A stretch of DNA of 64,000 nucleotides, from assembly GCF_022829295.1 (NCBI RefSeq), contig NZ_JAKSYH010000049.1:1-64000 (forward strand), read 5' to 3'. This DNA comes from Methylobacterium sp. J-088. GTDB lineage: Bacteria > Pseudomonadota > Alphaproteobacteria > Rhizobiales > Beijerinckiaceae. Shown piece after piece: positions 1-64,000 of the stretch. The translations under genes were made by a program, and so were the position numbers. The notes beneath the pieces were generated by a model. It was not told the origin of the DNA, ran no database searches, and saw only the letters and a list, made by a program, of their open reading frames with translations. Within the stretch, counting starts at the first letter, position 1. The number at the start of each line of letters is the position of its first letter.

Positions 1-361
1 CGACTTGGACAGCCCCGCGCTACGTCGGATCGCAGGCGTCACCGGCCCATCGGGGGTCAGAAGAACGATACGAGCGCGCCCGACGTGCTTCTGCGACGTG
101 TTACGATCCGCCACGAGTGATTCGAGCCGAAGGCGATCCGAGGTGGAGAGCGAGAAAGCTATGCCCCTGCGCATACGGCCAGACTCGCAGGATGGGCCTG
201 CAACAGATACCCCACACGGACTCAACCGTCAGAGCTCAACCACTAGCTGACAGGCCGCACGAAAACGCAACGTCTGCGCAGCCACCCTGGTCGACGCGCC
301 GCGCGACCTGTGTTTGCTGACACCATCGGCCGTCCAGACGAGCCAAGCAGGGGGGAAGAGC
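1..361. other. non-coding stretch, nothing recognised
   Basis: No open frame here shows a recognisable protein. The last bases (about 349-361) carry a purine-rich ribosome-binding stretch for the hydrolase starting at 362. The window edge may cut an upstream gene, but I see no convincing tail of one. Confidence 0.5.
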
Positions 362-2326
362 ATGCAGACCCGTCGGCTATTGGCCTGCGCGCTCGGGTGC
401 GCGCTCGGCGTCACACCGGCCCATGCCCGCATCACCAGCATCGAGATCAACACCGTCGAACCGTTCGCCGAAGGCGCGGAATTTGGATCTGCTGGCGCTT
501 ACGAGCGGGTCATCGGAGCCGCCCACGGCGAGCTCGATCCGGCGGACCCAGCCAACGCCGGCATCGTCGACATCGCGCTCGCGCCGCGCAATGCGCGCGG
601 CATGGTCGAGTACAAAACCGATTTGTTTATCTTGCGCCCGAAAGATCCTGCGCGCGGCAGCGGCACGCTGCTGTTCGAGGTTCTGAATCGCGGACGCAAG
701 TTCCTTTTTAACTGGGTGCTGGATGCGCCAGCCCAAGCGGCCCAGGCCGTCAACGATCCACGCAGCGCCGTGGATGCCGGCACCGGACTAGTCCTGCGTC
801 GCGGGGACACCCTCGTTTGGTCGGGTTGGGAGGCGGACGCGCTGCGTCAGCAGGGCGGCATGGCGATTGACGTGCCGGTGGCCTCCCGCAACGGCAAGCC
901 GATCGTGGAGACCGTGCGCGACGAACTCGTCAGCGCGACGCGCGGGCCGCCAGAGGCGCCCTTCTATCTCACCTTCAAGGCGGCCACCGGGGAGAAGGCC
1001 GGAACGCAGCTGACCGTACGCCGCCGGGAGGCAGACCCGCCCCGGCCCGTTCCGGCGGAGGCGTGGCACTACGCGACGTCGCGGCAACTCGAACTCCTGC
1101 CCAAGGGCACCACACCGCTGCCGGGCTCGATCTATGAATTCACCTACCAGGCGACTGAACCGAAGGTGCTCGGCGTCGGCTTTGCCGCAACGCGCGACGT
1201 CGTCGCCTACCTGCGCGGCGATGCCGCCGGCGGTGACAATCCGGCTCGCGGGATGATCCGGCACGCGGTCGCGCTCGGCATCTCACAAAGCGGGCGCTAC
1301 CTGCGTGACTTCATCAGTCAGGGCTACAATCGCGACGAGGCAGGGCACCGGGTCTTCGATGGCGTGCTGTCCCACATCGCTGGGATCGGCGGGATCTTCC
1401 TCAACGTGCGCTTCGGCCAACCGTCCCGAACGAACACGCAGCACGAGGATCATCTCTACCCGGAGAATGCGTTCCCGTTCTCCACGACGCCCCAACATGA
1501 CCCGGTGACGGGACGGACCGGCACGCTTCTGCGCAACGACGGTTTCGACCCGTTGCTGATCGAAGTGAACACGGGCACCGAGTACTGGCAGAAGGGGGCC
1601 TCGCTGCTGACGACGGATCCGCTCGGCCGCACCGACATCGTCCTGCCCGAGACGACGCGTGCTTACCTGGTTTCAAGCGCCTTCCACTATGGGCGTGCTG
1701 GATTAACCTCGAATAAGGGCCCCTGCGCGAACGCGCGTAGCACCCTCAATCCAGCACCGGCGCTCCGAGCCCTGCTCGTCGCGCTTGAGGCGTGGGTGAC
1801 GGACGGCACGGTACCGCCTGACAGCCGCATTCCGCGGCTGTCGGATGGCACGTTGGTTGAGGCGGCCGAGATTGGCTTCCCCTTCATCGTCGGTGTGCCG
1901 GTCCCGACCGCGCCGAACACGATCGCCCGCTTCAGCACCTACGTCGATCCCAAGCCGGAGAGCGGGCTACAATACCGGCCCCTCGTGCCGCGCGTCGATG
2001 CAGACGGCAACGACGTGGCAGGCATACGTCTGCCGGCCGTTGCTGCACCACGCGCGACCTTCACGGGTTGGAACCTCTACGCTGATCCCTTTCCCGCTGG
2101 CGCCCTGTGCGACCGGGAGGGTAGCCAGCTTCCGTTTGCCCGAACACGGGCCGAGCGAGAGGCCAGCGGGGATCCGCGGTCCTCGCTGGAGGAACGCTAC
2201 CGGGACCAAGATACCTACCTTGCTGCAGTGGCCAGATCTGTGGACTCGCTCGTCAAGGATCGCCTGCTCCTACGCGAGGATGGCGATCGCATGATCGAGG
2301 TGGCACGGCAGGAGGCTGCACGGTAG
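362..2326 (+). CDS. secreted alpha/beta hydrolase domain protein
   Basis: A 654-residue protein. I chose the ATG at 362 over one at 314 because a G-rich Shine-Dalgarno precedes it and it begins directly with a Sec signal peptide (Arg-Arg, then a hydrophobic run ending near Ala-His-Ala, residues 1-26). The body matches my knowledge of the large alpha/beta-hydrolase-domain family (Abhydrolase_10-like). The motif GISQSGRYL near residue 305 fits a nucleophile elbow with Ser in the G-x-S-x-S-G context. Members of this family are annotated only as putative esterases, and the substrate is unknown. It is probably periplasmic. The gene stands alone, followed by msrA in convergent orientation. Confidence 0.8.
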   Translation: MQTRRLLACALGCALGVTPAHARITSIEINTVEPFAEGAEFGSAGAYERVIGAAHGELDPADPANAGIVDIALAPRNARGMVEYKTDLFILRPKDPARGSGTLLFEVLNRGRKFLFNWVLDAPAQAAQAVNDPRSAVDAGTGLVLRRGDTLVWSGWEADALRQQGGMAIDVPVASRNGKPIVETVRDELVSATRGPPEAPFYLTFKAATGEKAGTQLTVRRREADPPRPVPAEAWHYATSRQLELLPKGTTPLPGSIYEFTYQATEPKVLGVGFAATRDVVAYLRGDAAGGDNPARGMIRHAVALGISQSGRYLRDFISQGYNRDEAGHRVFDGVLSHIAGIGGIFLNVRFGQPSRTNTQHEDHLYPENAFPFSTTPQHDPVTGRTGTLLRNDGFDPLLIEVNTGTEYWQKGASLLTTDPLGRTDIVLPETTRAYLVSSAFHYGRAGLTSNKGPCANARSTLNPAPALRALLVALEAWVTDGTVPPDSRIPRLSDGTLVEAAEIGFPFIVGVPVPTAPNTIARFSTYVDPKPESGLQYRPLVPRVDADGNDVAGIRLPAVAAPRATFTGWNLYADPFPAGALCDREGSQLPFARTRAEREASGDPRSSLEERYRDQDTYLAAVARSVDSLVKDRLLLREDGDRMIEVARQEAAR

Positions 2327-2397
2327 ATCGAGTGAGGGTACTTCCGCCCGGCTCCGCGGGACCATCGATGCCGCGCGATGACGGGAGTTGTGCCCGC

Positions 2398-2919
2398 TCA
2401 AGCGTCCTGCGAGGCCGAGGATCGGGTAGGCAGCTTCCAGCCGGGCCTGAGGAAGTGGCAGGTATACCCGTCGGGCCGGCGCTGCAGGTAATCCTGGTGC
2501 TCTGGCTCTGCCTCCCAGAAGGGGCCCGCCGGCGCCACCTCGGTCACGACCTTACCGGGCCACAGGCCCGACGCCTCGACGTCGGCGATCGTCTCCTCGG
2601 CCACGCGGCGCTGCGCATCATCCGTGTAGTAGATGGCGGAGCGGTAGCTCAGGCCGCGGTCGTTGCCCTGGCGGTTCGGAGTCGTCGGGTCGTGAATCTG
2701 GAAAAAGAACTCCAGTACGCGCCGGAAGCTCGTCTGAGCCGGGTCGAACGTGATCTCGATCGCTTCGGCATGGGTGCCGTGGTTGCGGTAAGTCGCGTTC
2801 GGTATGTCACCGCCGGTATAGCCGACCCGCGTCGAAACCACGCCGCTCTCGCGTCGGATCAGCTCCTGCATCCCCCAGAAGCACCCGCCCGCCAGGATCG
2901 CTCTCTCATTGCCAACCAT
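2398..2919 (-). CDS. msrA: peptide-methionine (S)-S-oxide reductase MsrA
   Basis: A 173-residue protein from the ATG at 2919, which has a GGGGCGG ribosome site; a TTG six codons upstream is less likely. The hallmark GCFWG motif holds the catalytic Cys near the N-terminus. It is followed by the family segments [15 protein letters not shown] and YRSAIYY, and by [10 protein letters not shown] near the C-terminus. It reduces methionine-S-sulfoxide in damaged proteins, using thioredoxin, in the cytoplasm. No extra MsrB domain is present. It is transcribed towards the hydrolase gene and stands alone. Confidence 0.95.
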
Positions 2920-3314
2920 CGCCGCCCCGCAGATCAAAAATGCACATGGTCCACCTCATATGGAGCTTTGATGCGCGCGTTGCCTGCGGCGTGATGGCGG
3001 CTTCGCGGAGCCGTGCTCACCCTGAGGCCTCTTCCGGCGTACCGTGCTTCGCCGCCATCGGGTCGGAAGTTGCGACCAAGGCGTTTCGATTCGGAACAGC
3101 ATTCGTCAATGATTGCAGGAGAAAGACAGCCGTTGCCGAAAATCATCAATCTTTCTCGTTTCGAAGTCAGTCTATCATCCATTCGGTGGAGGACACACGC
3201 AGCCTAAGCCGCAACGATGCCTCACCGTAACGGCAGCGCTTCCGCGTTCTCGGATTGCGCGGGCGCACAACACCTCTGATCGGCGGAAAGCCGCACGGGG
3301 GCGGAGGAGGGCAC

Positions 3315-4499
3315 GTGGAGCCAGAGCGGCGCTATTTTCTCGGTGGCCTTGCCTTCGGTATCGGTGCGGTCGCGTCCGGCCGGGCACGCGGGGCCGATGG
3401 CGATGGTCGGGCGGCCGGCAAGGAGGCCTCGTCCTCCGCGAGCTTTGTCCGGACGATCCCGCGCAAGACCGGTGCAGCCCAGGCTTTCACCGGGCATCTC
3501 GATGGCGGGACGATCAAGGCAACGTCGGGCGGTTGGGCCCGCGACCTCACCGCCCGCCAGCTGCCTATCGCGACCGGCCTCGCGGGCGCACACCTGTTCC
3601 TCAACCCGGGCGGTGTGCGCGAGATGCACTGGCACTCCTCAGCGGAGTGGGCCTACGTCGTCGCCGGCCAGTGCCAAGTGACGATCGTCGATCCCGACGG
3701 CGACCTTGAGGTCGTGAACTTTGGTCCCGGTGACACGTGGTCGTTTCCGGCGGGTCATGCCCATGCGATCCAGACGTTGGGCGGGGCGCCCTGCCACGCG
3801 ATCCTCGCCTTCGATGACGGCCTCTACGGGGATCACGGCACCTTCGGCCTGAGCGACTGGCTTAGCCGCCTCGACCCCGGAACCCTGCAGGCCGCGTTCA
3901 ACCTCTCGAATGCGGTCAGCCGCAACCTGCCGGAGGGCGAGGTCTACATCGCGCAAGGTCCGGTCATCCCGTTGGACGGCGCCGTCGCGCGCGACGAGCG
4001 CCGATTGAACGCCGCGGCCTCCCATCGGTTCGCCCTCGCCCAGGCCCAGCCCGTCATCGCGTGTGCGGCCGGGACGCTGCGCGTTGCGCCCGCCCAAACG
4101 TTCCCGATGTCGACCACCATGACGGGCTTCAGCGAGACGCTGCTTCCGGGCGCCCTCCACGCGCCGCACTGGCACCCCGGGGCGAACGAGTGGCATTTCC
4201 TGCTCGAAGGCCGCACGCGTGTAACGGTGTTCGAGCCTGAGAAGCGGCTCGCCACGGCGGAGTTGATGCCGGGCGATTGTGCCTACTTCCCGAAGGCCGC
4301 TGCGCACATGATCGAGAATATCGGGACCGAACCCTGCACCTTCGTGGGCGTGCACGACAGTCCTGCGCACCAGGAGTGTTCGCTCTCGCAGTGGCTGGCG
4401 CTGGCCCCTCGGCAGGTCATCGCCGCGAACCTTGGCTTGCGCGAGGATGAGCTGGTGGGTCTGCCGAAGGAGCCGATCGCCTTCGCGCGCTCCGCCTGA
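3315..4499 (+). CDS. Tat-exported bicupin, oxalate-decarboxylase-like
   Basis: A 394-residue protein from a GTG at 3315 that follows a strong GGAGGAGGG site. The N-terminus (ERRYFLGG then a hydrophobic stretch ending at ARG) is a twin-arginine signal. Two cupin barrels follow. The first has MHWHSSAEW and, further on, HAHAIQ; the second has PHWHPGANEW and AAHMIEN. Each therefore carries the His-x-His, Glu and late His of a metal site, usually Mn in oxalate decarboxylases. Length and layout fit bicupin oxalate decarboxylases, which convert oxalate to formate and CO2. Formate production would suit a methylotroph. Substrate is inferred from family only. Confidence 0.8.
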   Translation: MEPERRYFLGGLAFGIGAVASGRARGADGDGRAAGKEASSSASFVRTIPRKTGAAQAFTGHLDGGTIKATSGGWARDLTARQLPIATGLAGAHLFLNPGGVREMHWHSSAEWAYVVAGQCQVTIVDPDGDLEVVNFGPGDTWSFPAGHAHAIQTLGGAPCHAILAFDDGLYGDHGTFGLSDWLSRLDPGTLQAAFNLSNAVSRNLPEGEVYIAQGPVIPLDGAVARDERRLNAAASHRFALAQAQPVIACAAGTLRVAPAQTFPMSTTMTGFSETLLPGALHAPHWHPGANEWHFLLEGRTRVTVFEPEKRLATAELMPGDCAYFPKAAAHMIENIGTEPCTFVGVHDSPAHQECSLSQWLALAPRQVIAANLGLREDELVGLPKEPIAFARSA

Positions 4500-4501
4500 C
4501 C

Positions 4502-4831
4502 ATGATGGTATCGTACCGCGCGGTCTTGGTCGGGGCCCTGATCCTGTGCGCAACGGTGATCCGGTCCATCGCCGGGATCGGAACCGATCAGCCGCTGTCT
4601 GCACGAAACCTGCAATCGGCCGATGCTTTGCTGGTTGTGCACCCTGTCGACCTCGCTCTGGCCGACGATTGGGGGATGGTCGGCATCGATCCGGACTTGG
4701 TGATCTCAGTGGATCCTGTTGAGAGCGGTGCGATTGAGATGTGCCGCGTTGTGTGGCGCGACGGACAAGCCCTCGTCTTGGGAAGCGTCAATCAGACACG
4801 GACTCGGCTCGGCTTGGAGCCAACGCGCTGA
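4502..4831 (+). CDS. small hypothetical protein with N-terminal membrane or signal segment
   Basis: A 109-residue frame starting two bases after the bicupin stop, so probably translated with it. Residues 5-25 (YRAVLVGALILCATVI...) form a hydrophobic anchor or signal peptide; the rest is a soluble, mixed sequence rich in Val, Leu and Asp. I do not recognise a family. The close spacing and plausible composition support a real gene, but no homology can be claimed. Confidence 0.4.
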   Translation: MMVSYRAVLVGALILCATVIRSIAGIGTDQPLSARNLQSADALLVVHPVDLALADDWGMVGIDPDLVISVDPVESGAIEMCRVVWRDGQALVLGSVNQTRTRLGLEPTR

Positions 4832-5055
4832 ACGGGGCGCAGGCGGCCGTCGAACGTGTCAGTCGACTCGCGCCCGCTTCGCGGTCCAGAACCCCCAGAA
4901 GCGGACAGGCGGCTTTCGGGTCGTTCCGGCTCGCGTCGGTGACCGACGTCCGTGTGAGTCGGATGCGAAACGCTCTGTCTACCTTTGTGAAGTCCTGCCA
5001 CCGATTATGGCCGGTGACGACAATGTCTGGATCGCAGCCTGTGCTGTGCGGCGGC

Positions 5056-5742
5056 TTAGAAGTGACTCGGCGGTTGGCCAGCCGCGCCGATTGCCCCGCT
5101 CCGGCTCGGGTTGCCCAAACCGCCCGCCGGGCTACCGTCCAGACCGCGAGCCAGCAGGCTTAACGCCATGAGGGCGAGGAGGAGGCCGGCGGCCTTGTTC
5201 ATCTGGTTCAGAACCTGACTGGTGACACAGCGCCGGAACAGGGACACGGCGGTGTTAAGCACGACCCACCAGCCGAACGAGCCGAGGAATACACCGGCCG
5301 CCAGCACCGGGAGTGGCGTGGTCCCCCGCGCGAGGAGTGCCGGCGTAGCGACGAGGAACAGCACGGGGGTGATCGGATTCGCCACGGCCAGCGCAACCGC
5401 ACTGCCGTAGCTCGCCGCCAGGGTGTCGAGGCGCTCGCTGCTCACCTGCAACACCGAGACGCTGCGAAGTACCCGGACCGCCAGGGCAAGTAGCACTGCA
5501 CCCGAGACCAGGGAGAGCAGGGCCCCGTTCGACCACGCCGGAGCGAGGTCCGCGCCCCAGCACATGATCACGGTCCCGTACGTCAGATGCACGGTCGCGA
5601 CGCCGAGCCCGGTAGCAAGGCCGGTGGGTAGGCCCGCCGACAGCGTTCGCTGAATGCATAGCAAGCTCGCCGGCCCGATCGGCGCCGCGATAGACATGCC
5701 AAGACTCGCGCTGGCGAGCAGAGCTGTGACGAAGACGCCCAT
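5056..5742 (-). CDS. LysE/RhtB family amino-acid exporter
   Basis: A 228-residue integral membrane protein. I start at the ATG at 5742 because the sequence then opens with the first membrane helix (VFVTALLASASLGMSIAAP). About six hydrophobic helices can be traced. The early motif AAPIGPASLLCIQRTL matches the conserved P-x-G-P segment of LysE/RhtB translocators, and NPITPVLFLVATPALL matches the second half. These proteins export amino acids or related small molecules at the inner membrane. The substrate is not predictable. It faces the cupin gene convergently. Confidence 0.85.
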   Translation of the reverse strand: MGVFVTALLASASLGMSIAAPIGPASLLCIQRTLSAGLPTGLATGLGVATVHLTYGTVIMCWGADLAPAWSNGALLSLVSGAVLLALAVRVLRSVSVLQVSSERLDTLAASYGSAVALAVANPITPVLFLVATPALLARGTTPLPVLAAGVFLGSFGWWVVLNTAVSLFRRCVTSQVLNQMNKAAGLLLALMALSLLARGLDGSPAGGLGNPSRSGAIGAAGQPPSHF

Positions 5743-5758
5743 GATGCCGGGAATGCGC

Positions 5759-5962
5759 CTAGTCGTCTTCCACGCGGTCGAGGGGCGAAACGGCCGCGCG
5801 AGGCAGCGCTGCAGCGCTGTTGGCGTCCGGGCACCCGATTTGATCACGCTCCAGGGCCGAGGAAGCTTGGGCGCAGGCCACGTCCGGCAGATCGTTCAAC
5901 TCGTCGGCCCAGGCCCCGGTGCAGGACCAGACGACGAGGAAAGTGGCGACAATTGTTTTCAT
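5759..5962 (-). CDS. small secreted hypothetical protein
   Basis: A 67-residue protein from the ATG at 5962, preceded by a good GGAAGGA ribosome site. Residues 1-20 (MKTIVATFLVVWSCTGAWA) are a clear Sec signal peptide with an AWA-D cleavage site. The short mature part contains two Cys residues (VACAQ and IGCPD) that could form one disulphide in the periplasm. It lies 16 bases upstream of the LysE gene on the same strand and may be co-transcribed. No family is recognised. Confidence 0.65.
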   Translation of the reverse strand: MKTIVATFLVVWSCTGAWADELNDLPDVACAQASSALERDQIGCPDANSAAALPRAAVSPLDRVEDD

Positions 5963-6291
5963 GGCTGATCCTTCCGTGCGCGGACAATCTAGGGATGGCT
6001 GAAGTCTGAGCATCCTCCGTCTGGCGGATGGCGCCGTCTGCGCTGTTCCAGGCGCGCGGCCGACGTCACAGCCGAGCGAGGAAGCATCGTATCTTCAGGC
6101 GCTTGCAGGGCCGCCCCTGGTTTCCGGAGGCTCTGTCGCCGCCGCGTCCGGTGCCGCGAACGGAGAGCGGACTGACCGGAAAGGTGCTCGGCGCGCCGTC
6201 CCTAGCCAGGGCCATCATCCGTTTGTAGGATGCCAATGCCGCTTTTGGACTGATATTGGTCTTACCAAGACCAGCAAGATCATCGTGGTGC
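5963..6291. other. intergenic region upstream of the LuxR-type gene
   Basis: This divergent spacer holds the ribosome site of the small secreted protein on the left and the promoter region of the LuxR-type regulator on the right. Apart from the palindrome at 6256-6273 nothing stands out. Confidence 0.5.
6256..6273. promoter_or_regulatory. overlapping palindromes, probable operator
   Basis: TGGTCTT-acc-AAGACCA (6257-6273) is a perfect 7-bp inverted repeat. Overlapping it is TTGGT-ctt-ACCAA (6256-6268), the shape of a FadR/PdhR-type GntR operator (TGGT-N3-ACCA). It ends 18 bases before the ATG at 6292, so a bound protein would block initiation or translation of the LuxR-type gene. Confidence 0.5.
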
Positions 6292-7389
6292 ATGTCGATG
6301 CAGGAAGCGCTTATCGACCGGATCTACGAGGCTGCGGGCACGCCGGAGCTCTGGCCGGAAGTCCTCCAATCGCTTGGCGATATGGCGAACTCGGATGGCG
6401 CCGTGCTCATGGTGCTGCCCCCCGTCGGAATGCCCCGCTGGATTGCCTCTCCGGCTTTGAAGCCGCGCGTAAGTCACCTGACGGCTGCGAACTCCTGGCG
6501 CAGCAGCGGGCGTACGGCGCAATGGCGCGCCGAAGCTCATGCGGGCTTCATGCGCGACGTCGACCTCGCACCGGGCTCCTGTGCGGGCTGGCCCTGTGAT
6601 GTCGAGAAGCCGTTCTGGCAGGTGGGAACAACGTTTCCCCTGCCGACAGGCGACGTGGCAATCATTACCGCCGAACGTCGGGCCCAAACGGGCGCCCATG
6701 AAGCCTCCATCCTGCCCAGACTCGATGCGTTGCGACCGCATCTCGTGCGCGCCTGCCAGCTCAGCGCCCGGTTCAATTGTGAGCGCTCCCGTCTCACCGG
6801 CATGACGCTCGACCAGATCGGACTCCCCGCCGCTGTCCTGTCGGCTTCGGGGCGGGTGCTCACCATGAATGCTCATCTGCAGCAGCGGGAGGAAGTTCTA
6901 CCCCCGGGCCAGCACGGCAGCCTGCTCTTCAAGAGTTTGATCAACAGCAAGCTGCTGCAGGACGCGATCGGCAACGTCGTTGGCGGCCGGCACGCAGTGC
7001 AAACCATGCCGGTGCGCAGCTATTCCGACCACCGTCCTCAGATCGCTCACATCATGCGCCTGGAGCCGCATCCCGGCGACGCCTTCGGTACCTCAGCGGT
7101 GCTGCTCATCCTCGTGCACGTCGGCGCGCGGGCCGTTCCGGCCGACGGCCTCCTGAACATGCTGTTCGACCTCACCCCGGCGGAGGCCCGGCTGCTCCAG
7201 GCGCTGGCCGGGGGCTTGCGCCTGCAGAGCTACGCCGAGAGCGTCGGCGTCCAAGCAAGCACGGTCCGCACCCAACTCAACTCGATCTTCAACAAGACTG
7301 GGACCAAGCGGCAAGCGGAGTTGCTGAGCATCGTCGCCTCGCTCGCGCTGTTCAGTGGACAGACGACGAAGTGCTTAGGCGCGGCATAG
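6292..7389 (+). CDS. LuxR-type helix-turn-helix transcriptional regulator
   Basis: A 365-residue protein. ATG codons at 6292 and 6298 are both possible starts. The last 65 residues form a GerE/LuxR-type DNA-binding domain: LTPAEARLLQALAGG, then YAESVGVQASTVRTQL and IFNKTGTKRQAEL. The N-terminal 280 residues lack a receiver or autoinducer-binding signature I can name. They resemble the sensor part of stand-alone LuxR-type regulators common in Methylobacterium and Rhizobiales. It is a cytoplasmic DNA-binding protein of unknown signal. The palindrome at 6256-6273 may be an autoregulatory site. Confidence 0.8.
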   Translation: MSMQEALIDRIYEAAGTPELWPEVLQSLGDMANSDGAVLMVLPPVGMPRWIASPALKPRVSHLTAANSWRSSGRTAQWRAEAHAGFMRDVDLAPGSCAGWPCDVEKPFWQVGTTFPLPTGDVAIITAERRAQTGAHEASILPRLDALRPHLVRACQLSARFNCERSRLTGMTLDQIGLPAAVLSASGRVLTMNAHLQQREEVLPPGQHGSLLFKSLINSKLLQDAIGNVVGGRHAVQTMPVRSYSDHRPQIAHIMRLEPHPGDAFGTSAVLLILVHVGARAVPADGLLNMLFDLTPAEARLLQALAGGLRLQSYAESVGVQASTVRTQLNSIFNKTGTKRQAELLSIVASLALFSGQTTKCLGAA

Positions 7390-7390
7390 A

Positions 7391-8320
7391 TCAAACCGCG
7401 GCGCCGTCCAAGAAGGTGGCCAACGCCTGCGCGGTCGGAAAGGCCTCGAAGGCCCCGAACCGGCAAGTGGTGAGCGCGCCGCAGGCTGCAGCCCTTCGCA
7501 GGGTCGCGTCGAGGGGCTCGTCCGAGAGCAGGCCCGCCATCAGTCCGGCCGTGAAGGCGTCCCCGGCGCCGACCGTATCGACTGCCGCCACCGCGAAGGC
7601 CGGCTGGTGTAGAGGCGGCAATCCAGGGCGGAACGCCATCGCGCCGCGCTCCCCGAGGGTCACCACGAGCAGTTCGAGCCCGCCGTCGAGCAGCGCGGCA
7701 ATGGCCGGCGTCGCGGCTTGGGCGGCGGCGATGGCGTCAGACGCTCCCAGGCCGAGGTCGGCGGCCTCAACCGCATTGACGACGAGGATCGCGGTATCGG
7801 CAAGGATCGCCGGGTCGATGGGGCGCACGGGAGACGGGTTCAGCAGGGTGAGATGGCCCAGCGTCCGAGCCAAGGCAAAGGCCTCGCGGATGGGGGCGTC
7901 CGGCGATTCGAAGGTCGCCGCCACGAGGGCCGCCTGCCCGACACGGGCGGCGACGGCTCGGACGTCCTCAGCATCAAGGGCCAGGTTGGCGCCGAGACAG
8001 ACCGCCAAGCAGTTCTCGCCGGATGCATCGACGAAGGCGACGCCGGCGCCCGTCGAGCCAGCATGCGGTACCAGCATAGTCTCGGAGAATCCGACTTGCG
8101 CGAAGGTCGAGCGGACCATCGGGGACAACACGTCCGTGCCGACGGCAAAGAGTCCGTCCACCGTGATGCCGAGCTGATGCGTGGCAAGCGCGAGGTTGAA
8201 GCCCTTGCCGCCCGGTTCGGCGAGGAAAGCCAAGCCAGTGAGGGACTCGCCCGCCTGCGGCAGCCGCGTGACCTTGACCGAGCAGGCCATCACGAAGCTA
8301 CCAATGACGAAGACACGCAT
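7391..8320 (-). CDS. PfkB/ribokinase family carbohydrate kinase
   Basis: A 309-residue kinase, the usual length for the family. The first PfkB signature is visible as EPGGKGFNLALATHQLG near residue 35. The second is DTVGAGDAFTAGLMAG near residue 246, with the catalytic Asp in GAGD. Ribokinase-like sugar kinases phosphorylate a sugar or nucleoside with ATP in the cytoplasm, and the conserved GGKG points to the ribokinase side of the family. It diverges from a GntR regulator 53 bases away, so that regulator probably controls it. No sugar transporter is adjacent, which leaves the substrate open. Confidence 0.85.
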   Translation of the reverse strand: MRVFVIGSFVMACSVKVTRLPQAGESLTGLAFLAEPGGKGFNLALATHQLGITVDGLFAVGTDVLSPMVRSTFAQVGFSETMLVPHAGSTGAGVAFVDASGENCLAVCLGANLALDAEDVRAVAARVGQAALVAATFESPDAPIREAFALARTLGHLTLLNPSPVRPIDPAILADTAILVVNAVEAADLGLGASDAIAAAQAATPAIAALLDGGLELLVVTLGERGAMAFRPGLPPLHQPAFAVAAVDTVGAGDAFTAGLMAGLLSDEPLDATLRRAAACGALTTCRFGAFEAFPTAQALATFLDGAAV

Positions 8321-8336
8321 GGAGCGCCCCGAGCCT

Positions 8337-8393
8337 GTCCGATATAAGCATCTGTACCGGAGGTCGATCGGACGTGCGCCCCAAAAATCGGAC
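8337..8393. promoter_or_regulatory. three copies of GTCCGAT/ATCGGAC, candidate GntR operators
   Basis: In the kinase/GntR divergent promoter, GTCCGAT occurs at 8337-8343 and its reverse complement ATCGGAC at 8367-8373 and 8387-8393. The two direct copies are exactly 20 bp apart and the inverted one is 30 bp from the nearer copy, so all lie on the same helix face. This suits autoregulation by the GntR protein and control of the kinase gene. Confidence 0.45.
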
Positions 8394-9183
8394 CCTAAAC
8401 GGTGATGATGAGCCGAACTTCGCGGGAGACGAGCGTCCCTCGGTGCTCTCTCTCCTGCGCCTGCGTGGCGACACGGCGATGCCGCTGTACCGGCAGATCG
8501 AAGGCCAGCTCCGTGAACTCATCCTGTCGGGTTCGCTGCCGCCAGGCGTCATCCTGCCGGCAGAGCGACAACTCGCCGAGAGCCTCGGGGTCAGCCGCGT
8601 CACGGTTCAGCGCGCCTATGCCGAACTCAGCGACAACGAATTTCTTGTGCCACGCGGACGCTCCGGCTTCCTCGTGCGCGGTCCGCCTGAGCCCGTGCGC
8701 CCGGGCATGGACCGGCTCAAGGGCTTCACGGAGGAGATGCGGGAGTTGGGCAAGATCCCGTCATCCCGCATTCTCGATCGGGCAGTCACCGAGGACCGCT
8801 CGATCGCGTCGATCTTCGGCCTGCCCTCGACGGCCCCGTTCCTGCGCCTGACGCGCGTTCGCTCCGGCGACGGCGTGCCGATGTCGCGCGAGGTCGCCTG
8901 GTACAATATCCGCGCAGTGCCCGCGCTCGAGACCGGCGATCTCTCGGGCTCCGTCTACGCCTTCCTCAGCAGTCACCCGAGCGGCCGCCTCGTGCGGTGC
9001 GAGCAGACGGTGGAAGCGACGATGCCGACGGCGGACGAGTGCAAGATCTTCGCCTTCGACCGGCCGCTCCCGTGCCTGCTGATCAAGCGCCACAGCTACA
9101 ATCAGGACTCCGTTATGATCGAGTACGTTGAGGGCCTGTTCCGCGGAGACGCCTATCGCTATCGGCTTAATTTGAGCGCGTAG
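8374..9183 (+). CDS. GntR family regulator with UTRA domain (HutC type)
   Basis: Up to 269 residues from a GTG at 8374. A GTG at 8443 or ATG at 8479 is also possible, and the operator-like repeat at 8387 argues for a later start. The winged helix is clear: MPLYRQIEGQLRELILSG, LPAERQLAESLGVSRVTVQ and RAYAEL. The remaining 150 residues have the UTRA effector-domain pattern (LRLTRVRSGDGVPMSREVAW and IEYVEGLFRGDAYRY). It probably senses a phosphorylated or free sugar and represses the divergent PfkB kinase. Cytoplasmic. Confidence 0.85.
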   Translation: MRPKNRTLNGDDEPNFAGDERPSVLSLLRLRGDTAMPLYRQIEGQLRELILSGSLPPGVILPAERQLAESLGVSRVTVQRAYAELSDNEFLVPRGRSGFLVRGPPEPVRPGMDRLKGFTEEMRELGKIPSSRILDRAVTEDRSIASIFGLPSTAPFLRLTRVRSGDGVPMSREVAWYNIRAVPALETGDLSGSVYAFLSSHPSGRLVRCEQTVEATMPTADECKIFAFDRPLPCLLIKRHSYNQDSVMIEYVEGLFRGDAYRYRLNLSA

Positions 9184-9904
9184 CGAATGTAACTCATGTC
9201 TATTGCAAACCTGCCAATATTGTTTAAAATACAATACGCCATCCGATCGAACTTGATGGATAACGTATTCGATCTTTGAGAACTTGCTAGCAAGTTTATT
9301 CGTAGTAGAAAGCGTGCATCGTCAGGACGAGATACCCTGTGGATTGAGTCTAAGCAAGGCGCCAAGCAACGTAGGATCTTCGCGGTAGCCAGCCTCCGAA
9401 GTCGATGGCATCGTATGGTCTCGGAAGGTTGAGCCGAGACCGGATAAATCTGTTTCGCGCCGAACCGTCTCCGAAGCGGCCTTGCCGCTCACTGCCAGAT
9501 TACGCCATGCCGGATCGGCAAAGAGCGCAAAACCGGACGTTCCGTTTGGCGCCCGTTCCAGCCATCGGCACCTCATCGGTCAGGCCCAGACGCGGACATG
9601 GCTGCGGACGACAAGCAGAACCGCGTGCACGCGCTCGGCATGATCGAGACCCACTCGGCCGAAAAGGCCGCGCGCCGACGGCGCCGGGGCCGCCGCCCGC
9701 CATCAGGGTGCTGGAGGTCTCCATGGCAGCCGCCACTTTGCGGCGCCACCCTCCGTCGGCCCGCCCGCAAATTCCCGCAATCGCGACATAGGCGGTGGCC
9801 ATGAACCCGCGGGCAGGCGATGCCTGGGTTCCTCGCTTCCGGCCAAGGTCGCAGGGCTTGCGTCCGAAGGGCGGGCGCGAGCGGCCGGCGCAGTCACGGA
9901 CACC
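9184..9904. other. intergenic region with one copy of a dispersed repeat
   Basis: About 720 bases without a convincing gene. The left part (9190-9300) is AT-richer than its surroundings. The middle contains a 60-base repeat (9495-9554) also found at 15883-15942. The right part is GC-rich and leads into the histidine kinase start at 9905. Confidence 0.55.
9495..9554. repeat. dispersed 60-bp repeat, copy 1
   Basis: This stretch aligns without gaps to 15883-15942 in the same orientation. The core AACCGGACGTTC is identical and most flanking positions match. Both copies are intergenic. It looks like a member of a small dispersed intergenic repeat family. Confidence 0.65.
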
Positions 9905-12139
9905 ATGACCCAATATCTCGTCAGGCGCGCCAACCTCCTCGTGCTCGGCGTCCTCATGGCCATCGTTGCCCTTGTCGGCGCGGCGACGTGGGAGCGCCTC
10001 AACGCCTCGCGCGCGGCCCGGGAGTGGTCGCAGCACAGCTACCGCGTTCTGAGCACCACCAAGGACCTCGCCATCGCCCTGCGCGACGCGGAACGCGGTC
10101 AGCGCGGCTACGTCCTCACCGGCCGGGACGAGTACCTAGCGCCCTACGACGCGGCCCGCGACCGGCTCGGCCTGCTCCAGGGCGAATTGCAGAAGCTCAC
10201 CGCCGACAACCCCGCGCAGCAGGAGCGCATCCGCGCCATGGCGCCGGCCATCCAGCAGAAGCTTGAGGAGCTCGCCCAGACCTTGCAAGCACGCCGCGAC
10301 GGCGGGCTTGAGAACGCCTTGCGCATCATCAACGGCGATGCCGGCCGCAAGCACATGCGGGACGCCGAGGCGGTGCTCGATAGCATGCTTGGCGACGAGC
10401 AGCGGCTGCTCGACGAACGCCTCGCCCAGAACGACGTCCGGGCGGCCTGGGTGCGTTGGATGGTTATCGGCGGGTCGGCGCTGGCCGTCCTCACCATGCT
10501 CTGGGCGGCTCGCCTCCTGAACCAAGCGTGGTCGCGCTCCAACACGACCGGGGCCGAGCAACGGGCGCTGGCGCTTCGCCTACGCACCACCATCGACAGC
10601 CTCAGCCAGGGCGTTGCGGTGTTCGGGCCTGACCGCAGGCTCGCGAACTGGAACGCGTGCTTCGAGGTGCTCCTGGACCTGCCGAAGGCCATGCTCCGGC
10701 TGGGGACCGCCTACGGCACCTTCGCCGATCACACCGGCGGGCCCGGCCGCCTCACCCTTGAGACCGAGGATCAGGTCCGCCACGGCAGCTGGAATCCGCG
10801 CGAGGCGGTGACCTACGAGCGCGAGCGCGCCGACGGCCATCACCTGGAGATCCGCCGGACGCCGATGCCGGACGGCGGCTTCGTCCTGACGATTTCCGAC
10901 ATGACCAAGCGCGCCCAGGCCGAAGCCGTGCTGCGCGAAGCCCAGAAGATGCAAGCGGTCGGGCAACTGACCGGGGGCATCGCACACGATTTCAACAACC
11001 TGCTGCAGGTTATCCTCGGGAACCTGGAGTTCGTCCGGGCGAAGCTCGACGGCGACGCGAGGCTGCAGCAGCGGATCGAGCGCGCGGCCTGGGCGGCCGA
11101 GCGCGGCGCGACGCTGACGGGCCAACTCCTCGCCTTCGCGCGCAAGCAGCCGCTCGCGCCTGCACCCGTCGACCTCGCCGCGACGATGCCGGACCTGATT
11201 CCGCTCCTGCGACGCACCCTTGGCGAGCACATCGAGGTCCGCTACGTCGAGACCGCCGGGCTATGGCCGGCGATGGCCGACCCGGCCCAGTTGGAGAGCG
11301 CGGTCCTCAACCTCGCACTGAACGCCCGGGACGCGATGCCGGGCGGCGGCAGGCTCACCATCGAGCTCGGCAACAAGGTCCTCGACGAGGCCTATGCCCG
11401 GGACAACGCCGAGGTCGCACCCGGCGATTACGCCATGGTGGCGGTCTCCGACACCGGCCACGGCATGACGCCGGAGGTGGTGGCGCGCGTGTTCGAGCCG
11501 TTCTTCACGACCAAGCCCGACGGCAAGGGCACCGGGCTCGGCCTCGCCATGGTGTTCGGCTTCGTCAAGCAGTCGGGCGGACACGTGAAGATCTATTCCG
11601 AGCCCGGCCAGGGTACGAGCGTGAAGATCTACCTGCCCCGGGCAGTCGGGAGGATGACCGTTGCCGGGCAGCGGCCCGCAGCTCCGGTGGAACTGCCGCG
11701 TGGCTCGGCGACAGTGCTGGTCGTCGAGGACGAGGCGGGGGTGCGTGAGATCGCGTGCGCCATCCTTTCCGATCTCGGCTACCGGGTGCTGGAGGCGGCA
11801 GACGGCGAAGAGGGGCTGCGGATGTTCGGCGCGAACGCGGCGGCCGTCGACCTTCTGCTGACCGACGTGGTCCTGCCCGGCAAGGTCCGGGGTCGCGAGC
11901 TCGCCGAGCGGGTTCAAGCCATACGGCCGGAAGTGCGGGTGGTGTTCATGTCCGGCTACACGGAGAACTCCATCGTGCATCACGGCCGGCTCGACGACGG
12001 GGTGCATCTCGTCGGAAAACCGTTCAAGCGGGAACAACTCGCTCGCAAGGTCGCCGAGGTTCTCGGTACTGCCGCGACGGGGGCGGCGCAGGCCGAGAAC
12101 GTGGTGGTCCTGCGCCCTGCCCGGGATTCCGGGCCGTAA
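9905..12139 (+). CDS. CHASE3 hybrid sensor histidine kinase with C-terminal receiver
   Basis: A 744-residue inner-membrane protein. Order of parts: first membrane helix (about 10-28), CHASE3-type extracytoplasmic helical sensor (about 38-178, with DAERGQRGYVLTG), second helix (about 180-202), and a PAS-like domain (220-335, SQGVAVFGPDRRL). Next come HisKA with His361 in GGIAHDFNN, an ATPase domain with NLALNARDAM and DTGHGM, and a receiver with phospho-acceptor Asp654 in LLLTDVVLPG. The kinase would autophosphorylate and pass phosphate to its own receiver or to a separate regulator. No response regulator gene is adjacent, so the output partner is unlinked. It converges with the MFS pump gene. 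Confidence 0.92.
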   Translation: MTQYLVRRANLLVLGVLMAIVALVGAATWERLNASRAAREWSQHSYRVLSTTKDLAIALRDAERGQRGYVLTGRDEYLAPYDAARDRLGLLQGELQKLTADNPAQQERIRAMAPAIQQKLEELAQTLQARRDGGLENALRIINGDAGRKHMRDAEAVLDSMLGDEQRLLDERLAQNDVRAAWVRWMVIGGSALAVLTMLWAARLLNQAWSRSNTTGAEQRALALRLRTTIDSLSQGVAVFGPDRRLANWNACFEVLLDLPKAMLRLGTAYGTFADHTGGPGRLTLETEDQVRHGSWNPREAVTYERERADGHHLEIRRTPMPDGGFVLTISDMTKRAQAEAVLREAQKMQAVGQLTGGIAHDFNNLLQVILGNLEFVRAKLDGDARLQQRIERAAWAAERGATLTGQLLAFARKQPLAPAPVDLAATMPDLIPLLRRTLGEHIEVRYVETAGLWPAMADPAQLESAVLNLALNARDAMPGGGRLTIELGNKVLDEAYARDNAEVAPGDYAMVAVSDTGHGMTPEVVARVFEPFFTTKPDGKGTGLGLAMVFGFVKQSGGHVKIYSEPGQGTSVKIYLPRAVGRMTVAGQRPAAPVELPRGSATVLVVEDEAGVREIACAILSDLGYRVLEAADGEEGLRMFGANAAAVDLLLTDVVLPGKVRGRELAERVQAIRPEVRVVFMSGYTENSIVHHGRLDDGVHLVGKPFKREQLARKVAEVLGTAATGAAQAENVVVLRPARDSGP

Positions 12140-12305
12140 GGCCGGAGGGCCGCGCTTAACGGTGGTTGATCGGTCCGGCGGCAGGGGCGCGGGGGGCTCG
12201 CGCGGCGGGGCGCCGGCCGGCCTGCGCGAGGGGGCGATGCGCAGGCCGGTCGTCCATCGTGCAGTCGGAGAAGATCGAACGGCACGATCCGGTTGGGCCG
12301 TGGGG

Positions 12306-13883
12306 TCAGTGGGCCTCGATCGGGCGGGACGTCCGCTGCGGCTTCTTCAGGATGGCGACGACGCCGAGGCTCAACACGAGGCTGACGCCGACGAGCCAGA
12401 ACCCATCCGCGTAGGCCATGACGTAGGCCTCGCGGCGGACCTGGGCGGCCAGCATGCCGATGGCGGCGCCCTTGGCCGCCGCTTGGTCGGCGATGTGCCC
12501 GTGCAGGCCGGCGGCGAGCGCGGCGAGGCGCTCCTGGGTGCGCGTCGCATTGACCGTGATGGCCTCGGCCAGCACCGAGAAGTGCATGTGCTCGCGCCGG
12601 TCGATCATCGTGGACAGCATCGCGATGCCGATAGATCCGCCGAGGTTGCGCATCATGTTCGACAGTGCCGAGGCGTCCGCCGTGTCGCGCGGGGCGAGGC
12701 CCGCCGTCGAGAGTTGCGAGAGCGGGATCGTGAACAGCGGCTGGCCGATGGCGCGCAGGAGTTGCGGCAGGATCAGCTGGTCGGCGCCGACGTCGTGGGT
12801 CAGGCCGACATTGATCCAGCAACTCGCGATGAAGAACAGCGTGCCGGTCACCACCAGGATACGGGCGTCGAAGGCCCGCATGATCAGCGGCATCATCGGG
12901 AAGAGCAGCAGTTGCGGCAGCCCGGACCACATCACCACGTAGCCGATCTGCTGGGCGTTGTAGCCCTGGATCTGCGCGCAGTAGACCGGAATGATGTAGA
13001 TCGAGCCGAACGAGACGGCGCCGAGCACCGTCATCAGCACGCACGATCCCCCGACCGAGCGGTTGGCGAGCACCCGCAGGTTGATGAAGGGGCGCTCGGT
13101 CATCAGTTCGCGGATGATGAAGCCGGCGATGCCGACCACCGCCAGGAGGCTGACCTGGACGATGATGGGGGAGCCGAACCAGTCCTTCCGCTGGCCCTCC
13201 TCCAGGACGTAGGTCAGGGCCGGCAGGCCGATGGCCATCAGGCCGATGCCGATCCAGTCGCCCTTCAGGAGCTCGGCCCAGCGCGCCGGGACGCTGTCGA
13301 AGGCGCCGAGCTGGATCGCGGCGGCGAGCGGACCGAAGATCAGGTTCAGGTAGAAGATGTAGTGCCAGGACAGGTTGTCGGTGAGCCAGCCGCCCACCGT
13401 CGGGCCGATGGCCGGCGCGAAGGTGGCGGTCAGCCCGAACATCGCGATGCCGATCGGCTGCTGGCTCTTCGACAGGCGGGTGCGCACGATGACGATGGCG
13501 GTCGGGATGAGCACGCCGCCGGTGAAGCCCTGGCCGGCTCGGAACAGGATCATCTGCGACAGCGAGGTCGAGAGCGCGCAGGCGAGCGAGAAGCCGGTGA
13601 ACAGCATCGTGTTCACCGACAGGTACCGGCGCAGGCCGATCACCGAGGACAGCCAGCCGGTGAGCGGGATCACGATGATCTCGGCCATCAGGTAGGCCGT
13701 CGAGATCCAGCTCCCTTCCTCTGTGGAGGCGCCCAGCGCGCCCTGGATATCGGAGAGCGAGGCGTTGGTGATCTGGATGTCGAGGATGGCGGTGAACGCG
13801 CCGAGGATCGCGCCGAACACCGCAAGCCAGTCGCGCGCGCTTGCCTTGACCTCGTGCGCGGCGACGGCCGGCACTGCGCTCAT
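12306..13883 (-). CDS. emrB: DHA2 family MFS drug exporter, EmrB-like
   Basis: A 525-residue, 14-helix major facilitator of the EmrB/QacA type. The family motif LDIQITNASLSDIQGALGA lies in helix 1, EGSWISTAYLMAEI in helix 2, and GPTVGGWLTDNLSWHYIFY matches the antiporter motif C region and helix 6. It couples proton entry to export of hydrophobic toxic compounds. Its ATG overlaps the stop of the upstream HlyD-type adaptor gene by 4 bases, so the two are translationally coupled. With the divergent TetR regulator this is a standard inducible efflux locus. The exported compound is unknown. Confidence 0.9.
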   Translation of the reverse strand: MSAVPAVAAHEVKASARDWLAVFGAILGAFTAILDIQITNASLSDIQGALGASTEEGSWISTAYLMAEIIVIPLTGWLSSVIGLRRYLSVNTMLFTGFSLACALSTSLSQMILFRAGQGFTGGVLIPTAIVIVRTRLSKSQQPIGIAMFGLTATFAPAIGPTVGGWLTDNLSWHYIFYLNLIFGPLAAAIQLGAFDSVPARWAELLKGDWIGIGLMAIGLPALTYVLEEGQRKDWFGSPIIVQVSLLAVVGIAGFIIRELMTERPFINLRVLANRSVGGSCVLMTVLGAVSFGSIYIIPVYCAQIQGYNAQQIGYVVMWSGLPQLLLFPMMPLIMRAFDARILVVTGTLFFIASCWINVGLTHDVGADQLILPQLLRAIGQPLFTIPLSQLSTAGLAPRDTADASALSNMMRNLGGSIGIAMLSTMIDRREHMHFSVLAEAITVNATRTQERLAALAAGLHGHIADQAAAKGAAIGMLAAQVRREAYVMAYADGFWLVGVSLVLSLGVVAILKKPQRTSRPIEAH

Positions 13884-15112
13884 CGGGGAAGCGCCTCGCT
13901 GACCAGGGCATGTCCGAGTTGGCCGTTGCGTGGCTTCACCGGCTCGACCGCGTCATGGATATGGACGGTCGCCTCGACCGACAGGCCGGGCCTCAGGCGT
14001 CCGAGCATCGGATCGGAATCGTCGAGGGCGATCCGCACCGGCACGCGCTGGACGACCTTGGTGAAGTTGCCGGTGGCGTTCTCCGGGGGCAGCAGGGCGA
14101 ACTGCGCGCCGGTACCGGGTGAGAAGCTCTCGACCCGCCCCTCGAACTCGTGGTCGCCCAGGGCATCGACCGTGAAAGTCACGTGCTGGCCCACGACCAT
14201 CTGCCCGGTCTGGGTCTCCTTGAAGTTCGCCACGAGGTAGATGTCGCGACCCATCGGGACGACGGTGAGCAGTCCGGTGCCGGCCGAGACGAACTGTCCG
14301 ACGCGGAGCGAGCGGTCGCCGACCATGCCGTCCGTGGGCGCCGTGATGGTCGTGTAGCTGAGGTTGAGCTGTGCCTGCTCGACCTTGGCCTGCGCAGCCT
14401 CCAGGCTCGCCCGGGCGCTGCCCTCCAGCGCTCTCAGGCTGTCGACCTGCTTCCTGGCCGCTTCCAGGGAGGCGACGGACTTGTCGTGGGCGGCCCGTTT
14501 CTGGCGCAGGTCGGAATCCGCCTGTTGCTGCCGCTGCGCTGTACCGGAGCCGGTCTGCAACAGGTTCTGGTAGCGGGTGTATTCCTTGCCGGCGAAGTCG
14601 AGGGCCGCATCGGTGTTCTCGACCTCGGCCTTGGCCGAGGCGACTTGCGCCTGCTGCTGCAGGATTGCGGCCGCGGTGCCGAGCAACTGGGCCCGGCTCT
14701 TCCCGACCTCGGCCTCGGCCTGCTTGAGCATGACCCGGTACTCGCGGTCGTCGAGGCGCGCGACCACGTCACCAGTCTTCACCGGCTCGTTGTCGCCGAC
14801 GAGGACTTCGGCGACGTGGCCGGCGATGCGCGGGGCGACCGTGACCTTGTCGGCTTGCAGGTAGGCGTCCTCCGTCGTCTCCAGGAACCGCCCAATGGTC
14901 CACCAGTGCCAGCCGTAGCTGCCAGCGCCGCCGAGAGCCGCGAGGAGAAGGACCGAGAGGATCAGGCGTGACTTGCGGCGCCTGGGCGCAGGCGAACGAG
15001 CGGCAAGGCCTGCAGAGGCCGGTGCGTGACCGACAGCCCCGACCGCGGTAGCGGTTCGTGCCGCGGCCTGGGGAAGATCGCTGGGTCGAGCGTCCATGTT
15101 GGTGGCCAACAT
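13880..15112 (-). CDS. emrA: HlyD/EmrA-type membrane fusion protein
   Basis: A 410-residue protein from the ATG at 15112; an ATG at 15097 is the other choice. A short cytoplasmic Ala/Arg-rich head is followed by one membrane helix (about residues 50-70). Then come the biotinyl-lipoyl-like half motif VAPRIAGHVAEVLVGDNEPV, a long Gln/Ala-rich coiled coil (about 120-240), and the returning barrel segment TITAPTDGMVGDRSLRVGQ. It bridges the EmrB-type pump to an outer-membrane channel such as TolC. The start overlaps the region of the palindromic operator upstream, fitting repression by the divergent TetR protein. Confidence 0.9.
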   Translation of the reverse strand: MLATNMDARPSDLPQAAARTATAVGAVGHAPASAGLAARSPAPRRRKSRLILSVLLLAALGGAGSYGWHWWTIGRFLETTEDAYLQADKVTVAPRIAGHVAEVLVGDNEPVKTGDVVARLDDREYRVMLKQAEAEVGKSRAQLLGTAAAILQQQAQVASAKAEVENTDAALDFAGKEYTRYQNLLQTGSGTAQRQQQADSDLRQKRAAHDKSVASLEAARKQVDSLRALEGSARASLEAAQAKVEQAQLNLSYTTITAPTDGMVGDRSLRVGQFVSAGTGLLTVVPMGRDIYLVANFKETQTGQMVVGQHVTFTVDALGDHEFEGRVESFSPGTGAQFALLPPENATGNFTKVVQRVPVRIALDDSDPMLGRLRPGLSVEATVHIHDAVEPVKPRNGQLGHALVSEALPR

Positions 15113-15117
15113 CAATA

Positions 15118-15135
15118 CGATACGGTAAAGTATCG
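15118..15135. promoter_or_regulatory. TetR operator palindrome
   Basis: CGATAC-ggtaaa-GTATCG is a perfect 6-bp inverted repeat with a 6-base spacer. It lies in the 27-base gap between the divergent emrA (start 15112) and tetR (start 15140) coding regions. A dimeric TetR repressor bound here would shut both promoters. Confidence 0.7.
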
Positions 15136-15139
15136 ATAT

Positions 15140-15859
15140 ATGACGGAGTGGATCATGACAAGGAGCACGACGATGGCAGCGGCCATGCCCGCCGAGCCCG
15201 AGGTGATATCGAAGCGTGGTTCCGGCGGGCGGCCGACGCGCGAGGAGGCCGCGCGGCGTGAGGCACGCATCGTCGAGGTCGCCACCCGGCTGTTCATCGA
15301 GCGCGGCTTCGACGGCACATCCATCGATGCGGTGGCGGAAGCCGCAGGCGTCAGCAAGCCGACGCTGTATGCCCGGTATCAGGACAAGCGCGAGCTGTTC
15401 GAGGCGGTCCTGCAGGACCGCATCCGGGAATGGCTCGCGCCTCTCTCGGCGGCGACCGAGGCGCAGGCGTTGCGGGCGACCCCGATGGATGCCGCGACGG
15501 TGCTGGATGAGCTGAGCCGCAACCTCCTCGACCGCGCCCAGGCGCCGGGAGCCGCTGCCCTGACCCGCTGCATCGCCGCCCAGGCGATGCAGTTCCCCAA
15601 TCTCGCCAAGCTTGCCTACGAGGAGGGCTGGCTTCGCGGCGTCAGGGCGGTCGGGGGTCTTCTCGGCGTCATGGCCGAGCAGGGGCAGATCGCGGTGGAC
15701 GACCCCGAGATCGCCGCCGACCTCTTCCTCAACCTCATCATGGGGCGTAGCTCGAAGCAGGCGCTCTATGGCATGAAGGTGGATCCGGAAGCGCAGGAAA
15801 AGCGGCGCCGCGCCGCCGTAGCCCTCTTCCTCGCCGGTGTTCGTCCGGATCGCCCCTGA
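15140..15859 (+). CDS. TetR/AcrR family repressor
   Basis: A 239-residue protein from the ATG at 15140; ATGs at 15155 and 15173 are alternatives. The N-terminal helix-turn-helix is typical: RIVEVATRLFIERGFDGTSIDAVAEAAGVSKPTLYARYQDKRE in overlapping segments (residues 35-80). The C-terminal helical ligand domain is generic. Its divergence from the EmrAB-type pump, with a palindrome between them, makes it the likely drug-responsive repressor of that pump and of itself. Confidence 0.9.
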   Translation: MTEWIMTRSTTMAAAMPAEPEVISKRGSGGRPTREEAARREARIVEVATRLFIERGFDGTSIDAVAEAAGVSKPTLYARYQDKRELFEAVLQDRIREWLAPLSAATEAQALRATPMDAATVLDELSRNLLDRAQAPGAAALTRCIAAQAMQFPNLAKLAYEEGWLRGVRAVGGLLGVMAEQGQIAVDDPEIAADLFLNLIMGRSSKQALYGMKVDPEAQEKRRRAAVALFLAGVRPDRP

Positions 15860-15882
15860 AGGCATCCGCTTCGGCGCCTCGG

Positions 15883-15942
15883 CCAGACCACGTCACGTCG
15901 GATCGCCATCGCGCGCAGAACCGGACGTTCGGCTTTGCGCCC
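15883..15942. repeat. dispersed 60-bp repeat, copy 2
   Basis: Gap-free match to 9495-9554 in the same direction, sharing AACCGGACGTTC and most flanks. It sits between the convergent ends of tetR and the type I secretion adaptor gene. Confidence 0.65.
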
Positions 15943-16025
15943 ATGACCGCCGTTCCCCCCGCGACCGACAAGGACCCAAATCGCAGACGACCCGGCGGCG
16001 CCTGTCGGTAATCCTGTCCGACGGG

Positions 16026-17516
16026 CTACTTCTCGCGCCACGCCTTGGCGATCTGGTCGGACATCGGCTTGACGAGGTAGCTCAGCACCGTCCGCTCCCC
16101 GATCTGTAGAAACGCCTCCACCGGCATGCCCGGAACCAGCCGGACCCCGCCCAGACGCGCCCGCTGGGCGTCCGCCACCGCGATCCGGGCCGTGTAGAAG
16201 CTCATCCCGGACTTCGGATCGTTCGTCACATCCGCCGACACCCGGCTCACGGCGCCGTCGATCTCCGGCGTCGTGCGGGTGTTGAACGCCGAGAACCGCA
16301 GCACCGCCCGCTGGCCGACCCGGACGTTGTCGATGTCCTGCGGATGGATGCGCACCTCCACCGCCAACCGGTCGGCGTCCGGAACGACCAGCATCACCGG
16401 CTCGGACGGCGTCACCAGACCACCCACCGTGTGCACACTCATCTGATGCACCACCCCGTCCTGCGGCGCCCGGAGATCCACCCGCTTCAGCTGGTCTTCT
16501 GCCGCCACCCGCTTCTCCGACAGCTCCGACCCTTTCGCCCGGATCTCGGCCAAGTCCTTGCCCACCTCCGCGCGCATCTCCGCGTCCACCTGCAGGATCT
16601 GCAGCCGCGTTTCCGCGATCTTGCCCTTCGCCGAGGCGACCGATGCGGTGAGCTGTCCGCGCTCGCCCTCCAGGCGCGCGCCATCGCGCTCCAGTGCCGT
16701 CACCCGCGAGAGCGCGACGAGCTTCTTGGCGTAGAGGTCGTGCACGCCGTTGAGTTCGGTGCCGATCAGACCGATCTCCCGCGACTTGGCCTCCACCTGC
16801 TCACTCAGCCCCGCGATCTCGTCCTGCAGCTGCGAGGCGCGTTCCGACAACTGCGCCCGTTGCCCATCCCGGCTCGCCTGCCGCGCGGAGAACAGCCGGC
16901 TCTCCCCCTCGACCAGCGCGGCGATCTCCGGATCGGCAACGCGGCGCAGCAGGAGTTCCATCGGGAACGCGACCCCGGGCAGGCCGTCGCGCTCGGCCTC
17001 GGCACGCGCGCGGCGCGCGGCCAGCTCGTCCAAGGCCTTGCGCGTCATGTCGAGGTTGGCCCGCGTCAGGGTCTCATCCAGATGCACCAGCACGTCGCCG
17101 GCCCGGACGCGGTCGCCCTCCCTGACGCGGAGTTCGCCCACTACGCCGCCGGTGGGGTGCTGGACTTTCTTCACCTCCGACTCGACCACGAGCTGGCCCG
17201 GCGCGATCACCGCCCCGGAAAACGTCGTCAGCGCCGCCCAGCCGCCGATGCCCGGCACCAGCACCACCGCGATCAGGCCGGCCGCCACCAGCTGACGCCG
17301 GATCGAGGCGCGCAGGTCGTAAGCGTCCGCCCCCGGCGCGAGGTTGGTCGGCGCGAATCGTGCGGCGACGCGGCGTCGGACGTCGATCGCGACGCGGCTT
17401 AACTTTGCGTCCGCGCGCGCGATCAGTGCCGCCGCCCGCGGCGGGGCACGTCGGGGCGCTGCCGCGGTCATGTGGGGAGGATCGTCGTTCAAGTCTTGAG
17501 ACCCGCTCGCCATCAT
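16026..17516 (-). CDS. type I secretion periplasmic adaptor, HlyD/PrsE family
   Basis: A 496-residue membrane fusion protein. A cytoplasmic head of about 75 residues leads into one membrane helix (AAGLIAVVLVPGIGGWAAL). After it come ESEVKKVQHPTGGVVGEL, a long coiled coil (about 160-345), RAPQDGVVHQMSVHTVGG, and a C-terminal barrel ending SYLVKPMSDQIAKAW, all typical of type I secretion adaptors. It links the ABC transporter to an outer-membrane TolC-like channel, which is not in this window. Its ATG overlaps the stop of the upstream ABC gene by 4 bases. The nearby glycoside hydrolase is the probable cargo. Confidence 0.92.
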   Translation of the reverse strand: MMASGSQDLNDDPPHMTAAAPRRAPPRAAALIARADAKLSRVAIDVRRRVAARFAPTNLAPGADAYDLRASIRRQLVAAGLIAVVLVPGIGGWAALTTFSGAVIAPGQLVVESEVKKVQHPTGGVVGELRVREGDRVRAGDVLVHLDETLTRANLDMTRKALDELAARRARAEAERDGLPGVAFPMELLLRRVADPEIAALVEGESRLFSARQASRDGQRAQLSERASQLQDEIAGLSEQVEAKSREIGLIGTELNGVHDLYAKKLVALSRVTALERDGARLEGERGQLTASVASAKGKIAETRLQILQVDAEMRAEVGKDLAEIRAKGSELSEKRVAAEDQLKRVDLRAPQDGVVHQMSVHTVGGLVTPSEPVMLVVPDADRLAVEVRIHPQDIDNVRVGQRAVLRFSAFNTRTTPEIDGAVSRVSADVTNDPKSGMSFYTARIAVADAQRARLGGVRLVPGMPVEAFLQIGERTVLSYLVKPMSDQIAKAWREK

Positions 17517-19228
17517 GCGCTCTCCCGGAGGACCGGCGCGGGAGCCGGGCGCAGCACGCGCTTGAGCACCTCGTCCTTGGTCCCGAAGGCCTGCACCCGG
17601 CCCTCGTGCATCATCAGCACGTGATCGACCGCCGCGAGCGCGCTCGGGCGGTGCGCGACCACCACGCAGATTCCTCCGCGTCCCCGCACCCGCAGGATCG
17701 CCTGCGTCAGGGCGTTCTCACCCTCCGCGTCGAGGTTGGCGTTGGGCTCGTCCAGCACCACCAGGAACGGATCGCCGTAGAGCGCCCGGGCCAGGCCGAT
17801 GCGCTGGCGCTGGCCCGCCGACAGGCCCGCGCCGCTCTCGCCCAACATCGTGTCGTAGCCCTGCGGCAGGTTCAGGATCAGGTCGTGCGCACCCGCCGCC
17901 TGTGCGGCCTCCACAATCGCCTCGGCGGGGGCGCCCGGCAGGAACCGGCTGATGTTCTCCGCGATCGTGCCGGCGAACAGCTCCGTCTCCTGCGGCAGGT
18001 AGCCGATCTGCGCCCCGAGATGCTCGGGCGCCCATTGTCCCAGATCAGCCCCGTCGAGTCGCACCCGGCCGTGGAGCGGCGTCCAGATCCGCACCAGCGC
18101 CCGCACGAGGCTCGACTTGCCCGCGGCCGAGGGACCGATCACCCCCATCCCCTGGCCCGCCCGCAGCTGGAAGCTCACATCGTGCACCGTCGCCCGGCTC
18201 GCGCCCGGCGGCACCACGTGAACGCCCTCCACGCTCAAGCTGAGCTTCGCCTCCGGCAGGGCGAGCGGGACGCGGGCCGGCGGGTGGCGCTCCAGCGCTT
18301 CGGCCAGACGCCGCCAGCTCTGACGCGCGGCTACGAAGACGCGCCAGTTCGCGATCGCCAATTCGGCCGGCGCAAGCGCGCGCGCCACCAGGATCGAGGC
18401 AGCGATGATGATGCCGCCGCTGGCTTGGTTGTTGATCACCAGATACGCGCCCAGCGCCAGCACACCCGATTGCAGCGCCATGCGGCAGGCCTTCGAGACC
18501 GCCCCCAGTCCCCCGGCGATATCAGAGGCGCGCTGCTGCGCGTGGGCGTGATCGCGGTTGACCGCCGCCCAGCGCCGGGACAGCCGGCTCTCCAGGCCGA
18601 GGGCCGCCACGGTCTCGGCGTTGCGCCGGGTGGCCTCCGACAAGGCCAGCCGACGTCCCGCATGGGCGGTCGCGCTGCGCGCGGGCGACCGCGTGGCCAG
18701 CTCGGCGGCGAGCGTCAGGCTCGTCAGCAGCATCGCGCCGCCGATCGCGGCCACTCCGATCAGCGGATGGAACAGGAAGCATACCACGACGTAGACGGGC
18801 AGCCACGGCAGGTCGAACAGGGCTGCGGGCCCAGATCCGGCCAGGAAGGCGCGCACTTGCTCGAGATCGCGCAGGGGCTGACCGGCCTGATCCGGCTTCG
18901 CGCCGCGGAGGGGCGCCTGGACGCTGAGGCTGAAGACCCGCGGGCCGATCTCGGCGTCCAGCACCGCACCGATACGGGCGAGGGTGCGGGCACGCAACGC
19001 CTCCAGCGTGCTCTGGGCGGCGTACAGGACCAGGGCGAGCACGCACAGGCCGATCAGGGTCGGGATCGACCGGCTCGGAATGACCCGGTCATAGACCTCC
19101 AGCATGAAGAACGAGCCGGTCAGCGTGAGGAGGTTCGCGAGCGCGCTGATGCCGGCCACGCCGATGAAGGCACCGGCGCTCTGCCGAAGCACGGTCGACA
19201 GCTCACCCGATTGTCCGACCTGGCGCAT
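17513..19228 (-). CDS. type I secretion system permease/ATPase, PrsD family
   Basis: A 571-residue half-size ABC exporter. Six membrane helices occupy about residues 20-310. The ATPase half has Walker A GPSAAGKSS, signature LSAGQRQRIGLARAL, Walker B FLVVLDEPNANLD and the switch His in VVAHRPSAL. The Ala-Ala-Gly form of Walker A is usual for this subfamily. No C39 or C39-like N-terminal domain is seen. The first residues are a short non-hydrophobic leader, so cargo recognition would be through a C-terminal signal. Gene order (cargo, ABC, adaptor) resembles rhizobial PrsDE loci that export polysaccharide-modifying enzymes. Confidence 0.92.
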   Translation of the reverse strand: MRQVGQSGELSTVLRQSAGAFIGVAGISALANLLTLTGSFFMLEVYDRVIPSRSIPTLIGLCVLALVLYAAQSTLEALRARTLARIGAVLDAEIGPRVFSLSVQAPLRGAKPDQAGQPLRDLEQVRAFLAGSGPAALFDLPWLPVYVVVCFLFHPLIGVAAIGGAMLLTSLTLAAELATRSPARSATAHAGRRLALSEATRRNAETVAALGLESRLSRRWAAVNRDHAHAQQRASDIAGGLGAVSKACRMALQSGVLALGAYLVINNQASGGIIIAASILVARALAPAELAIANWRVFVAARQSWRRLAEALERHPPARVPLALPEAKLSLSVEGVHVVPPGASRATVHDVSFQLRAGQGMGVIGPSAAGKSSLVRALVRIWTPLHGRVRLDGADLGQWAPEHLGAQIGYLPQETELFAGTIAENISRFLPGAPAEAIVEAAQAAGAHDLILNLPQGYDTMLGESGAGLSAGQRQRIGLARALYGDPFLVVLDEPNANLDAEGENALTQAILRVRGRGGICVVVAHRPSALAAVDHVLMMHEGRVQAFGTKDEVLKRVLRPAPAPVLRESA

Positions 19229-19575
19229 GCGTTCGCCCCCTCGACATAAGCCGGCCCCGGCGAGAGGGACTTGGCACGGTCCGTGCTGATGTCACCCAAG
19301 GCTCCACCGAGCCAATGCGGCGATCAGATCCAATTGCAACGCTGAGAGGTCGATGTCAATTGAGCAGGTAATAATTCTATTTATTGACGCCAAGCCACAA
19401 CATTATAGACGCAGCCTAACGACCAAAAGCTTGTAGATAACGCCAAAATACAATGCGGCGCAGGACGGCACCGCTCAATGTGTCGACTGCGAGGATGATC
19501 GCTGATCCGGATCTTGTTCAGGGCTGCCGATTGACCACCGCGGCGGAGCGCGCCGAGTTCGCCCTGTGCCGCCCC
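19229..19575. other. spacer between secretion genes and cargo gene
   Basis: About 350 bases, AT-rich between 19340 and 19450 in a GC-rich setting. It separates the cargo gene stop from the ABC start, so the ABC/adaptor pair probably has its own promoter here. No gene is recognised. Confidence 0.5.
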
Positions 19576-21540
19576 TCACGCCATGTGGAACCCGTTGCTG
19601 CCATGATGCGTCTCAAGGGAAAAGACCAGGCTGGCCTCGGCTGATGTGAGACCGGCCGCATTGGTCTCGTAGACCGTGACTGTATGCTGGCCGTCGGCGC
19701 TGCCGTCGGTGGCCAGGACTGGGGCCGTCGTGGCGAATGCGCCGGTGTCGAGCTTGTAGTGCAGCGTATCGCCGCTCACAGATGGCGCATAGGTGATCAG
19801 GCCGTCGCTGGAGACATGTGTTCCGCCTGTTCCGGTGTCGTGCGTGAGCGTGACATTTGGAGCGGCTGGTGCTGCAGCGGCTGCGTCCGTCTTCATGACG
19901 GCGCTCGTGGCGCTTCCGGACGCACCGCCGCCGGTGCTCGCAGCCGTTCCCGGGACGGCGAATTGCTGGGCCCCGGGATTGAGGAAGGTCAGGCCGCTGT
20001 TGGCCACCGTGGCGCCGTTGTAGCTGGCGGCGTCCACGTACAGGTTGCGGTCGTTGCCCGGGCCGTCATAGGCGTCGTTGAGGAAGTTGAGGCTGACCGT
20101 GTGCGGCCCGGCGCCGAAGTTGCCCTGCACGGTGAGCGTATCGTCCAGGGCCGTCGAGCCGGCGACGTGGGCGGCGTGCGCGGTCAGGGTCCCGCCGACC
20201 TGCTGGCCGTCGACCGAGACCGTGTACTGGGCATCGCCCTTGTAGGCATCCTCGCTGAGCTTCAGCACCAGCTTGTCCGGGCCGGTGCCCACCGTGGTCG
20301 CCACCGCGGCGCCGGTGCCGGCGTTTGACGCGCCCGTGCTGGATGCAGCGACACCGGATACTTGAATGATGAATGGATGGTCGGCCATCGACAAAGAAAC
20401 GCTGGACACGTTGTGCAGGGTCTGCACCGGTGTCGCGCCACTGACCGGATCGAAGATCTGGATTGTTGAAAATACCTGATCTAACTGTATTGTAATCGGA
20501 CTTGACGCCGTCTGTATTGGTCGGTGTGTCTGTTCATTCCAGACATCAGGCTCATTCCAAAGTACAATCTGATACGAACTGTCGGATTTTTGCGTTAGAA
20601 GACTGTAGGCCGAACTTGGCATTCCACTCAACGAATAGACAAGTCCCCCCGGGCTGAAATGAGATGCATCAGAGCCCGGATCGCTCAGGATTGACGTCAG
20701 ATTGTGGAGCGCCGTTGCGGCCGGCTTCGGTGTATTGTCGAGGTGGAAAAGACCAAAGTGATCCTCTATATTCGTGTTTTGTGGATCCGAATAGGCGTCA
20801 AGCAATTGATATAGATAAATTTTATTTGAATCCAGTTGAGCGGCATCCAGAACGCTATTCACGATCAGCTTTGCTTGGGTAGCCTCATCGACGCCTTCCC
20901 AGTTGCTGGCTACCCCTGCCGTGATCGAGGTCTGATAACCGAGCTCTGTAATTGCAATCGGCTTGCCAGGATCGACCGCAACCACATCGGCATCACCGCC
21001 GCTGATATCACCTCGAGGCTGGCCGCCAAATTTATTGTAAAGGTGTATATTATTATAATCCGATTCAGTTTTGGATATTGGGAAATCAGTGAAACTAAGT
21101 ACCGGTATATTCTTGAGGATGGGATCGGCCTTCACAGCAGCATAGAGATCCTGCTGATAGGCTTGCGCAGCTGCAGTCCCGGTAAGACCATGATATGTCA
21201 CCGGGAAGTTGTTCACCTCATTCGGTCCCTCGATCGCGGTCACCGATCCTGGATGAGCGACGACAAACGCGTGGATCTGTTTGACGGCATCCACGGGATT
21301 GACCGAACCCTGAACGAGGAAGTCAAACTTCATTCCAGCCTGCGCTGCGGCGGCAAGATTATCCTGACCCGCCAAAGTTGGGTTCGGTGCGGCGTCCCGA
21401 AGATTTGTCAGACCAAGGTACTGAAGGTCATTTAGATCTTGAGTAATATTTGCATACTGTCCATCGGTATAGTTTATGTGCGAGTTGATGCCGATTTTGC
21501 CGATAACGTCAGCGACCCGCACTGCAGATTGAGCATTCAT
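19576..21540 (-). CDS. type I-secreted glycoside hydrolase (clan GH-A-like) with CBM60/36-like module
   Basis: A 654-residue protein without an N-terminal signal peptide. Residues 1-330 look like a (beta/alpha)8 glycosidase. EGPNEVN gives the Asn-Glu acid/base (Glu108) and IAITELGY gives the nucleophile Glu199, the clan GH-A pattern. Residues about 425-515 resemble a calcium-dependent carbohydrate-binding module: LVLKLSEDAYKGDAQYTVSV, then LNFLNDAYDGPGNDRNLYVD. A further repeat-like beta domain and a short C-terminus ending HHGSNGFHMA follow, plausible as a type I export signal; no RTX nonapeptides are seen. Placement just upstream of the type I ABC/adaptor pair supports secretion. The first half is clearly AT-richer than the second. 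Substrate unknown. Confidence 0.75.
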   Translation of the reverse strand: MNAQSAVRVADVIGKIGINSHINYTDGQYANITQDLNDLQYLGLTNLRDAAPNPTLAGQDNLAAAAQAGMKFDFLVQGSVNPVDAVKQIHAFVVAHPGSVTAIEGPNEVNNFPVTYHGLTGTAAAQAYQQDLYAAVKADPILKNIPVLSFTDFPISKTESDYNNIHLYNKFGGQPRGDISGGDADVVAVDPGKPIAITELGYQTSITAGVASNWEGVDEATQAKLIVNSVLDAAQLDSNKIYLYQLLDAYSDPQNTNIEDHFGLFHLDNTPKPAATALHNLTSILSDPGSDASHFSPGGLVYSLSGMPSSAYSLLTQKSDSSYQIVLWNEPDVWNEQTHRPIQTASSPITIQLDQVFSTIQIFDPVSGATPVQTLHNVSSVSLSMADHPFIIQVSGVAASSTGASNAGTGAAVATTVGTGPDKLVLKLSEDAYKGDAQYTVSVDGQQVGGTLTAHAAHVAGSTALDDTLTVQGNFGAGPHTVSLNFLNDAYDGPGNDRNLYVDAASYNGATVANSGLTFLNPGAQQFAVPGTAASTGGGASGSATSAVMKTDAAAAAPAAPNVTLTHDTGTGGTHVSSDGLITYAPSVSGDTLHYKLDTGAFATTAPVLATDGSADGQHTVTVYETNAAGLTSAEASLVFSLETHHGSNGFHMA

Positions 21541-22682
21541 CGGTCTCTTCCGTATCCGGCGATCGAGTTACGCCAATATGGCACGCGATGAGACCACCAT
21601 GGTCCCATACCGCTGTCAGTTCGATGGCGTTCACACGAAGCGCATATCACCGGCGGCCATGAAGACGCGTCCGAGGCCGGCTGCGAACGCAGCAACGCTA
21701 TCTGTCGCCCAATCAACTTCCGAACACACTAACTGCACCAGATCACCCTGACCCATTCCGCTCTAATCTGCAAGATCGGGCTCGGGAAGCACGTATATCC
21801 GAACGCTACGTCCATCAATCCAACCATCGTCACCGTTGAGCTTCCTACGATCAAAATAATCGGCACAGATGACGCCGTATAAAATATAATATTACCCGTA
21901 ATAACACTGATCCACTCCGAGCATTGTAAAAGCTGTTCGCCACATTCAGACAAATCTGAACCGAGACTTCAGACTTTAATCCAAATATCCAAAATATGTA
22001 TTCGTCGGTGACCGATAGAAAATCCGATCAAGCCGGATTGAATATGACTCATGCTTCGAATGGCTCCACCCGATACTTGGTTGGCGCTCTCATTCGATCC
22101 GCTCGGAACAGGCGTGTAAGCCCCGAGCGTGGATAGGGATTGGTTAATAATTTCTTAACACCAGCAGATCAGAGCTGTTACGTGAGTGATCAGACCCAGC
22201 AAACCAGAGCCGTGCCCGGGGCATGGGGATGGAGTTGCGGTTGCGGCGTTGGATGGCGACGGGGCCAGCGACGCCTTCATCGTTGCGGGTCGATCTGCGC
22301 GAGCGCGGCGTGGTGGCCGTGGTGGCGATCGCATCCTTTCGTAGAGCGGCGGCCTGGTTCGGCTTGAGTGTATTGAGCGTCGACGCGATTGGCGCAGTCA
22401 GGCCCGAATGACCGTCGCCTGATTGCATCGGCAACGGCTCCGCTTCGGCGAAGCTGTTGTGCCATTGGGGCATGTCGGCGTTCGGGAATCGCTTGTTCGA
22501 GCCGCGACGACTGGGTTGGGTCGGTACGAGTCCGTCCGCTTTTCCGGTCGGCCTGCTCAAACGCAGCCATTCCGCACACGGCCACTTCCAGTCTTTCGCG
22601 TCTAATCAGATCTCCAACGGACTGATTGTTTGACGTTCCGGCGACGAGCCAAAACCGGTTATCGATATAGCTAAGGGGCATA
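21541..22682. other. AT-rich intergenic region, no confident gene
   Basis: About 1.1 kb. The part 21740-22140 is strongly AT-rich and contains the upstream region of the hydrolase gene. From 22144 to 22681 several overlapping minus-strand frames exist (a 134-residue frame starting near 22681 is the best), but none resembles a known protein and composition is irregular. They may be remnants of a broken gene. Confidence 0.45.
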
Positions 22683-22717
22683 GGCCCTCGTTACGGAGAT
22701 GCCTTCCGATGAGGGCC
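22683..22717. terminator. hairpin downstream of bciA
   Basis: GGCCCTC (22683-22689) pairs with GAGGGCC (22711-22717) around an imperfect inner stem. It lies 70 bases beyond the bciA stop on the minus strand and could end that transcript, though no long T-run follows. Confidence 0.35.
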
Positions 22718-22785
22718 ACCGTTTTTCTTCATGGTCGGATCGAAGCTTCGTCACGTCAGCTCGCCTTATTCGGCTCCCTGCATGC

Positions 22786-23772
22786 TCAGAACACCGCATG
22801 GTCGCCACGCTCGGCAACCGCCCCGCCGCGGATCACGCGGGCATAATAGTCGAACAGCGTCTCCGACCCCGTCGAAGGGGTGGCCTGCGCATCGTATCGT
22901 CCGGTCGCCGGATCCAGTACGAGCATCGACTCGGTCGCGTAGTAGCGTGCGATCCGCGCGAGTTCGGCTTTGGCAGCCAGGGCTGGCATCCATCGTCCGG
23001 TCGTCGCCAGGATGGCGATGATCACATCCAGCAGCACGACCGGGACGTGCTTGAAGCGCGGTTGACGCCCCAATAGGGCGAACAGCCGCTCGCCCTGCGC
23101 CTTCGGTGTGATCGCTTCGCCTGGTCCACCGATCGGCAACACGCGATTGCGTCTCTCATCGTGGTCGAGGCAGTCAGCGAGGTAGCGGCCGAGGTCATCA
23201 TCACTGATTGGCTTGCAGGCCGTCAGCGTCCCATCCCCGAAAATCAGGAAGGGCTTGCCACGTCTCACGCGATCGATCTGCCCGGAAAGCGATTTGAAGA
23301 AGGCGGTTGGCCGAACGATCGTGTAGGCGAGCCCCGAGGCGATCAACGCCGCTTCGAAGGCAAGCTTGGCATGCTGAAAGGCCAGGATCGGCTTCTGGAC
23401 GCAGATCGCCGAGAGGAGCACGACGTGCGTGACGCCGGCTGCCCGGCTGACATTGAGGGCGTTGACATGCGCCCTGTAATCGACCGCCCAAGCGTCATCG
23501 GGTAATCCGGTGCGCGAGGCGAGGCACGACACCAGGACGTCGAACGGTTCGCCGCGGATACCGTCGCGCGTCACCGACGACGGGTCGGCCAGGCTCACGA
23601 TCCGCTCGGTCGCGCCAACCGGGATAGCGAAGTCGGCAGGGCGCCTGACCAGGCAGACGACCTGATGGCCGTGTGACACCAGCGCCCGAACGGTCGCCCG
23701 CCCGATCGTACCGGTTGCCCCTAGAAACAGGACGCGGCGCGGTCCCGCGCCGACCTGCCTGCCCATGGTCAT
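22786..23772 (-). CDS. bciA: divinyl (proto)chlorophyllide 8-vinyl reductase, BciA type
   Basis: A 328-residue NAD(P)-dependent reductase from the ATG at 23772, with 23766 as an alternative. The Rossmann motif VLFLGATGTIGRATVRAL is near the N-terminus. Family-specific segments follow: FGDGTLTACKPISDDDLGRY, HVPVVLLDVIIAIL, YYATESMLVLDPATGRYD and TPSTGSETLFDYY. BciA reduces the C8 vinyl group of the divinyl chlorophyllide precursor to ethyl, a late step of bacteriochlorophyll synthesis. This fits the aerobic anoxygenic phototrophy of Methylobacterium. No other photosynthesis gene is in the window, so it lies outside a photosynthesis cluster here. Confidence 0.85.
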   Translation of the reverse strand: MTMGRQVGAGPRRVLFLGATGTIGRATVRALVSHGHQVVCLVRRPADFAIPVGATERIVSLADPSSVTRDGIRGEPFDVLVSCLASRTGLPDDAWAVDYRAHVNALNVSRAAGVTHVVLLSAICVQKPILAFQHAKLAFEAALIASGLAYTIVRPTAFFKSLSGQIDRVRRGKPFLIFGDGTLTACKPISDDDLGRYLADCLDHDERRNRVLPIGGPGEAITPKAQGERLFALLGRQPRFKHVPVVLLDVIIAILATTGRWMPALAAKAELARIARYYATESMLVLDPATGRYDAQATPSTGSETLFDYYARVIRGGAVAERGDHAVF

Positions 23773-23823
23773 GATCGCTTCATCCCGACGCTCAGCCACC
23801 CGATATCTACTGCCGTAAGAGAG

Positions 23824-24264
23824 ATGCCCAAACGGCAGCAAACCGGTGTCGATGTGCCATCCACCCGTATGGCTACCGGGTCGGGCGGTTCAGCAACCGA
23901 GACCTTAGATCTACATGTTTTGCGCTGGTTTGTTGCCGACCCGCTCAACATCGCGCACCGCAATCGCCACCGCGAGCGCTTGCGGATCTCATTCCCCGGC
24001 AGCAATCCAGACGCTGACCCTAACCGGCTGACTGCATGGCTCGCTGCGCAGGGGCTACCCGTTCGTATCGGTACCTACTTCGGTCGCGAGTTCAACCTGG
24101 ACGTGCCGTCGTCGTTCGTTGTCGCTGCGATGCTGCCAAACTCGCCGCTTACGATCTCCCGCTACGATGATCGCCGGTCCTGTGTGGTAGGCGCGATGCG
24201 CCTCCGAGCGTCAGAGGCGATGCGAGTGGAAAGTATCAAGGCCCCTCTCATGGTGCGGCTGTAA
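23824..24264 (+). CDS. possible hypothetical protein
   Basis: A 146-residue frame diverging from bciA with about 50 bases between the starts. Third-position GC is fairly high and the middle (LTAWLAAQGLPVRIGTYFG and VPSSFVVAAMLPNSPLT) looks protein-like, but I recognise no family and see no strong ribosome site. It may be a real small gene or chance. Confidence 0.3.
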   Translation: MPKRQQTGVDVPSTRMATGSGGSATETLDLHVLRWFVADPLNIAHRNRHRERLRISFPGSNPDADPNRLTAWLAAQGLPVRIGTYFGREFNLDVPSSFVVAAMLPNSPLTISRYDDRRSCVVGAMRLRASEAMRVESIKAPLMVRL

Positions 24265-24484
24265 TCGTGCTCTGCCGAACAGGCGGACGACATGCACCGC
24301 GTAGAACCGACCCGAAGTTAACGACCAACATCACCACTTCAAGAATCTGCTCTGCGGCCTGACGCAGACGCGTCACGGGTGGTCATTACGCGAGCATGTC
24401 GTGTCGCTTTTTGCGGGCTTGAACCACCTCGTCTTATGGCGGTCGGCTCGAACGCGCGTTTGCTTGGCCCGGGCAACGGTAACG

Positions 24485-24661
24485 TCAGCCGCTGAGAGCC
24501 TGTTTGAGATCCTTAGCCGTCCGTCCGCATCTGTTTCGTGCGCAAACACAGATCGCGCAAACCGCCGCATATTGCGAGCCATGCTCGCCTCGGTCGTCGA
24601 GCGCCATCCGGACCACCCACTCGGGGGCCTCCGGCGAAACGGGTTTGCTTCGCTTGATCAT
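24485..24661 (-). pseudogene. IS3-family transposase OrfA relic
   Basis: The minus-strand frame begins MIKRSKPVSPEAPEWVVRMA and continues DDRGEHGSQYAAV. This is the recognisable N-terminus of IS3-type OrfA proteins (typically pattern K-R-P-x-x-S-P-E then A-V-R-M-V and E-x-x-S-x-W-A-A). After about 35 residues the similarity is lost and the frame ends. No OrfB is present. It marks an old insertion next to the tyrosine recombinase gene. Confidence 0.6.
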
Positions 24662-24758
24662 GGCCCCATCCTCACACGCGTTGGAGCCGCCGGGAAACTC
24701 GGTGCGGTTCACAGCCGCGCCGGTCTCTCCGCACGTCAGGATTTCTTCGCTGCGGCCA

Positions 24759-24787
24759 ACGTCTGATAACGCTTCCTTATCAGACGT
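24759..24787. promoter_or_regulatory. perfect 11-7-11 inverted repeat before the recombinase gene
   Basis: ACGTCTGATAA (24759-24769) and TTATCAGACGT (24777-24787) are exact reverse complements around the 7-base spacer CGCTTCC. The layout equals that of a tyrosine recombinase core site (two 11-13 bp arms around 6-8 bp). It ends 35 bases before the recombinase ATG. It could be the recombination site, an autoregulatory operator, or both. Confidence 0.6.
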
Positions 24788-24822
24788 AGCGCTACGCTCA
24801 GGCTGGATCGAAGGAGAAAGCT

Positions 24823-25758
24823 ATGACGCTGCCCGCCACGCTCGCCGCACAAGCCCGCGCATTTGCCGATCAGGCGCTCTCCGAAAATTCCCGTCGGGCC
24901 TATCGCGCCGACTGGCAGCACTACACGGCGTGGTGCCGCGGCCACGGGATCGAGCCGCTGCCCGCAGGCCCCGAGCAGGTCGCGAGCTATCTCACCTCGA
25001 TGGCCGAGACCCATAAGCGCGCCACGATCGAGCGCAGGCTCGTCACGATTGGTCAAGCCCACAAGCTCCAGGGTCTTCCGTGGATCCCGGCGCATCCCGC
25101 GGTCCGGGCGGCTCTGCGCGGCATGTTCCGGCGGTACGGCAGGCCGAAGAAGCAGGCCGCGGCGTTCGGCGTGCCGGAAACCCTCCAGATCGTCTCAGCC
25201 TGCGAGGGCACGGTGGCGGCTTTGCGCGACCGGGCGCTGTTCCTCATGAGCTTCGCCGGCGCGTTCCGGCGCTCCGAAGTCGCGCGGATCCGCTTCGAGG
25301 ATCTCGGTTTCCGCGACGGCGCAGTCGATGTGTTCCTGCCGCAATCCAAGGGCGATCAGGAGGGCGAGGGCACGATCGTGACTGTCCTGGCCGGCGCGCA
25401 CATCGCGACGTGCCCCGTTGCCGCGCTTCGGCGCTGGCTGCAGGCCGCCCCGACCCAGGGCTACGTCTTCCGGGCCGTCCGAGCCGATGGGACCGTGATG
25501 GATGACGGGCTTCATCCCGACTCGATCGGCCGCATCGTCCAGAAGCGCGCCGCGGAGGCCGGCCTCGTCGCCGGGCCGCGCGAGCGGATTTCGGCGCACG
25601 GGTTCCGCGCGGGCTTCATCACCGAGGCCTACAAGCGTGGATCGCGCGACGAGGAGATCATGAGCCACTCGCGCCATCGCGATCTCAAGACGATGCGCGG
25701 CTATGTCCGCCGCGCGAAGCTTTCGGATGCGCATCCGGGTCGGAACATCGGGCTCTGA
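24823..25758 (+). CDS. tyrosine recombinase/integrase
   Basis: A 311-residue enzyme with a good ribosome site (GGAGAAAG). The N-terminal SAM-like core-binding domain spans about 1-100 (SENSRRAYRADWQHYTAWC). The catalytic domain has Arg in FAGAFRRSEVARIRFEDL, a Lys region in LPQSKGDQEGEG, the HGFRAGF box, and the nucleophile Tyr in MRGYVRRAKLSDAHPG. All expected catalytic elements are visible, so it is probably active. It cuts and rejoins DNA through a 3'-phosphotyrosine link. It opens the catabolic stretch to its right. No tRNA attachment site is visible nearby. Confidence 0.92.
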   Translation: MTLPATLAAQARAFADQALSENSRRAYRADWQHYTAWCRGHGIEPLPAGPEQVASYLTSMAETHKRATIERRLVTIGQAHKLQGLPWIPAHPAVRAALRGMFRRYGRPKKQAAAFGVPETLQIVSACEGTVAALRDRALFLMSFAGAFRRSEVARIRFEDLGFRDGAVDVFLPQSKGDQEGEGTIVTVLAGAHIATCPVAALRRWLQAAPTQGYVFRAVRADGTVMDDGLHPDSIGRIVQKRAAEAGLVAGPRERISAHGFRAGFITEAYKRGSRDEEIMSHSRHRDLKTMRGYVRRAKLSDAHPGRNIGL

Positions 25759-26001
25759 GCGCTTTTCTCAAAGCTGTTTGTCGCTTTTTCGACCAATATC
25801 TGTGGGTCCCCAAAGATTTCAACAGATGATCCGGCGGGCCCGAAACACGCTCAAGTCCGCCTGAACACGTCACGCCGATCCCGGGCGATCATACGGCCGC
25901 GGCGACGCCTCGTGCGGTGACGCTGCCCGACGAAGACGATAGCCAGGCGACGTGCGGGTCCGATCCGAGGCTCGAAAAAATCCTCAGCGGCGCAAGATCG
26001 G

Positions 26002-27822
26002 TTACGCCGCGGAACGGCTGGCGACGTAGGGGCGCCAGCCACCGAACTGCGTGATGTCGACCGCACCGGTGACCCCCGCTGACTCCACCAGAAAACCCTT
26101 TGGCGCGGATCCGTCGGCGAGGCGCAGGGTGCCGATCGCGAGCGGTTCCGGGATGGCGGCCACGAAGGCCCCGAAGGCGGCTGGCGGCAGGGCCCAGACC
26201 TCCGTCTCGATCGCCCCCCCTTCGTCGCCGGCCACCCGGAGCAGTCCGGGTCGATGCGGCGGCCCGCCGGGTAGGGCGTAGAGGCGGTATTCCGGTCGGG
26301 TCGCCACGGTCCGCAGGTACCGGGCGCCGTGCGCGGCAAGTTCGTGGTTCAGCGGCAGGCCCGACAGATGCGCCCCAACGACCGCCAGCTCGATCTCGCC
26401 TGGCCGCGCCCGGACCGGCCCTGGGTCCGCGTCCGGAACCGGCGACTCCCCCGCGCCGATCCTGCCGGCAGACGCCGCGTGAAGGCGCGCACCCAGAGCG
26501 GCGAGGAGCCCGTCGGACCCGCGCGGCGCCAGCAGGGTGATCCCGGAGGGAAAACCGTCGGTGCGGGGCCGCCCCGGGACCGCGAGGGCACACCAGTCGA
26601 GCAGGTTGACGAAGTTGGTGTAGGTTCCGAGCTCGCTGTTGGGGCCGATCGGATCGGCGACCAAAGCAGCGCAGGTCTGCGGACGCGGATAGGTCGGCAC
26701 CGCGAGCAGGTCGACGCGCTCCCAGATCGCGTCCGCGTCCCGGCGCAGCTCCACAAGGCGGTAAAGGCCCCCGAAGGCGTCGGCGGCGCTGCAGCGCTCG
26801 GCGGCGGCGATCACGGCCCGCGTCGTCGAATGCAGGATCTCGGGGCGCGTCTCCATGATCGGTCGGATCGCCGCGTAGCGCTCGGCGACCCAGGGCCCGT
26901 CGTAAAGCAGGGCCGCGACGGCAAACATCGGCGCGAAATCAACTGGCGCGGCCGCCTCAGCGAGTGTTTCGAGATCAGCAATCGCCGCCGCGAAGGCCGC
27001 CTCCGAGAGGCCGTCGCCGCCGAAACGGAGGCTCGCCGCGTCCGGCAATCCGAGGCGCAGGCCCGGCGGGAGGCCGGCGGGCGCGGGCGGGACCGGCAAG
27101 GCCCGCGACCAGGGATCGGCGCTGTCGAAGCCCAGCATGGCCCGGAAGGCCGCATCGGCGTCGGCGACGGTGCCGGCAAAGACGGAGAGCGTGTCGAGGG
27201 TTCGGCAGGCCGGCAGCATCCCGCGGCTGGAGACCGCCCCGAGGGACGGCTTCAGCCCGACGATATTGTTGAGCGCCGCCGGCACCCGGCCAGAGCCCGC
27301 CGTGTCGGTCCCAAGCGCGAAGGTAACGATTCCGTGGGCCACCGCGACGGCCGAGCCGCTGCTGGAGCCGCCGGGCACGTAGGCTGGATCGATGGCGTTG
27401 CGCGGCGCCGGATAGGGCGTGCGCACGCCGACGAGACCGGTGGCGAACTGGTCGAGGTTGGTCTTGCCGATCAGGATCGCCCCGGCGGCCAGGAGCTGCC
27501 CCACCGCGGGCGCCGTCTCGGTCGGCGTATAGGCGAAGTCCGGACAGGCGGCGGTGGTCGGCAGGCCGGCCACGTCGATGTTGTCCTTGACGGCGAAGAG
27601 CACGCCCCAGAGCGGCATCGCCGCCGGGTCGAAGGGCGGGAGCGCTGCCGCGGCAGCCTGCGCCTCAGCCTCCGGTACCAGGGCGAGGAAGATGCCGGGA
27701 TCGTCCACCGCGGCGAGCCGGCGGTAAGCCTCGGCAACGACGGTGCGCGGGTCCTGGCCCGCGGCATAGGCCGCGTGCAGCGCGGGGATCGTCGGGAAGG
27801 GAGGCACGGTCAATCCTCGCAT
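26002..27822 (-). CDS. atzF: allophanate hydrolase AtzF
   Basis: A 606-residue amidase-signature enzyme. The catalytic Lys79 is in FAVKDNID, the cis-Ser in GGSSSGSA (about 154), and the nucleophile Ser177 in GTDTAGSGRVPA. After the amidase domain (about 1-440) comes the C-terminal domain typical of allophanate hydrolases, ending DITQFGGWRPYV. The enzyme splits allophanate (urea-1-carboxylate) into ammonia and CO2, the last step of urea amidolyase, cyanuric acid and biuret breakdown. It is the last gene of a five-gene unit with an ABC transporter and a PuuE-like deacetylase, 6 bases after the latter. No urea carboxylase gene is nearby. Confidence 0.92.
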   Translation of the reverse strand: MRGLTVPPFPTIPALHAAYAAGQDPRTVVAEAYRRLAAVDDPGIFLALVPEAEAQAAAAALPPFDPAAMPLWGVLFAVKDNIDVAGLPTTAACPDFAYTPTETAPAVGQLLAAGAILIGKTNLDQFATGLVGVRTPYPAPRNAIDPAYVPGGSSSGSAVAVAHGIVTFALGTDTAGSGRVPAALNNIVGLKPSLGAVSSRGMLPACRTLDTLSVFAGTVADADAAFRAMLGFDSADPWSRALPVPPAPAGLPPGLRLGLPDAASLRFGGDGLSEAAFAAAIADLETLAEAAAPVDFAPMFAVAALLYDGPWVAERYAAIRPIMETRPEILHSTTRAVIAAAERCSAADAFGGLYRLVELRRDADAIWERVDLLAVPTYPRPQTCAALVADPIGPNSELGTYTNFVNLLDWCALAVPGRPRTDGFPSGITLLAPRGSDGLLAALGARLHAASAGRIGAGESPVPDADPGPVRARPGEIELAVVGAHLSGLPLNHELAAHGARYLRTVATRPEYRLYALPGGPPHRPGLLRVAGDEGGAIETEVWALPPAAFGAFVAAIPEPLAIGTLRLADGSAPKGFLVESAGVTGAVDITQFGGWRPYVASRSAA

Positions 27823-27828
27823 CGAGGC

Positions 27829-28743
27829 TCAGGCTTCGTCGCCGGTGGCGCGATACCAGTCGAGGATCTCAGTCCCCTGCATGAAGACCACGTCGCTGCG
27901 CGCCAGGATGGCGTCGAGCAGCCGCTCCAGCAGGCCGATGCGGTGCGGGACGCCGGTGATGTAGGGGTGGATCGCAAAGCCCATCACTTTGGCGCCGCCC
28001 AGCGGGCCGGGACCCGCGGCCTCGGCGGCGAGGCGGTCGAGGTTGGCAAGCGCCCGCTCGACGAACTCGTCGGCCCTGTGGTGCTGGATGGCGAGCAACG
28101 GGATGTCGTTCAGCTCGACCGAGTAGGGGAGGGTGACGAGGTCGCCCGTCCGCGTCGATACCCGGCACGGGCGGTCGTCGACCACGAAGTCGCCGACGTA
28201 TTCGATGCCGGCCGCGTGCAGGTGGTCGGGCGTATCGAGCGTCTCGGTGAGGCCGGGCCCCAGCCAGCCGCGCGGCGGACGCCCCGTGAGTTCGGTGATC
28301 GCCGCGACGGTGCGAGCGATCATCTCGGGTTGGTCTTCGACCCGGTGGGTGGGGACTTGGTGGAAACCGTGGGCCATGAACTCCCAGTCGGCTGCGTGGG
28401 CGGCTTCGGCGATGCGGGGATAGGCCGTGCAGACCGAGCCGTTGATCGACAGGGTCGGGCGGATCCCGCGGCTCTCGAACGCCTCGAGAAAGCGCCAGAA
28501 GCCGACCCGCATCCCGTACTCGTGCCACGCCCAATTCGGGAGGTCGGGTAGCAGGCTTGCGGCGGTCGGCGGCACCAGGATCTGGCGCGGCATCGGATGG
28601 TCGATCAGCCAGTGCTCGACATTGACCACGGGCCAGACGGCGACGTGCTTGCCCCCGGGCAAGGTGTGCCGGGGCCGGTCGATGGCGGCGCGGTAGGCGA
28701 GGCGGTTCTCGGGCCGGCGGGGATCGTCGGGGGCCATGTCCAT
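27829..28743 (-). CDS. polysaccharide deacetylase family protein, PuuE-like amidohydrolase
   Basis: A 304-residue NodB-fold protein. The first metal motif of true deacetylases is replaced by PVVNVEHW, as in the PuuE/urate-catabolism branch. The segments LSINGSVCTAYP, FMAHGFHQVPTH and GFAIHPYITGVPHRIG follow that branch. PuuE-type proteins are proposed to open ring amides such as allantoin rather than to deacetylate sugars. Its coupling to AtzF (6-base gap) suggests that it produces, two or more steps earlier, a ureido compound leading to allophanate. Its start overlaps the ATPase stop by one base. The substrate is inferred only. Confidence 0.75.
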   Translation of the reverse strand: MDMAPDDPRRPENRLAYRAAIDRPRHTLPGGKHVAVWPVVNVEHWLIDHPMPRQILVPPTAASLLPDLPNWAWHEYGMRVGFWRFLEAFESRGIRPTLSINGSVCTAYPRIAEAAHAADWEFMAHGFHQVPTHRVEDQPEMIARTVAAITELTGRPPRGWLGPGLTETLDTPDHLHAAGIEYVGDFVVDDRPCRVSTRTGDLVTLPYSVELNDIPLLAIQHHRADEFVERALANLDRLAAEAAGPGPLGGAKVMGFAIHPYITGVPHRIGLLERLLDAILARSDVVFMQGTEILDWYRATGDEA

Positions 28744-29525
28744 CAGGCGGCCGCCCGCGGGGCGTGGTGGCTGTGGAGCTGGGCCGCCAACATCCGGCGC
28801 AGGTCGTTGAAGGCCGGGCTCGACACGTCGCGCCGCCGCACCAGCTCGACCGGATGGATCGTCTCAATCCGGCCGGGGCCGGGCGACATCATCACGATGC
28901 GATCGGCCAAAAAAATCGCCTCCTCGATCGCGTGCGTGACGAACAAGATCGTCAGACCCGTCCGCGACCAGAGGTCGAGCAATTCGTCCTGCAACCGCTC
29001 GCGGGTCATGGCGTCGAGCGCCCCGAAGGGCTCGTCCATCAACACCACCTCGGCCTCGTTGGCGAGCACCCGGGCGATGGCGACCCGCTGCTTCATCCCG
29101 CCCGAGAGCTGGTGCGGGTAGGCCTCGGCGAAGGACTGGAGACCCACGAGGGCGATGTAGCGCTCGGCGGTGTCGCGCACCTCGGCGGCGGGCCGCCCGC
29201 GCGCCTTCGGGCCGAAGCCGATATTGTCGCGCACGGTGAGCCACGGGAACAGGCCGTAATCCTGGAAGACCATGCCGCGGCTCGGTCCCGGTCCCGCGAT
29301 GGGCTTGCCCCACATCAGGGCCTCGCCGGAGGTCGGGGCTTCGAAACCGGCGGCGACCCGCAGCAGCGTCGACTTCCCGCAGCCCGAGGCGCCGAGCAGG
29401 CAGACAAACTCGCCCCGCGATACGGTGAGGTTCGCCTCGCGCAGAGCCTCGGTCCGCCGGCCGCCGGCCACGTAGGTCTTGGAGACCGCGCGCATGTCGA
29501 GGATCGGAATCGTGGGGTCAGCCAT
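28743..29525 (-). CDS. ABC transporter ATPase, NitT/TauT (SsuB/TauB) family
   Basis: A 260-residue ATPase with all motifs: Walker A LLGASGCGKSTLL, Q-loop MVFQDYGLFPW, signature LSGGMKQRVAIARVLA, Walker B VVLMDEPFGALD and switch FVTHAIEEAIFL. This family energises uptake of nitrate, taurine, sulfonates, pyrimidines and other small anions or heterocycles. It overlaps the permease gene upstream by 8 bases and the deacetylase gene downstream by 1 base, so the unit is translationally tight. Confidence 0.9.
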   Translation of the reverse strand: MADPTIPILDMRAVSKTYVAGGRRTEALREANLTVSRGEFVCLLGASGCGKSTLLRVAAGFEAPTSGEALMWGKPIAGPGPSRGMVFQDYGLFPWLTVRDNIGFGPKARGRPAAEVRDTAERYIALVGLQSFAEAYPHQLSGGMKQRVAIARVLANEAEVVLMDEPFGALDAMTRERLQDELLDLWSRTGLTILFVTHAIEEAIFLADRIVMMSPGPGRIETIHPVELVRRRDVSSPAFNDLRRMLAAQLHSHHAPRAAA

Positions 29526-30372
29526 GAGTGGGGCTCCAGGCGAGCAGCCGGCGGCCCAGCTGCATGACCAGCCAGTCCGAGACGAAGCCCGCGACCCCGA
29601 TCACCGCCATGCCGCAGATCACGATCTCGGTGCGCGAGAGCTGGCGCGCCTCCATGATGATCGCGCCGAGACCGGTCTGGACGCCGGTCATCTCGCCGAC
29701 CACGATCACCACCCAGGCGAAGCCGAGGCCGAGGCGCAGGCCGGTGAAGATCGACGGCAGGGCTGCCGGCAGCACCACGCGGACGAACTGCGCCGGACCG
29801 GTGCAGCCCAGCATCGCCGCCGCCTCGAACAGGCGTGGCTCCACCGACCGCACGCCGAACACGGTGTTGACCAGGATCGGGTAGAACGCCCCGAGAAACA
29901 CGAGGAAGAAGGCCGAGCGGGGTCCCAGGCCGAACAGGATCATGGCGAGCGGCAGCCACGCGGTCACCGGTACGGGTCGCAGCACCTGCAGGACCGGATC
30001 GAGCAACGCCCGGATCAGCGGAACGCGGCCGATCAGCAGGCCGAGCGGCAGGGCGGCGGCGGCGGCCAGCGCGAAGCCGCCGTAGACGCGGCTCAGCGAG
30101 GCCGCGAGATGGGTCCAGAGCGTGCCGCTGAACGCGTCGTCGTTGATGCCGCCGAATGCGAGGTCCTGCAATTCCGCCCAGACGTCCGCCGGCGGCGGGA
30201 TCAGGCTGTAGGGCCGGCCCGCGGTGGTGACCTGCCAGAGCGCGAGCAGCAGAGCCGGCACCACGCAGGCCAGGGCCAGCCGGCGCAGGCCGGCGAATCG
30301 GAGGCCGCCCCGTCGCGGGGCGGAGGCCGGCGCCGCCGCCGGCAGCGCGCCGGCCTCGATCCCGGTGCTCAC
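29518..30372 (-). CDS. ABC transporter permease, NitT/TauT family
   Basis: A 284-residue inner-membrane protein from a GTG at 30372 that overlaps the binding-protein stop by 4 bases. About six helices are visible. The permease EAA-type loop is LFEAAAMLGCTGPAQFVRVVLP, followed by LPSIFTGLRLGLGFAWVVIV. It forms the channel of the first NitT/TauT-type importer. The same frame stays open upstream into the binding-protein gene, but only the part from 30372 has the permease sequence. Confidence 0.88.
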   Translation of the reverse strand: MSTGIEAGALPAAAPASAPRRGGLRFAGLRRLALACVVPALLLALWQVTTAGRPYSLIPPPADVWAELQDLAFGGINDDAFSGTLWTHLAASLSRVYGGFALAAAAALPLGLLIGRVPLIRALLDPVLQVLRPVPVTAWLPLAMILFGLGPRSAFFLVFLGAFYPILVNTVFGVRSVEPRLFEAAAMLGCTGPAQFVRVVLPAALPSIFTGLRLGLGFAWVVIVVGEMTGVQTGLGAIIMEARQLSRTEIVICGMAVIGVAGFVSDWLVMQLGRRLLAWSPTHG

Positions 30373-31319
30373 GCCCGCCCCATCGCGTCGACGAAAAGGG
30401 TGTCGATGAAGCCGGGCTCGGGCAGCCGCTTGATCTGCTTGAGCGCCAGCATGTGCTGCGCGTAGGCGTGCGCCTGCCGGACCTCGTCCGGCCCGAGGCG
30501 CCAGGTCAGCTCGACGTTCGGGGCCGACAGTTCCAGCGCATCGCGCTTCTGGCCGAGCTTGGCCACCGCCATGGCGATCATCGCGTTGCGGTCGCCGGCC
30601 GCGAAGTCGGTGGCCTTGCGGTGAATCTCCAGCATGGTCCGGACGAGGTCCGGCCGCTCGGCCAGCGTGTCGCGGTGGGCGCCGAACACCATGTTGAGGG
30701 CGCCCATCTCGGTGCCGTAGGGGTACTCGACGAGCTGGCCGACGCCCGAGGCGAGGCTGACGCCGGGCCCCGGCTCGGCGCCGACATAGGCATCGACATC
30801 GCCGCGGGCGAGCGCGATGTGCATCTCCGAGAAGGAGATCCGCACCGGCGTGATGTCCTTCACGGACAGCCCCTCCATGCGCATCCGCTCCAGGACGAAC
30901 ACCTCCTGGGTGCTGCCGGGCCAGATCGCGACCCGCTTGCCGCGCAGGTCCTTGATGGCGTGGATGTCGGAACCCTTCTTGGCGATCACCGCCATGCCGC
31001 GGTTGCAGGTGGAGGCGATCACCACGAGCGGCTCGCCGGCGGCGGCGCCCAGCGTGGCGGCGGCGATGCCGAAGGTTCCGAAATCCACCGATTTGGTGAC
31101 CACGGCGTTCTTGCACTCGGTCGGGCTCTCGAACGGCACGACCTCGACGGTCACGCCCGCGGGGGTGAAGCGCTCGTAGAAGCTCGGCGCGATCGAGTGG
31201 ATCAGCTTGAGGGAGCCCATCCGGATCGTCACGGGCGTCCCCGCGGCGCGGGCTCGCGACAGCGGACCGAGGGCGAGGCCGGCCCCGAGACCGGCCAGGA
31301 GGGTACGGCGTCGGATCAT
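30369..31319 (-). CDS. ABC transporter substrate-binding protein, NitT/TauT family, Tat-exported
   Basis: A 316-residue protein from the ATG at 31319, which gives MIRRRTLLAGLGAGLALGP, a twin-arginine-like signal ending near ARAA. The mature part has the NMT1/SsuA-like fold: IRMGSLKLIHSIAPSFYE, VDFGTFGIAAATLGAAAG, KDLRGKRVAIWPGSTQEV and YVGAEPGPGVSLASG. It captures the substrate in the periplasm. Sequence does not tell which, but the downstream AtzF and PuuE-like enzymes suggest a ureido or N-heterocyclic compound. Lead gene of the unit, divergent from a LysR regulator. Confidence 0.88.
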   Translation of the reverse strand: MIRRRTLLAGLGAGLALGPLSRARAAGTPVTIRMGSLKLIHSIAPSFYERFTPAGVTVEVVPFESPTECKNAVVTKSVDFGTFGIAAATLGAAAGEPLVVIASTCNRGMAVIAKKGSDIHAIKDLRGKRVAIWPGSTQEVFVLERMRMEGLSVKDITPVRISFSEMHIALARGDVDAYVGAEPGPGVSLASGVGQLVEYPYGTEMGALNMVFGAHRDTLAERPDLVRTMLEIHRKATDFAAGDRNAMIAMAVAKLGQKRDALELSAPNVELTWRLGPDEVRQAHAYAQHMLALKQIKRLPEPGFIDTLFVDAMGRA

Positions 31320-31400
31320 CGAACGGCTCCTGCAGGGTCCTGATGCCACGAAGCTAGGTGCACCCCCTGTTGCAAGGAAGTGCTATTTTCTGAGCGTGTT

Positions 31401-31417
31401 GTTGCATTTTATGCAAC
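31401..31417. promoter_or_regulatory. LysR-type operator palindrome
   Basis: GTTGCA-tttta-TGCAAC is a perfect 6-bp inverted repeat containing the LysR consensus shape T-N11-A (TGCATTTTATGCA, 31403-31415). It lies between the divergent ABC unit (start 31319) and the lysR gene (start 31436). It is the likely recognition site of that regulator. Confidence 0.7.
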
Positions 31418-31435
31418 GGGGCGTACGATGAGGGC

Positions 31436-32332
31436 GTGAAGCATCTGCGCACCGTCACCTACGTCGCCGAGGTCGCGCGGGCCGGCTCGATCCGGCGCGC
31501 CGCGGAGCGGCTGAACCTGACGCCCTCGGCGTTGACGCGGCAGATCCAGGATCTCGAATACGAGCTCGGCACGCCGATCTTCGAGCGTCTGCCGCAGGGC
31601 ATGCGGCTCAACGCAGCCGGCGAACTCTTCGCGCGGCACATCCGCGACCAAGCCGCGGACCTCGACCGCGTGCGCTCGCAGATCGCCGATCTGTCGGGGG
31701 TGCGCCGGGGTCACGTGTCGCTCGCCTGCAGCCAGGCTTTCGTCACGCAGGTGGTGCCCGAGGAGGTCGAGGCCTACCGGGCCCGGTTTCCCCAGGTCGG
31801 CTTCATGGTCCAGGTCCGCGACCATGCGCAGGCCGTGACGGCCCTGGCGGCGTTCGAGGCCGATCTCGCCCTGATCCTGCAACCGCCGCCCTCGGCCGAG
31901 CTGCATCCGCTGTTCTCCGGACACCAGATCCTCTGCGCGCTGATGCGCACAGGGCATCCGCTGGCGTCGGAGACCGGGCCGGTCCGGCTGCGCGACTGCC
32001 TCGGCCATGCCCTGGCCCTGCCCGACCACTCGCTCGCCATCCGCCATCACATCGCGCACGCGCTGGCCCGGCGTGGGGTCGAACTCCGGCCGGTCGTCGA
32101 GTCGGGGTCGCTGGAATTCCTGCGCAACCTCGTCCTGCGCGAGGATCTCGTCAGCCTGCAGATCCCGAGCGGCATTCCCCAGGATCCGCGCCTGCACAGC
32201 CGCCCGATCGACCTCCGCGACTTGACGCCGATGACCCTGGTCCTCGCGCAGTTGCGCGGGCGATCGCTCTCGGTCGCGGCGGCGAAGTTCGCCGATCAGC
32301 TTGTCGTTCGGCTCAATCGGGAACCGGTCTGA
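31436..32332 (+). CDS. LysR family transcriptional regulator
   Basis: A 298-residue regulator from a GTG at 31436. The N-terminal helix-turn-helix is canonical (VARAGSIRRAAERLNLTPSA, then LTRQIQDLEYELGTPIFERL), and the C-terminal effector domain starts near residue 90 with GHVSLACSQAF. It diverges from the ABC-deacetylase-AtzF unit and presumably activates it when its inducer, perhaps the transported compound or a product, is present. Confidence 0.92.
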   Translation: MKHLRTVTYVAEVARAGSIRRAAERLNLTPSALTRQIQDLEYELGTPIFERLPQGMRLNAAGELFARHIRDQAADLDRVRSQIADLSGVRRGHVSLACSQAFVTQVVPEEVEAYRARFPQVGFMVQVRDHAQAVTALAAFEADLALILQPPPSAELHPLFSGHQILCALMRTGHPLASETGPVRLRDCLGHALALPDHSLAIRHHIAHALARRGVELRPVVESGSLEFLRNLVLREDLVSLQIPSGIPQDPRLHSRPIDLRDLTPMTLVLAQLRGRSLSVAAAKFADQLVVRLNREPV

Positions 32333-32635
32333 CGTGGCGCACGGTCAGAGGCCGCCGCCTGCGCGATCCGCCCGAGCGGCTACAAATCCCCTGCGCCGTG
32401 CTGCGCGTGCCGACCACGCTGTTGCGGACGGCCGGCCGGGTCGCCGGCCGGTTGCCGCCCGAAGACCCATGCCACGTCTTGTCAGCCGGATGCGCCGTCG
32501 AAGTCTTGTATCCCCACCGTGCTGAGCAAGCGGGAGCGTCCTCAGTCCGGGACGATTTTGGACAAAGCACCGGCGTTGCCCTTATGTGAGCCAAGATACA
32601 CGGCTCGTCCGTCGGGCTCAGCGAGCGGAGCCAGT
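32333..32635. other. intergenic, nothing recognised
   Basis: About 300 bases between lysR and the protease gene. Frames here have no recognisable sequence. A longer in-frame extension of the protease exists to 32519, but it precedes the signal peptide and is unlikely to be translated. Confidence 0.4.
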
Positions 32636-33481
32636 ATGGGCCCGGTTTCCAGAAGCTTGGCCTGCGCGGTGCTGAGCCTTGTCGCGACATCGGCGCCGCA
32701 TGCGCAAACCTTGGTCCAGCCGCTGCCGCAGGCGCCGACGCCCGATCTCGATCCCCGGGTCTGGCCCCTGAGCGCCGTGGGCAAGTTGAACGTCGTGACG
32801 GGGCCTGGAAGTCGGAAATACTGCACGGCCACGCTCGTCGGACCGCGCCATGTACTCACGGCCGCCCATTGCCTCTGGGATGGGGCACGGCAGCGTTGGG
32901 TCGATGCGGCTGGCGTTCACTTTGTCGCCGGCTACGAGCAGGGACGCTACACCGCGCATTCGATCGCCAGGGCCTACACGAAACCGGACGCGTACCGGTT
33001 CGGTACGAGCCGGGAGGACCTCAGTCGCGACTGGGCCGTGGTGGAGCTGGCCGAGCCACTATCCCTGAAGCCGCTGGGCCTCAGCCAAGCCATCGGCCCG
33101 GACACCCGAGCGACGACGCTGACGGGCATCGTTCACGCGGGCTACAAATCCTACGCGAACCAGATCATCAGCGTGGAGCACGGCTGCCGAGCCCGTTACG
33201 AACCCGCCACCCTGCCGCTCCTCGATCATTTCTGCCCGGTCGTGCCGGGCGAATCCGGCTCGGCGTTGATCCTGCAGGACGGCGAGCCTGGGATCGTCGG
33301 CATCCTCGTGGCCGGTTCGCGGACAGGTACCTCGATCGCGGTGCCGGTCAGCAGCTTTCGGACAACGGTCGAGGCCGCCCTGAAGAGCGTGGTGCCGGAC
33401 AGGGATGCGGCTGCGAAGCCCGCCCCAACCCGCCGATCGGAAGGCCCATCCCCTGCGGCGGTCCGGGTGCCAGCGCGATGA
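32636..33481 (+). CDS. secreted trypsin-like serine protease (S1 family)
   Basis: A 281-residue protein from the ATG at 32636, opening with a Sec signal peptide that ends at PHAQ (about residue 24). The triad is visible: His78 in VLTAAHC, Asp132 in SRDWAVVEL, and Ser207 in VPGESGSAL. The usual GDSGGP is changed to GESGSA. The Cys pair around His78 is kept. It probably works in the periplasm or outside. Its TGA overlaps the ATG of the next gene, an unusual pairing with a dehydrogenase. Confidence 0.85.
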   Translation: MGPVSRSLACAVLSLVATSAPHAQTLVQPLPQAPTPDLDPRVWPLSAVGKLNVVTGPGSRKYCTATLVGPRHVLTAAHCLWDGARQRWVDAAGVHFVAGYEQGRYTAHSIARAYTKPDAYRFGTSREDLSRDWAVVELAEPLSLKPLGLSQAIGPDTRATTLTGIVHAGYKSYANQIISVEHGCRARYEPATLPLLDHFCPVVPGESGSALILQDGEPGIVGILVAGSRTGTSIAVPVSSFRTTVEAALKSVVPDRDAAAKPAPTRRSEGPSPAAVRVPAR

Positions 33482-34206
33482 CCATTTCGGCCTCGACCAG
33501 CGCGGTCGTGATCGGCGCGTCCGGCGGCATCGGCCAGGCCCTGGTGTCCCGGCTCGCCGTGAGCGAAGCCTATGCGCCGGTCTTCGCGCTCTCCCGATCG
33601 CAGCCGCCATGCCCGCACGGCGTCCGCACCCAGGCGATCGACATCGGCGACGAGGCATCGATCGCAGCAGCTGCGGCCAAGGTCGGTGAGGCCGGACCCG
33701 TTGGCCTCATCGTCGTCGCGACCGGCATCCTGCACCGGGATGGCGTCTTGCCGGAGAAGACGTTCAAGGCGCTCGATCCCGCCACGATGGCCGCCGTCTT
33801 CGCGATCAACACGATCGGCCCCGCCCTCGTCGCCAAGCATTTCGTCCCGCTGCTGGCGCGGACGGGACGGTGCGTGTTCGCTGCGTTGTCGGCGCGGGTC
33901 GGATCGATCGAGGACAATCGGCTTGGCGGCTGGTACGCCTATCGCGCCTCGAAGGCGGCCCTGAACCAGATCCTGCGGACCCTCTCGATCGAGGTCGCCC
34001 GCAACCGGCCGGACGCGATCGTCGTCGGCCTGCATCCGGGCACGGTCGCCTCCAACCTGTCGCGCCCCTTCCGACCGGACCCGCAGGCCGAGGGCGTCCT
34101 GCAACCCGACGAGAGCGCGGCGCATCTCCTGCGCGTGCTCGACACCCTCGACGTGAGGGATACGGGCGGCGTCTTCGCCTGGGACGGGGCGCGCGTTCCG
34201 GCTTGA
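33478..34206 (+). CDS. short-chain dehydrogenase/reductase
   Basis: A 242-residue SDR. Cofactor motif VVIGASGGIGQALVSRL is at the N-terminus, and the catalytic Tyr-x-x-x-Lys is in YAYRASKAALNQIL. The ending (LRVLDTLDVRDTGGVFAWDG) resembles the C-factor-like SDR group. It reduces or oxidises an unknown carbonyl/alcohol with NAD(P) in the cytoplasm. The ATG overlaps the protease stop (ATGA), so translation is coupled. It converges with the flavin monooxygenase gene 24 bases away. Confidence 0.88.
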   Translation: MTISASTSAVVIGASGGIGQALVSRLAVSEAYAPVFALSRSQPPCPHGVRTQAIDIGDEASIAAAAAKVGEAGPVGLIVVATGILHRDGVLPEKTFKALDPATMAAVFAINTIGPALVAKHFVPLLARTGRCVFAALSARVGSIEDNRLGGWYAYRASKAALNQILRTLSIEVARNRPDAIVVGLHPGTVASNLSRPFRPDPQAEGVLQPDESAAHLLRVLDTLDVRDTGGVFAWDGARVPA

Positions 34207-34230
34207 AGCTGTGCCCGATCGCGGCCCGAA

Positions 34231-35583
34231 TCAGGACCGCGAAACCGGCTCCTCAGGCCCCGGACGCGCGAGACCGAGATGGTCCCGCAGGGTCGTGCCC
34301 GCATACGCGGTCCGGAACAGGCCGCGCTCCTGCAGCAGCGGCACGACCTCGCGTACGAAGTCGTCCAGTCCTTCGGGGAAGAACGGCGGCATGACGTTGA
34401 AGCCGTCCGCCGCGCCGCCCTCGAACCACGCCTGCATGCGGTCGGCAACATCCGCGGCCGTGCCGACGATCATGTGGTGCCCGCGCCCCGCCGCCACCCG
34501 CAGGGCGAGCTGGCGGATGGTCAGACCCTCCCGGCGCGCCAGGGCGGTGAGGAGTTCGGCCCGGCTGCGCAGCTGGTCCGAGACCGGCAGGTCGGGCAGG
34601 GGGCCGTCGAGGTCGTAGGATGCGAGCGAATGGCCGAGGCGCTCTTCCAGGAGCGGCATCGCGCTGGCGATGGGGGTCCACTGGTCGAGTTCGAACAGCT
34701 TCGCGCTCGCCTCTTTGAGCGTGCGACCGATTACCGGCAGGAAGCCCGGCATGACCGCCACCGAGGCCGGATCGCGCCCGAAGCCGGCGACCCGTTGTTT
34801 GAGGCTCGCATAGAAGCTCTGCGCCTCCGCGATGTCCTGCTGGGCGGTGAAGACCACGTCGGCCCTCCGCGCCGCGAGGTCCTGCCCGGGCCCTGACGAG
34901 CCGGCCTGGATCAGGATCGGGTGTCCCTGCGGCGAGCGCGGGATGTTGAGCGGTCCCTTCACGTTGAAATAGCGACCCGCATGGTCGAGGATCCGGACCT
35001 TGGCGGGATCGGCGTAGACCCCGCGGGTCTTGTCCTTCACGAAGGCGTCGTCGTCCCAGCTGTCCCAGAGACCGCAGACCACGTCCACGAACTCCTCGGC
35101 GACCGCGTAGCGCTCGTCATGCGCCGGGTGCGCCTTGGAGAAGTTGTTGGCCGTGCGCGCGTAGGAGGTCGTGACGACGTTCCAGGCCGCCCGGCCGCCG
35201 CTAAGGTGGTCGAGCGATGCGAAGGCGCGGGCCACATGGTAGGGCTCGCCGTAGGTGGTCGAGGCGGTCGCCGCGAGGCCGATCCGCTCCGTCACCATGG
35301 CGAGCGCGCTGAGCAGCGTCAGCGGCTCGAACCGGGCGATCATGGACGGGTGGGCGTCCACCGCGCTGGTGAGCCCGTCCGCCAGGAAAACCATGTCGAA
35401 CTTGGCGGCCTCGGCCGTCTGGGTGACCCGGCGCAGCAGATCGAAATTCTCGCTTCCGGCTTCCGCGTTCGGGTGGCGCCAGCCCGAGACGTGATGACCG
35501 GCCCCCTGGAGGAACAGGCCGAGATGCATCTGGCGCGGCGCGGCGTCGGGCTTGGTCCGGTCGGTCGTCATGGGGCGGCTCAC
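34231..35583 (-). CDS. NtaA/SnaA/DmoA family FMN-dependent monooxygenase
   Basis: A 450-residue luciferase-like flavin monooxygenase. The start is a GTG at 35583 overlapping the upstream stop, or the ATG at 35571. Family segments are FDMVFLADG, ATASTTYGEPYHVARAFASL, LSGGRAAWNVVTTSYARTA, and HPILIQAGSSGPGQDLAARR. Such enzymes use reduced FMN from a partner reductase to oxidise nitrilotriacetate, dimethyl sulfide, heterocycles or similar. No flavin reductase is adjacent. It ends a unit of a polar amino-acid-type ABC transporter and an MmgE/PrpD protein, pointing to an organic N or S compound as substrate. Confidence 0.88.
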   Translation of the reverse strand: MSRPMTTDRTKPDAAPRQMHLGLFLQGAGHHVSGWRHPNAEAGSENFDLLRRVTQTAEAAKFDMVFLADGLTSAVDAHPSMIARFEPLTLLSALAMVTERIGLAATASTTYGEPYHVARAFASLDHLSGGRAAWNVVTTSYARTANNFSKAHPAHDERYAVAEEFVDVVCGLWDSWDDDAFVKDKTRGVYADPAKVRILDHAGRYFNVKGPLNIPRSPQGHPILIQAGSSGPGQDLAARRADVVFTAQQDIAEAQSFYASLKQRVAGFGRDPASVAVMPGFLPVIGRTLKEASAKLFELDQWTPIASAMPLLEERLGHSLASYDLDGPLPDLPVSDQLRSRAELLTALARREGLTIRQLALRVAAGRGHHMIVGTAADVADRMQAWFEGGAADGFNVMPPFFPEGLDDFVREVVPLLQERGLFRTAYAGTTLRDHLGLARPGPEEPVSRS

Positions 35584-36905
35584 GGCTGGGCGAGGTGCTG
35601 GAGGAGGCGCGCGAGGTCGCCGGGCGTGCGCATGGTGCGCACGAGATCGGGCACCGCTTGGACTGCGTCGGAGCCCGCGGTGGCGTCGCGGAACTTGGCG
35701 TCGGCGTCGTCGAGCCCGGGCAGGCCGTCGATGCGCCGTTCAGCGATGCGGCCCTGCGCATCGGCGATTTCCACCACCACGAACCGCGTGCCCGGATCGG
35801 AGGACAGGCGCGGCGCGGACGTGTCGTGCCGGCGCTCGACCCGTTCGGCGAGTGCCGCGAGGTCGGGGCGGACCGGCCTTTCGTCGAAGTGATCGAGGCG
35901 CACCGCACCGTCCAGCACGGAAGCGGCCAGGATGTATTCCGGGCTGAAGCGGGCCTCGATCCCGGTGCGCGGTGTCCGGACAACCAGGGCGGCGTCACCC
36001 CCCGGAGGGAAGGTGATGGTCGCCCGCGTCAGGTTCCGGAACCCTTCGCCGTGGAAGGCGAGGCCGGCCATAGCCACCGGGTGGGCCGCGGTGCAGCACG
36101 GGAACGCCTTCAGGGTGAGGCCGGGGCGAAGGATCTGCCAGGGCGATCCCCAATTCTCCAGGACGCGCTCGGGCCGCGCCTCGCCGAATCCGTAGATCTC
36201 GAAGAAGCCGTTCGCCCCGTCGAGGTACTCGGGGGCACCGGACAGGCCAGCCTCTGCGAGCCGGGCCGCCATCAGGCCGTTGCGGGCGGCCAGCCCGGCA
36301 TGGAGCGGCTTGGCGTCGAAACCGAACTGCAGGCGCAGTCCTGCGGCCTGTGTGGCACCGAGGCCGAGGGCGATCCCGGTGGTCATGGCTGAGAACCCGC
36401 GCAGATGCGCGATCGCGGCGGCCGCGCCGAAGGGCCCCAGCGTCGCGGTAGCGTGGAAGCCGCGCTCGTAATGGGCGGGACCGATGGCGCGGCCGAGATG
36501 CGCCATCGTCTCCAGGCCGACCAGATAGGCGGCGAGGAACGCGTCAGCGGAGGGCAGCGCCCCCGGATCGAGGGCCGCCAGGAGCGCCGGCACGATCACC
36601 GTGGTGGGGTGCCCGCGCACGCTCGCGTGGACATCGTCGTAGTCGAGCACGTGCCCGGCATAGCCATTGAGCAAGGCGGCGAGAAGCGGTTCTGCGGGTC
36701 GTCCGGAGCCGATCACCGGGGACCGGCCGGGCGTGTCGCCCATCGCGGCCCGCACGGTCGCGACGGTGCGGTCCCGGCTTCCCGCCAGGGCGCAGGCGAG
36801 AAAGTCGACCAGAGCGCGGCGCGCCGCCGCCATCGCGGCGGCATCCGCGTCCGGACGGGCGGCCACGATGGCCTCAGCCAGGGCGGCGGTGCGTGAATCC
36901 GGCAT
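35580..36905 (-). CDS. MmgE/PrpD family protein
   Basis: A 441-residue protein of the MmgE/PrpD fold. Characteristic parts are FLACALAGS near residue 35, NGYAGHVLDYDDVH near 75, GHPTTVIVPALLA near 97, and FPCCTAAHP in the C-terminal half. Family members include 2-methylcitrate dehydratase, cis-aconitate decarboxylase and iminodisuccinate epimerase, so a dehydration, decarboxylation or epimerisation of a polycarboxylate is likely. Its start touches the ATPase stop by one base and its stop overlaps the monooxygenase start. This places it in the middle of unit B. Confidence 0.85.
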   Translation of the reverse strand: MPDSRTAALAEAIVAARPDADAAAMAAARRALVDFLACALAGSRDRTVATVRAAMGDTPGRSPVIGSGRPAEPLLAALLNGYAGHVLDYDDVHASVRGHPTTVIVPALLAALDPGALPSADAFLAAYLVGLETMAHLGRAIGPAHYERGFHATATLGPFGAAAAIAHLRGFSAMTTGIALGLGATQAAGLRLQFGFDAKPLHAGLAARNGLMAARLAEAGLSGAPEYLDGANGFFEIYGFGEARPERVLENWGSPWQILRPGLTLKAFPCCTAAHPVAMAGLAFHGEGFRNLTRATITFPPGGDAALVVRTPRTGIEARFSPEYILAASVLDGAVRLDHFDERPVRPDLAALAERVERRHDTSAPRLSSDPGTRFVVVEIADAQGRIAERRIDGLPGLDDADAKFRDATAGSDAVQAVPDLVRTMRTPGDLARLLQHLAQP

Positions 36906-37714
36906 CAGATGCCCTCTCGATCTTGTACCGCGTCGCGAAACCCCTGGAAGCCGCCGATGAACTGCCGGATGCGCGGGTTATCGGATCGGTAGAACAGCTC
37001 CGCGGGCGGCGCCTGCGCGACGATGCGGCCGTTCTCGGTGAACGCGATCGTGTCGCTGATCTCCTCGGCGAAGCGCATCTCGTGGGTGACCAGGATGCTG
37101 GTCAGCCCCTCGCGCACCAGCTCGCGGATCACGGCCAGCACCTCGCCGACCATCTCGGGATCGAGGGCCGAGGTCACCTCGTCGAACAGCACGAGTTCCG
37201 GCCGCATGGCGAGCGCCCGGGCGATGGCGACACGCTGCTGCTGGCCGCCCGAGAGTTCGCCCGGATAGGCCGAGATCTTGTCGGCCAACCGGACCCGGGC
37301 GAGCAGGTCCCGGGCGTGGCTCTCCGCCTCGGCGCGCGGCACCTTGAGGATCCGCACCGGCGCGAGGGTGATGTTCTCCAGCACCGTCAGGTGCGGGAAC
37401 AGGTTGTACTGCTGGAACACCACCCCGATGCGCTTGCGCAGGGCGATCCGTTCGGCCTCGCTGCGCAGGGTATCGACGCGCACGCCCGCCACGGTGATCC
37501 GGCCGGCCTGCGGCTGCGCGAGCCCGTTGATGCAGCGCAGGATGGTGGACTTGCCCGAGCCGGACGGGCCGATGATCGAGACCGCATCGCCCTTCGCCAC
37601 CGTGAGGTCGATGCCCTTCAGCACCTCGACCGCGCCGAAGGACAGGTGGACGTCCTAAAGGGCCACGAGGTTCGGCCGGTTTGCGGAATCCTGAGCCATC
37701 GAGTCGTGCGCCAT
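36905..37714 (-). pseudogene. polar amino-acid ABC transporter ATPase with in-frame amber codon
   Basis: The reading frame starts at ATG 37714 or 37699, runs through PNLVAL, and meets TAG at 37655-37657. It then continues without shift into DVHLSFGAVEVLKGI and a full GlnQ/HisP-like ATPase: Walker A IIGPSGSGKSTILRC, signature LSGGQQQRVAIARALA, Walker B LVLFDEVTSALD, and VTHEM. The lost residue would normally be Glu (GAG to TAG). A restart at GTG 37624 gives 239 residues but drops the A-loop Phe in LSFG that stacks on ATP. So the gene is either inactive, read through, or served by a restart. A sequencing error is also possible. Confidence 0.75.
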
Positions 37715-37726
37715 CGGCTTTCGTTG

Positions 37727-38503
37727 TCAGCTGCGCGCGAGGCGGCGTTCGAGCCGTCGCGTCAGGCGCGAGATCGGGTAGCAGAACAGGAAGAACGCCA
37801 GCAGCACCGTCAGATAGATCGCGATGGTGAAGTCGTCCCGCCGCACGGCGGTGCTGGCATCGGTCGCGGCGTGAAGCAACTCGTGGACGCCGACCAGCGA
37901 GGCCAACGCCGTGCTCATGGTGATCGAGGCGTAGAGGTTCATCCAGGGCGGCAGCGCCCGGCGCAGGCACTGGGGCAGGATGATCCAGCGCAGGGTCTGT
38001 CCCCGCGACAGGCCGATGCCTTTGGCGGCGTCCCACTGGGTCGTCGGGACCGACAGGATCGCGCCGCGGGCGATCTCGGCCACGTAGGCGGCGGCCGGAA
38101 TGGCGAGGCCGAGCACCGCCTTCAGCCAATCGGGGAACGGCAGGTAATGGCCGGCCACCACGATCTCGAAGGGGAAGATGTAGGTTGTGGCGAAGATCAG
38201 CACGAGGTGCGGCGCGTTGCGGAACACCTGCACGTAGGCCACGGCCGGCGCGCGCACGATCCGCGTGGCGGACAGTTCCATCGCGCCGAGTGCGACCCCG
38301 CCCAGCGTGCCCAGCGTCATGGCGAGCACGCTGATCAGGACGTTCATGGCGAAGCCCGAGGCGAGGTAGGGCAGCCAGTCGAGGAGGTCGCGCGTCAGCC
38401 GCGCATCGAGGAGCCACCACAGGAGGAGGGCGCCGCAGGCGGCGGCGAGCCACGGCCAGGCCACGCGGAGGGCCCCGCGGGCGGGCAGCGCGGCGGTACT
38501 CAC
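37727..38503 (-). CDS. polar amino-acid ABC transporter permease
   Basis: A 258-residue permease of the HisM/GlnP type from a GTG at 38503 that overlaps the upstream permease stop by 4 bases. The conserved region FAMNVLISVLAMTLGTLGGV opens the core, and the EAA-like loop is AAKGIGLSRGQTLRWIILPQ. Five to six membrane helices are visible. It pairs with the permease encoded upstream as a heterodimer. Confidence 0.88.
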   Translation of the reverse strand: MSTAALPARGALRVAWPWLAAACGALLLWWLLDARLTRDLLDWLPYLASGFAMNVLISVLAMTLGTLGGVALGAMELSATRIVRAPAVAYVQVFRNAPHLVLIFATTYIFPFEIVVAGHYLPFPDWLKAVLGLAIPAAAYVAEIARGAILSVPTTQWDAAKGIGLSRGQTLRWIILPQCLRRALPPWMNLYASITMSTALASLVGVHELLHAATDASTAVRRDDFTIAIYLTVLLAFFLFCYPISRLTRRLERRLARS

Positions 38504-39243
38504 GCGCCGTATCCCGGCACGGCGAGGCGGCGCTCCACGAGGCGGCCGATCCGCGACACGGTCAGGTTGATGAGGCCGAAGAACAGAAGGATCCCGATCA
38601 TCAGCTCGAGGACGTTGTCGCGCTGCGTCCAGATCATGATCGACGCGTAGGTCACCTCGCCGACCGCGATCGCGGAGCCGATCGTGGTCAGCTTCACGAG
38701 GTTGACGAGGTTGTTCACCAAAGCCGGCAAGGCCGTGCGCAACGCCAGCGGCAGCGTCACGAAGCGCAGGATCTCCAATCTTGAAAAGCCGGTTGCCTGC
38801 GCGGCCTCGACCAGGGGCGCCGGCACGGCCTCGATACCGCCGCGCAGGGCCTCCGCGTGGAAGGCCGCGACGTGCAGGCCCGTCACCGCCACCACCCAGA
38901 AGACGGGCGAGAACGGGTTGTGGGCCGCCCCGCCCAGCCCCCGGGACAGGAGCATGTTCAGAGCGAAGAACGCGAACATGAGCTGCACGAGCGTCGGCGT
39001 GTTGCGCGTCAACTCCACATAGGCCCGCACCGGCCCGGCGAGCCACGGGCGACCGGAGGTCAGGGCCGCCGCGAAGGCGATCCCGGCGGCGAGGCTCAGC
39101 GGGATCGCCAGGACGACGAGCAGCAGCGTCGTGCCCATCCCGGCGAGCCACGACCGGACCTCGGTGCCGCTCAGCAGGAAATCGTAGTGCAGGCCCACTG
39201 AACCCGCGAGGGCGATGAACCGCTGCAGGGCCGCGTCGATCAT
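38500..39243 (-). CDS. polar amino-acid ABC transporter permease
   Basis: A 247-residue HisQ/GlnP-type permease. Markers are GMGTTLLLVVLAIPLSLAAG, YVELTRNTPTLVQLMFAFFA, and the EAA loop VEAAQATGFSRLEILRFVTL. It forms the channel with the next permease. The stop overlaps that gene's GTG by 4 bases, and the binding-protein gene ends 16 bases upstream. Confidence 0.9.
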   Translation of the reverse strand: MIDAALQRFIALAGSVGLHYDFLLSGTEVRSWLAGMGTTLLLVVLAIPLSLAAGIAFAAALTSGRPWLAGPVRAYVELTRNTPTLVQLMFAFFALNMLLSRGLGGAAHNPFSPVFWVVAVTGLHVAAFHAEALRGGIEAVPAPLVEAAQATGFSRLEILRFVTLPLALRTALPALVNNLVNLVKLTTIGSAIAVGEVTYASIMIWTQRDNVLELMIGILLFFGLINLTVSRIGRLVERRLAVPGYGA

Positions 39244-39259
39244 GCGGACCGCGTCCGAC

Positions 39260-40117
39260 TCACGGCTTGGCCTGCCCGGCGAACTTGCGCTGCTCCGCCT
39301 CGAGGAAGGTCGGATCGACCAGCCGGTTGGCCTTGGCCATGTCCAGCATGGCCCCCGAGCCGTGCAGGTCGCGCACGGCGGCGTCGAGAGCCGCCGCGGT
39401 GTCGCGCTCGCCCTTACGCAGCCAGATCACGGAATCGGCCGGATCCAGCTCGGTCGGGATGACGATGGCGTAGTCCTTCCAGTCGTCCGGGCGGTCGGCG
39501 AGCAGGAGCTTGAGCGTCGGCGCCACGTGGACCGCGACCACGCAGTTGCCGCCCTGGAGCGCCAGCATCGATTCCGGCTGGCTCGGGATCCCCTTCACCA
39601 CGGCACCGTAGATGTCGGCGAGCGGCTGCGCGTAGTTCGAGCCCTGCGAGATGCAGACCGGCTTGCCCTTGAGGTCCGCCCAGTCGTGGATGCCGCTGTC
39701 CTTGCGCCCCAGCGCGGCGCCCCCGGCTCGGTCGTAGGGGGGCGGCACGTGGTCGAGGATCTTCGCGCGGTCCTCCGTGTACTGCATGTTGGCGATCAGG
39801 ATATCGACCTTGCCCTGCTGCAGGAACTGCACGCGGTTGGGCGGCGTGACGGTGACGAGCTCGACCTTCACGCCGAGCTTCTCGGCCAGCGCCCGGCCGA
39901 GGTCGATGTTGAACCCCTTCTCGGCGCGGGTCTGCGGGTCGATGTATCCGAACGGGGCCCCCGACAGGATGATGCCGACCGTGAGCTTCTGCCGCCCCTT
40001 GATCCGGTCGAGGGTGGCGTCCGCACGGGCCGCATCCGCCGCCAGCAGCCCGAGGGCCGCCAGGGCCAGCGCACCGGGGCGGCACGTCGACCAAAACTTC
40101 AACACGATGCGCACCAT
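39260..40117 (-). CDS. polar amino-acid-type ABC substrate-binding protein
   Basis: A 285-residue family 3 periplasmic binding protein. A signal peptide with a hydrophobic core (ALALAALGLLAADAARA) ends near residue 32. Markers are KLTVGIILSGAPFGYIDPQT, KGFNIDLGRALAEKLGVKVE, VDILIANMQYTEDRA and GKPVCISQGSNYAQPL. These proteins bind amino acids or similar zwitterions. Lead gene of unit B, with 229 bases between it and the divergent decarboxylase-like gene, where a shared promoter region probably lies. Confidence 0.9.
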   Translation of the reverse strand: MVRIVLKFWSTCRPGALALAALGLLAADAARADATLDRIKGRQKLTVGIILSGAPFGYIDPQTRAEKGFNIDLGRALAEKLGVKVELVTVTPPNRVQFLQQGKVDILIANMQYTEDRAKILDHVPPPYDRAGGAALGRKDSGIHDWADLKGKPVCISQGSNYAQPLADIYGAVVKGIPSQPESMLALQGGNCVVAVHVAPTLKLLLADRPDDWKDYAIVIPTELDPADSVIWLRKGERDTAAALDAAVRDLHGSGAMLDMAKANRLVDPTFLEAEQRKFAGQAKP

Positions 40118-40345
40118 GACGGCTCCGGTTCTCTGCGCGGGGCGGATCCCTCCATACGGGGCCTTGGGATGCGCGGAAAGCCGCGTCGGCCTCGGAGGAC
40201 AGCGGGGAGGCGGGCTTCACGTCGGAGATGCTCAGGTCCGCCTTCTCGAGGGCCGCGACAATGCCGGCAGCACCGCTGCGCGGGAACGATCCTTGCCAGC
40301 CGCGACTGCCGGGCTCGCGCCGAGCCGCATCGGGGACGGGCTGGG

Positions 40346-41080
40346 ATGATAAACACGCGGCAGACGGTCAGGCTCGGGATGCTGACGCCGTCCTCGAACA
40401 GCGTCCTCGAACCGATGACGGCCCGCCTGCTGGCCGGGCAACCGGGGATCACCGCCCATTTCGCGCGCCTGCGCGTGACGCAGATCGGGCTATCGACGGC
40501 CGCGCTCGGCCAATTCGATCAGGCGCCGATGCTGGCTGCCTCGGAGCTGCTTGCGGATGCCCGGGTCGCCGCGATCCTATGGAATGGCACGGCGGGGGCT
40601 TGGCTCGGCTTCGAGAACGATATGGCCCTGTCTGCGGCGATCACGCAGCGGACCGGCCTGCCGGCATCGACTTCGGCGCTCGCCTTCCGCGACCTGTTCC
40701 GGCGGCGCGGGATTGAACGCGTCGGATTGGTGACGCCCTATACGGGGGACGTCCAGGCGCGCATCCAGGCGAACTGGCAGGCCGACGGGCTCGACTGCTC
40801 GGCCGAGCGGCACCTTGGCCTGTCGGAGAACTTCTCGTTCGCTGAGGCCGATGAGGCCGAGATCGCCGGGATGGTCCGCGCCGTGGCGGCCGAGGGTGCC
40901 GAGGCGGCCGCCATCGTGTGTACCAACCTTGCGGGCGCCGCCCTCGCGCCCGCTCTTGAAGACGAGCTCGGGATCCCGGTCTACGATTCGGTGACGGTCA
41001 GTCTGTGGAAGGCGATGGATCTCGCCGGGCTGGACACGGCAGCGATCACCGGATGGGGCAGCGTGTTCGCGACGCCCTGA
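40346..41080 (+). CDS. arylmalonate decarboxylase/maleate isomerase-like protein
   Basis: A 244-residue protein of the Asp/Glu racemase superfamily, from an ATG with GGG upstream. It has LTPSSNSVLEP at the N-terminus, the maleate isomerase/arylmalonate decarboxylase marker. Of the two catalytic cysteines expected in isomerases and racemases only the second is present (Cys192 in AIVCTNLAG). The first position reads ILWNGTAGAW. A single late Cys is the arrangement of arylmalonate decarboxylase, which removes CO2 without cofactor. It diverges from unit B and may act on one of its intermediates. Confidence 0.75.
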   Translation: MINTRQTVRLGMLTPSSNSVLEPMTARLLAGQPGITAHFARLRVTQIGLSTAALGQFDQAPMLAASELLADARVAAILWNGTAGAWLGFENDMALSAAITQRTGLPASTSALAFRDLFRRRGIERVGLVTPYTGDVQARIQANWQADGLDCSAERHLGLSENFSFAEADEAEIAGMVRAVAAEGAEAAAIVCTNLAGAALAPALEDELGIPVYDSVTVSLWKAMDLAGLDTAAITGWGSVFATP

Positions 41081-41090
41081 AAGGCTCGAT

Positions 41091-41840
41091 TCAGGTGTCG
41101 TCCCGCTCGATCCAGCGCCGCAGGGCCGGTGCCAGCCCGGTCGCGGGCTTGGCCGGGGGCCGGGCGAAGCGGCCCACGCGCGGCGGACGTGCCCCGAGCC
41201 GGACCAGCGCCTGCGCCTGACCGAGGGCGGCCGCCAACGGATCGACCAGCGGCACCGGCACCGTTTCGCCGATGCGTGCTGCGAGGCCGGTCAGCGGGGC
41301 GCCGGCGAGGATCACAGCGTCGGCGCCGTCCTCGGCGACGACCCGGTTGGCCAGGGCGCCGATCTCCGCCTCCAGTTCGTGCTGCACCTCCGTGACCGAG
41401 CGGAAGGCCGCCGAGACCGCCCGGACACAGGCGCAGCGCGCCGAAAGGCCCGAGAGGGCAACCGCATCCTCGTACCAGGGCAGCAAAGTGCCCGAGAAGG
41501 TCACGATGCCGAAGCGTTGACCGAGCTGGCAGGCGGTCAGCAGCGACGCCTCGGCCATGCCGACGATGGGCAGGTCGAACAGCTCCCGCGCCGCGATCAA
41601 CCCAGGATCGCCGAAGGCCGCGATGACGGCGGCGTCGAAGCCCGCTTGGTGCTCCGCCAGGGCTTCCAGCACCGCGGCCCCCGCGAGCTGCGCCTCCGCG
41701 CGACTCGCGATGTAGGGCAGGCCCCGGGCGGCCGTCAGCGCTGTGAGCGTCACGTCCGGAGCAAGCGCGGCCGCGGCGGCCTGCTCCATCCGGGCCGTCA
41801 TGGCGGCCGAGGTGTTCGGATTGAGGAGGAGGAGCCGCAC
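41091..41840 (-). CDS. Asp/Glu/hydantoin racemase-fold protein without catalytic cysteines
   Basis: A 249-residue protein from a GTG at 41840, beginning RLLLLNPNTS as hydantoin racemases do. The first catalytic Cys site (usually ACFDDPG) reads AAFGDPG with Ala75. The second (usually LGCAGM) reads LAGAPL with Gly180 at the Cys position. Both acid/base cysteines are therefore absent, so a normal two-base racemase mechanism is unlikely. It could be a binding protein, a lyase of other mechanism, or a decayed copy, though the frame is intact. It lies 4 bases after the amidohydrolase stop, at the end of unit C. Confidence 0.75.
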   Translation of the reverse strand: MRLLLLNPNTSAAMTARMEQAAAAALAPDVTLTALTAARGLPYIASRAEAQLAGAAVLEALAEHQAGFDAAVIAAFGDPGLIAARELFDLPIVGMAEASLLTACQLGQRFGIVTFSGTLLPWYEDAVALSGLSARCACVRAVSAAFRSVTEVQHELEAEIGALANRVVAEDGADAVILAGAPLTGLAARIGETVPVPLVDPLAAALGQAQALVRLGARPPRVGRFARPPAKPATGLAPALRRWIERDDT

Positions 41841-41844
41841 GCCG

Positions 41845-43386
41845 TCAGACGCGCGAGTTCGGCCGGTAGAACGGTTCGTGCCGCGACGGGTCGATGTAGT
41901 CGGCATAGAAGCGTTTCGCGTGCGGCAGCAGGGCCTTGGAGAGCTGGCGCCGCTCGACCTCGTCGTCCGACAGCGCCCGCGACAGGTCGTCATGCAGCGC
42001 CTTGAGGGCGGCGTCCTTGTCGACCCGGGTGAAGCGGCCGTCGGCGTACAGCACCTCGCCCTCGCACAGCACCGTGGTGACGCCGCCGGTCTTGGCCCGC
42101 TGGATCACCGCGTCGAGAAGCGGCGTCTCCGGATCGAGATACGGATAGGCGATCTGGTCCCAGTCGATCAGGACGAGGTCGGCGCCCTTGCCGACTTCGA
42201 TCGTGCCGAGGCTGTCGCCGTACGGGGTAGTGCGGGCGCCGCCGACGGTGGCCATGCGCAGCACCTGGGCCATGCTCGGCACGTCGCCCTCGTCCATGCC
42301 GGGCACCCGGTGGGCGCGCAGCACGAGGCGCATCTCCTGGAGCATGTCGCGGTCGTCGTTGATGCCCGCCTCGTCGAGGCCGATCGCCGTGTTGATCCCC
42401 TTCGCCTCGAACCGGTTGAGCGCCGCCACGCCGGAGCGCAGCCGGAAGTTCGACGAGCAGTTGTGACAGATGCAGGTGCCGGTCGCCGCGACCCGGTCGA
42501 TGTCGGATTCGTTGAGCCAGACGCCGTGGCCGAGCGTGAGGCGGGGCCCCAGCATGCCGAACCGGTCGAGGTACTCGACCGCGGTGCCGCCGCCGCGCTT
42601 CTCCGCGTAGGCCTTCTGGTAGGCGGTCTCCACGAGGTGCATGTGCATCGGCACGTCGTAGGATTCGGACAGACCGGCGAGCCCTTCGAGGGCCGCGTCG
42701 GAGCACCAGTGCAGGTTGGCCGGCGCGAGCTGGATCCTGGCCCGCGAGGCCCCGGCCTGGCCGGAATGCAGGCTGCGGAACAGCGAGAAATTGTCCTCCA
42801 GGGACATCTGGAAGCGCTCGAACCAGCGCTTCATCGGGTCCTGCAGCGCCGCCGGGAGGCTCGCCACGAAATCCATGTCGGCTTGGTATACGAGGCGGTT
42901 CTGGTCGCGGACCGCGAAGCAGTACGAGACCCGCATGCCGATGTCGCGATAGGCGCGCAGCACCTCGTTGGAGCGCGCCTCGACTTCCTCCAGGCTGCCG
43001 GGCATCCAGCCGTGGATGTGCTGGACCGTGGTGATCCCGGAGCCGACCATCTCGAAGGCCGAGTACAGGGTGTCGAGATAAAGGTTCAGGTTGCGCGCCA
43101 CCATGCGGGTGACGAACCACAGCTCCAGCGGCATGTCGGGCGAGCCGAGCTGCACCGGCGTCAGGCCGACATGGTGGTGGCCGTTGACGAAGCCCGGCAG
43201 CAGGATCTCGCGGCCGGAGCCGATCACGGGAGCGTCGGGGTAGCGGGCGTGCAGGTCCGCGTAGGTGCCGAGGGCCTCGATGAGCCCGTCCTTCTGCAGC
43301 ACCGCGCCGTCGGCGATCTCCTCCCAGCGATCGTGGTCGAGGGTACGGGTGATCATCCGCCGGCTGCGGATCAGCGATGTGGTCAT
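41845..43386 (-). CDS. TRZ/ATZ-type amidohydrolase
   Basis: A 513-residue metal-dependent amidohydrolase. The metal His pair is in PGFVNGHHHVG (His70 and His72). A third His is in MHMHLVET, a fourth in LTLGHGVWL, and the metal Asp in AIGLDEAG. That is the full subtype III set of AtzA/AtzB/TrzN and cytosine or guanine deaminases. The C-terminal beta sandwich includes GKGADLVLIDWD. It hydrolyses a C-N or C-Cl bond on a ring compound, with water and one metal ion. It sits between an ABC transporter and a racemase-fold gene, so the ring compound is probably the transported one. Confidence 0.9.
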   Translation of the reverse strand: MTTSLIRSRRMITRTLDHDRWEEIADGAVLQKDGLIEALGTYADLHARYPDAPVIGSGREILLPGFVNGHHHVGLTPVQLGSPDMPLELWFVTRMVARNLNLYLDTLYSAFEMVGSGITTVQHIHGWMPGSLEEVEARSNEVLRAYRDIGMRVSYCFAVRDQNRLVYQADMDFVASLPAALQDPMKRWFERFQMSLEDNFSLFRSLHSGQAGASRARIQLAPANLHWCSDAALEGLAGLSESYDVPMHMHLVETAYQKAYAEKRGGGTAVEYLDRFGMLGPRLTLGHGVWLNESDIDRVAATGTCICHNCSSNFRLRSGVAALNRFEAKGINTAIGLDEAGINDDRDMLQEMRLVLRAHRVPGMDEGDVPSMAQVLRMATVGGARTTPYGDSLGTIEVGKGADLVLIDWDQIAYPYLDPETPLLDAVIQRAKTGGVTTVLCEGEVLYADGRFTRVDKDAALKALHDDLSRALSDDEVERRQLSKALLPHAKRFYADYIDPSRHEPFYRPNSRV

Positions 43387-43411
43387 GGTCGTGTCCGTGT
43401 TGGGGGAGGAG

Positions 43412-44248
43412 TCAGACGAGCGCTTCCTGCTCGGCGAAGGCCCGGTCGACCTCGTCGCGCAGGAGTTCCGTCAGATGCCGCCGCATCGCCTCGGCCTCGG
43501 GGGAGAACGGGTCGCGCGGGCGGGCGAGGTCGTTGCGGACGATCGTCTTGATCCGCCCGGGGCGGGCGGTGAACACCACCACCCGGTCGGCGAGCGCCAC
43601 CGCCTCGTCGATGTGGTGGGTCACGAACAGCACAGAGGCGCCGCTGTCGCGCCAGACGTCGAGCAGGAAGTCCTGCATCTTCTGGCGGGTCTGGACGTCG
43701 AGCGCCGCGAAGGGCTCGTCCATCAGCAGGACCTTCGGGCGCATGGCCAGCGCCCGGGCCACCGCCACCCGCTGGCGCATGCCGCCGGACAATTCGTCCG
43801 GCCGCTTGTCGAAGGCCTCGGCCAGGCCGACGCGCTGGAGTGCGGCCCGGGCGATGCTCCGCCGCTCGGCCTCCGGCAAACCCTTCAGCGACAGGCCGAA
43901 GCCGACGTTCTGCCAGACGCTGAGCCAGGGCAGCAGCGAGGTCTCCTGGAAGATCAGGCTGCGCTCGGGCGAGGGGCCGGTGACCGGGGCGCCGAAGGCC
44001 AGGAGCTCGCCCCCGGAGGCGGCCTCGAGCCCGGCGATCAGGTAGAGCAGCGTGCTCTTCCCGCAGCCCGACGGGCCGAGGAACACCACGAACTCGCCGG
44101 GCTTCACGGTGAGGTCGATGTCGCGCAGCGCCTCGTGCGCGCGGGCGGTGCCGGCCGCCCAGACCTTGGCGACGCCTCGGCAGGAGACGGCGTCGTCGGA
44201 GGCGGGATCGGAGGCCAGGAAATCAGAGACCAAGGGAGGACCCCGCAT
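43412..44248 (-). CDS. ABC transporter ATPase, NitT/TauT family
   Basis: A 278-residue ATPase: Walker A FLGPSGCGKSTLLY, Q-loop LIFQETSLLPWLS, signature LSGGMRQRVAVARALA, Walker B VLLMDEPFAALD, and FVTHHIDEAVAL. The start overlaps the permease gene by 26 bases, and the stop is 25 bases before the amidohydrolase gene. It energises the second NitT/TauT-type importer of the stretch. Confidence 0.9.
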   Translation of the reverse strand: MRGPPLVSDFLASDPASDDAVSCRGVAKVWAAGTARAHEALRDIDLTVKPGEFVVFLGPSGCGKSTLLYLIAGLEAASGGELLAFGAPVTGPSPERSLIFQETSLLPWLSVWQNVGFGLSLKGLPEAERRSIARAALQRVGLAEAFDKRPDELSGGMRQRVAVARALAMRPKVLLMDEPFAALDVQTRQKMQDFLLDVWRDSGASVLFVTHHIDEAVALADRVVVFTARPGRIKTIVRNDLARPRDPFSPEAEAMRRHLTELLRDEVDRAFAEQEALV

Positions 44249-45152
44249 CGCGCGGCAGCCAGTAGAGCATCCGCCGCTGCACCACCCGGAACAGCAGGTC
44301 GAAGGCGAAGCCGAGCAGGCCGATCAGCGTGATGGTGAAGAAGACGAGCGACGGGTTGAAGGTGTTGCGCGCCAGCATGATCACCTGGCCGAGCCCGTAG
44401 CCGACGCCGGTCGCCTCGGCGACGAGCACCACCATCCAGGCGCCGAACAGGTTGAGGCGCAGCACGGCGAGCAGCCCCGGCAGGATCGCCGGTACGATCA
44501 CCCGCGCGTAGATCTGGCGTTTCGACGCCCCCATGGTGCGGGCGACGTTGATGTAGTTCCGGTTGACCCCGTCGATCTGGTGGATGGTCGAGAGGACCAT
44601 CGTGAAGAACAGGGCGATGAACACCATGAAGATCGCTGGAGCGTTGCCGATCCCGAACATGAAGATCGCCACTGGCAGCCATGCGATCGGCGAGACCGGC
44701 GCCAGGAGCGTGATGGTCGGCAGGGTCAGCCGCTCGAACAGCACGACGTAGCGGATCGCGACGCCGACCAGGATCGACAGGGTCGCGGCCAGGGCGAGGC
44801 CCGCCAGCACCCGGCCGGTTGAGGCGAGCACCGTGATCAGCACCGCCATGGCCGGGCTCGGGCCGGCATTCATGCCGGTGCCGATCTGCCAGCGCTGGGC
44901 GGTGTTGAAGAAGCGCGCCTGCTCGGCGAGGTTGCCGAGGAAGATGTGCGGCGGCGGCAGCAGCTTGGCATCGGCGATGCCGAAGGCCCAGAGCAATTCC
45001 CAGAGGCCGGCAAAGCAGCCGACCGAGACCAGCATCCAGCCGGTCCGCTGCAGGAGCGGGACGAAGCCATCGGGCAGCGCGAGGCGCTGACCGAACGGGA
45101 GGCGCGGCCGGACGTGCGGGACGGCGGCGGCGCGGGCGAGATCGACTGCCAT
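44223..45152 (-). CDS. ABC transporter permease, NitT/TauT family
   Basis: A 309-residue permease with an N-terminal cytoplasmic tail of about 35 residues and six helices. The EAA-type loop is NVARTMGASKRQIYARVIVP, followed by LPGLLAVLRLNLFGAWMVVL. It lies 4 bases after the binding-protein stop. The membrane channel of the unit C importer. Confidence 0.9.
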   Translation of the reverse strand: MAVDLARAAAVPHVRPRLPFGQRLALPDGFVPLLQRTGWMLVSVGCFAGLWELLWAFGIADAKLLPPPHIFLGNLAEQARFFNTAQRWQIGTGMNAGPSPAMAVLITVLASTGRVLAGLALAATLSILVGVAIRYVVLFERLTLPTITLLAPVSPIAWLPVAIFMFGIGNAPAIFMVFIALFFTMVLSTIHQIDGVNRNYINVARTMGASKRQIYARVIVPAILPGLLAVLRLNLFGAWMVVLVAEATGVGYGLGQVIMLARNTFNPSLVFFTITLIGLLGFAFDLLFRVVQRRMLYWLPRDAGSSLGL

Positions 45153-45156
45153 CCGC

Positions 45157-46221
45157 TCAGGCCGACTTCAGCTTGAGCTTGCCGTAGAGATCCGGGTTCT
45201 CGGCGATGACCTGCTCCAGCAGGGTCCAGTCGATCGCGTCGCGGCCGGGCTTCTTCTTGATGTAGCCCATCTCGGCGACGGAATCGGTCCGGTCGAGGAT
45301 GAACTGCGTCTGGTTGCGGGCGTCCACCACCGAGGGCTGCCGGCCCATGGCGAGCTGGGCGTTGCTCATCGAAGTCTTGTAGTAGGAGCCGACCAGCGTG
45401 TTCAGGGCGGTCTGCGGGTCGCTCTCGGCCAGGGCCTGGGCCTTCATCATGCCCTTGATCATGGCTTTGACGGCGCCCGGATTCTTGGCGATCAGTTCGT
45501 TGCGGACCGCCAGCACGCAGTCGGTGTAGCCCTTGCCGTAGATGTCGGTGCCGTCGGAGAGTTTGACCGCGCCCTTCACATCGGTGAGCAGCGCCGTGCC
45601 GTAGGGCTCGATCGTCGAGATGATGTCGAGGGCGCCGGCCCGGAACGCCTCCACGGCCTCCGGGGTCGAGCCCATGTAGCGGACCGTGATGTCCTTGAAG
45701 GCGACGCCGTTCTTCTTCAGCCAGTCGTAGGGCAGCACCTCCAGCGTATCGAGCTGGAAGGTGCCGAGCGTCTTGCCCTTGAGCTTCTCGGGGCTGTCGA
45801 GGCCCGGCTGGGCCACGAGCACGCAGCCCTCGATGCCGCCGCCCGCCACGATCTTGACCGGGGCGCCCGCGTCGTAGAGCGCCATGAAGCTCGTATAGGG
45901 CATCACGCCGGCATCGACCTGACCCATGCCGAGGAAGGTGACCTGATCCGAGAAGGTCGGGGTGTTGACGAAGTCGATGGTCAGCCCGTCATCCTTGGCG
46001 AGCTGCATCGCCTCGGCCAGGAAGAAGTTCAGGTTGCAGAAGCCGGTCCCGTGGGTGGCCCGGATGCCGGTGGCGGCCGCAGCCCGGCCGGTCATGCCGG
46101 GCCCCACCGCGACCGTGAGGGCGGCGGCGGTGCCGCCGAGGAAGCGTCTGCGGCTGGGCTTGAACCGCGAGAAGTCGGGCGAAAAGTCGGGAACGCGGTA
46201 CTCGCCGTGACGGTCGCACAT
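45157..46221 (-). CDS. ABC transporter substrate-binding protein, NitT/TauT family, Tat-exported
   Basis: A 354-residue protein from the ATG at 46221. The N-terminal region holds the twin-arginine signal SRRRFLGGTAAALTVAVG, ending at RAAAA (about residue 50). The mature part is NMT1-like: NLNFFLAEAMQLAKDDGLTI, FVNTPTFSDQVTFLGMGQVD, KGKTLGTFQLDTLEVLPYDW. It delivers substrate to the unit C importer. Lead gene of a five-gene unit (binding protein, permease, ATPase, amidohydrolase, racemase-fold) with gaps of at most 25 bases. No regulator is adjacent. Confidence 0.9.
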   Translation of the reverse strand: MCDRHGEYRVPDFSPDFSRFKPSRRRFLGGTAAALTVAVGPGMTGRAAAATGIRATHGTGFCNLNFFLAEAMQLAKDDGLTIDFVNTPTFSDQVTFLGMGQVDAGVMPYTSFMALYDAGAPVKIVAGGGIEGCVLVAQPGLDSPEKLKGKTLGTFQLDTLEVLPYDWLKKNGVAFKDITVRYMGSTPEAVEAFRAGALDIISTIEPYGTALLTDVKGAVKLSDGTDIYGKGYTDCVLAVRNELIAKNPGAVKAMIKGMMKAQALAESDPQTALNTLVGSYYKTSMSNAQLAMGRQPSVVDARNQTQFILDRTDSVAEMGYIKKKPGRDAIDWTLLEQVIAENPDLYGKLKLKSA

Positions 46222-46779
46222 ATCGGCTCTCCTCAGGAGGCGGATGTCGGGGGCATTCAGGCGATGCGTGCCGGCGCTCGGCCGTGCGCGCGGAGATGCT
46301 CGGCTCGGACAGAGGTGAGGGCGGTCGATGCGATCCGGATCACCCGGCACCTCGCGGTTTCGACGGCACGCCAACCTTTACTCGCCGCCCGGGAGCGACG
46401 CTGCGCTGGTGAGATACTCACAAGAAGCGTGCCAACCGCGCCGCCACCTTCGGTCAGCGGCCTTCGCGGGCCGGAGCCTCACGGTCTATTGAGGGGCCGT
46501 GCTTGCCCGCTACGGGGCGGGACAAGCCCCGTCCTGTCGGAGCTTGACGACTCACGGCGCGTGTTCGGTAACTCCGCCGCAGGATGCGCTGTCGGTCCCT
46601 CGTCCCGGGTTGGCCTGTACGACAGGTGGGATTTTGCGTTGTCGTGGTGGCTTTGGTCCGCGATGACGATGACGGGCGCAAATTGGCTGCCGGGCCGGAA
46701 CGAGCCGCATCGGCGGGCTGAGGCCTGCCTACGCGGCCTGCTGGCGCTGATGAGACTTGGGTGCGCGCGTCCGATGCGT
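46222..46779. other. promoter region of unit C and insertion-sequence debris
   Basis: The first 150 bases carry the upstream region of the unit C binding-protein gene. From about 46440 the sequence is irregular, without a recognisable gene, and passes into the IS701-type relic. It is probably debris of one or more insertion elements. Confidence 0.4.
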
Positions 46780-47000
46780 CGTGGCGCGCTGTCCGATCCG
46801 GTGCGCATCGCCGGTCAGCGCTGGACCATCGAAAGCAACGTCGGCCACGCCAAGGGCGAGGTTGGGCCCGACCGGTACGCGGCACATTCCGACATCGGCT
46901 GGCACCGACCCGCCGCCCTTGCGATGCTTGCCCAGGCCTACCGCGCCGCCGCCGCGTCCAACGGGACGGCGAGCGCCTCGTCCATGTGCAGGGATCCACG
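46780..47000 (+). pseudogene. IS701-type transposase C-terminal relic
   Basis: The plus-strand frame contains SDPVRIAGQRWTIESNVGHA, KGEVGPDRYAAHSDIGWHRP and AALAMLAQAYRAAAA. This matches the C-terminal end of IS701-family DDE transposases (pattern RWAIE, AKGEVGLDxYEVR, GWxRH, LALLAHAYL). The catalytic Glu of RWTIE is still there, but the N-terminal two thirds are missing. It closes the right side of the catabolic stretch. Confidence 0.7.
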
Positions 47001-47098
47001 CATACACAGTTTCCCGGTTCGGCCGCCACGGGCCCACGCCTCGGGCAAGGGCGAGCAGGACGCGGACCGTCTTCAGCCGCGCCGGCGGAACACCGCGC

Positions 47099-47377
47099 TC
47101 ACGGATCGGGCGACGGATCCTCTTCAACCAATGCGATCGAGGCCGCGATCAGGCCGTCGTGCGGTCCCACGTGGGCGACGAAGCGTGCACGGGACCAAAG
47201 TTCGACGCGGTCTCCGTCGCTCAGATGAAAGGCGCATTCCACCGCTTCCGCGTCAGTGGCGGCCTCGATTGGTATGGTCGAGCTGACGCTGCCATCCGGC
47301 GCGAACCGGTAGGCCCGGTAAGGTGTGAGCGCGCAGGACGAACGGCGACCGGCTGGAAAGCTAACGACATCTGCCAT
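47099..47377 (-). CDS. small conserved hypothetical protein
   Basis: A 92-residue soluble protein. The pattern YRAYRFAPDGSVSSTIPIEA, then ATDAEAVECAFHL and VELWSRARFVAHV, resembles a family of 60-90 residue Methylobacterium proteins (YRL-x-DG-x-I ... DAEA ... VE-I/L-W-x-x-x-R-x-V) that I know only as hypothetical. Function unknown. The exact start is not fixed by a strong ribosome site. Confidence 0.6.
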   Translation of the reverse strand: MADVVSFPAGRRSSCALTPYRAYRFAPDGSVSSTIPIEAATDAEAVECAFHLSDGDRVELWSRARFVAHVGPHDGLIAASIALVEEDPSPDP

Positions 47378-47653
47378 TCGCGTGCCCGTTCGCTACCGTC
47401 GAGACCACGAGTTCGAAGCGGCTCGAGATCGAGGCACGAGATCCGCAACCTCGACATCCTGCGCCTCTGCGCGCCGCAAAGATAGCTGCGATGATGCGGC
47501 AACCGGGACGAACGTCGGCAACCCTGTCAAGGCGCTTGCGGTCATCCGCTATGGGTGAACCGATCTGAGCATTGCATGGAACGGTCAGCCGCCGTAGGTG
47601 GTTCGAACGGAACGGCACGCCGCGTTGGCGTGCTGGCGACTAGGGTTACCGCT

Positions 47654-47863
47654 ATGGCTACCGGTACTGTTAAGTGGTTCAACGAGACCAAGGGCTACGG
47701 CTTCATCCAGCCGGACGACGGGGGCAAGGACGTGTTCGTCCACATCTCTGCTGTGGAGCGCGCCGGGATGCGCAATCTGATCGAGGGTCAGAAGATCGAC
47801 TACGACGTCGAGGCTGACCGGCGTAGCGGCAAGGAGAGCGCCGCCAATCTGAAGAGCGCCTGA
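47654..47863 (+). CDS. cspA: cold-shock protein, CspA family
   Basis: A 69-residue single cold-shock domain. The RNA-binding motifs are KGYGFIQPDDGGKD (RNP1) and VFVHISAVERAG (RNP2). It opens MATGTVKWFNETKGYG like most alphaproteobacterial Csp proteins. It binds single-stranded RNA and DNA and melts RNA structure. The stretch upstream (47610-47635) contains a GC-rich hairpin (GGCACGCC and GGCGTGC), as leaders of cold-shock genes often do. A strong hairpin follows the gene. Confidence 0.95.
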   Translation: MATGTVKWFNETKGYGFIQPDDGGKDVFVHISAVERAGMRNLIEGQKIDYDVEADRRSGKESAANLKSA

Positions 47864-47875
47864 GCCTTCGACTGC

Positions 47876-47901
47876 CGGGATGGGGCGTGCGCCTCATCCC
47901 G
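47876..47901. terminator. hairpin after the cold-shock gene
   Basis: CGGGATG (47876-47882) pairs with CATCCCG (47895-47901), extended inward by a GGC/GCC stem to a 4-base loop. It starts 13 bases after the csp stop. No T-run follows, so it may act as an mRNA stabiliser or weak terminator. Confidence 0.5.
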
Positions 47902-47977
47902 CTTGGTCCGATCGGATCTCCCATCCGCGTTGCGAGCCGCGTTGCGTATCGGCTCGCGCCGCAGATGGTGACGAAGC

Positions 47978-48025
47978 GCCTCGACACCGCTCGCCGCTGA
48001 TGTCACCGGCGAGCGGTGTCGAGGC
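47978..48025. terminator. perfect 19-bp inverted repeat between csp and the Cys-cluster gene
   Basis: The arm 47978-47996 is the exact reverse complement of 48007-48025 (each 19 bp, ends GCCTCGACACC and GGTGTCGAGGC), with a 10-base spacer. The right arm encodes the last residues LDTARR of the minus-strand Cys-cluster protein. It would form a very stable stem in either transcript and could stop transcription from both sides. Confidence 0.6.
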
Positions 48026-48539
48026 CAGGGTTGACCAGGGTAGCATTGCCGTCCGAAATCTTCCAGACCGGTAGCGATCCCTCACGAACGAACATCGCGA
48101 ACGCCTCGGCTACGTCCCATCGGTCGAAGGCTTGAACCCCGTCCACGGCGCGGCCCACGATACAGGCTGCCTCGGAAGCATCCACGACGGGGGGGCGGCT
48201 CTCCAACGAGAATATCACGCCTGATCGATCTGGCCTCAGCGCGGCTGGCAGCGCTTCGATCCGGCGCCAGAGGCAATACCACCGGGCGCAGACCTCCGGG
48301 CGCTCAGGGTAGATACCGCATCCTGTCCCGGTGTTGTGACGGCACAGGATTCCCGCGGGCTTGCCGAGAACCTGGATCTCCAAGACATGACAACACTGCG
48401 TGCAGGAGCCGCATGATCGATCCGGAGGCGTGGCCGATCTCGGTGGTGCGGTACGTCTGCCGGTGTGGTCGTGTGTTTCGCGCGTGATCGGCGTGCTCTT
48501 ACTGTCTCGTTGTCGTGTTTCGCGGTGAACGGCGTCCAT
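48003..48539 (-). CDS. YkgJ-type cysteine-cluster protein
   Basis: About 178 residues from the ATG at 48539; the true start is uncertain because the first 45 residues are low-complexity. The cluster CGSCTQCCHVLEIQV, then ILCRHNTGTGCGIYPERP and EVCARWYCLW, gives at least eight ordered Cys, the pattern of the YkgJ (CxxCxxCC) family, thought to bind a zinc or iron ion. Function is unknown. The gene converges with csp, and its 3' end is part of a 19-bp inverted repeat. Confidence 0.75.
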   Translation of the reverse strand: MDAVHRETRQRDSKSTPITRETHDHTGRRTAPPRSATPPDRSCGSCTQCCHVLEIQVLGKPAGILCRHNTGTGCGIYPERPEVCARWYCLWRRIEALPAALRPDRSGVIFSLESRPPVVDASEAACIVGRAVDGVQAFDRWDVAEAFAMFVREGSLPVWKISDGNATLVNPGLDTARR

Positions 48540-48673
48540 AGCGCGGTGGTGCCCAGCGCGCCGGCTGAGGAGCATCGCGTGACCCTCGCTCTACGAAGGC
48601 GCGTGTCTCGGAGCAGATCAGAGCGGACTTGATCGGCGCCCGCAATCAGGCGGACGCCGCCGGAGACAGGACC

Positions 48674-48829
48674 TCAAGCTTTCTGCTGCGGCCTGTTGGT
48701 CTTGAAATTTCTGGCCTTCGGCTCGGGCTTGAGAACCTCGGGCTTGTTGGCCAGAAGTAGCTTCACGCGCTCGTTGAAGTCCTCGGGCGTAACGGCCTGC
48801 GCTTTGCCGGTCGTGAATTCGCGTGCCAT
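48674..48829 (-). CDS. 51-residue conserved-looking small protein
   Basis: A short frame with a clear GCGGAG ribosome site and ATG at 48829. The protein starts MAREFTTGKAQAVTPEDFNE, continues RVKLLLANKPEVLKPEPKAR, and ends NRPQQKA. It is charged and soluble, with no Cys. Codon use is that of a real gene. I recognise it only as the kind of small hypothetical protein found in Methylobacterium; function unknown. Confidence 0.65.
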   Translation of the reverse strand: MAREFTTGKAQAVTPEDFNERVKLLLANKPEVLKPEPKARNFKTNRPQQKA

Positions 48830-49249
48830 GCTGGTCTCCGCTTCGTCGCCCAGGGCACGGGATTGCGCGGAGGGATTGTAAGGCTATGCGCCTTCTGGAG
48901 CCAGAACACCACCGCTGCTCGTGAATCTGACGGAGAACTCCTGAACACGACAGCGCATATCGTGTAGAGCGTGGCTCTAGATCGAGACCTTGGAGCCGGT
49001 CCCGGTCGGCGGTTAGTCGTGGTATTTCCGTCCGTAATGGATGCCGAGTCTCGAGAGCAGAACGGGCGGCATTCAGCGAAAGCGGACGACGGCTGGCGCC
49101 TCTCCGACGAAGTGGGGAGGCGGATGGAACCGCTTTACGCCCTGGCTGCCGCACCCCCTTAGATGCCACAACCCGCCCATTCCAGACTGTATGGCGATGG
49201 ACGCGATCGTCTTCTTGTTTCGCGCTGCCTGACAGTGGAACGCGCGCCA
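48830..49249. other. no gene recognised
   Basis: About 420 bases between the small protein and the IS5 relic. Frames are short and irregular. Nothing can be supported. Confidence 0.4.
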
Positions 49250-49870
49250 TGCGATCGTGATCTGCACCTCGTCGCCGTCTCATCGCCGGCCGCAGGCGTG
49301 GACGAAAGCGGGGGTATTCGCGGCGTTCTGGCGTAAGAGGTTGCTGGCTGACGAGGTGTTGATCGGCATTGGCCGGACCCGTCTATCTCTCGTTGGAGCG
49401 CTGGGCGAACGCCGCTGCGTTTGGGAGACTGGGCTCAACCGACCAATCTGGGTTAGCGCTCGTCCAAAGGCGCGAGGCGCCGGTGGGGCTGGCGGTCGCC
49501 AACATCGACAACAACGATCACCTGCCGCTGCACGAGACGCTCGAAGCGGTCTCAAGTGTCCCGACCGGATCCGGGCGCCCTCGCGCCGCAGTATCTGCGC
49601 CTCGACGGAGGCTACGCCTGAGCTGGCTCGCGCGGGATGGCGGCACAGTACGGTTTCGTACCGCGCCTGCGGCGGCGCTGCGAGGAAGTCAAGGCGAAGC
49701 GAGACCTGGGTAAGCGAGCCCGGTGCTGGGTCGTTAAGTGCTGCCATGCATGCATCGACCGCTTCCGCGCGGTCCTAAAATCTGCTGGCCTCAGAAGCCG
49801 GACAGCACCCGGGATTTGCTCCACTTCGCAGTCGCCATCATTGCATGGTGTTACGCCCGCGCGATAATTT
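49250..49870 (+). pseudogene. IS5-family transposase relic
   Basis: Pieces of an IS5 (IS427-like) transposase appear in order on the plus strand but in changing frames. First is AWTKAGVFAAFWRKRLLADE (usual W-x-KAGVF-x-x-LW). Then come VGLAVANIDNNDHLPL (usual P-L-A-x-x-x-T-G-A-N-x-H-D-S) and EEVKAKRDLGKRARCWVVKC (usual EE-x-KAKR...RWVVER). Last are CIDRFRAVL and LLHFAVAIIAWCYAR. Several frameshifts and lost residues (VER to VKC) show long decay. No terminal repeats could be fixed. Confidence 0.75.
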
Positions 49871-50483
49871 TTCAGACCCAAATACCGTGTGTTCACATAA
49901 TAAAAATTATTGTACTTGGAGAATAGTATTGAACTTATTGGCTTTTATATACGATTAATACAATAAGATTTATGCGACATCCGCGCGGGCGCCCGCGGAT
50001 TGCACAGTGGCAATCGGGGAGGGCGCATGCGCTTGTTGTAGCGCCCTCCCCTCCCCCTAACATTACATTTGCGTTTTGTTGAGGTTCTGTCTCGCTGCCG
50101 CACCATGATTCGCGCATCATGGACGTCTGTTTGGTTCCGGCCATATTCATTTCGCTAAAGCCGACCAGCTCGCGCTCGACCGCGTCCATTGTGCTTGCTC
50201 ACCGATGATGGAAAGACCCGTCGCATCGGGACCTGAGACTCGGCTAATTAAGTATTGAGGAACAATGTCTGCTTTAATGCTTTCTTGCAATTGCCAGATT
50301 AACGTCCAATTAATGGTAATCGTGATTATAGCGGAGAAGTACATCGTCAATTTATTGCTAGAATACTTGGCGCTCGTTCGCTGCGGATGGGTTCATGATG
50401 CTCATGCGTTCGGAACGGCGTGGCGGTTGTAGCCGTCGGGCGTTCGCGCACGGCGTTGGCCTGAACTGCTCCCTCTTCGCCGA
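49871..50483. other. AT-rich gene-free stretch with GC-rich palindromes
   Basis: About 600 bases. The parts 49870-49980 and 50230-50370 are AT-rich. Between them lie a 14-bp perfect palindrome (CGCGGGCGCCCGCG, 49984-49997) and a long hairpin at 50016-50051. No convincing protein frame is present. Confidence 0.5.
50016..50051. terminator. 11-bp GC hairpin
   Basis: GGGGAGGGCGC (50016-50026) and GCGCCCTCCCC (50041-50051) are exact reverse complements with a 14-base loop. A perfect 14-bp palindrome lies 19 bases to the left. It could be a terminator without T-run, or part of a structured RNA. No gene ends nearby. Confidence 0.4.
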
Positions 50484-50503
50484 TGCCGGTCTTCGGACCG
50501 GCA
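50484..50503. other. 8-bp hairpin with TTCG tetraloop
   Basis: TGCCGGTC-TTCG-GACCGGCA is a perfect stem with the extra-stable UUCG tetraloop in RNA. It lies about 80 bases upstream of a strong intrinsic terminator with no protein frame between, so it may belong to a small RNA. Confidence 0.55.
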
Positions 50504-50584
50504 GGGGACGCCGCCCGGCCGACCGGAACCTCCCCGCCACCCTGTGCGTAGACCGGCTATCTGGTCCTCAGCACGAACCACCTC

Positions 50585-50618
50585 AAACCGCCCGGCCCCG
50601 GCCGTGGCGGTTTTTTTT
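50585..50618 (+). terminator. intrinsic terminator 1
   Basis: AAACCGCC (50585-50592) pairs with GGCGGTTT (50606-50613) over a GC-rich loop that can pair further, followed by eight T (50611-50618). This is a textbook Rho-independent terminator for rightward transcription, yet no gene lies directly upstream. Confidence 0.8.
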
Positions 50619-50713
50619 CGAGCCGCGCTTCGGAAGCTCAGCCATGCGCCCGATGCGCTGGTATACCAAGCCGAGCCGCCGTAGGGTAACCGTCTCCTCC
50701 CAAGGACTCCTTC

Positions 50714-50745
50714 AGCCCCGCCGGCTTAGCCGCGCGGGGCTTTTT
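50714..50745 (+). terminator. intrinsic terminator 2
   Basis: AGCCCCGC (50714-50721) pairs with GCGGGGCT (50734-50741), followed by TTTTT. A second rightward intrinsic terminator 95 bases after the first. The stretch between has no protein frame of note. Confidence 0.75.
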
Positions 50746-50964
50746 CACCCTCGATATCGCAGATCGGGACTGGCAGCTCACCGCCCTGGTATGGCCCAGT
50801 GACGCTCGCCCGTCTCGCAGATCGAAATGGGCTGAGCAGCTGAGCTTCGGTTCGGCAATGACTCAGCCGTGCGGCAGCGGCCTGTCAGACCTCCCGCCCA
50901 TCCAGTCAGGGCCAGATCGAACACCTGTCCGAGCACACCTCATCGTGCAAATGTCTCGCTACGA

Positions 50965-51200
50965 CGACGTGGGCGGCGATCCGCGCGCACGACCTACCCT
51001 TCAACGAGCGCAACGGCGCCGACGCGCATCGGCTCGGCTGGAGCGTGCAAGAGTTCTTCAGCGTGCACCCATAGAATGGGACCCCGCGCAAGAATGTCTG
51101 CCGCGTTCTGATGCTTGGCTTGGGTGCGGTCGATGCCGCCGATGCCGATCGCATCGCCTTCACCAAGGCGGCCGGCTACCGGTTCGTGAAAGGGTCTAAC
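50965..51200 (+). pseudogene. relic of a short hypothetical protein
   Basis: Changing plus-strand frames give NGADAHRLGWSVQEFFSVHP and, after a shift, DAADADRIAFTKAAGYRFVK. Short Rhizobiales proteins with the pattern D-A-x-x-L-G-W-x-x-x-x-L-F-G-V-H-P and a later I-x-F-x-x-x-x-x-Y-R are known to me as hypothetical. This looks like a frameshifted copy. Low certainty. Confidence 0.3.
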
Positions 51201-52274
51201 ACCCGGTATCCCGGCCTGGGAGTTCGCGACGAACAGCACGCGAGCCTGCATTGGTCCTGCATTGGGAAAGACTATGAGTGCGTTGCCGGTATAAATATAT
51301 CTCATCGGAAGGATCATTTCTGGGCTTGCAGCGTCGAATTTGTTTTGTTACCGCACGGCTTACAATAAAGAAGAAGAGATGTCTTAAGATGGGCTCATCG
51401 GGCGGACCGACGGGATCGCATCGCGAGACCAAGTGCACCGAGCCCCGCCTATTGTGAGCGATCACCAGAATACTTGATTGGCCGTTGTGCGTGATAGGCG
51501 CCGGTTGCTGCTTCGATCTCGTCCCCCGAGACCTCGGATCAGCGGCGCAGTTCGTCGACGCTAGTGCATCGATCCAGACGGAGGCGTCAGCCGAGCCTGG
51601 AAAAATCGATGCAAAACCAAAGAACTCGTGCTCACTCGCATGAACGAAGTGAATGCGTCAGAGCACTAGGGATGTCTTTAGCCACGGCGTTCGATCATCG
51701 CGATGCCTCTGCATCGTCAATCGCCTGACCCTGCTGCGATATGTGATTACGGTCGCAGCCCTGCCGAGCGCGGCTGGAATCAGCGTAGCTGGAGCGCACG
51801 CACCCGTTTCGGTTACAAGAGCTTGACAGAGGCACAACCACCTAAGTAACGTTTCCACAGTGTTAACAGTCAGGAATTCGCGCCTTAATATGCTCACTGC
51901 TTGGCGCATTGCGAATAAAATAGGCGATATGACAGATGTGACGAAATATTAGGATCGATTTCCAGCGCGCTTGAATGACCGATCCGTTTTGAGCTCGTGG
52001 ATGCCTCCGCAATTTTATAACAGTTGGCGCGTTGCTATCACTACAAGTACCAGCATAAGTATTCAGCTATTTGCCCGTCGGCTACGTACGCGACCAAATA
52101 TTGCTTTGAAAATAAAAATTTGTTTGACTATGTGTTTAATACCGCAGTATATTAATAATAATCAACCTAAGCCCTGTTCTCGGTTAAAAAGGTGCGTTCT
52201 ATTGCGTCGAGCTTAAATGATTGAAGCTCGGGGAGATTTGAAGTCAATATGTCTGACTAGAAAGGTCATAGCTA
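51201..52274. other. AT-rich gene-free stretch upstream of the 702-residue protein
   Basis: About 1.07 kb, AT-rich especially at 51850-52250. It carries an imperfect cruciform at 51628-51666 and, at its right end, the ribosome site (GAAAGG) for the gene at 52275. No supportable gene. Confidence 0.5.
51628..51666. repeat. imperfect 39-bp palindrome
   Basis: GTGCTC (51628-51633) and GAGCAC (51661-51666) enclose CGCAT (51637-51641) and ATGCG (51653-51657). The two stems are separated by a symmetric 3-base mismatch. It may be an insertion-sequence end or an intergenic repeat. Confidence 0.35.
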
Positions 52275-54383
52275 ATGGATAGACCATTCAGCTCTTCGAG
52301 CCCATGGAATACGCCGATCGGAACTGGGGCCCAGTTTCAGTCAAGAACCGATACGGAAACTGCCGCCGTCGAACATGGGCCCGGAACAGTAACGTGGGTC
52401 TACGATAACGCTGTTACGATTTATCAGGCCAAAAGCACCGATCCGCTTGCGACTTGGTCATACACCTCCCACGAGCCAAACGCCACTTGGCAATACGGCC
52501 CCTCGGGAAGCGGATCTTTCCAAACACAAACACCGTCGGATCTCCAACTGGTGAGTGAGGGCAATACCATCCTGAAATCCGTGGATGGTCTGCATTTCAT
52601 CGAAACCTGGGGCGGCTCGAAAGCCTCCGACGGCAGCTATCATGCAGCCTATATCGTTGAAAATTCTCTCGACGGATCGGGCATCAGCCTCCCGGGAGAG
52701 CACGATGGGACTCGCTCTGGCGGTACGTCGCTGCTGGCTGGATTGATCACGCAACAAGACCTCAATACGCTCAATATAGACCATGCCGTTGCGTTAGAAC
52801 TTCCCTACACCATGCTGAAGGCGTCCAGCGATCCATCGCAGCAGTATGTGTGGCCCGCACACTCTGCGGATTCTGGGGGCGCCTCGGTCTATTCGGGAAC
52901 AGTTCCCATGGGATCGCTGTTTGCAATTCCGAAAGACGTCGATCTCAGCAAGGCAGGGATTTCGACGCCGGAGGGCATGGCGCTCGCGAAGGCTTATCAG
53001 ACCTACGGTGGCTACGTCTCGGATACGACGGACGCGAAAAGCGTCAATCTGGCCTCTCTGGAGAGCGGGGTTAGCCAGCAGCAAGTCGATAATCTTCGAA
53101 CCGATATGGGTGCCATTCGTAATCTAGTTCAGCTGGTGACCAACAATTCCGAAACATCAGTCGGCGGCGGGAGCGCGACATCGACGGGTGACGGAAACGC
53201 GGCAACAGCAAGCGGTCTGAGCGAGTCAACGACTGCGACGACGAGCGCTCCCAGCTCGATCGGAGGAGTGTCCACCACGGCTACGTCAGCGAATGCGAGT
53301 TCGGCTGCACCGTCCTCATCAGCGAATTCGAGCGCTGACAATTCGTCTGCAAGCACCCCGATAGAGACGCGTGCGGACGGCTCGACCTCAGGAACTGCCG
53401 GAACGGCCGAGGGCACCACCAACTCGGCGAGCATCGCTCGTCCTGCCGTGGCGGGCTCGACTACAGCTGCGCAACCGCCGGCCGCCAACTCCACGAGCAC
53501 TTCGGTGACGGGCTCGGCGGCATCTGATCAGCCGGCGGTCGCGAACTCTCAGACCAGTCAAGTGACGGTATCTACGACCGGCACCGATTCGGCTACGCCC
53601 GCTGTGGGTATGGCCAACACTTCAAGGACAGCATCTTCGAGTACGTCCGGCTCGTCGAGCGCGTCAGGCACTGCATCCGAGAACGGCGGCTCAACAGTTT
53701 CGGCTAACCCCGTCAACGACCAGACAGCTTCCCTGGAGCAACCGAGCATCGCATCCATACGGCCTGTCACCGACAGCACGCATGGGGCTCCCGCGGGCCC
53801 ATCGGGGATTGGCGCGAGAGAGAACGCCGCAGACCCCGCAATCATAACCGGAACCACAAATCCCGAAAGCACCGTGACAACCGGGGGAACAGCCAGCAGC
53901 GCACCGAGCGCGGTCCCCGTTGCATCCAATCCAGCTCCTGAAAACGGCGGCGTCAGCGCGGCGACGAACGTGCAGCCAGCACCGGCATTCGGCCCAAGCG
54001 GTTCAGCCAATTCCTCTTTGGCTACAACCAATTCTCATAATCAGAGCACTGACGCGGCAAGCGCATTTGGTCAAAGTCCCGCAGGCGTGCCAAATCCGAT
54101 CTCTTCTAAAGCCGCACTCGGTTCACAAGACGCTCCAAACACAACGATCAGTACCACAGCATCAACAAACTCTCCGCAGCGGGAAATATCGTCAAATTCC
54201 AGCAGGATAGCCAATGAATCTTCCAATATAAATAATCCGTCAATTCAAACATTCAGGGCTTCTGATAAGGAAAAAGAAGCCGCTATGGCAATTGCCAAGA
54301 AGGTCGTCCGCTACGAAACGCATCATCCATCACCACCAGGGTGGGCAAATAGAATTTTTGATATGTTACATCAATACTGGTAG
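52275..54383 (+). CDS. large Ser/Thr/Ala-rich protein with N-terminal globular domain
   Basis: A 702-residue protein with no signal peptide. Residues 1-285 look folded: FSSSSPWNTPIGTGAQF at the start, GDG-like DGTRSGGTSLLAGLI, QQYVWPAHSADSGG, GTVPMGSLFAIPKDVDLS and AKAYQTYGGYVSD. I have seen a similar N-terminal pattern (PWNTPI, YVWPA, PMG-x-x-x-x-I-P, YGAYV) in bacterial proteins of unknown function. Residues 290-640 are a long Ser/Thr/Ala/Gly/Pro-rich low-complexity region. The last 60 residues are charged and end IFDMLHQYW. Its flanks are AT-rich. Probably a surface or secreted protein, perhaps exported by a type I system; this is an inference. Confidence 0.75.
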   Translation: MDRPFSSSSPWNTPIGTGAQFQSRTDTETAAVEHGPGTVTWVYDNAVTIYQAKSTDPLATWSYTSHEPNATWQYGPSGSGSFQTQTPSDLQLVSEGNTILKSVDGLHFIETWGGSKASDGSYHAAYIVENSLDGSGISLPGEHDGTRSGGTSLLAGLITQQDLNTLNIDHAVALELPYTMLKASSDPSQQYVWPAHSADSGGASVYSGTVPMGSLFAIPKDVDLSKAGISTPEGMALAKAYQTYGGYVSDTTDAKSVNLASLESGVSQQQVDNLRTDMGAIRNLVQLVTNNSETSVGGGSATSTGDGNAATASGLSESTTATTSAPSSIGGVSTTATSANASSAAPSSSANSSADNSSASTPIETRADGSTSGTAGTAEGTTNSASIARPAVAGSTTAAQPPAANSTSTSVTGSAASDQPAVANSQTSQVTVSTTGTDSATPAVGMANTSRTASSSTSGSSSASGTASENGGSTVSANPVNDQTASLEQPSIASIRPVTDSTHGAPAGPSGIGARENAADPAIITGTTNPESTVTTGGTASSAPSAVPVASNPAPENGGVSAATNVQPAPAFGPSGSANSSLATTNSHNQSTDAASAFGQSPAGVPNPISSKAALGSQDAPNTTISTTASTNSPQREISSNSSRIANESSNINNPSIQTFRASDKEKEAAMAIAKKVVRYETHHPSPPGWANRIFDMLHQYW

Positions 54384-54589
54384 AACCAGATTGTTTTACT
54401 TGGGTCGATCGAACGGCATAGCGGGAGCGCCGTAGGTTACAGACGGAGCAGCAGCCCTATGAGCCGCAGTTCCTACTGACGGCGAACCTTGCCGGAAGAG
54501 ACGTTTCCTGATGCGATCGCTTTGATGGCACCTACAGACCGTGCCTATCGCTCCCCGTCTGCATGATGCCAAGCAGCGATCCACCAAAG

Positions 54590-56085
54590 TCATAAACCTT
54601 GTCCAGGGGCCATCCCGACAGCCGACACCCCGCGAGCCCGCGTTGTCGGCCCATCCGCCTCAGCCGCGTAGCTTTGAGCCGTTCCCTTCTGCGCACGCTT
54701 TGCGGTGTAGAGCGCCGCATCAGCGTGGTGCAAGAGCACGTCGCGAACGTGTCTGGCCTCTCGGGACCACGCGAGGCCGATCGTTCCCGTCACGCGCGCG
54801 ATCTGACCCTGCCCCTCCACGACCATTTCAAGATCGTGCTAGAGGCTCTGCACCATTGCATCCAAGCGCGCGCCGTCGCATCCGGCCGCTATCAGGATTG
54901 CGAACTCGTCGCCCCCAGCGGCGGCGAAAAGCACCCGGCGGAGCGGGGCGCGCGCAACCGCTCGGCGACGCGAGGCAGAACGTCGTCGCCGGTCGCATGC
55001 CCAAGGCGATCGTTCACGCCCTTGAAGCTATCGAGGTCGATCAGGAGGACAGCCACGTCGATGTCGGAAGTCCGCGCCTCATGCAGCCGCGCGTCGAGCA
55101 CCCGGTTGAATTCGGCGCGATTCGCGAGTTGTGTCAGGTCATCGGTGCAAGCCTGATTGCGAAGACGCTCCTCCAAGCCGTGCCGTTCGGTGATGTCCGG
55201 GATCAAGCCGATGAGAGCAGCGGGCTTACCCTCGGCCATCTCGATGTCGCAGGAGCACCGCACCCGCCGGGCATTGCCCTGAGCTGTCACGAAGTCGGCG
55301 TCCATCTCGAAGGGCTCGGCCGTTTTCAGAACGCGCTCGACTGCCGCACGGAAGCGGGTGCGATCCGGATCGGGAGAGAAGTTCATGATCTCGCCAACCG
55401 GCACACCGGCGCTGATGGGCAGTTCGTGAATGACGAACACGCCGTCCGACCATGAGGTTGTCTGTGTTTTGATATCGTAGCGGTATGAGCCCATGTTGGC
55501 CATGCGCTCTGCTTGCTTGAACTGGCGGCGCTCACGCTCCAAGCCCTCGACGGCTATGCGGCGCTCTTCGGCAGCCTCGGCTGCGCGAACGGCCACTGCG
55601 CGCGCTTCGATCAGGGCTTCTGCGATGCAGGCCAGCTCTGAGAGCACCTTCAAGTCTGTCGGCGTCGGCGTGCGGGACTGTTCATCGCGGACGCAGAGCG
55701 TGCCGATGGTGGTTTTGACGCCATCGGATTGCCGGCCGCGAATCGGCACGCCCGCATAGTAGCGGATGTTCGGGGCCTTTGTGACGAAGGGACCGGCCCC
55801 AAAGCGAGGGTCGAGCTTGGCATCCGGCACAATCAGCGGAGCCTCAGTCTCGAATACGATGGGGCAGAACGCCTGGGCGCGTGGGGTCTCAGCCGCCAAG
55901 AGGCCACAACGTACCTTGAACCCCTGGCGCTCCGGGTCGATCAGCGTGATCGACGACATGCCTGTGCCGAGCATGGATTGCGCGAGCTTGGCGAGCGCGT
56001 CGAACTCGCGCTCTGGCGGCGTATCGAGGAGAGCGATCTCGGTCAGCGCCTGTTGGCGGCGTGCCTCGCTCTATGTGTTCGACAT
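54590..56085 (-). pseudogene. diguanylate cyclase (GAF-PAS-GGDEF) with three lesions
   Basis: The original gene would start at ATG 56085 (MSNT). A TAG at 56071-56073 follows at once, after which the frame reads on as SEARRQQALTEIALLDTPPE into a GAF domain, then a PAS domain (SYRYDIKTQTTSWSDG). The GGDEF domain starts TDDLTQLANRAEFNRVLD. After AERLRA a frameshift near 54945-54960 throws the active-site motif GGDEFAILI into another frame, and a further TAG sits at 54839-54841. The tail (HADAALYTAKRAQKG) is still readable to 54590. It once made cyclic di-GMP; it should be inactive now. A 360-residue remnant (54892-55974) without a full active site could be made. Confidence 0.85.
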
Positions 56086-56338
56086 GTTCCCCTGCAGCAC
56101 GACGCAACCCCCGCGAAAGCCGTGAGGCTGTCCTGGGGGTACGCCGAGAACATTTAATCGAGCGTCAGCACAGTCAGGGATAGTGCGATACTCCGGATCA
56201 GGCGATGATGGCGCGGAGCCTCGATCCAGTGTGTCGCCGTCGTGGCGCGCCGCGGCCCTGGTTCGAACACGATCAGGGTGCGGTGACCTCACCGTCGACA
56301 ACGTCCTCACAAGACGCCCGCTTAGCGCGAACGCGCGC

Positions 56339-56521
56339 CTAACGCTTCTTGCCCAGCTCGGCCGCGATGTCCTTCGTCATGCGGCCAACCTTGCGATGCG
56401 CCGCCGTCAGCTGGTCCTGCGTGACACCCCAGCGCTTCATCCAGAACTCGACGGCCTTGCGCTCTGACAGATCGAGTCTGTCCTTGTCGATGAAGCCACG
56501 CTTGTCCTTGAGGCCGGCCAT
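56339..56521 (-). CDS. DUF3606 family small protein
   Basis: A 60-residue protein from the ATG at 56521. The sequence (DRLDLSERKAVEFWMKRWGV, then TQDQLTAAHRKVG) is that of the DUF3606 family: a short helical domain with conserved D-x-x-V/A-x-x-W and T-x-x-Q-L. Function unknown, cytoplasmic. It stands alone. Confidence 0.8.
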   Translation of the reverse strand: MAGLKDKRGFIDKDRLDLSERKAVEFWMKRWGVTQDQLTAAHRKVGRMTKDIAAELGKKR

Positions 56522-56681
56522 AGGGGGATCCTGTTTGGTTGGTGGGATATCGGTCCGCAAAGACGCTCGAGATGGAGTGGGGAGCACAAGCGCGACATGG
56601 CGCGTGTTAAGCGCTTCGCGATCGCGAAATCAGGAATGGTTCAATGGTCTCCGGCAGCGGCTTATCAAACGAACAGAGCGG

Positions 56682-56861
56682 CTATTCTCCAGCTGCTTTA
56701 CGTTCGGCTTGATATTTGAGCCACATCGCACGCTCGATTTCAGCCCGCTTGAGACGGTCGGTCTCCTTCTCATGCGTCAGCCATAGGACAACGCCGACCA
56801 TCGTCGCCAGGACGAGCGGGCCGAGAAAAAGAACAACCATCTGTGCGAGCGTCAGGCTCAC
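56682..56861 (-). CDS. small membrane protein
   Basis: A 59-residue protein from a GTG at 56861 that overlaps the stop of the upstream gene. One membrane helix (MVVLFLGPLVLATMVGVVLWL) is followed by a charged cytoplasmic tail (KETDRLKRAEIERAMWLKYQ) likely to be helical. No family is recognised. The overlap with its neighbour suggests that the two act together. Confidence 0.55.
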   Translation of the reverse strand: MSLTLAQMVVLFLGPLVLATMVGVVLWLTHEKETDRLKRAEIERAMWLKYQAERKAAGE

Positions 56862-57115
56862 GCGCGCAGGGCTCCGAGCAGGCGTCTGGCTACTAGATGT
56901 AGTATACCCGCCAGGAGACTCCAACCAACCAGAAGAGCGCTTGCCGTAAGCGCACTAGCGGTGCCCGAGAAGATCGCTACGGACGGAGAGATGCCGCCCA
57001 CAGCCACGGAGGCGACAGCGACGCCGTTGACCCACATCGCGGTCAGCTTCGCCCGCTCATTGCGGATCAGCTTGGCGTCGTCGGGGCTGAGGGGCGGAAT
57101 TTCGGTATCGGCCAT
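56858..57115 (-). CDS. small membrane protein
   Basis: An 85-residue protein from the ATG at 57115. A cytoplasmic head (PPLSPDDAKLIRNERAKLTA) leads into two membrane helices (about 30-48 and 56-78). It overlaps the next small membrane gene by 4 bases. I recognise no named family. The partner arrangement with a one-helix protein hints at a small membrane complex. Confidence 0.6.
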   Translation of the reverse strand: MADTEIPPLSPDDAKLIRNERAKLTAMWVNGVAVASVAVGGISPSVAIFSGTASALTASALLVGWSLLAGILHLVARRLLGALRA

Positions 57116-57371
57116 GACACGGGGCGGCTCGGAGTAACCGAGGGTTGAACAGGGGCTCGATCCGTGAGGTGATTTAGAACAAATCAGGAACAAAATCCAG
57201 GGCCGACTTCGCATTATCGCCAGCTTTAGCGCGACCATCCCCAAGCTATCAGCGCGCGGCGTTTGGCAGTTTTGGGCAGCCAAGGGTGCTCAGATGATGA
57301 GCGTGCGGCGCTTCATCGATGAGGTTTGGCAGAAACCTCAAGATGCCCAATTCGCGTTGAGGCGACGGCAG

Positions 57372-57623
57372 CTAGGCCAATCCAAGTTTTTCATGCGCCT
57401 CGGCGGGCGTCATCTGCCGAAGGGATTCTTCGGAAAAGCCAAGCTCACGAAGCGCCACGCGCTGGCGGTTCGTAATCATCAACGACACGGCAGGAGACGT
57501 CGCAGGCGCGGTACTGTTAGCGTGCAGTTCGGCGTCCTCGGCGTCACCGACACCATCGAGGGCCCCTTCCTCTGCCGTCGCCTGATTAAGGTGTAGCCGA
57601 GGGTACTCGTCAGTTCCCGCCAT
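57372..57623 (-). CDS. small hypothetical protein with C-terminal ITNRQR motif
   Basis: An 83-residue frame. The last 36 residues (MITNRQRVALRELGFSEESL then RQMTPAEAHEKLGL) form a compact helical motif seen at the end of several Methylobacterium hypothetical proteins. The first part is acidic and low-complexity. Function unknown; the N-terminal start could be later. Confidence 0.5.
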   Translation of the reverse strand: MAGTDEYPRLHLNQATAEEGALDGVGDAEDAELHANSTAPATSPAVSLMITNRQRVALRELGFSEESLRQMTPAEAHEKLGLA

Positions 57624-57753
57624 TCACGACCCTCATTGCGTTTTTGCCGACCTATGGTGCAAACCGGATCAGCAACCGGACGGCCGCACGGCCCGGTTTG
57701 ACCAAGTCGCAGATATGGCCGTCGGGGCTATTCCATCAGAGCAGATTCTTGTC

Positions 57754-58644
57754 TTACCGTCGCCCCGAGTGGAAACGGTGACGCCAGCCCTCATTGAGCC
57801 TGCGCTCCTCCGCGCTCTCCTCAGGCACGGCCTCCAGACGCAGCAGGATCATCGCAAAGCTATTCTGCTGACGGTACACCTGCTCGTAGAGGGCCGGTGC
57901 GTGCAGGTCGCGCTTCACGTCGATCCAGAGACCGGAACTGCACGCGGCGATGTCGCTCGCGATGTTCGGCAGGTATGGACCACTGTGATAGAACGAACCT
58001 GTCGGGACCGGGTCGCCGACCGCGGCGATGACGGCCGGAAAGTTGAGGCTGCGGTAGCACCGCTGCACCCGACCGTTGCCAGCCACGACGATGGCAATCT
58101 TCTCCGAATGATATTGCACGTAGGCCCGAGCCGCCGCCTCCTTGCTGACCGCGAAATCGCGCGCGAGCACAAGAACGTGCTGCAGATCGGGCTCGCGAAA
58201 CGCCGCCATGGCGTCCCGCAGCAGATGCGGGGGCATCAGCATGAGACTGGCGAAGCGGTTGGCCTCGACCTCCCTGCGTTGCCGCCGGTCACCCTCCTTT
58301 GCTGTGAGCCGAAGCAGGTCAGAGCTCTTGCATAGGAATCGGCCGGGCTGATCCGGAACGTGGTGCGTCATCAGGAGGTGGGCGAGTTCGTGCGCAATGG
58401 TGAAGCGGCGACGCGGTTCGCCCCTGCGCTTGGCGAGGATGGTGCCTTCGGACCGCTTCGCGTCGGTCACGAGGCCACCCTCGAATTCGTCGATGTCGAG
58501 GCTTTCGATCCGGAGGATGCCGAGTCGCGCGCACAGGTCTTCGATCGGCACGGGGACCGGAAGGTTCGGCTCGGCTTGCAGGATGCGTTTGACGAGTGCC
58601 TCCGGCGAGCCCGCGTCTACGAGGTCCCTCCTGCTGATCGGCAT
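57754..58644 (-). CDS. ImmA/IrrE family metallo-endopeptidase
   Basis: A 296-residue protein from the ATG at 58644, or a GTG two codons earlier. The zinc motif HELAH is in FTIAHELAHLLMTHH, and the third ligand region is EVEANRFASLMLMPPHLL. These proteases cut repressors, as ImmA does in ICEBs1, or toxin-antitoxin partners. Usually an XRE-type repressor gene is adjacent; none is here. The C-terminal 120 residues are an extra domain of unknown role. It may be a leftover of a mobile element or an orphan toxin-antitoxin part. Confidence 0.85.
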   Translation of the reverse strand: MPISRRDLVDAGSPEALVKRILQAEPNLPVPVPIEDLCARLGILRIESLDIDEFEGGLVTDAKRSEGTILAKRRGEPRRRFTIAHELAHLLMTHHVPDQPGRFLCKSSDLLRLTAKEGDRRQRREVEANRFASLMLMPPHLLRDAMAAFREPDLQHVLVLARDFAVSKEAAARAYVQYHSEKIAIVVAGNGRVQRCYRSLNFPAVIAAVGDPVPTGSFYHSGPYLPNIASDIAACSSGLWIDVKRDLHAPALYEQVYRQQNSFAMILLRLEAVPEESAEERRLNEGWRHRFHSGRR

Positions 58645-58803
58645 CTGCACAGCTCCATCCCAGAACCGATCCGTCAGCCCGCCACGCAGCCGCGATCGCA
58701 GGACGGGACTACAGGGACTGCGTGCGGGCGGTAACCCAACGGCGCCATTGCGGGCAGAGGTCGTGCTGCCGTGGCATCGCGGTCATACGATCCTGATGCC
58801 ATT

Positions 58804-58835
58804 GGGCGGCGCCGCGCAACTGCGCGACGCCGCCC
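58804..58835. terminator. hairpin downstream of the glycine-zipper gene
   Basis: GGGCGGCG (58804-58811) pairs with CGCCGCCC (58828-58835), with an inner CGCGC/GCGCG stem. It lies just beyond the stop of the minus-strand gene at 58841 and is probably its terminator. Confidence 0.6.
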
Positions 58836-58840
58836 CCAAA

Positions 58841-59110
58841 TCAGTAGCTGACGTAACCCCCGGCGCCCTGGGCAGGGCGCACCGCGCCAGCGGTGTTCAC
58901 GGAAGGTGCCTGCTGCTTCTCGGCTTGGCGATTGGCCAGGGCTCGCCCAGCGGCACAGCCGCCGATAGCGCCGAGAACGCCGTGCCCCGCATAGTGACCG
59001 GCGATGCCGCCGACGATGGCGCCCTTGATGCAGCCCTTCGCCTCAGCCGCCTGACCGGCGGCCAGAAGGGCACTCGCCGCTAAGGCGGCCACTGCGACAC
59101 GCTTCATCAT
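58841..59110 (-). CDS. small secreted glycine-zipper protein
   Basis: An 89-residue protein with a strong GGAGGGAA site. ATGs at 59110 and 59107 both fit. A Sec signal (VAVAALAASALLAAGQAAEA) is followed by a glycine-rich segment GAIVGGIAGHYAGHGVLGAI, like 2TM glycine-zipper outer-membrane proteins, then a Gln/Pro-rich tail. Cys residues flank the zipper (KGCIKG, GGCAAG). Probably sits in or near the outer membrane. Confidence 0.75.
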   Translation of the reverse strand: MMKRVAVAALAASALLAAGQAAEAKGCIKGAIVGGIAGHYAGHGVLGAIGGCAAGRALANRQAEKQQAPSVNTAGAVRPAQGAGGYVSY

Positions 59111-59683
59111 GGTATTCTTCCCTCCGCGGCATCACCGCCGCGAGAGAGATGTAAGTGCTCGCTGACGACTATGAAGCGGTCGCCACATAAATTTTCTTGA
59201 GTGCACGCGATATAGACCCAAGATCCCTCGGATGAATGGACGATTAAAGTTTGAGCGCGAAACTGCCGCACGCGAATTATTCTTGAAACACGTCGGAGTC
59301 GGACGGCGTCGAGCGCACACAACCCGATCGCATCGTCCTGAACGGAGGGGGTGATGCCATCGCCACGCCGACGGATGACGTTCGGGATGACTCACCTCTG
59401 CTCGACGGTACGCCCGGGCCGGTGACGTTGCGCAGCGGTACCGCTTCGCGAACGAGGCGCTACCCTACTTGCGCAGGCGTATGGCGATTCACCCGGTTTG
59501 CTCACAGGTCGCGCTGACCGGACGCATCCAATCTCACGGGACGGATAGGGCGCCGTCCGCGCTCGTTGCGCACCCGCTCTTCGGCAGGAGGGAGCGCCGG
59601 CCCCCATGACTCACGTTCCATGGAACGCTCCTCGCAACATCTCTGTTGGGGGCGTTCCCGGATATACGTGAGCGGCTTCGGTG
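59111..59683. other. intergenic, nothing recognised
   Basis: About 570 bases between divergent genes. Short frames are present on both strands, but none has a signal, motif or convincing ribosome site. Confidence 0.45.
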
Positions 59684-60250
59684 ATGGTGCCAAACGCGAA
59701 GGCCCTGGTGGCGTTGGGACTTGCCTTCGTCGCGGGCGGCTCGACCATACCGCTTGTTACCGCAGTTCGGTCCCCGGACTTGGTGCGTCTCGCAACGGGT
59801 TCCGGATCTCCCGTAGAACCGGGCCCCGCCCCCCGGGCGTGGGAGAACCCCACCACCGCCAGGACCGTCGCAACGAACCCTGCTCAGGTCGCGCAACGCG
59901 ATGCGGGGCGCCGCTCCGCCGCGGCGGACTCCAGCCGCCTGCTTTCGCCCACTGCGAGACCAACGCATGGCGCCCTCCGGTCGGAGCGCACCATCACGGC
60001 CGTGCGCCACGTTCGCCCAGTGGTGGCTTCGACGCTGGAAGGCCCGCCAAATGTCGTTCCGCCGCCCGCCCGCCGTCGGACCCTCCCGGAAGGCTCCCCT
60101 ATCGACGGGTCCGCATCACAGCACGCCCGTCCCGTCGGCGATGCACCGGTCCAACGACATGTGCAGAAGCTGGCCGGAGACTTCCAGGGCCGGGGGGCGA
60201 TCCATCCGGTGCTGCGCGGTGACGGTCTCGTGCGGTGGCTCTCCGAGTGA
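59684..60250 (+). CDS. hypothetical secreted protein
   Basis: A 188-residue frame. The N-terminus (NAKALVALGLAFVAGGSTIP) is a signal peptide or anchor. The mature part is Pro/Arg/Ala-rich and low in secondary-structure signals. It ends 17 bases before the next secreted-protein gene, suggesting co-transcription. No family recognised; antisense frames in the same stretch make this call tentative. Confidence 0.4.
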   Translation: MVPNAKALVALGLAFVAGGSTIPLVTAVRSPDLVRLATGSGSPVEPGPAPRAWENPTTARTVATNPAQVAQRDAGRRSAAADSSRLLSPTARPTHGALRSERTITAVRHVRPVVASTLEGPPNVVPPPARRRTLPEGSPIDGSASQHARPVGDAPVQRHVQKLAGDFQGRGAIHPVLRGDGLVRWLSE

Positions 60251-60267
60251 TGAAAGGAGGCGTTGCG

Positions 60268-60774
60268 ATGCCCCGTTGGGGACACGCCGTTGCGGGAATG
60301 CTCCTCAGCGGGACGATCCTGGGCCTCGGCATGCCCTCGCAGGCGATGGCCATGTCGGAGGCGCGCATGCGCATCGGGACCATCGATGTCGCCTATCGCT
60401 ATCTCGCGACGTGGTCGTCAGGCCCTCTCGTCCAAGGTCGAATGCCCGTCGACTACGGCGACAGGGTCACGTCATTCGGGCGTGTCTACAGCCGTGACGC
60501 GTTGAACGATGAGAGGCTGGCCGCCGAGCGGAGGTGGCCCGTCAGGCGCTACACACTCCGTCCCGGCACGTTGCGCGTTTCCTGCAACGTCCCAGCCCTC
60601 AAGTGTGCCGTGCGCTCGACCGTCGATTACAGGCTCTCGGACCCGGTCAGGCATATTTCAGAGCGCGGTTCGACCCGCTTCGACCTCGGCGTTGGTTTTA
60701 ACGGCCCGCGGCCCAGCATCCTCTACGAGGACGGCGGCCTCGGCGCCGTCGGTCGCAGTGCCGCGGGACGTTGA
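60268..60774 (+). CDS. hypothetical secreted protein
   Basis: A 168-residue protein. A perfect AAAGGAGG ribosome site precedes the ATG at 60268. The signal peptide is WGHAVAGMLLSGTILGLGMP, ending near AMAMS. The mature part has two Cys (VSCNVPALKC) that may form a disulphide in the periplasm, and several Tyr/Arg-rich strands. No family is recognised. Probably the second gene of a two-gene unit. Confidence 0.6.
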   Translation: MPRWGHAVAGMLLSGTILGLGMPSQAMAMSEARMRIGTIDVAYRYLATWSSGPLVQGRMPVDYGDRVTSFGRVYSRDALNDERLAAERRWPVRRYTLRPGTLRVSCNVPALKCAVRSTVDYRLSDPVRHISERGSTRFDLGVGFNGPRPSILYEDGGLGAVGRSAAGR

Positions 60775-61042
60775 GGCATAAGCGGTCGAACGCGCCCGCC
60801 TCCGGCGCCGCGAGGGCCTGTCCCGCGTGTCCCACCAGACGCGGCGGGCAATGCCTTCAGAAGCCCATCCCCTCCTCGTATTGCCGCGCCCCCTCCCCGT
60901 TCGCCTGCGTGATGGGCGTGAGGTATGCCTCGTGCGTGTCAGCAAAGGCCGAGACGTCGGCGTCCAAGGCCGCCTCGACCTCGCTCGCCTGTCAGTCTCC
61001 AACCCGAGCAGTCACACTGAGGATCCCCGCGCAGGAGTTCAG

Positions 61043-61552
61043 CTACTCTGCCCTGAGTAGGTCGAGCTTGATCAGTGGGCTCGATGCGCGAGTGATCTCG
61101 ATCGTCACCGTGCCTACGTCGAGCGCAAAGCGCACGCTCTTGCGCACCTCCGGACAGCCCGACTTGCCGCTGTGGGCCGCGGGCTTGAGGGTCGAGCGGC
61201 CATCCTGGCTGACATCGATCCAAGCCTCATTCGAAAGCGTCACTTGGTAAGTCCCCGCGGCCGGCACCGTAGCGGTCACGAAGCCCGCAAAGGTATCAGG
61301 CTTTGCCTCCTTCTCGGACGGGACCGGCAGCACGATCTCGGCGGCCGGTTTCAGGGCAAGCTGTACTGCGCTGACACCGCCCGACAGCGCCGAGCCGGAC
61401 GCAAGCGCTGGCAGGCCCGGCGCACCGAAGGCGGCACGTTCCCGCGCCACCGACCATGCGAAGCTCGCGCAGGCCGGGGCATCCTCGGCCCTGGCCGTGT
61501 TGACCGAGAGGGCCACGAGCCCGGCGGCGAGGACGGCGCGGGAGATGATCAT
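61043..61552 (-). CDS. secreted protein in the molybdate locus
   Basis: A 169-residue protein from the ATG at 61552. The signal peptide (ISRAVLAAGLVALSVNTARA) is cleaved before EDAPACASF. The mature part has a beta-rich pattern (AGTYQVTLSNEAWIDVSQDG) and one Cys pair (PACAS and SGCPEV). It begins two bases after the mop stop and ends the modA-mop unit. I recognise only a homology-free periplasmic protein. Its place suggests a role linked to molybdate uptake. Confidence 0.65.
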   Translation of the reverse strand: MIISRAVLAAGLVALSVNTARAEDAPACASFAWSVARERAAFGAPGLPALASGSALSGGVSAVQLALKPAAEIVLPVPSEKEAKPDTFAGFVTATVPAAGTYQVTLSNEAWIDVSQDGRSTLKPAAHSGKSGCPEVRKSVRFALDVGTVTIEITRASSPLIKLDLLRAE

Positions 61553-61554
61553 CG

Positions 61555-61764
61555 TCAGTCGACCGCGACCATGACGTCGGACGCCTTGATCACGGCGTAG
61601 GCCGAACCGCCAACGGTCAGCCCCAAGCTGTCGACCGCCTCGTTGGTCACGGCTGCGGTGACGATCTGCCCAGGCATGATCTCGATCCTCACGTGGGCTG
61701 TCGTGGCGCCCTTCTCGATCGCCGCCACCGTGCCCTCGATGATGTTGCGTGCGCTGATCTTCAC
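61555..61764 (-). CDS. mop: molybdopterin-binding TOBE-domain protein (Mop)
   Basis: A 69-residue single TOBE/molbindin domain from a GTG at 61764. It begins KISARNIIEGTVAAIEKGAT and contains VTNEAVDSLGLTVGGSAYAV and KASDVMVAVD, the standard molbindin pattern. Mop proteins bind molybdate as hexamers and store or buffer it in the cytoplasm. It lies 32 bases after modA. A separate Mop next to an HTH-only ModE-like protein suggests that the usual two-domain ModE is split here. Confidence 0.9.
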   Translation of the reverse strand: MKISARNIIEGTVAAIEKGATTAHVRIEIMPGQIVTAAVTNEAVDSLGLTVGGSAYAVIKASDVMVAVD

Positions 61765-61796
61765 GATGTCCGCCTTTCTGAGCCGCTCGGGGCCGA

Positions 61797-62576
61797 TTAG
61801 TTCTTGCTGCCATCGATGATGTTGAAGCCCTGAGCCTCGAAGAAGGGCTTGGCTGCCGCACTTCGGAGGTAGTCCAGGAAGCGCTTCGCGCCGTCGCCCT
61901 TCGCATCCGCTGTCACGGCGAACGGGTAGACCACGGGCGGATGGCTGTCGGCCGGAAACACACCCACGACTTTCACTTTGGGATCGGACTTCGCATCACT
62001 CTCGTAGACGACGCCGAGGGGCGCCTCGCCGCGTGAGACCAGCAACAGGGCCGCCCGCACGTTATCGCCTTGCGCCAGACGAGACTGGATCCCGGCCCAC
62101 AAGCCGAGCTTCTCGAACGCAACCTTGGCGTACTTACCGATCGGCACCGAATTGACCTCGCCGGTTGCCAACCGGCCGTCCGGCCCCAGCGCTGCCGCGA
62201 TGGCTTCCGGCGTGAAGGCCACCGCATTCTCCTTCGCGTCGGCCGGCGCGATGAGGACGAGACGATTGCCGAGCAGGTTCACCCGGGTGTCTTGGCGAAT
62301 GAGGTTCTTCTTCGCGAGGTAGTCCATCCATTCCAGATCGGCCGAGGCGAACAGATCAGCAGGTGCCCCGCTCTCGATTTGCCGGGCCAGGGCCGAGGAT
62401 GCCGCGTAGCTGGCCTTGAGTTCGACGCCCGACTGAGCGGTGAAGGCCTTGCCCGCATTGTCCAAGGCGTTCTTGAGGCTGGCCGCGGCGAACACGGTCG
62501 CGGTGTCGGCGGCTTGAACGACCCCAGGGGCGAGAAGCAGGGCGGCGACAAGGCCGGTGCGGATCAGACTGCGCAT
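61797..62576 (-). CDS. modA: molybdate ABC transporter substrate-binding protein
   Basis: A 259-residue periplasmic protein. A signal peptide (residues 1-23) precedes the typical ModA start TATVFAAASLKNALDNAGKA. Further markers are YAASSALARQIESGAPADLF, SADLEWMDYLAKKNLI and PLGVVYESDA. It binds molybdate or tungstate for ABC import. The modB permease and modC ATPase genes are not next to it in this window, which is unusual. A ModE-box-like dyad at 62613-62636 lies 37 bases upstream. Confidence 0.93.
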   Translation of the reverse strand: MRSLIRTGLVAALLLAPGVVQAADTATVFAAASLKNALDNAGKAFTAQSGVELKASYAASSALARQIESGAPADLFASADLEWMDYLAKKNLIRQDTRVNLLGNRLVLIAPADAKENAVAFTPEAIAAALGPDGRLATGEVNSVPIGKYAKVAFEKLGLWAGIQSRLAQGDNVRAALLLVSRGEAPLGVVYESDAKSDPKVKVVGVFPADSHPPVVYPFAVTADAKGDGAKRFLDYLRSAAAKPFFEAQGFNIIDGSKN

Positions 62577-62612
62577 GCTCGGAACGGTCCTCGGCCACGT
62601 GTGCGTCGGCTG

Positions 62613-62636
62613 CGCTATATCCTGCAGAATACACCG
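62613..62636. promoter_or_regulatory. ModE box in the modA/modE promoter
   Basis: CGCTATAT, 8 bases, then ATACACCG: two half-sites of which the second, reversed, matches the first at 6 of 8 positions. Size and 8-base spacing equal the known E. coli ModE operator (CGTTATAT-N8-ACATAACG). It lies between divergent modA and the ModE-like gene. Confidence 0.65.
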
Positions 62637-62713
62637 CTGGGAAGTCGTGATCGTGTTGGCTATGGACCCCCGATGAGGTGGCGCGGTAGCTGGCCGCGTC
62701 GGGCAGACGAGAG

Positions 62714-63088
62714 GTGCGGGTGGCAAGCCTGAGTATCCGGATCGACGTCGGACCCGGCAACCGCATAGGTCCGGGTAAGGTGCAACTTCTCGAGATGATT
62801 GCCGAGCATGGCTCAATCTCCGCGGCCGGACGGGCGCTCGGGATGTCGTATCGCCGAGCCTGGCTGTTGATTGAGGCGATGAACGGTGGCTTCGGGCGTC
62901 CTGTGGTAGAGGCACAGATCGGCGGCAAGGCGGGTGGCGGTGCGCGCCTGTCGGCCTTCGGCGCCGATCTCATCGCCCACTACCGTGCGATCGAGCGCGC
63001 CGCTGACAAGGCTGCCGCGCCATTTCTCGATCGGATCGCTGCTCCAGCACAAGGCAAGGACGACGTGCCGCCGACCGCCGTCTCCTAA
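62714..63088 (+). CDS. ModE-like LysR-type HTH protein without molbindin domain
   Basis: A 124-residue protein from a GTG at 62714; 62720 is an alternative. The ModE N-terminal winged helix is clear: GPGKVQLLEMIAEHGSISAA, GRALGMSYRRAWLLIEAMNG and GGGARLSAFGADLIAHY. The C-terminal di-molbindin domain of full ModE is absent. It should bind the dyad in its promoter; molybdate sensing could be through the separate Mop protein or absent. Confidence 0.85.
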   Translation: MRVASLSIRIDVGPGNRIGPGKVQLLEMIAEHGSISAAGRALGMSYRRAWLLIEAMNGGFGRPVVEAQIGGKAGGGARLSAFGADLIAHYRAIERAADKAAAPFLDRIAAPAQGKDDVPPTAVS

Positions 63089-63113
63089 GAAGAACGACTG
63101 AAATCCAACGGGC

Positions 63114-63137
63114 CGCTATATCCAATTTGATACAGTG
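63114..63137. promoter_or_regulatory. second, orphan ModE-box-like dyad
   Basis: CGCTATAT, 8 bases, then ATACAGTG. The first ten bases (CGCTATATCC) are identical to the box at 62613, and ATACA and CTG also recur at like spacing. It lies 26 bases after the ModE-like stop, between the ends of two convergent genes, with no gene to control nearby. Confidence 0.5.
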
Positions 63138-63340
63138 GCTGCCTCAGCTAACTCTCGCCCTGAAGCGAACGGTCAGAAATCCACCCAACCCCGTCGTACG
63201 GAGGCACTGTCGCCAGGACTCAAGCTGGTCGAAAGCTGCCGGCCCATATTGGAGCGACTGAAACAGCGAAGCGGACACAAGCCTCCGTCAGCGTTTACCG
63301 CGACATCGATCGTGACCGACCGCAGGTCAGATATAAAGGT
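63138..63340. other. intergenic, nothing recognised
   Basis: About 200 bases between the orphan ModE-box-like dyad and the end of the XRE-cupin gene. I see no gene or clear terminator. Confidence 0.4.
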
Positions 63341-63952
63341 TCACCGTAGTCGCGTCGCATCGATAACCAGGAAATACTGGCACGGCTCCGTCCCGAGATT
63401 GGTGAAGGCGTGCCCGGCATCGGCTTCGAAATACAGGCTGTCGCCCTCCTCGACTACGAACGCACGGTCGCCGATCACGGCCCGCAGGCGCCCCTTAAAC
63501 ACGAAGATGTATTCCGACACGCCGCGGCGATGGGCGACGAACTCACCCGTAGTAGCACCCGGCGGGAGCGTGTTGAGCACCCAGTCGATCCCACGCCCGG
63601 GCAGAACGGGAGAGAGGCAGCGGCGCAGGAAGCCCGAAGTCTCGTCGCGCAGCACCGGCTGGCGGGAAGCTGGAATCAGCAGCACCTCCAGTTCCGTGGC
63701 GGGCGCCATCAGCCGGGAGAATGTCACGCCCAGCGCCTCGGCAAGGCGCGAGAGCACCGCCGTCGAGGGGACGGCCTCGCCGCGCTCGACCTTCGAGATC
63801 ATCGAGCGGCTGACCCCGGACAGGGCCGCCAGGGCTTCGAGGGACAGGTCGCGCTCCCGCCGCCGGCGCCGGATTTCCTCGGCCAGCACTTGGATCTGCG
63901 AGCGCGCTTCGGCCTCGATCTGGACGCGCCGCACCTCTGTCGTGACCGTCAT
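63341..63952 (-). CDS. XRE family regulator with C-terminal cupin
   Basis: A 203-residue protein from the ATG at 63952; the frame is open to 63988. Residues 20-75 form an XRE helix-turn-helix (LSLEALAALSGVSRSMISKV then ERGEAVPSTAVLSRLAEALG). Residues 125-200 form a cupin barrel (GVSEYIFVFKGRLRAVIGD then VEEGDSLYFEADAGHAFTNL). Such regulators sense small molecules, often in amine or amino-acid metabolism, through the cupin. The target gene is probably to the right, outside the window. Confidence 0.9.
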   Translation of the reverse strand: MTVTTEVRRVQIEAEARSQIQVLAEEIRRRRRERDLSLEALAALSGVSRSMISKVERGEAVPSTAVLSRLAEALGVTFSRLMAPATELEVLLIPASRQPVLRDETSGFLRRCLSPVLPGRGIDWVLNTLPPGATTGEFVAHRRGVSEYIFVFKGRLRAVIGDRAFVVEEGDSLYFEADAGHAFTNLGTEPCQYFLVIDATRLR

Positions 63953-64000
63953 TCGTGTTCCGTCCTGGTCCTCCGGTTGACGCGTCATTCTTGAGCGCCC

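Follow-up and report, generated by a model that had tools for sequence, protein, structure and literature searches.

What, other than the usual precursors, feeds the allophanate hydrolase (AtzF) encoded in this Methylobacterium genome? Urea, biuret or triuret, and s-triazines are the origins usually given for allophanate, and guanidine derivatives are also an accepted one. The gene set described here reopens the question of what else yields it. This question is directly testable, because the AtzF of a conserved cassette has none of the three sources looked for (urea carboxylase, biuret hydrolase and cyanuric acid hydrolase) in its genome. It is probable that the set takes up a small nitrogen compound, opens its ring and ends at the breakdown of allophanate.

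Within the window (the whole 64-kb stretch of DNA that was analyzed), the genes form a tight unit. The minus strand encodes a periplasmic binding protein (SBP) of the NMT1/SsuA type (PF09084; positions 30369-31319, start at 31319), an ABC transporter permease (PF00528; 29518-30372), an ABC transporter ATPase (28743-29525), which family models place nearest to nitrate/taurine types, a NodB-fold, PuuE-like putative ring-opening hydrolase of 304 aa (hereafter NodB; 27829-28743) and the 606-aa AtzF (26002-27822, an alternative start at 27813 being possible). A LysR-family regulator (PF00126 and PF03466) is encoded divergently on the plus strand (31436-32332), its start lying 116 bases from that of the SBP. 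The original prediction had the ABC genes, NodB and AtzF overlapping or nearly touching, and this is the layout found: the pairs NodB/ATPase, ATPase/permease and permease/SBP overlap by 1, 8 and 4 bases, respectively, and NodB is separated from AtzF by 6 bases. The grouping is more than chance, since these genes recur together in other genera. Ten genomes from outside the genus, G082 and nine members of family f20, keep AtzF, SBP, permease, ATPase and NodB in a single row, with an SBP that is only 56-60% identical; in one of these rows (L062) the match to NodB is partial. In G082, an alpha/beta-hydrolase (ABH) comes after NodB. A monooxygenase-PrpD-ATPase operon (34231-37624) was rejected as a part of the cassette, as its monooxygenase and PrpD adjoin the cassette in one of 80 loci (L077).

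The full-length AtzF is a member of the allophanate hydrolase family, judging by its score against TIGR02713 (777 bits, cut-off 511) and its AH_C domain (PF21986, E 6e-47), which accompanies PF01425. Its best PDB match is the allophanate hydrolase 4gyr (E 7e-161). Residues K79, S154, S177, Y307 and R315 are present in all 50 AtzF sequences from 91 loci, the conservation of S177 not being independent because the frames were picked by the string GTDTAGS. We assign K79 and the serines to the amidase triad (Lys and Ser), and Y307 and R315 to the Tyr/Arg substrate pair. S154 is one of the GSSSGS serines, and the spacing suggests that the cis-serine may be S153.

The use of urea via AtzF requires urea carboxylase. 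The whole draft genome (99.83% complete, 285 contigs) gave only partial matches to TIGR02712 for this enzyme, none above the cut-off; biuret hydrolase (BiuH) had no NF050097 match at E<=1e-90, and cyanuric acid hydrolase (AtzD) no PF09663 match at E<=1e-3. The earlier claim that these three enzymes are missing therefore holds genome-wide. The search covered these three sources. In the genus, urea carboxylase is carried by 18, BiuH by 30 and cyanuric acid hydrolase by 28 of 89 genomes.

The link between AtzF and the transporter extends across the genus. AtzF is found in all 44 genomes with the SBP versus 22 of the 45 without it (p 5e-9; here and below, p values overstate independence because the genomes are related). 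In 24 of the 44, AtzF and the SBP are no more than 8 kb apart; in the remaining 20 AtzF lies elsewhere, which counts against the cassette reading. Searches for the three allophanate sources found none in 14 of the 24 genomes, whereas each of the 20 has at least one (p 3e-5). Two further counts go against the cassette reading: at least one of the three source enzymes occurs in 30 of the 44 SBP-carrying genomes, and urea carboxylase is overrepresented among them (14/44 versus 4/45 without the SBP, p 0.009). This enzyme is found mostly where AtzF lies elsewhere (10/20 versus 4/24 with SBP-linked AtzF).

At 80 related SBP loci, which were retained from 283 in named genomes and are biased to close relatives, AtzF occurs within 4 kb in 40, ABH in 49, NodB in 27 and AtzH in 6; in 6 of the 80, AtzH directly follows AtzF. 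The genes of the relatives were called by codon or GC3 scoring, and the neighbor content by tblastn. At least one of these four enzymes is present at 68 loci. The 12 with none speak against the cassette reading; 14 of the 80 loci are cut off no more than 2.5 kb past the transporter genes (downstream ends only), including 3 of the 12 enzyme-less ones.

The deacetylase-like protein had been called PuuE-like, which is borne out by its fold and by the loss of the second metal histidine. The AlphaFold model of NodB (pLDDT 90.8) matches 3s6o, 3cl6 and 1z7a with Z scores of 33.1-33.7, followed by 3rxz (30.5) and 3qbu (28.8); the other 45 among the matches listed have Z<=19.3, and the characterized carbohydrate deacetylases Z<=19.2. 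With PuuE (3cl6), 285 residues are aligned at an rmsd of 2.1 and 25% identity (Z 33.3). H125 is present in all 29 NodB-family sequences, and the residue at i+4 is Q in 28 and R in one, a position occupied by W in PuuE. The His-x3-His metal pair of carbohydrate esterase 4 is thus incomplete in the NodB family, the second His being absent, as in PuuE. On this model, NodB folds like PuuE and its site is of the PuuE type, unlike that of polysaccharide deacetylases, which holds two metal histidines. A role as polysaccharide deacetylase was rejected on the fold and the missing histidine, and membership of the allantoinase family on a TIGR03212 score of 86.8 bits (cut-off 424.6). The cassette would suggest a function for this PuuE-like branch, for which the family libraries used return only polysaccharide deacetylase or distant allantoinase.

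NodB orthologues follow the SBP (28/44 genomes versus 1/45 without it, p 9e-11; 29/89 overall). The claim that NodB starts the route to allophanate is partly supported by its fold and site and by an AtzF with none of the three named sources in the genome. However, NodB is optional: because it is absent from 16 of the 44 genomes, and 15 of the 80 loci have AtzF and ABH without NodB or AtzH, it cannot be the universal first step. Among relatives of about 50% identity with fetched surroundings, one of nine lies by this transporter (G005); loci were available for 30 NodB matches, the surroundings of 20 being covered. A simple replacement of cyanuric acid hydrolase by NodB is disfavored, because replacement predicts mutual exclusion, yet 13 of the 28 genomes with SBP and NodB carry both; the hydrolase occurs in 2 of the 16 with SBP but no NodB.

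One missing step had been expected to be supplied elsewhere, and ABH is a candidate for it. In this genome it is located outside the cassette, on a separate contig (C122), and it is present in all 44 SBP-carrying genomes of the genus versus 26 of 45 others (p 3e-7). ABH is also common without the SBP, which weighs against the cassette reading. The 12 kb around ABH of this genome contain no GTTGC-type palindrome, and ABH was accordingly rejected as a member of the LysR regulon.

Such a palindrome, GTTGC-N7-GCAAC, is found in the gap between LysR and SBP (GTTGCATTTTATGCAAC, 31401-31417, strand not assigned; putative LysR box) and is the sole GTTGC-N6/7-GCAAC occurrence in the window. This loose motif, chosen after inspection of the alignment, is present in 32 of 45 LysR-linked relatives and missing from 13; an exact search (6-base arms with a 3-base loop, plus the palindrome's own arms) found it in none of 38 relatives. 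The conserved operator-like palindrome supports control of the unit by LysR and fits the original prediction. The best NCBIfam match of the regulator is CynR (106 bits, cut-off 277).

Taken together, a LysR-controlled uptake and hydrolysis cassette, using a small cyclic imide or ureide as nitrogen source and ending at allophanate, is the reading that we hold with reasonable, though not strong, confidence. The SBP and ABC transporter would import the imide or ureide, and the PuuE-type NodB would open its ring. ABH, in the cassette in many relatives and on another contig here, may act on the compound or on its opened product. AtzF would then convert the resulting allophanate, presumably allophanate itself and not a close analogue, into ammonia and CO2. 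The substrate, the role of ABH and the order of the NodB and ABH reactions are inferred. For Methylobacterium, Devosia and relatives, such a cassette would identify a nitrogen source. Because the three allophanate sources looked for are absent from the genome, it is possible that this nitrogen-scavenging route has not been described before; no description of the cassette was found in the titles, abstract openings and passages of open-licence PMC literature.

The best surviving of the other explanations, although unlikely, is that NodB and ABH are interchangeable for one step, each substituting for the other, with AtzF alone acting next. NodB is the sole partner of AtzF near the SBP at 11 loci and ABH at 15, and ABH lies beside the SBP in six of the seven SBP-linked AtzF genomes without NodB (17 of the 24 have it). 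However, both enzymes are near the SBP in 15 of the 80 loci, Devosia and G082 retain both at one transporter, and the G364 cassette has neither.

Somewhat less probable is that AtzF clears stray allophanate, or an acylurea resembling it (oxalurate, for example), made elsewhere, while the transporter imports a different compound. Elsewhere in the genus, AtzF is found near ureD-/sdh-type or rut-type genes, an NCS2-type permease, BiuH, or AtzE/AtzH, with many neighbor labels assigned by eye where no family library was run; these purine-/pyrimidine-type surroundings are suggestive of purine or pyrimidine breakdown, not decisive. The AtzH-type proteins also pass the HpxZ model of oxalurate catabolism. 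Against this explanation, AtzF and this transporter are found together in different genera.

We regard it as improbable that the transporter carries nitrate, taurine or a sulfonate and that the enzymes encoded next to it have nothing to do with it. The ATPase, permease and SBP are indeed closest to those families, but they score below the cut-offs of the family models listed: the 25 NCBIfam models among the matches listed for the ATPase, those of TauC, SaoP, SsuC and NtrB for the permease, and TIGR01728 of the SsuA family for the SBP (124.3 bits, cut-off 163.5). Moreover, the 68 loci that retain AtzF, ABH, NodB or AtzH and the presence of both AtzF and ABH in all 44 SBP-carrying genomes speak against it. 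The SBP has a twin-arginine-like leader (read by eye), and its predicted model (pLDDT 62, from 11 sequences) is too poor for ligand inference.

Least credible is a true allantoinase in a unit for allantoin, with AtzF taking the urea released later, since the PuuE fold and the growth of Methylobacterium strains on allantoin (passages of PMC5017803) are outweighed by the low TIGR03212 score, by the lack of a detected urea carboxylase to serve AtzF in this genome, and by the presence of NodB orthologues in 29 of 89 genomes, when the same passages report that 27 of 29 Methylobacterium genomes have all the genes for allantoin degradation.

The proposed imide or ureide cassette resembles several known systems in part. 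In the cyanuric acid operon atzDGEHF of Pseudomonas sp. ADP, ring opening and hydrolysis of an intermediate likewise precede AtzF, and AtzH, which follows AtzF in some of our loci, is proposed to form allophanate (passages of PMC6219798); unlike there, this genome has no AtzD, and a PuuE-fold protein and/or ABH adjoins AtzF together with an SBP transporter. The triuret/biuret operon, which carries TrtA, BiuH and AtzF, shares an operon-borne AtzF as last step (passages of PMC7948467), but BiuH is absent from this genome and an isochorismatase-type enzyme from the unit. Urea amidolyase (urea carboxylase and AtzF) has AtzF in common, and differs by a urea carboxylase of which this genome has none above the cut-off. 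PuuE allantoinase shares the fold and the conserved site residues with NodB, and differs in its 25% structural-alignment identity and in the allantoinase score, which is far under the cut-off for NodB.

A widespread alphaproteobacterial route, in which AtzF receives allophanate from a PuuE-type imidase and an ABH with the HGGYW motif, served by a dedicated ABC transporter and without urea carboxylase, BiuH or AtzD, is a tentative extension of the cassette reading; its passage through dicarboxyurea where AtzH is present is put forward just as tentatively. At its boldest, NodB and ABH would take the places of AtzD and AtzE, to which they are unrelated, with cyanurate or a similar cyclic tri- or di-imide as substrate.

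An imide substrate would agree with what is reported of HxnM, a cyclic imidase from a fungus that shares 64% identity with a P. putida cyclic imide hydrolase; these open cyclic imides, and HxnM is reported to resemble HpPgdA, which belongs to the same structural group (passages of PMC9304392). HpPgdA is also a structural relative of NodB (Z 28.8); it has the second metal histidine, unlike the NodB family. In four Devosia loci NodB adjoins an asparaginase, and a NodB paralogue is located near an asparaginase and hydantoinase A in another locus (L071), as expected for the opening of an imide followed by removal of the amide.

The segment 26002-32332 holds six genes: a divergent LysR-type regulator and a five-gene unit encoding a substrate-binding protein (SBP, NMT1/SsuA type), a permease, an ATPase, a PuuE-like NodB-fold protein (NodB, 27829-28743) and an allophanate hydrolase (AtzF, 26002-27822). 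The unit is tightly packed: neighbouring genes overlap by 1-8 bases or are 6 bases apart. It lies in a 6.4-Mb genome of 285 contigs (completeness 99.83%). Immediately downstream of AtzF, a Phage-integrase-family protein (PF00589) is encoded at 24823-25758, possibly the edge of a mobile segment.

The originally predicted unit is real and conserved, as the same genes recur in other genera and across the genus. Relatives whose SBP is 94-97% identical to that of the window are Methylobacterium. The order was searched for NodB (297 genomes, 131 with a match at E<=1e-20), and the surroundings of 20 matches were examined. AtzF, SBP, permease, ATPase and NodB stand in one row in ten of these regions, all outside the genus (G082 and nine genomes of a single family), with an SBP identity of 56-60%. 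In G218, which belongs to the genus, the transporter is found with NodB, LysR and an alpha/beta-hydrolase (ABH), but AtzF is on a separate contig; the Devosia indica cassette also contains ABH and an asparaginase before NodB. This transporter is absent from the remaining eight of the 20 regions (NodB relatives at ~50%). An SBP scan of named genomes gave 283 loci, 80 of which were kept. Counted up to 4 kb from the transporter genes, at 40% identity or more, these contain AtzF (40), ABH (49), NodB (27), AtzH (6) and asparaginase (4); at least one of these enzymes is found in 68 loci and none in 12. In a Xanthobacteraceae locus (L122), a glutaminase (12661-13602) follows the transporter ATPase and AtzF is divergent.

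Within the genus, 89 genomes including the window's own were compared (SBP E<=1e-60, AtzF E<=1e-100, ABH E<=1e-50), with p values uncorrected for shared ancestry. SBP is present in 44. AtzF is found in 44/44 genomes with SBP versus 22/45 without (p 5e-9), and ABH in 44/44 versus 26/45 (p 3e-7). NodB orthologues occur in 28/44 versus 1/45, the 43-54% matches of G307 and G346 being left out as paralogues; the lone SBP-lacking carrier (G349) encodes NodB on a 3.6-kb contig along with permease, ATPase and ABH. At the genome level, the transporter, AtzF and ABH are the genus-constant members, with NodB often present in addition. SBP and AtzF are no more than 8 kb apart in 24 of the 44 genomes; the other 20 have AtzF elsewhere.

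The window's AtzF exceeds the allophanate hydrolase cut-off with margin, ends in an AH_C domain and has the allophanate hydrolase 4gyr as its closest solved relative. No second match of its kind was found genome-wide at E<=1e-100; the amidase-family matches listed for the genome number 13 in all. The ten cassettes from outside the genus described above (L053-L062) seem to carry AtzF in two pieces, an amidase frame of ~455-459 aa and an AH_C stretch apart from it; the family search confirmed this for L053 only. A second AtzF type, ~52% identical, lies near a urease accessory gene resembling ureD (by eye) in L161-L163 and L165, and no urea carboxylase was found in these four genomes.

The absence of urea carboxylase, biuret hydrolase and cyanuric acid hydrolase, noted earlier for the window, holds for the entire genome. 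These known allophanate sources occur in 18, 30 and 28 of the 89 genus genomes, respectively. None of the three was detected in 14 of the 24 genomes with SBP-linked AtzF versus 0/20 with AtzF elsewhere (p 3e-5). Two counts speak against reading the unit as a route to allophanate: at least one source is present in 30/44 SBP-carrying genomes, and urea carboxylase is commoner with SBP (14/44 versus 4/45, p 0.009). Among SBP-carrying genomes, urea carboxylase is found in 10/20 with AtzF elsewhere versus 4/24 with AtzF linked.

In the simplest mechanism, the transporter would import a small cyclic imide or ureide, NodB would open its ring, ABH would hydrolyse the opened product further to allophanate and AtzF would mineralise the latter. 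NodB as starter of the route is plausible, as originally predicted, but not general, given its orthologue count in SBP-carrying genomes. It scores 86.8 bits with the PuuE model (cut-off 424.6). A profile built from 15 relatives finds the PuuE-type structures 1z7a, 3s6o and 3cl6 first (E 4e-36 to 7e-35), then HpPgdA and 3rxz (1e-19) and carbohydrate deacetylases (8e-5 to 5e-4). The AlphaFold model (29 sequences, pLDDT 90.8) is tied between 3s6o (Z 33.7) and PuuE 3cl6 (Z 33.3, rmsd 2.1, 285 residues); it reaches Z 28.8 with HpPgdA and Z 19.2 with the best-scoring chitin deacetylase. N41, E43, H125, W160, D189, D190, N212, D213, H259 and R268 are unchanged in 29/29 sequences. At position H125+4, where HpPgdA has a histidine and PuuE a W, 28 of these sequences have Q and one has R. 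HpPgdA is reported as inactive on allantoin (PMC3084791), and in Aspergillus nidulans genetic and metabolite data support a cyclic imidase with this type of structure (PMC9304392).

ABH is intact in the window's genome, on contig C122. The motifs HGGYW and G-x-S-A-G are kept in 50/50 copies, and its solved relatives include a lipase and a putative esterase, with kynurenine formamidase after them. Asparaginase adjoins NodB in four Devosia loci, and a NodB paralogue lies near asparaginase and hydantoinase A in L071, which fits imide opening followed by amide-nitrogen removal. A gene on contig C42 of the window's genome passes the HpxZ/AtzH model. AtzH, for which conversion of 1,3-dicarboxyurea to allophanate is proposed in the cyanurate pathway (PMC6219798), adjoins AtzF in six of the 80 loci, which points to N-carboxylated urea intermediates.

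The LysR-SBP spacer contains the palindrome GTTGCATTTTATGCAAC (31401-31417), the single GTTGC-N6/7-GCAAC occurrence in the 64-kb window. It includes a T-N11-A dyad, as is usual for LysR regulators. Of 45 relatives in which LysR heads the cassette, 32 have the motif, among them Brucella grignonensis, Pelagibacterium and Devosia pacifica, and 13 do not. In 33 further genus loci (L155-L187), the N7 form occurs once in a cassette spacer (L174) and once outside a cassette (L178); L173, also a cassette locus, lacks it.

Beside the unit, 39260-46221 is a possible further ureide/imide island, with an arylmalonate decarboxylase/EutA-like gene (40379-41080), an Asp/Glu/hydantoin racemase (41091-41840), an ATZ/TRZ-type amidohydrolase (41845-43356) and a second NMT1-type ABC transporter (43412-46221). 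An NtaA/DmoA-type FMN monooxygenase, an MmgE/PrpD protein and an amino-acid-type ABC ATPase are closely spaced at 34231-37624; among the 80 loci, monooxygenase and PrpD adjoin the cassette only in L077. In L167, the neighbours of AtzF-AtzH-AtzE (by eye) are an NMT1/THI5-type ABC transporter and rut-type pyrimidine genes, RutB among them, with biuret hydrolase at the same locus. In L182, a hydantoin-racemase-type gene, a hydantoinase/carbamoylase-family amidase and a dihydroorotase-family protein are encoded ~10 kb from the cassette on one contig.
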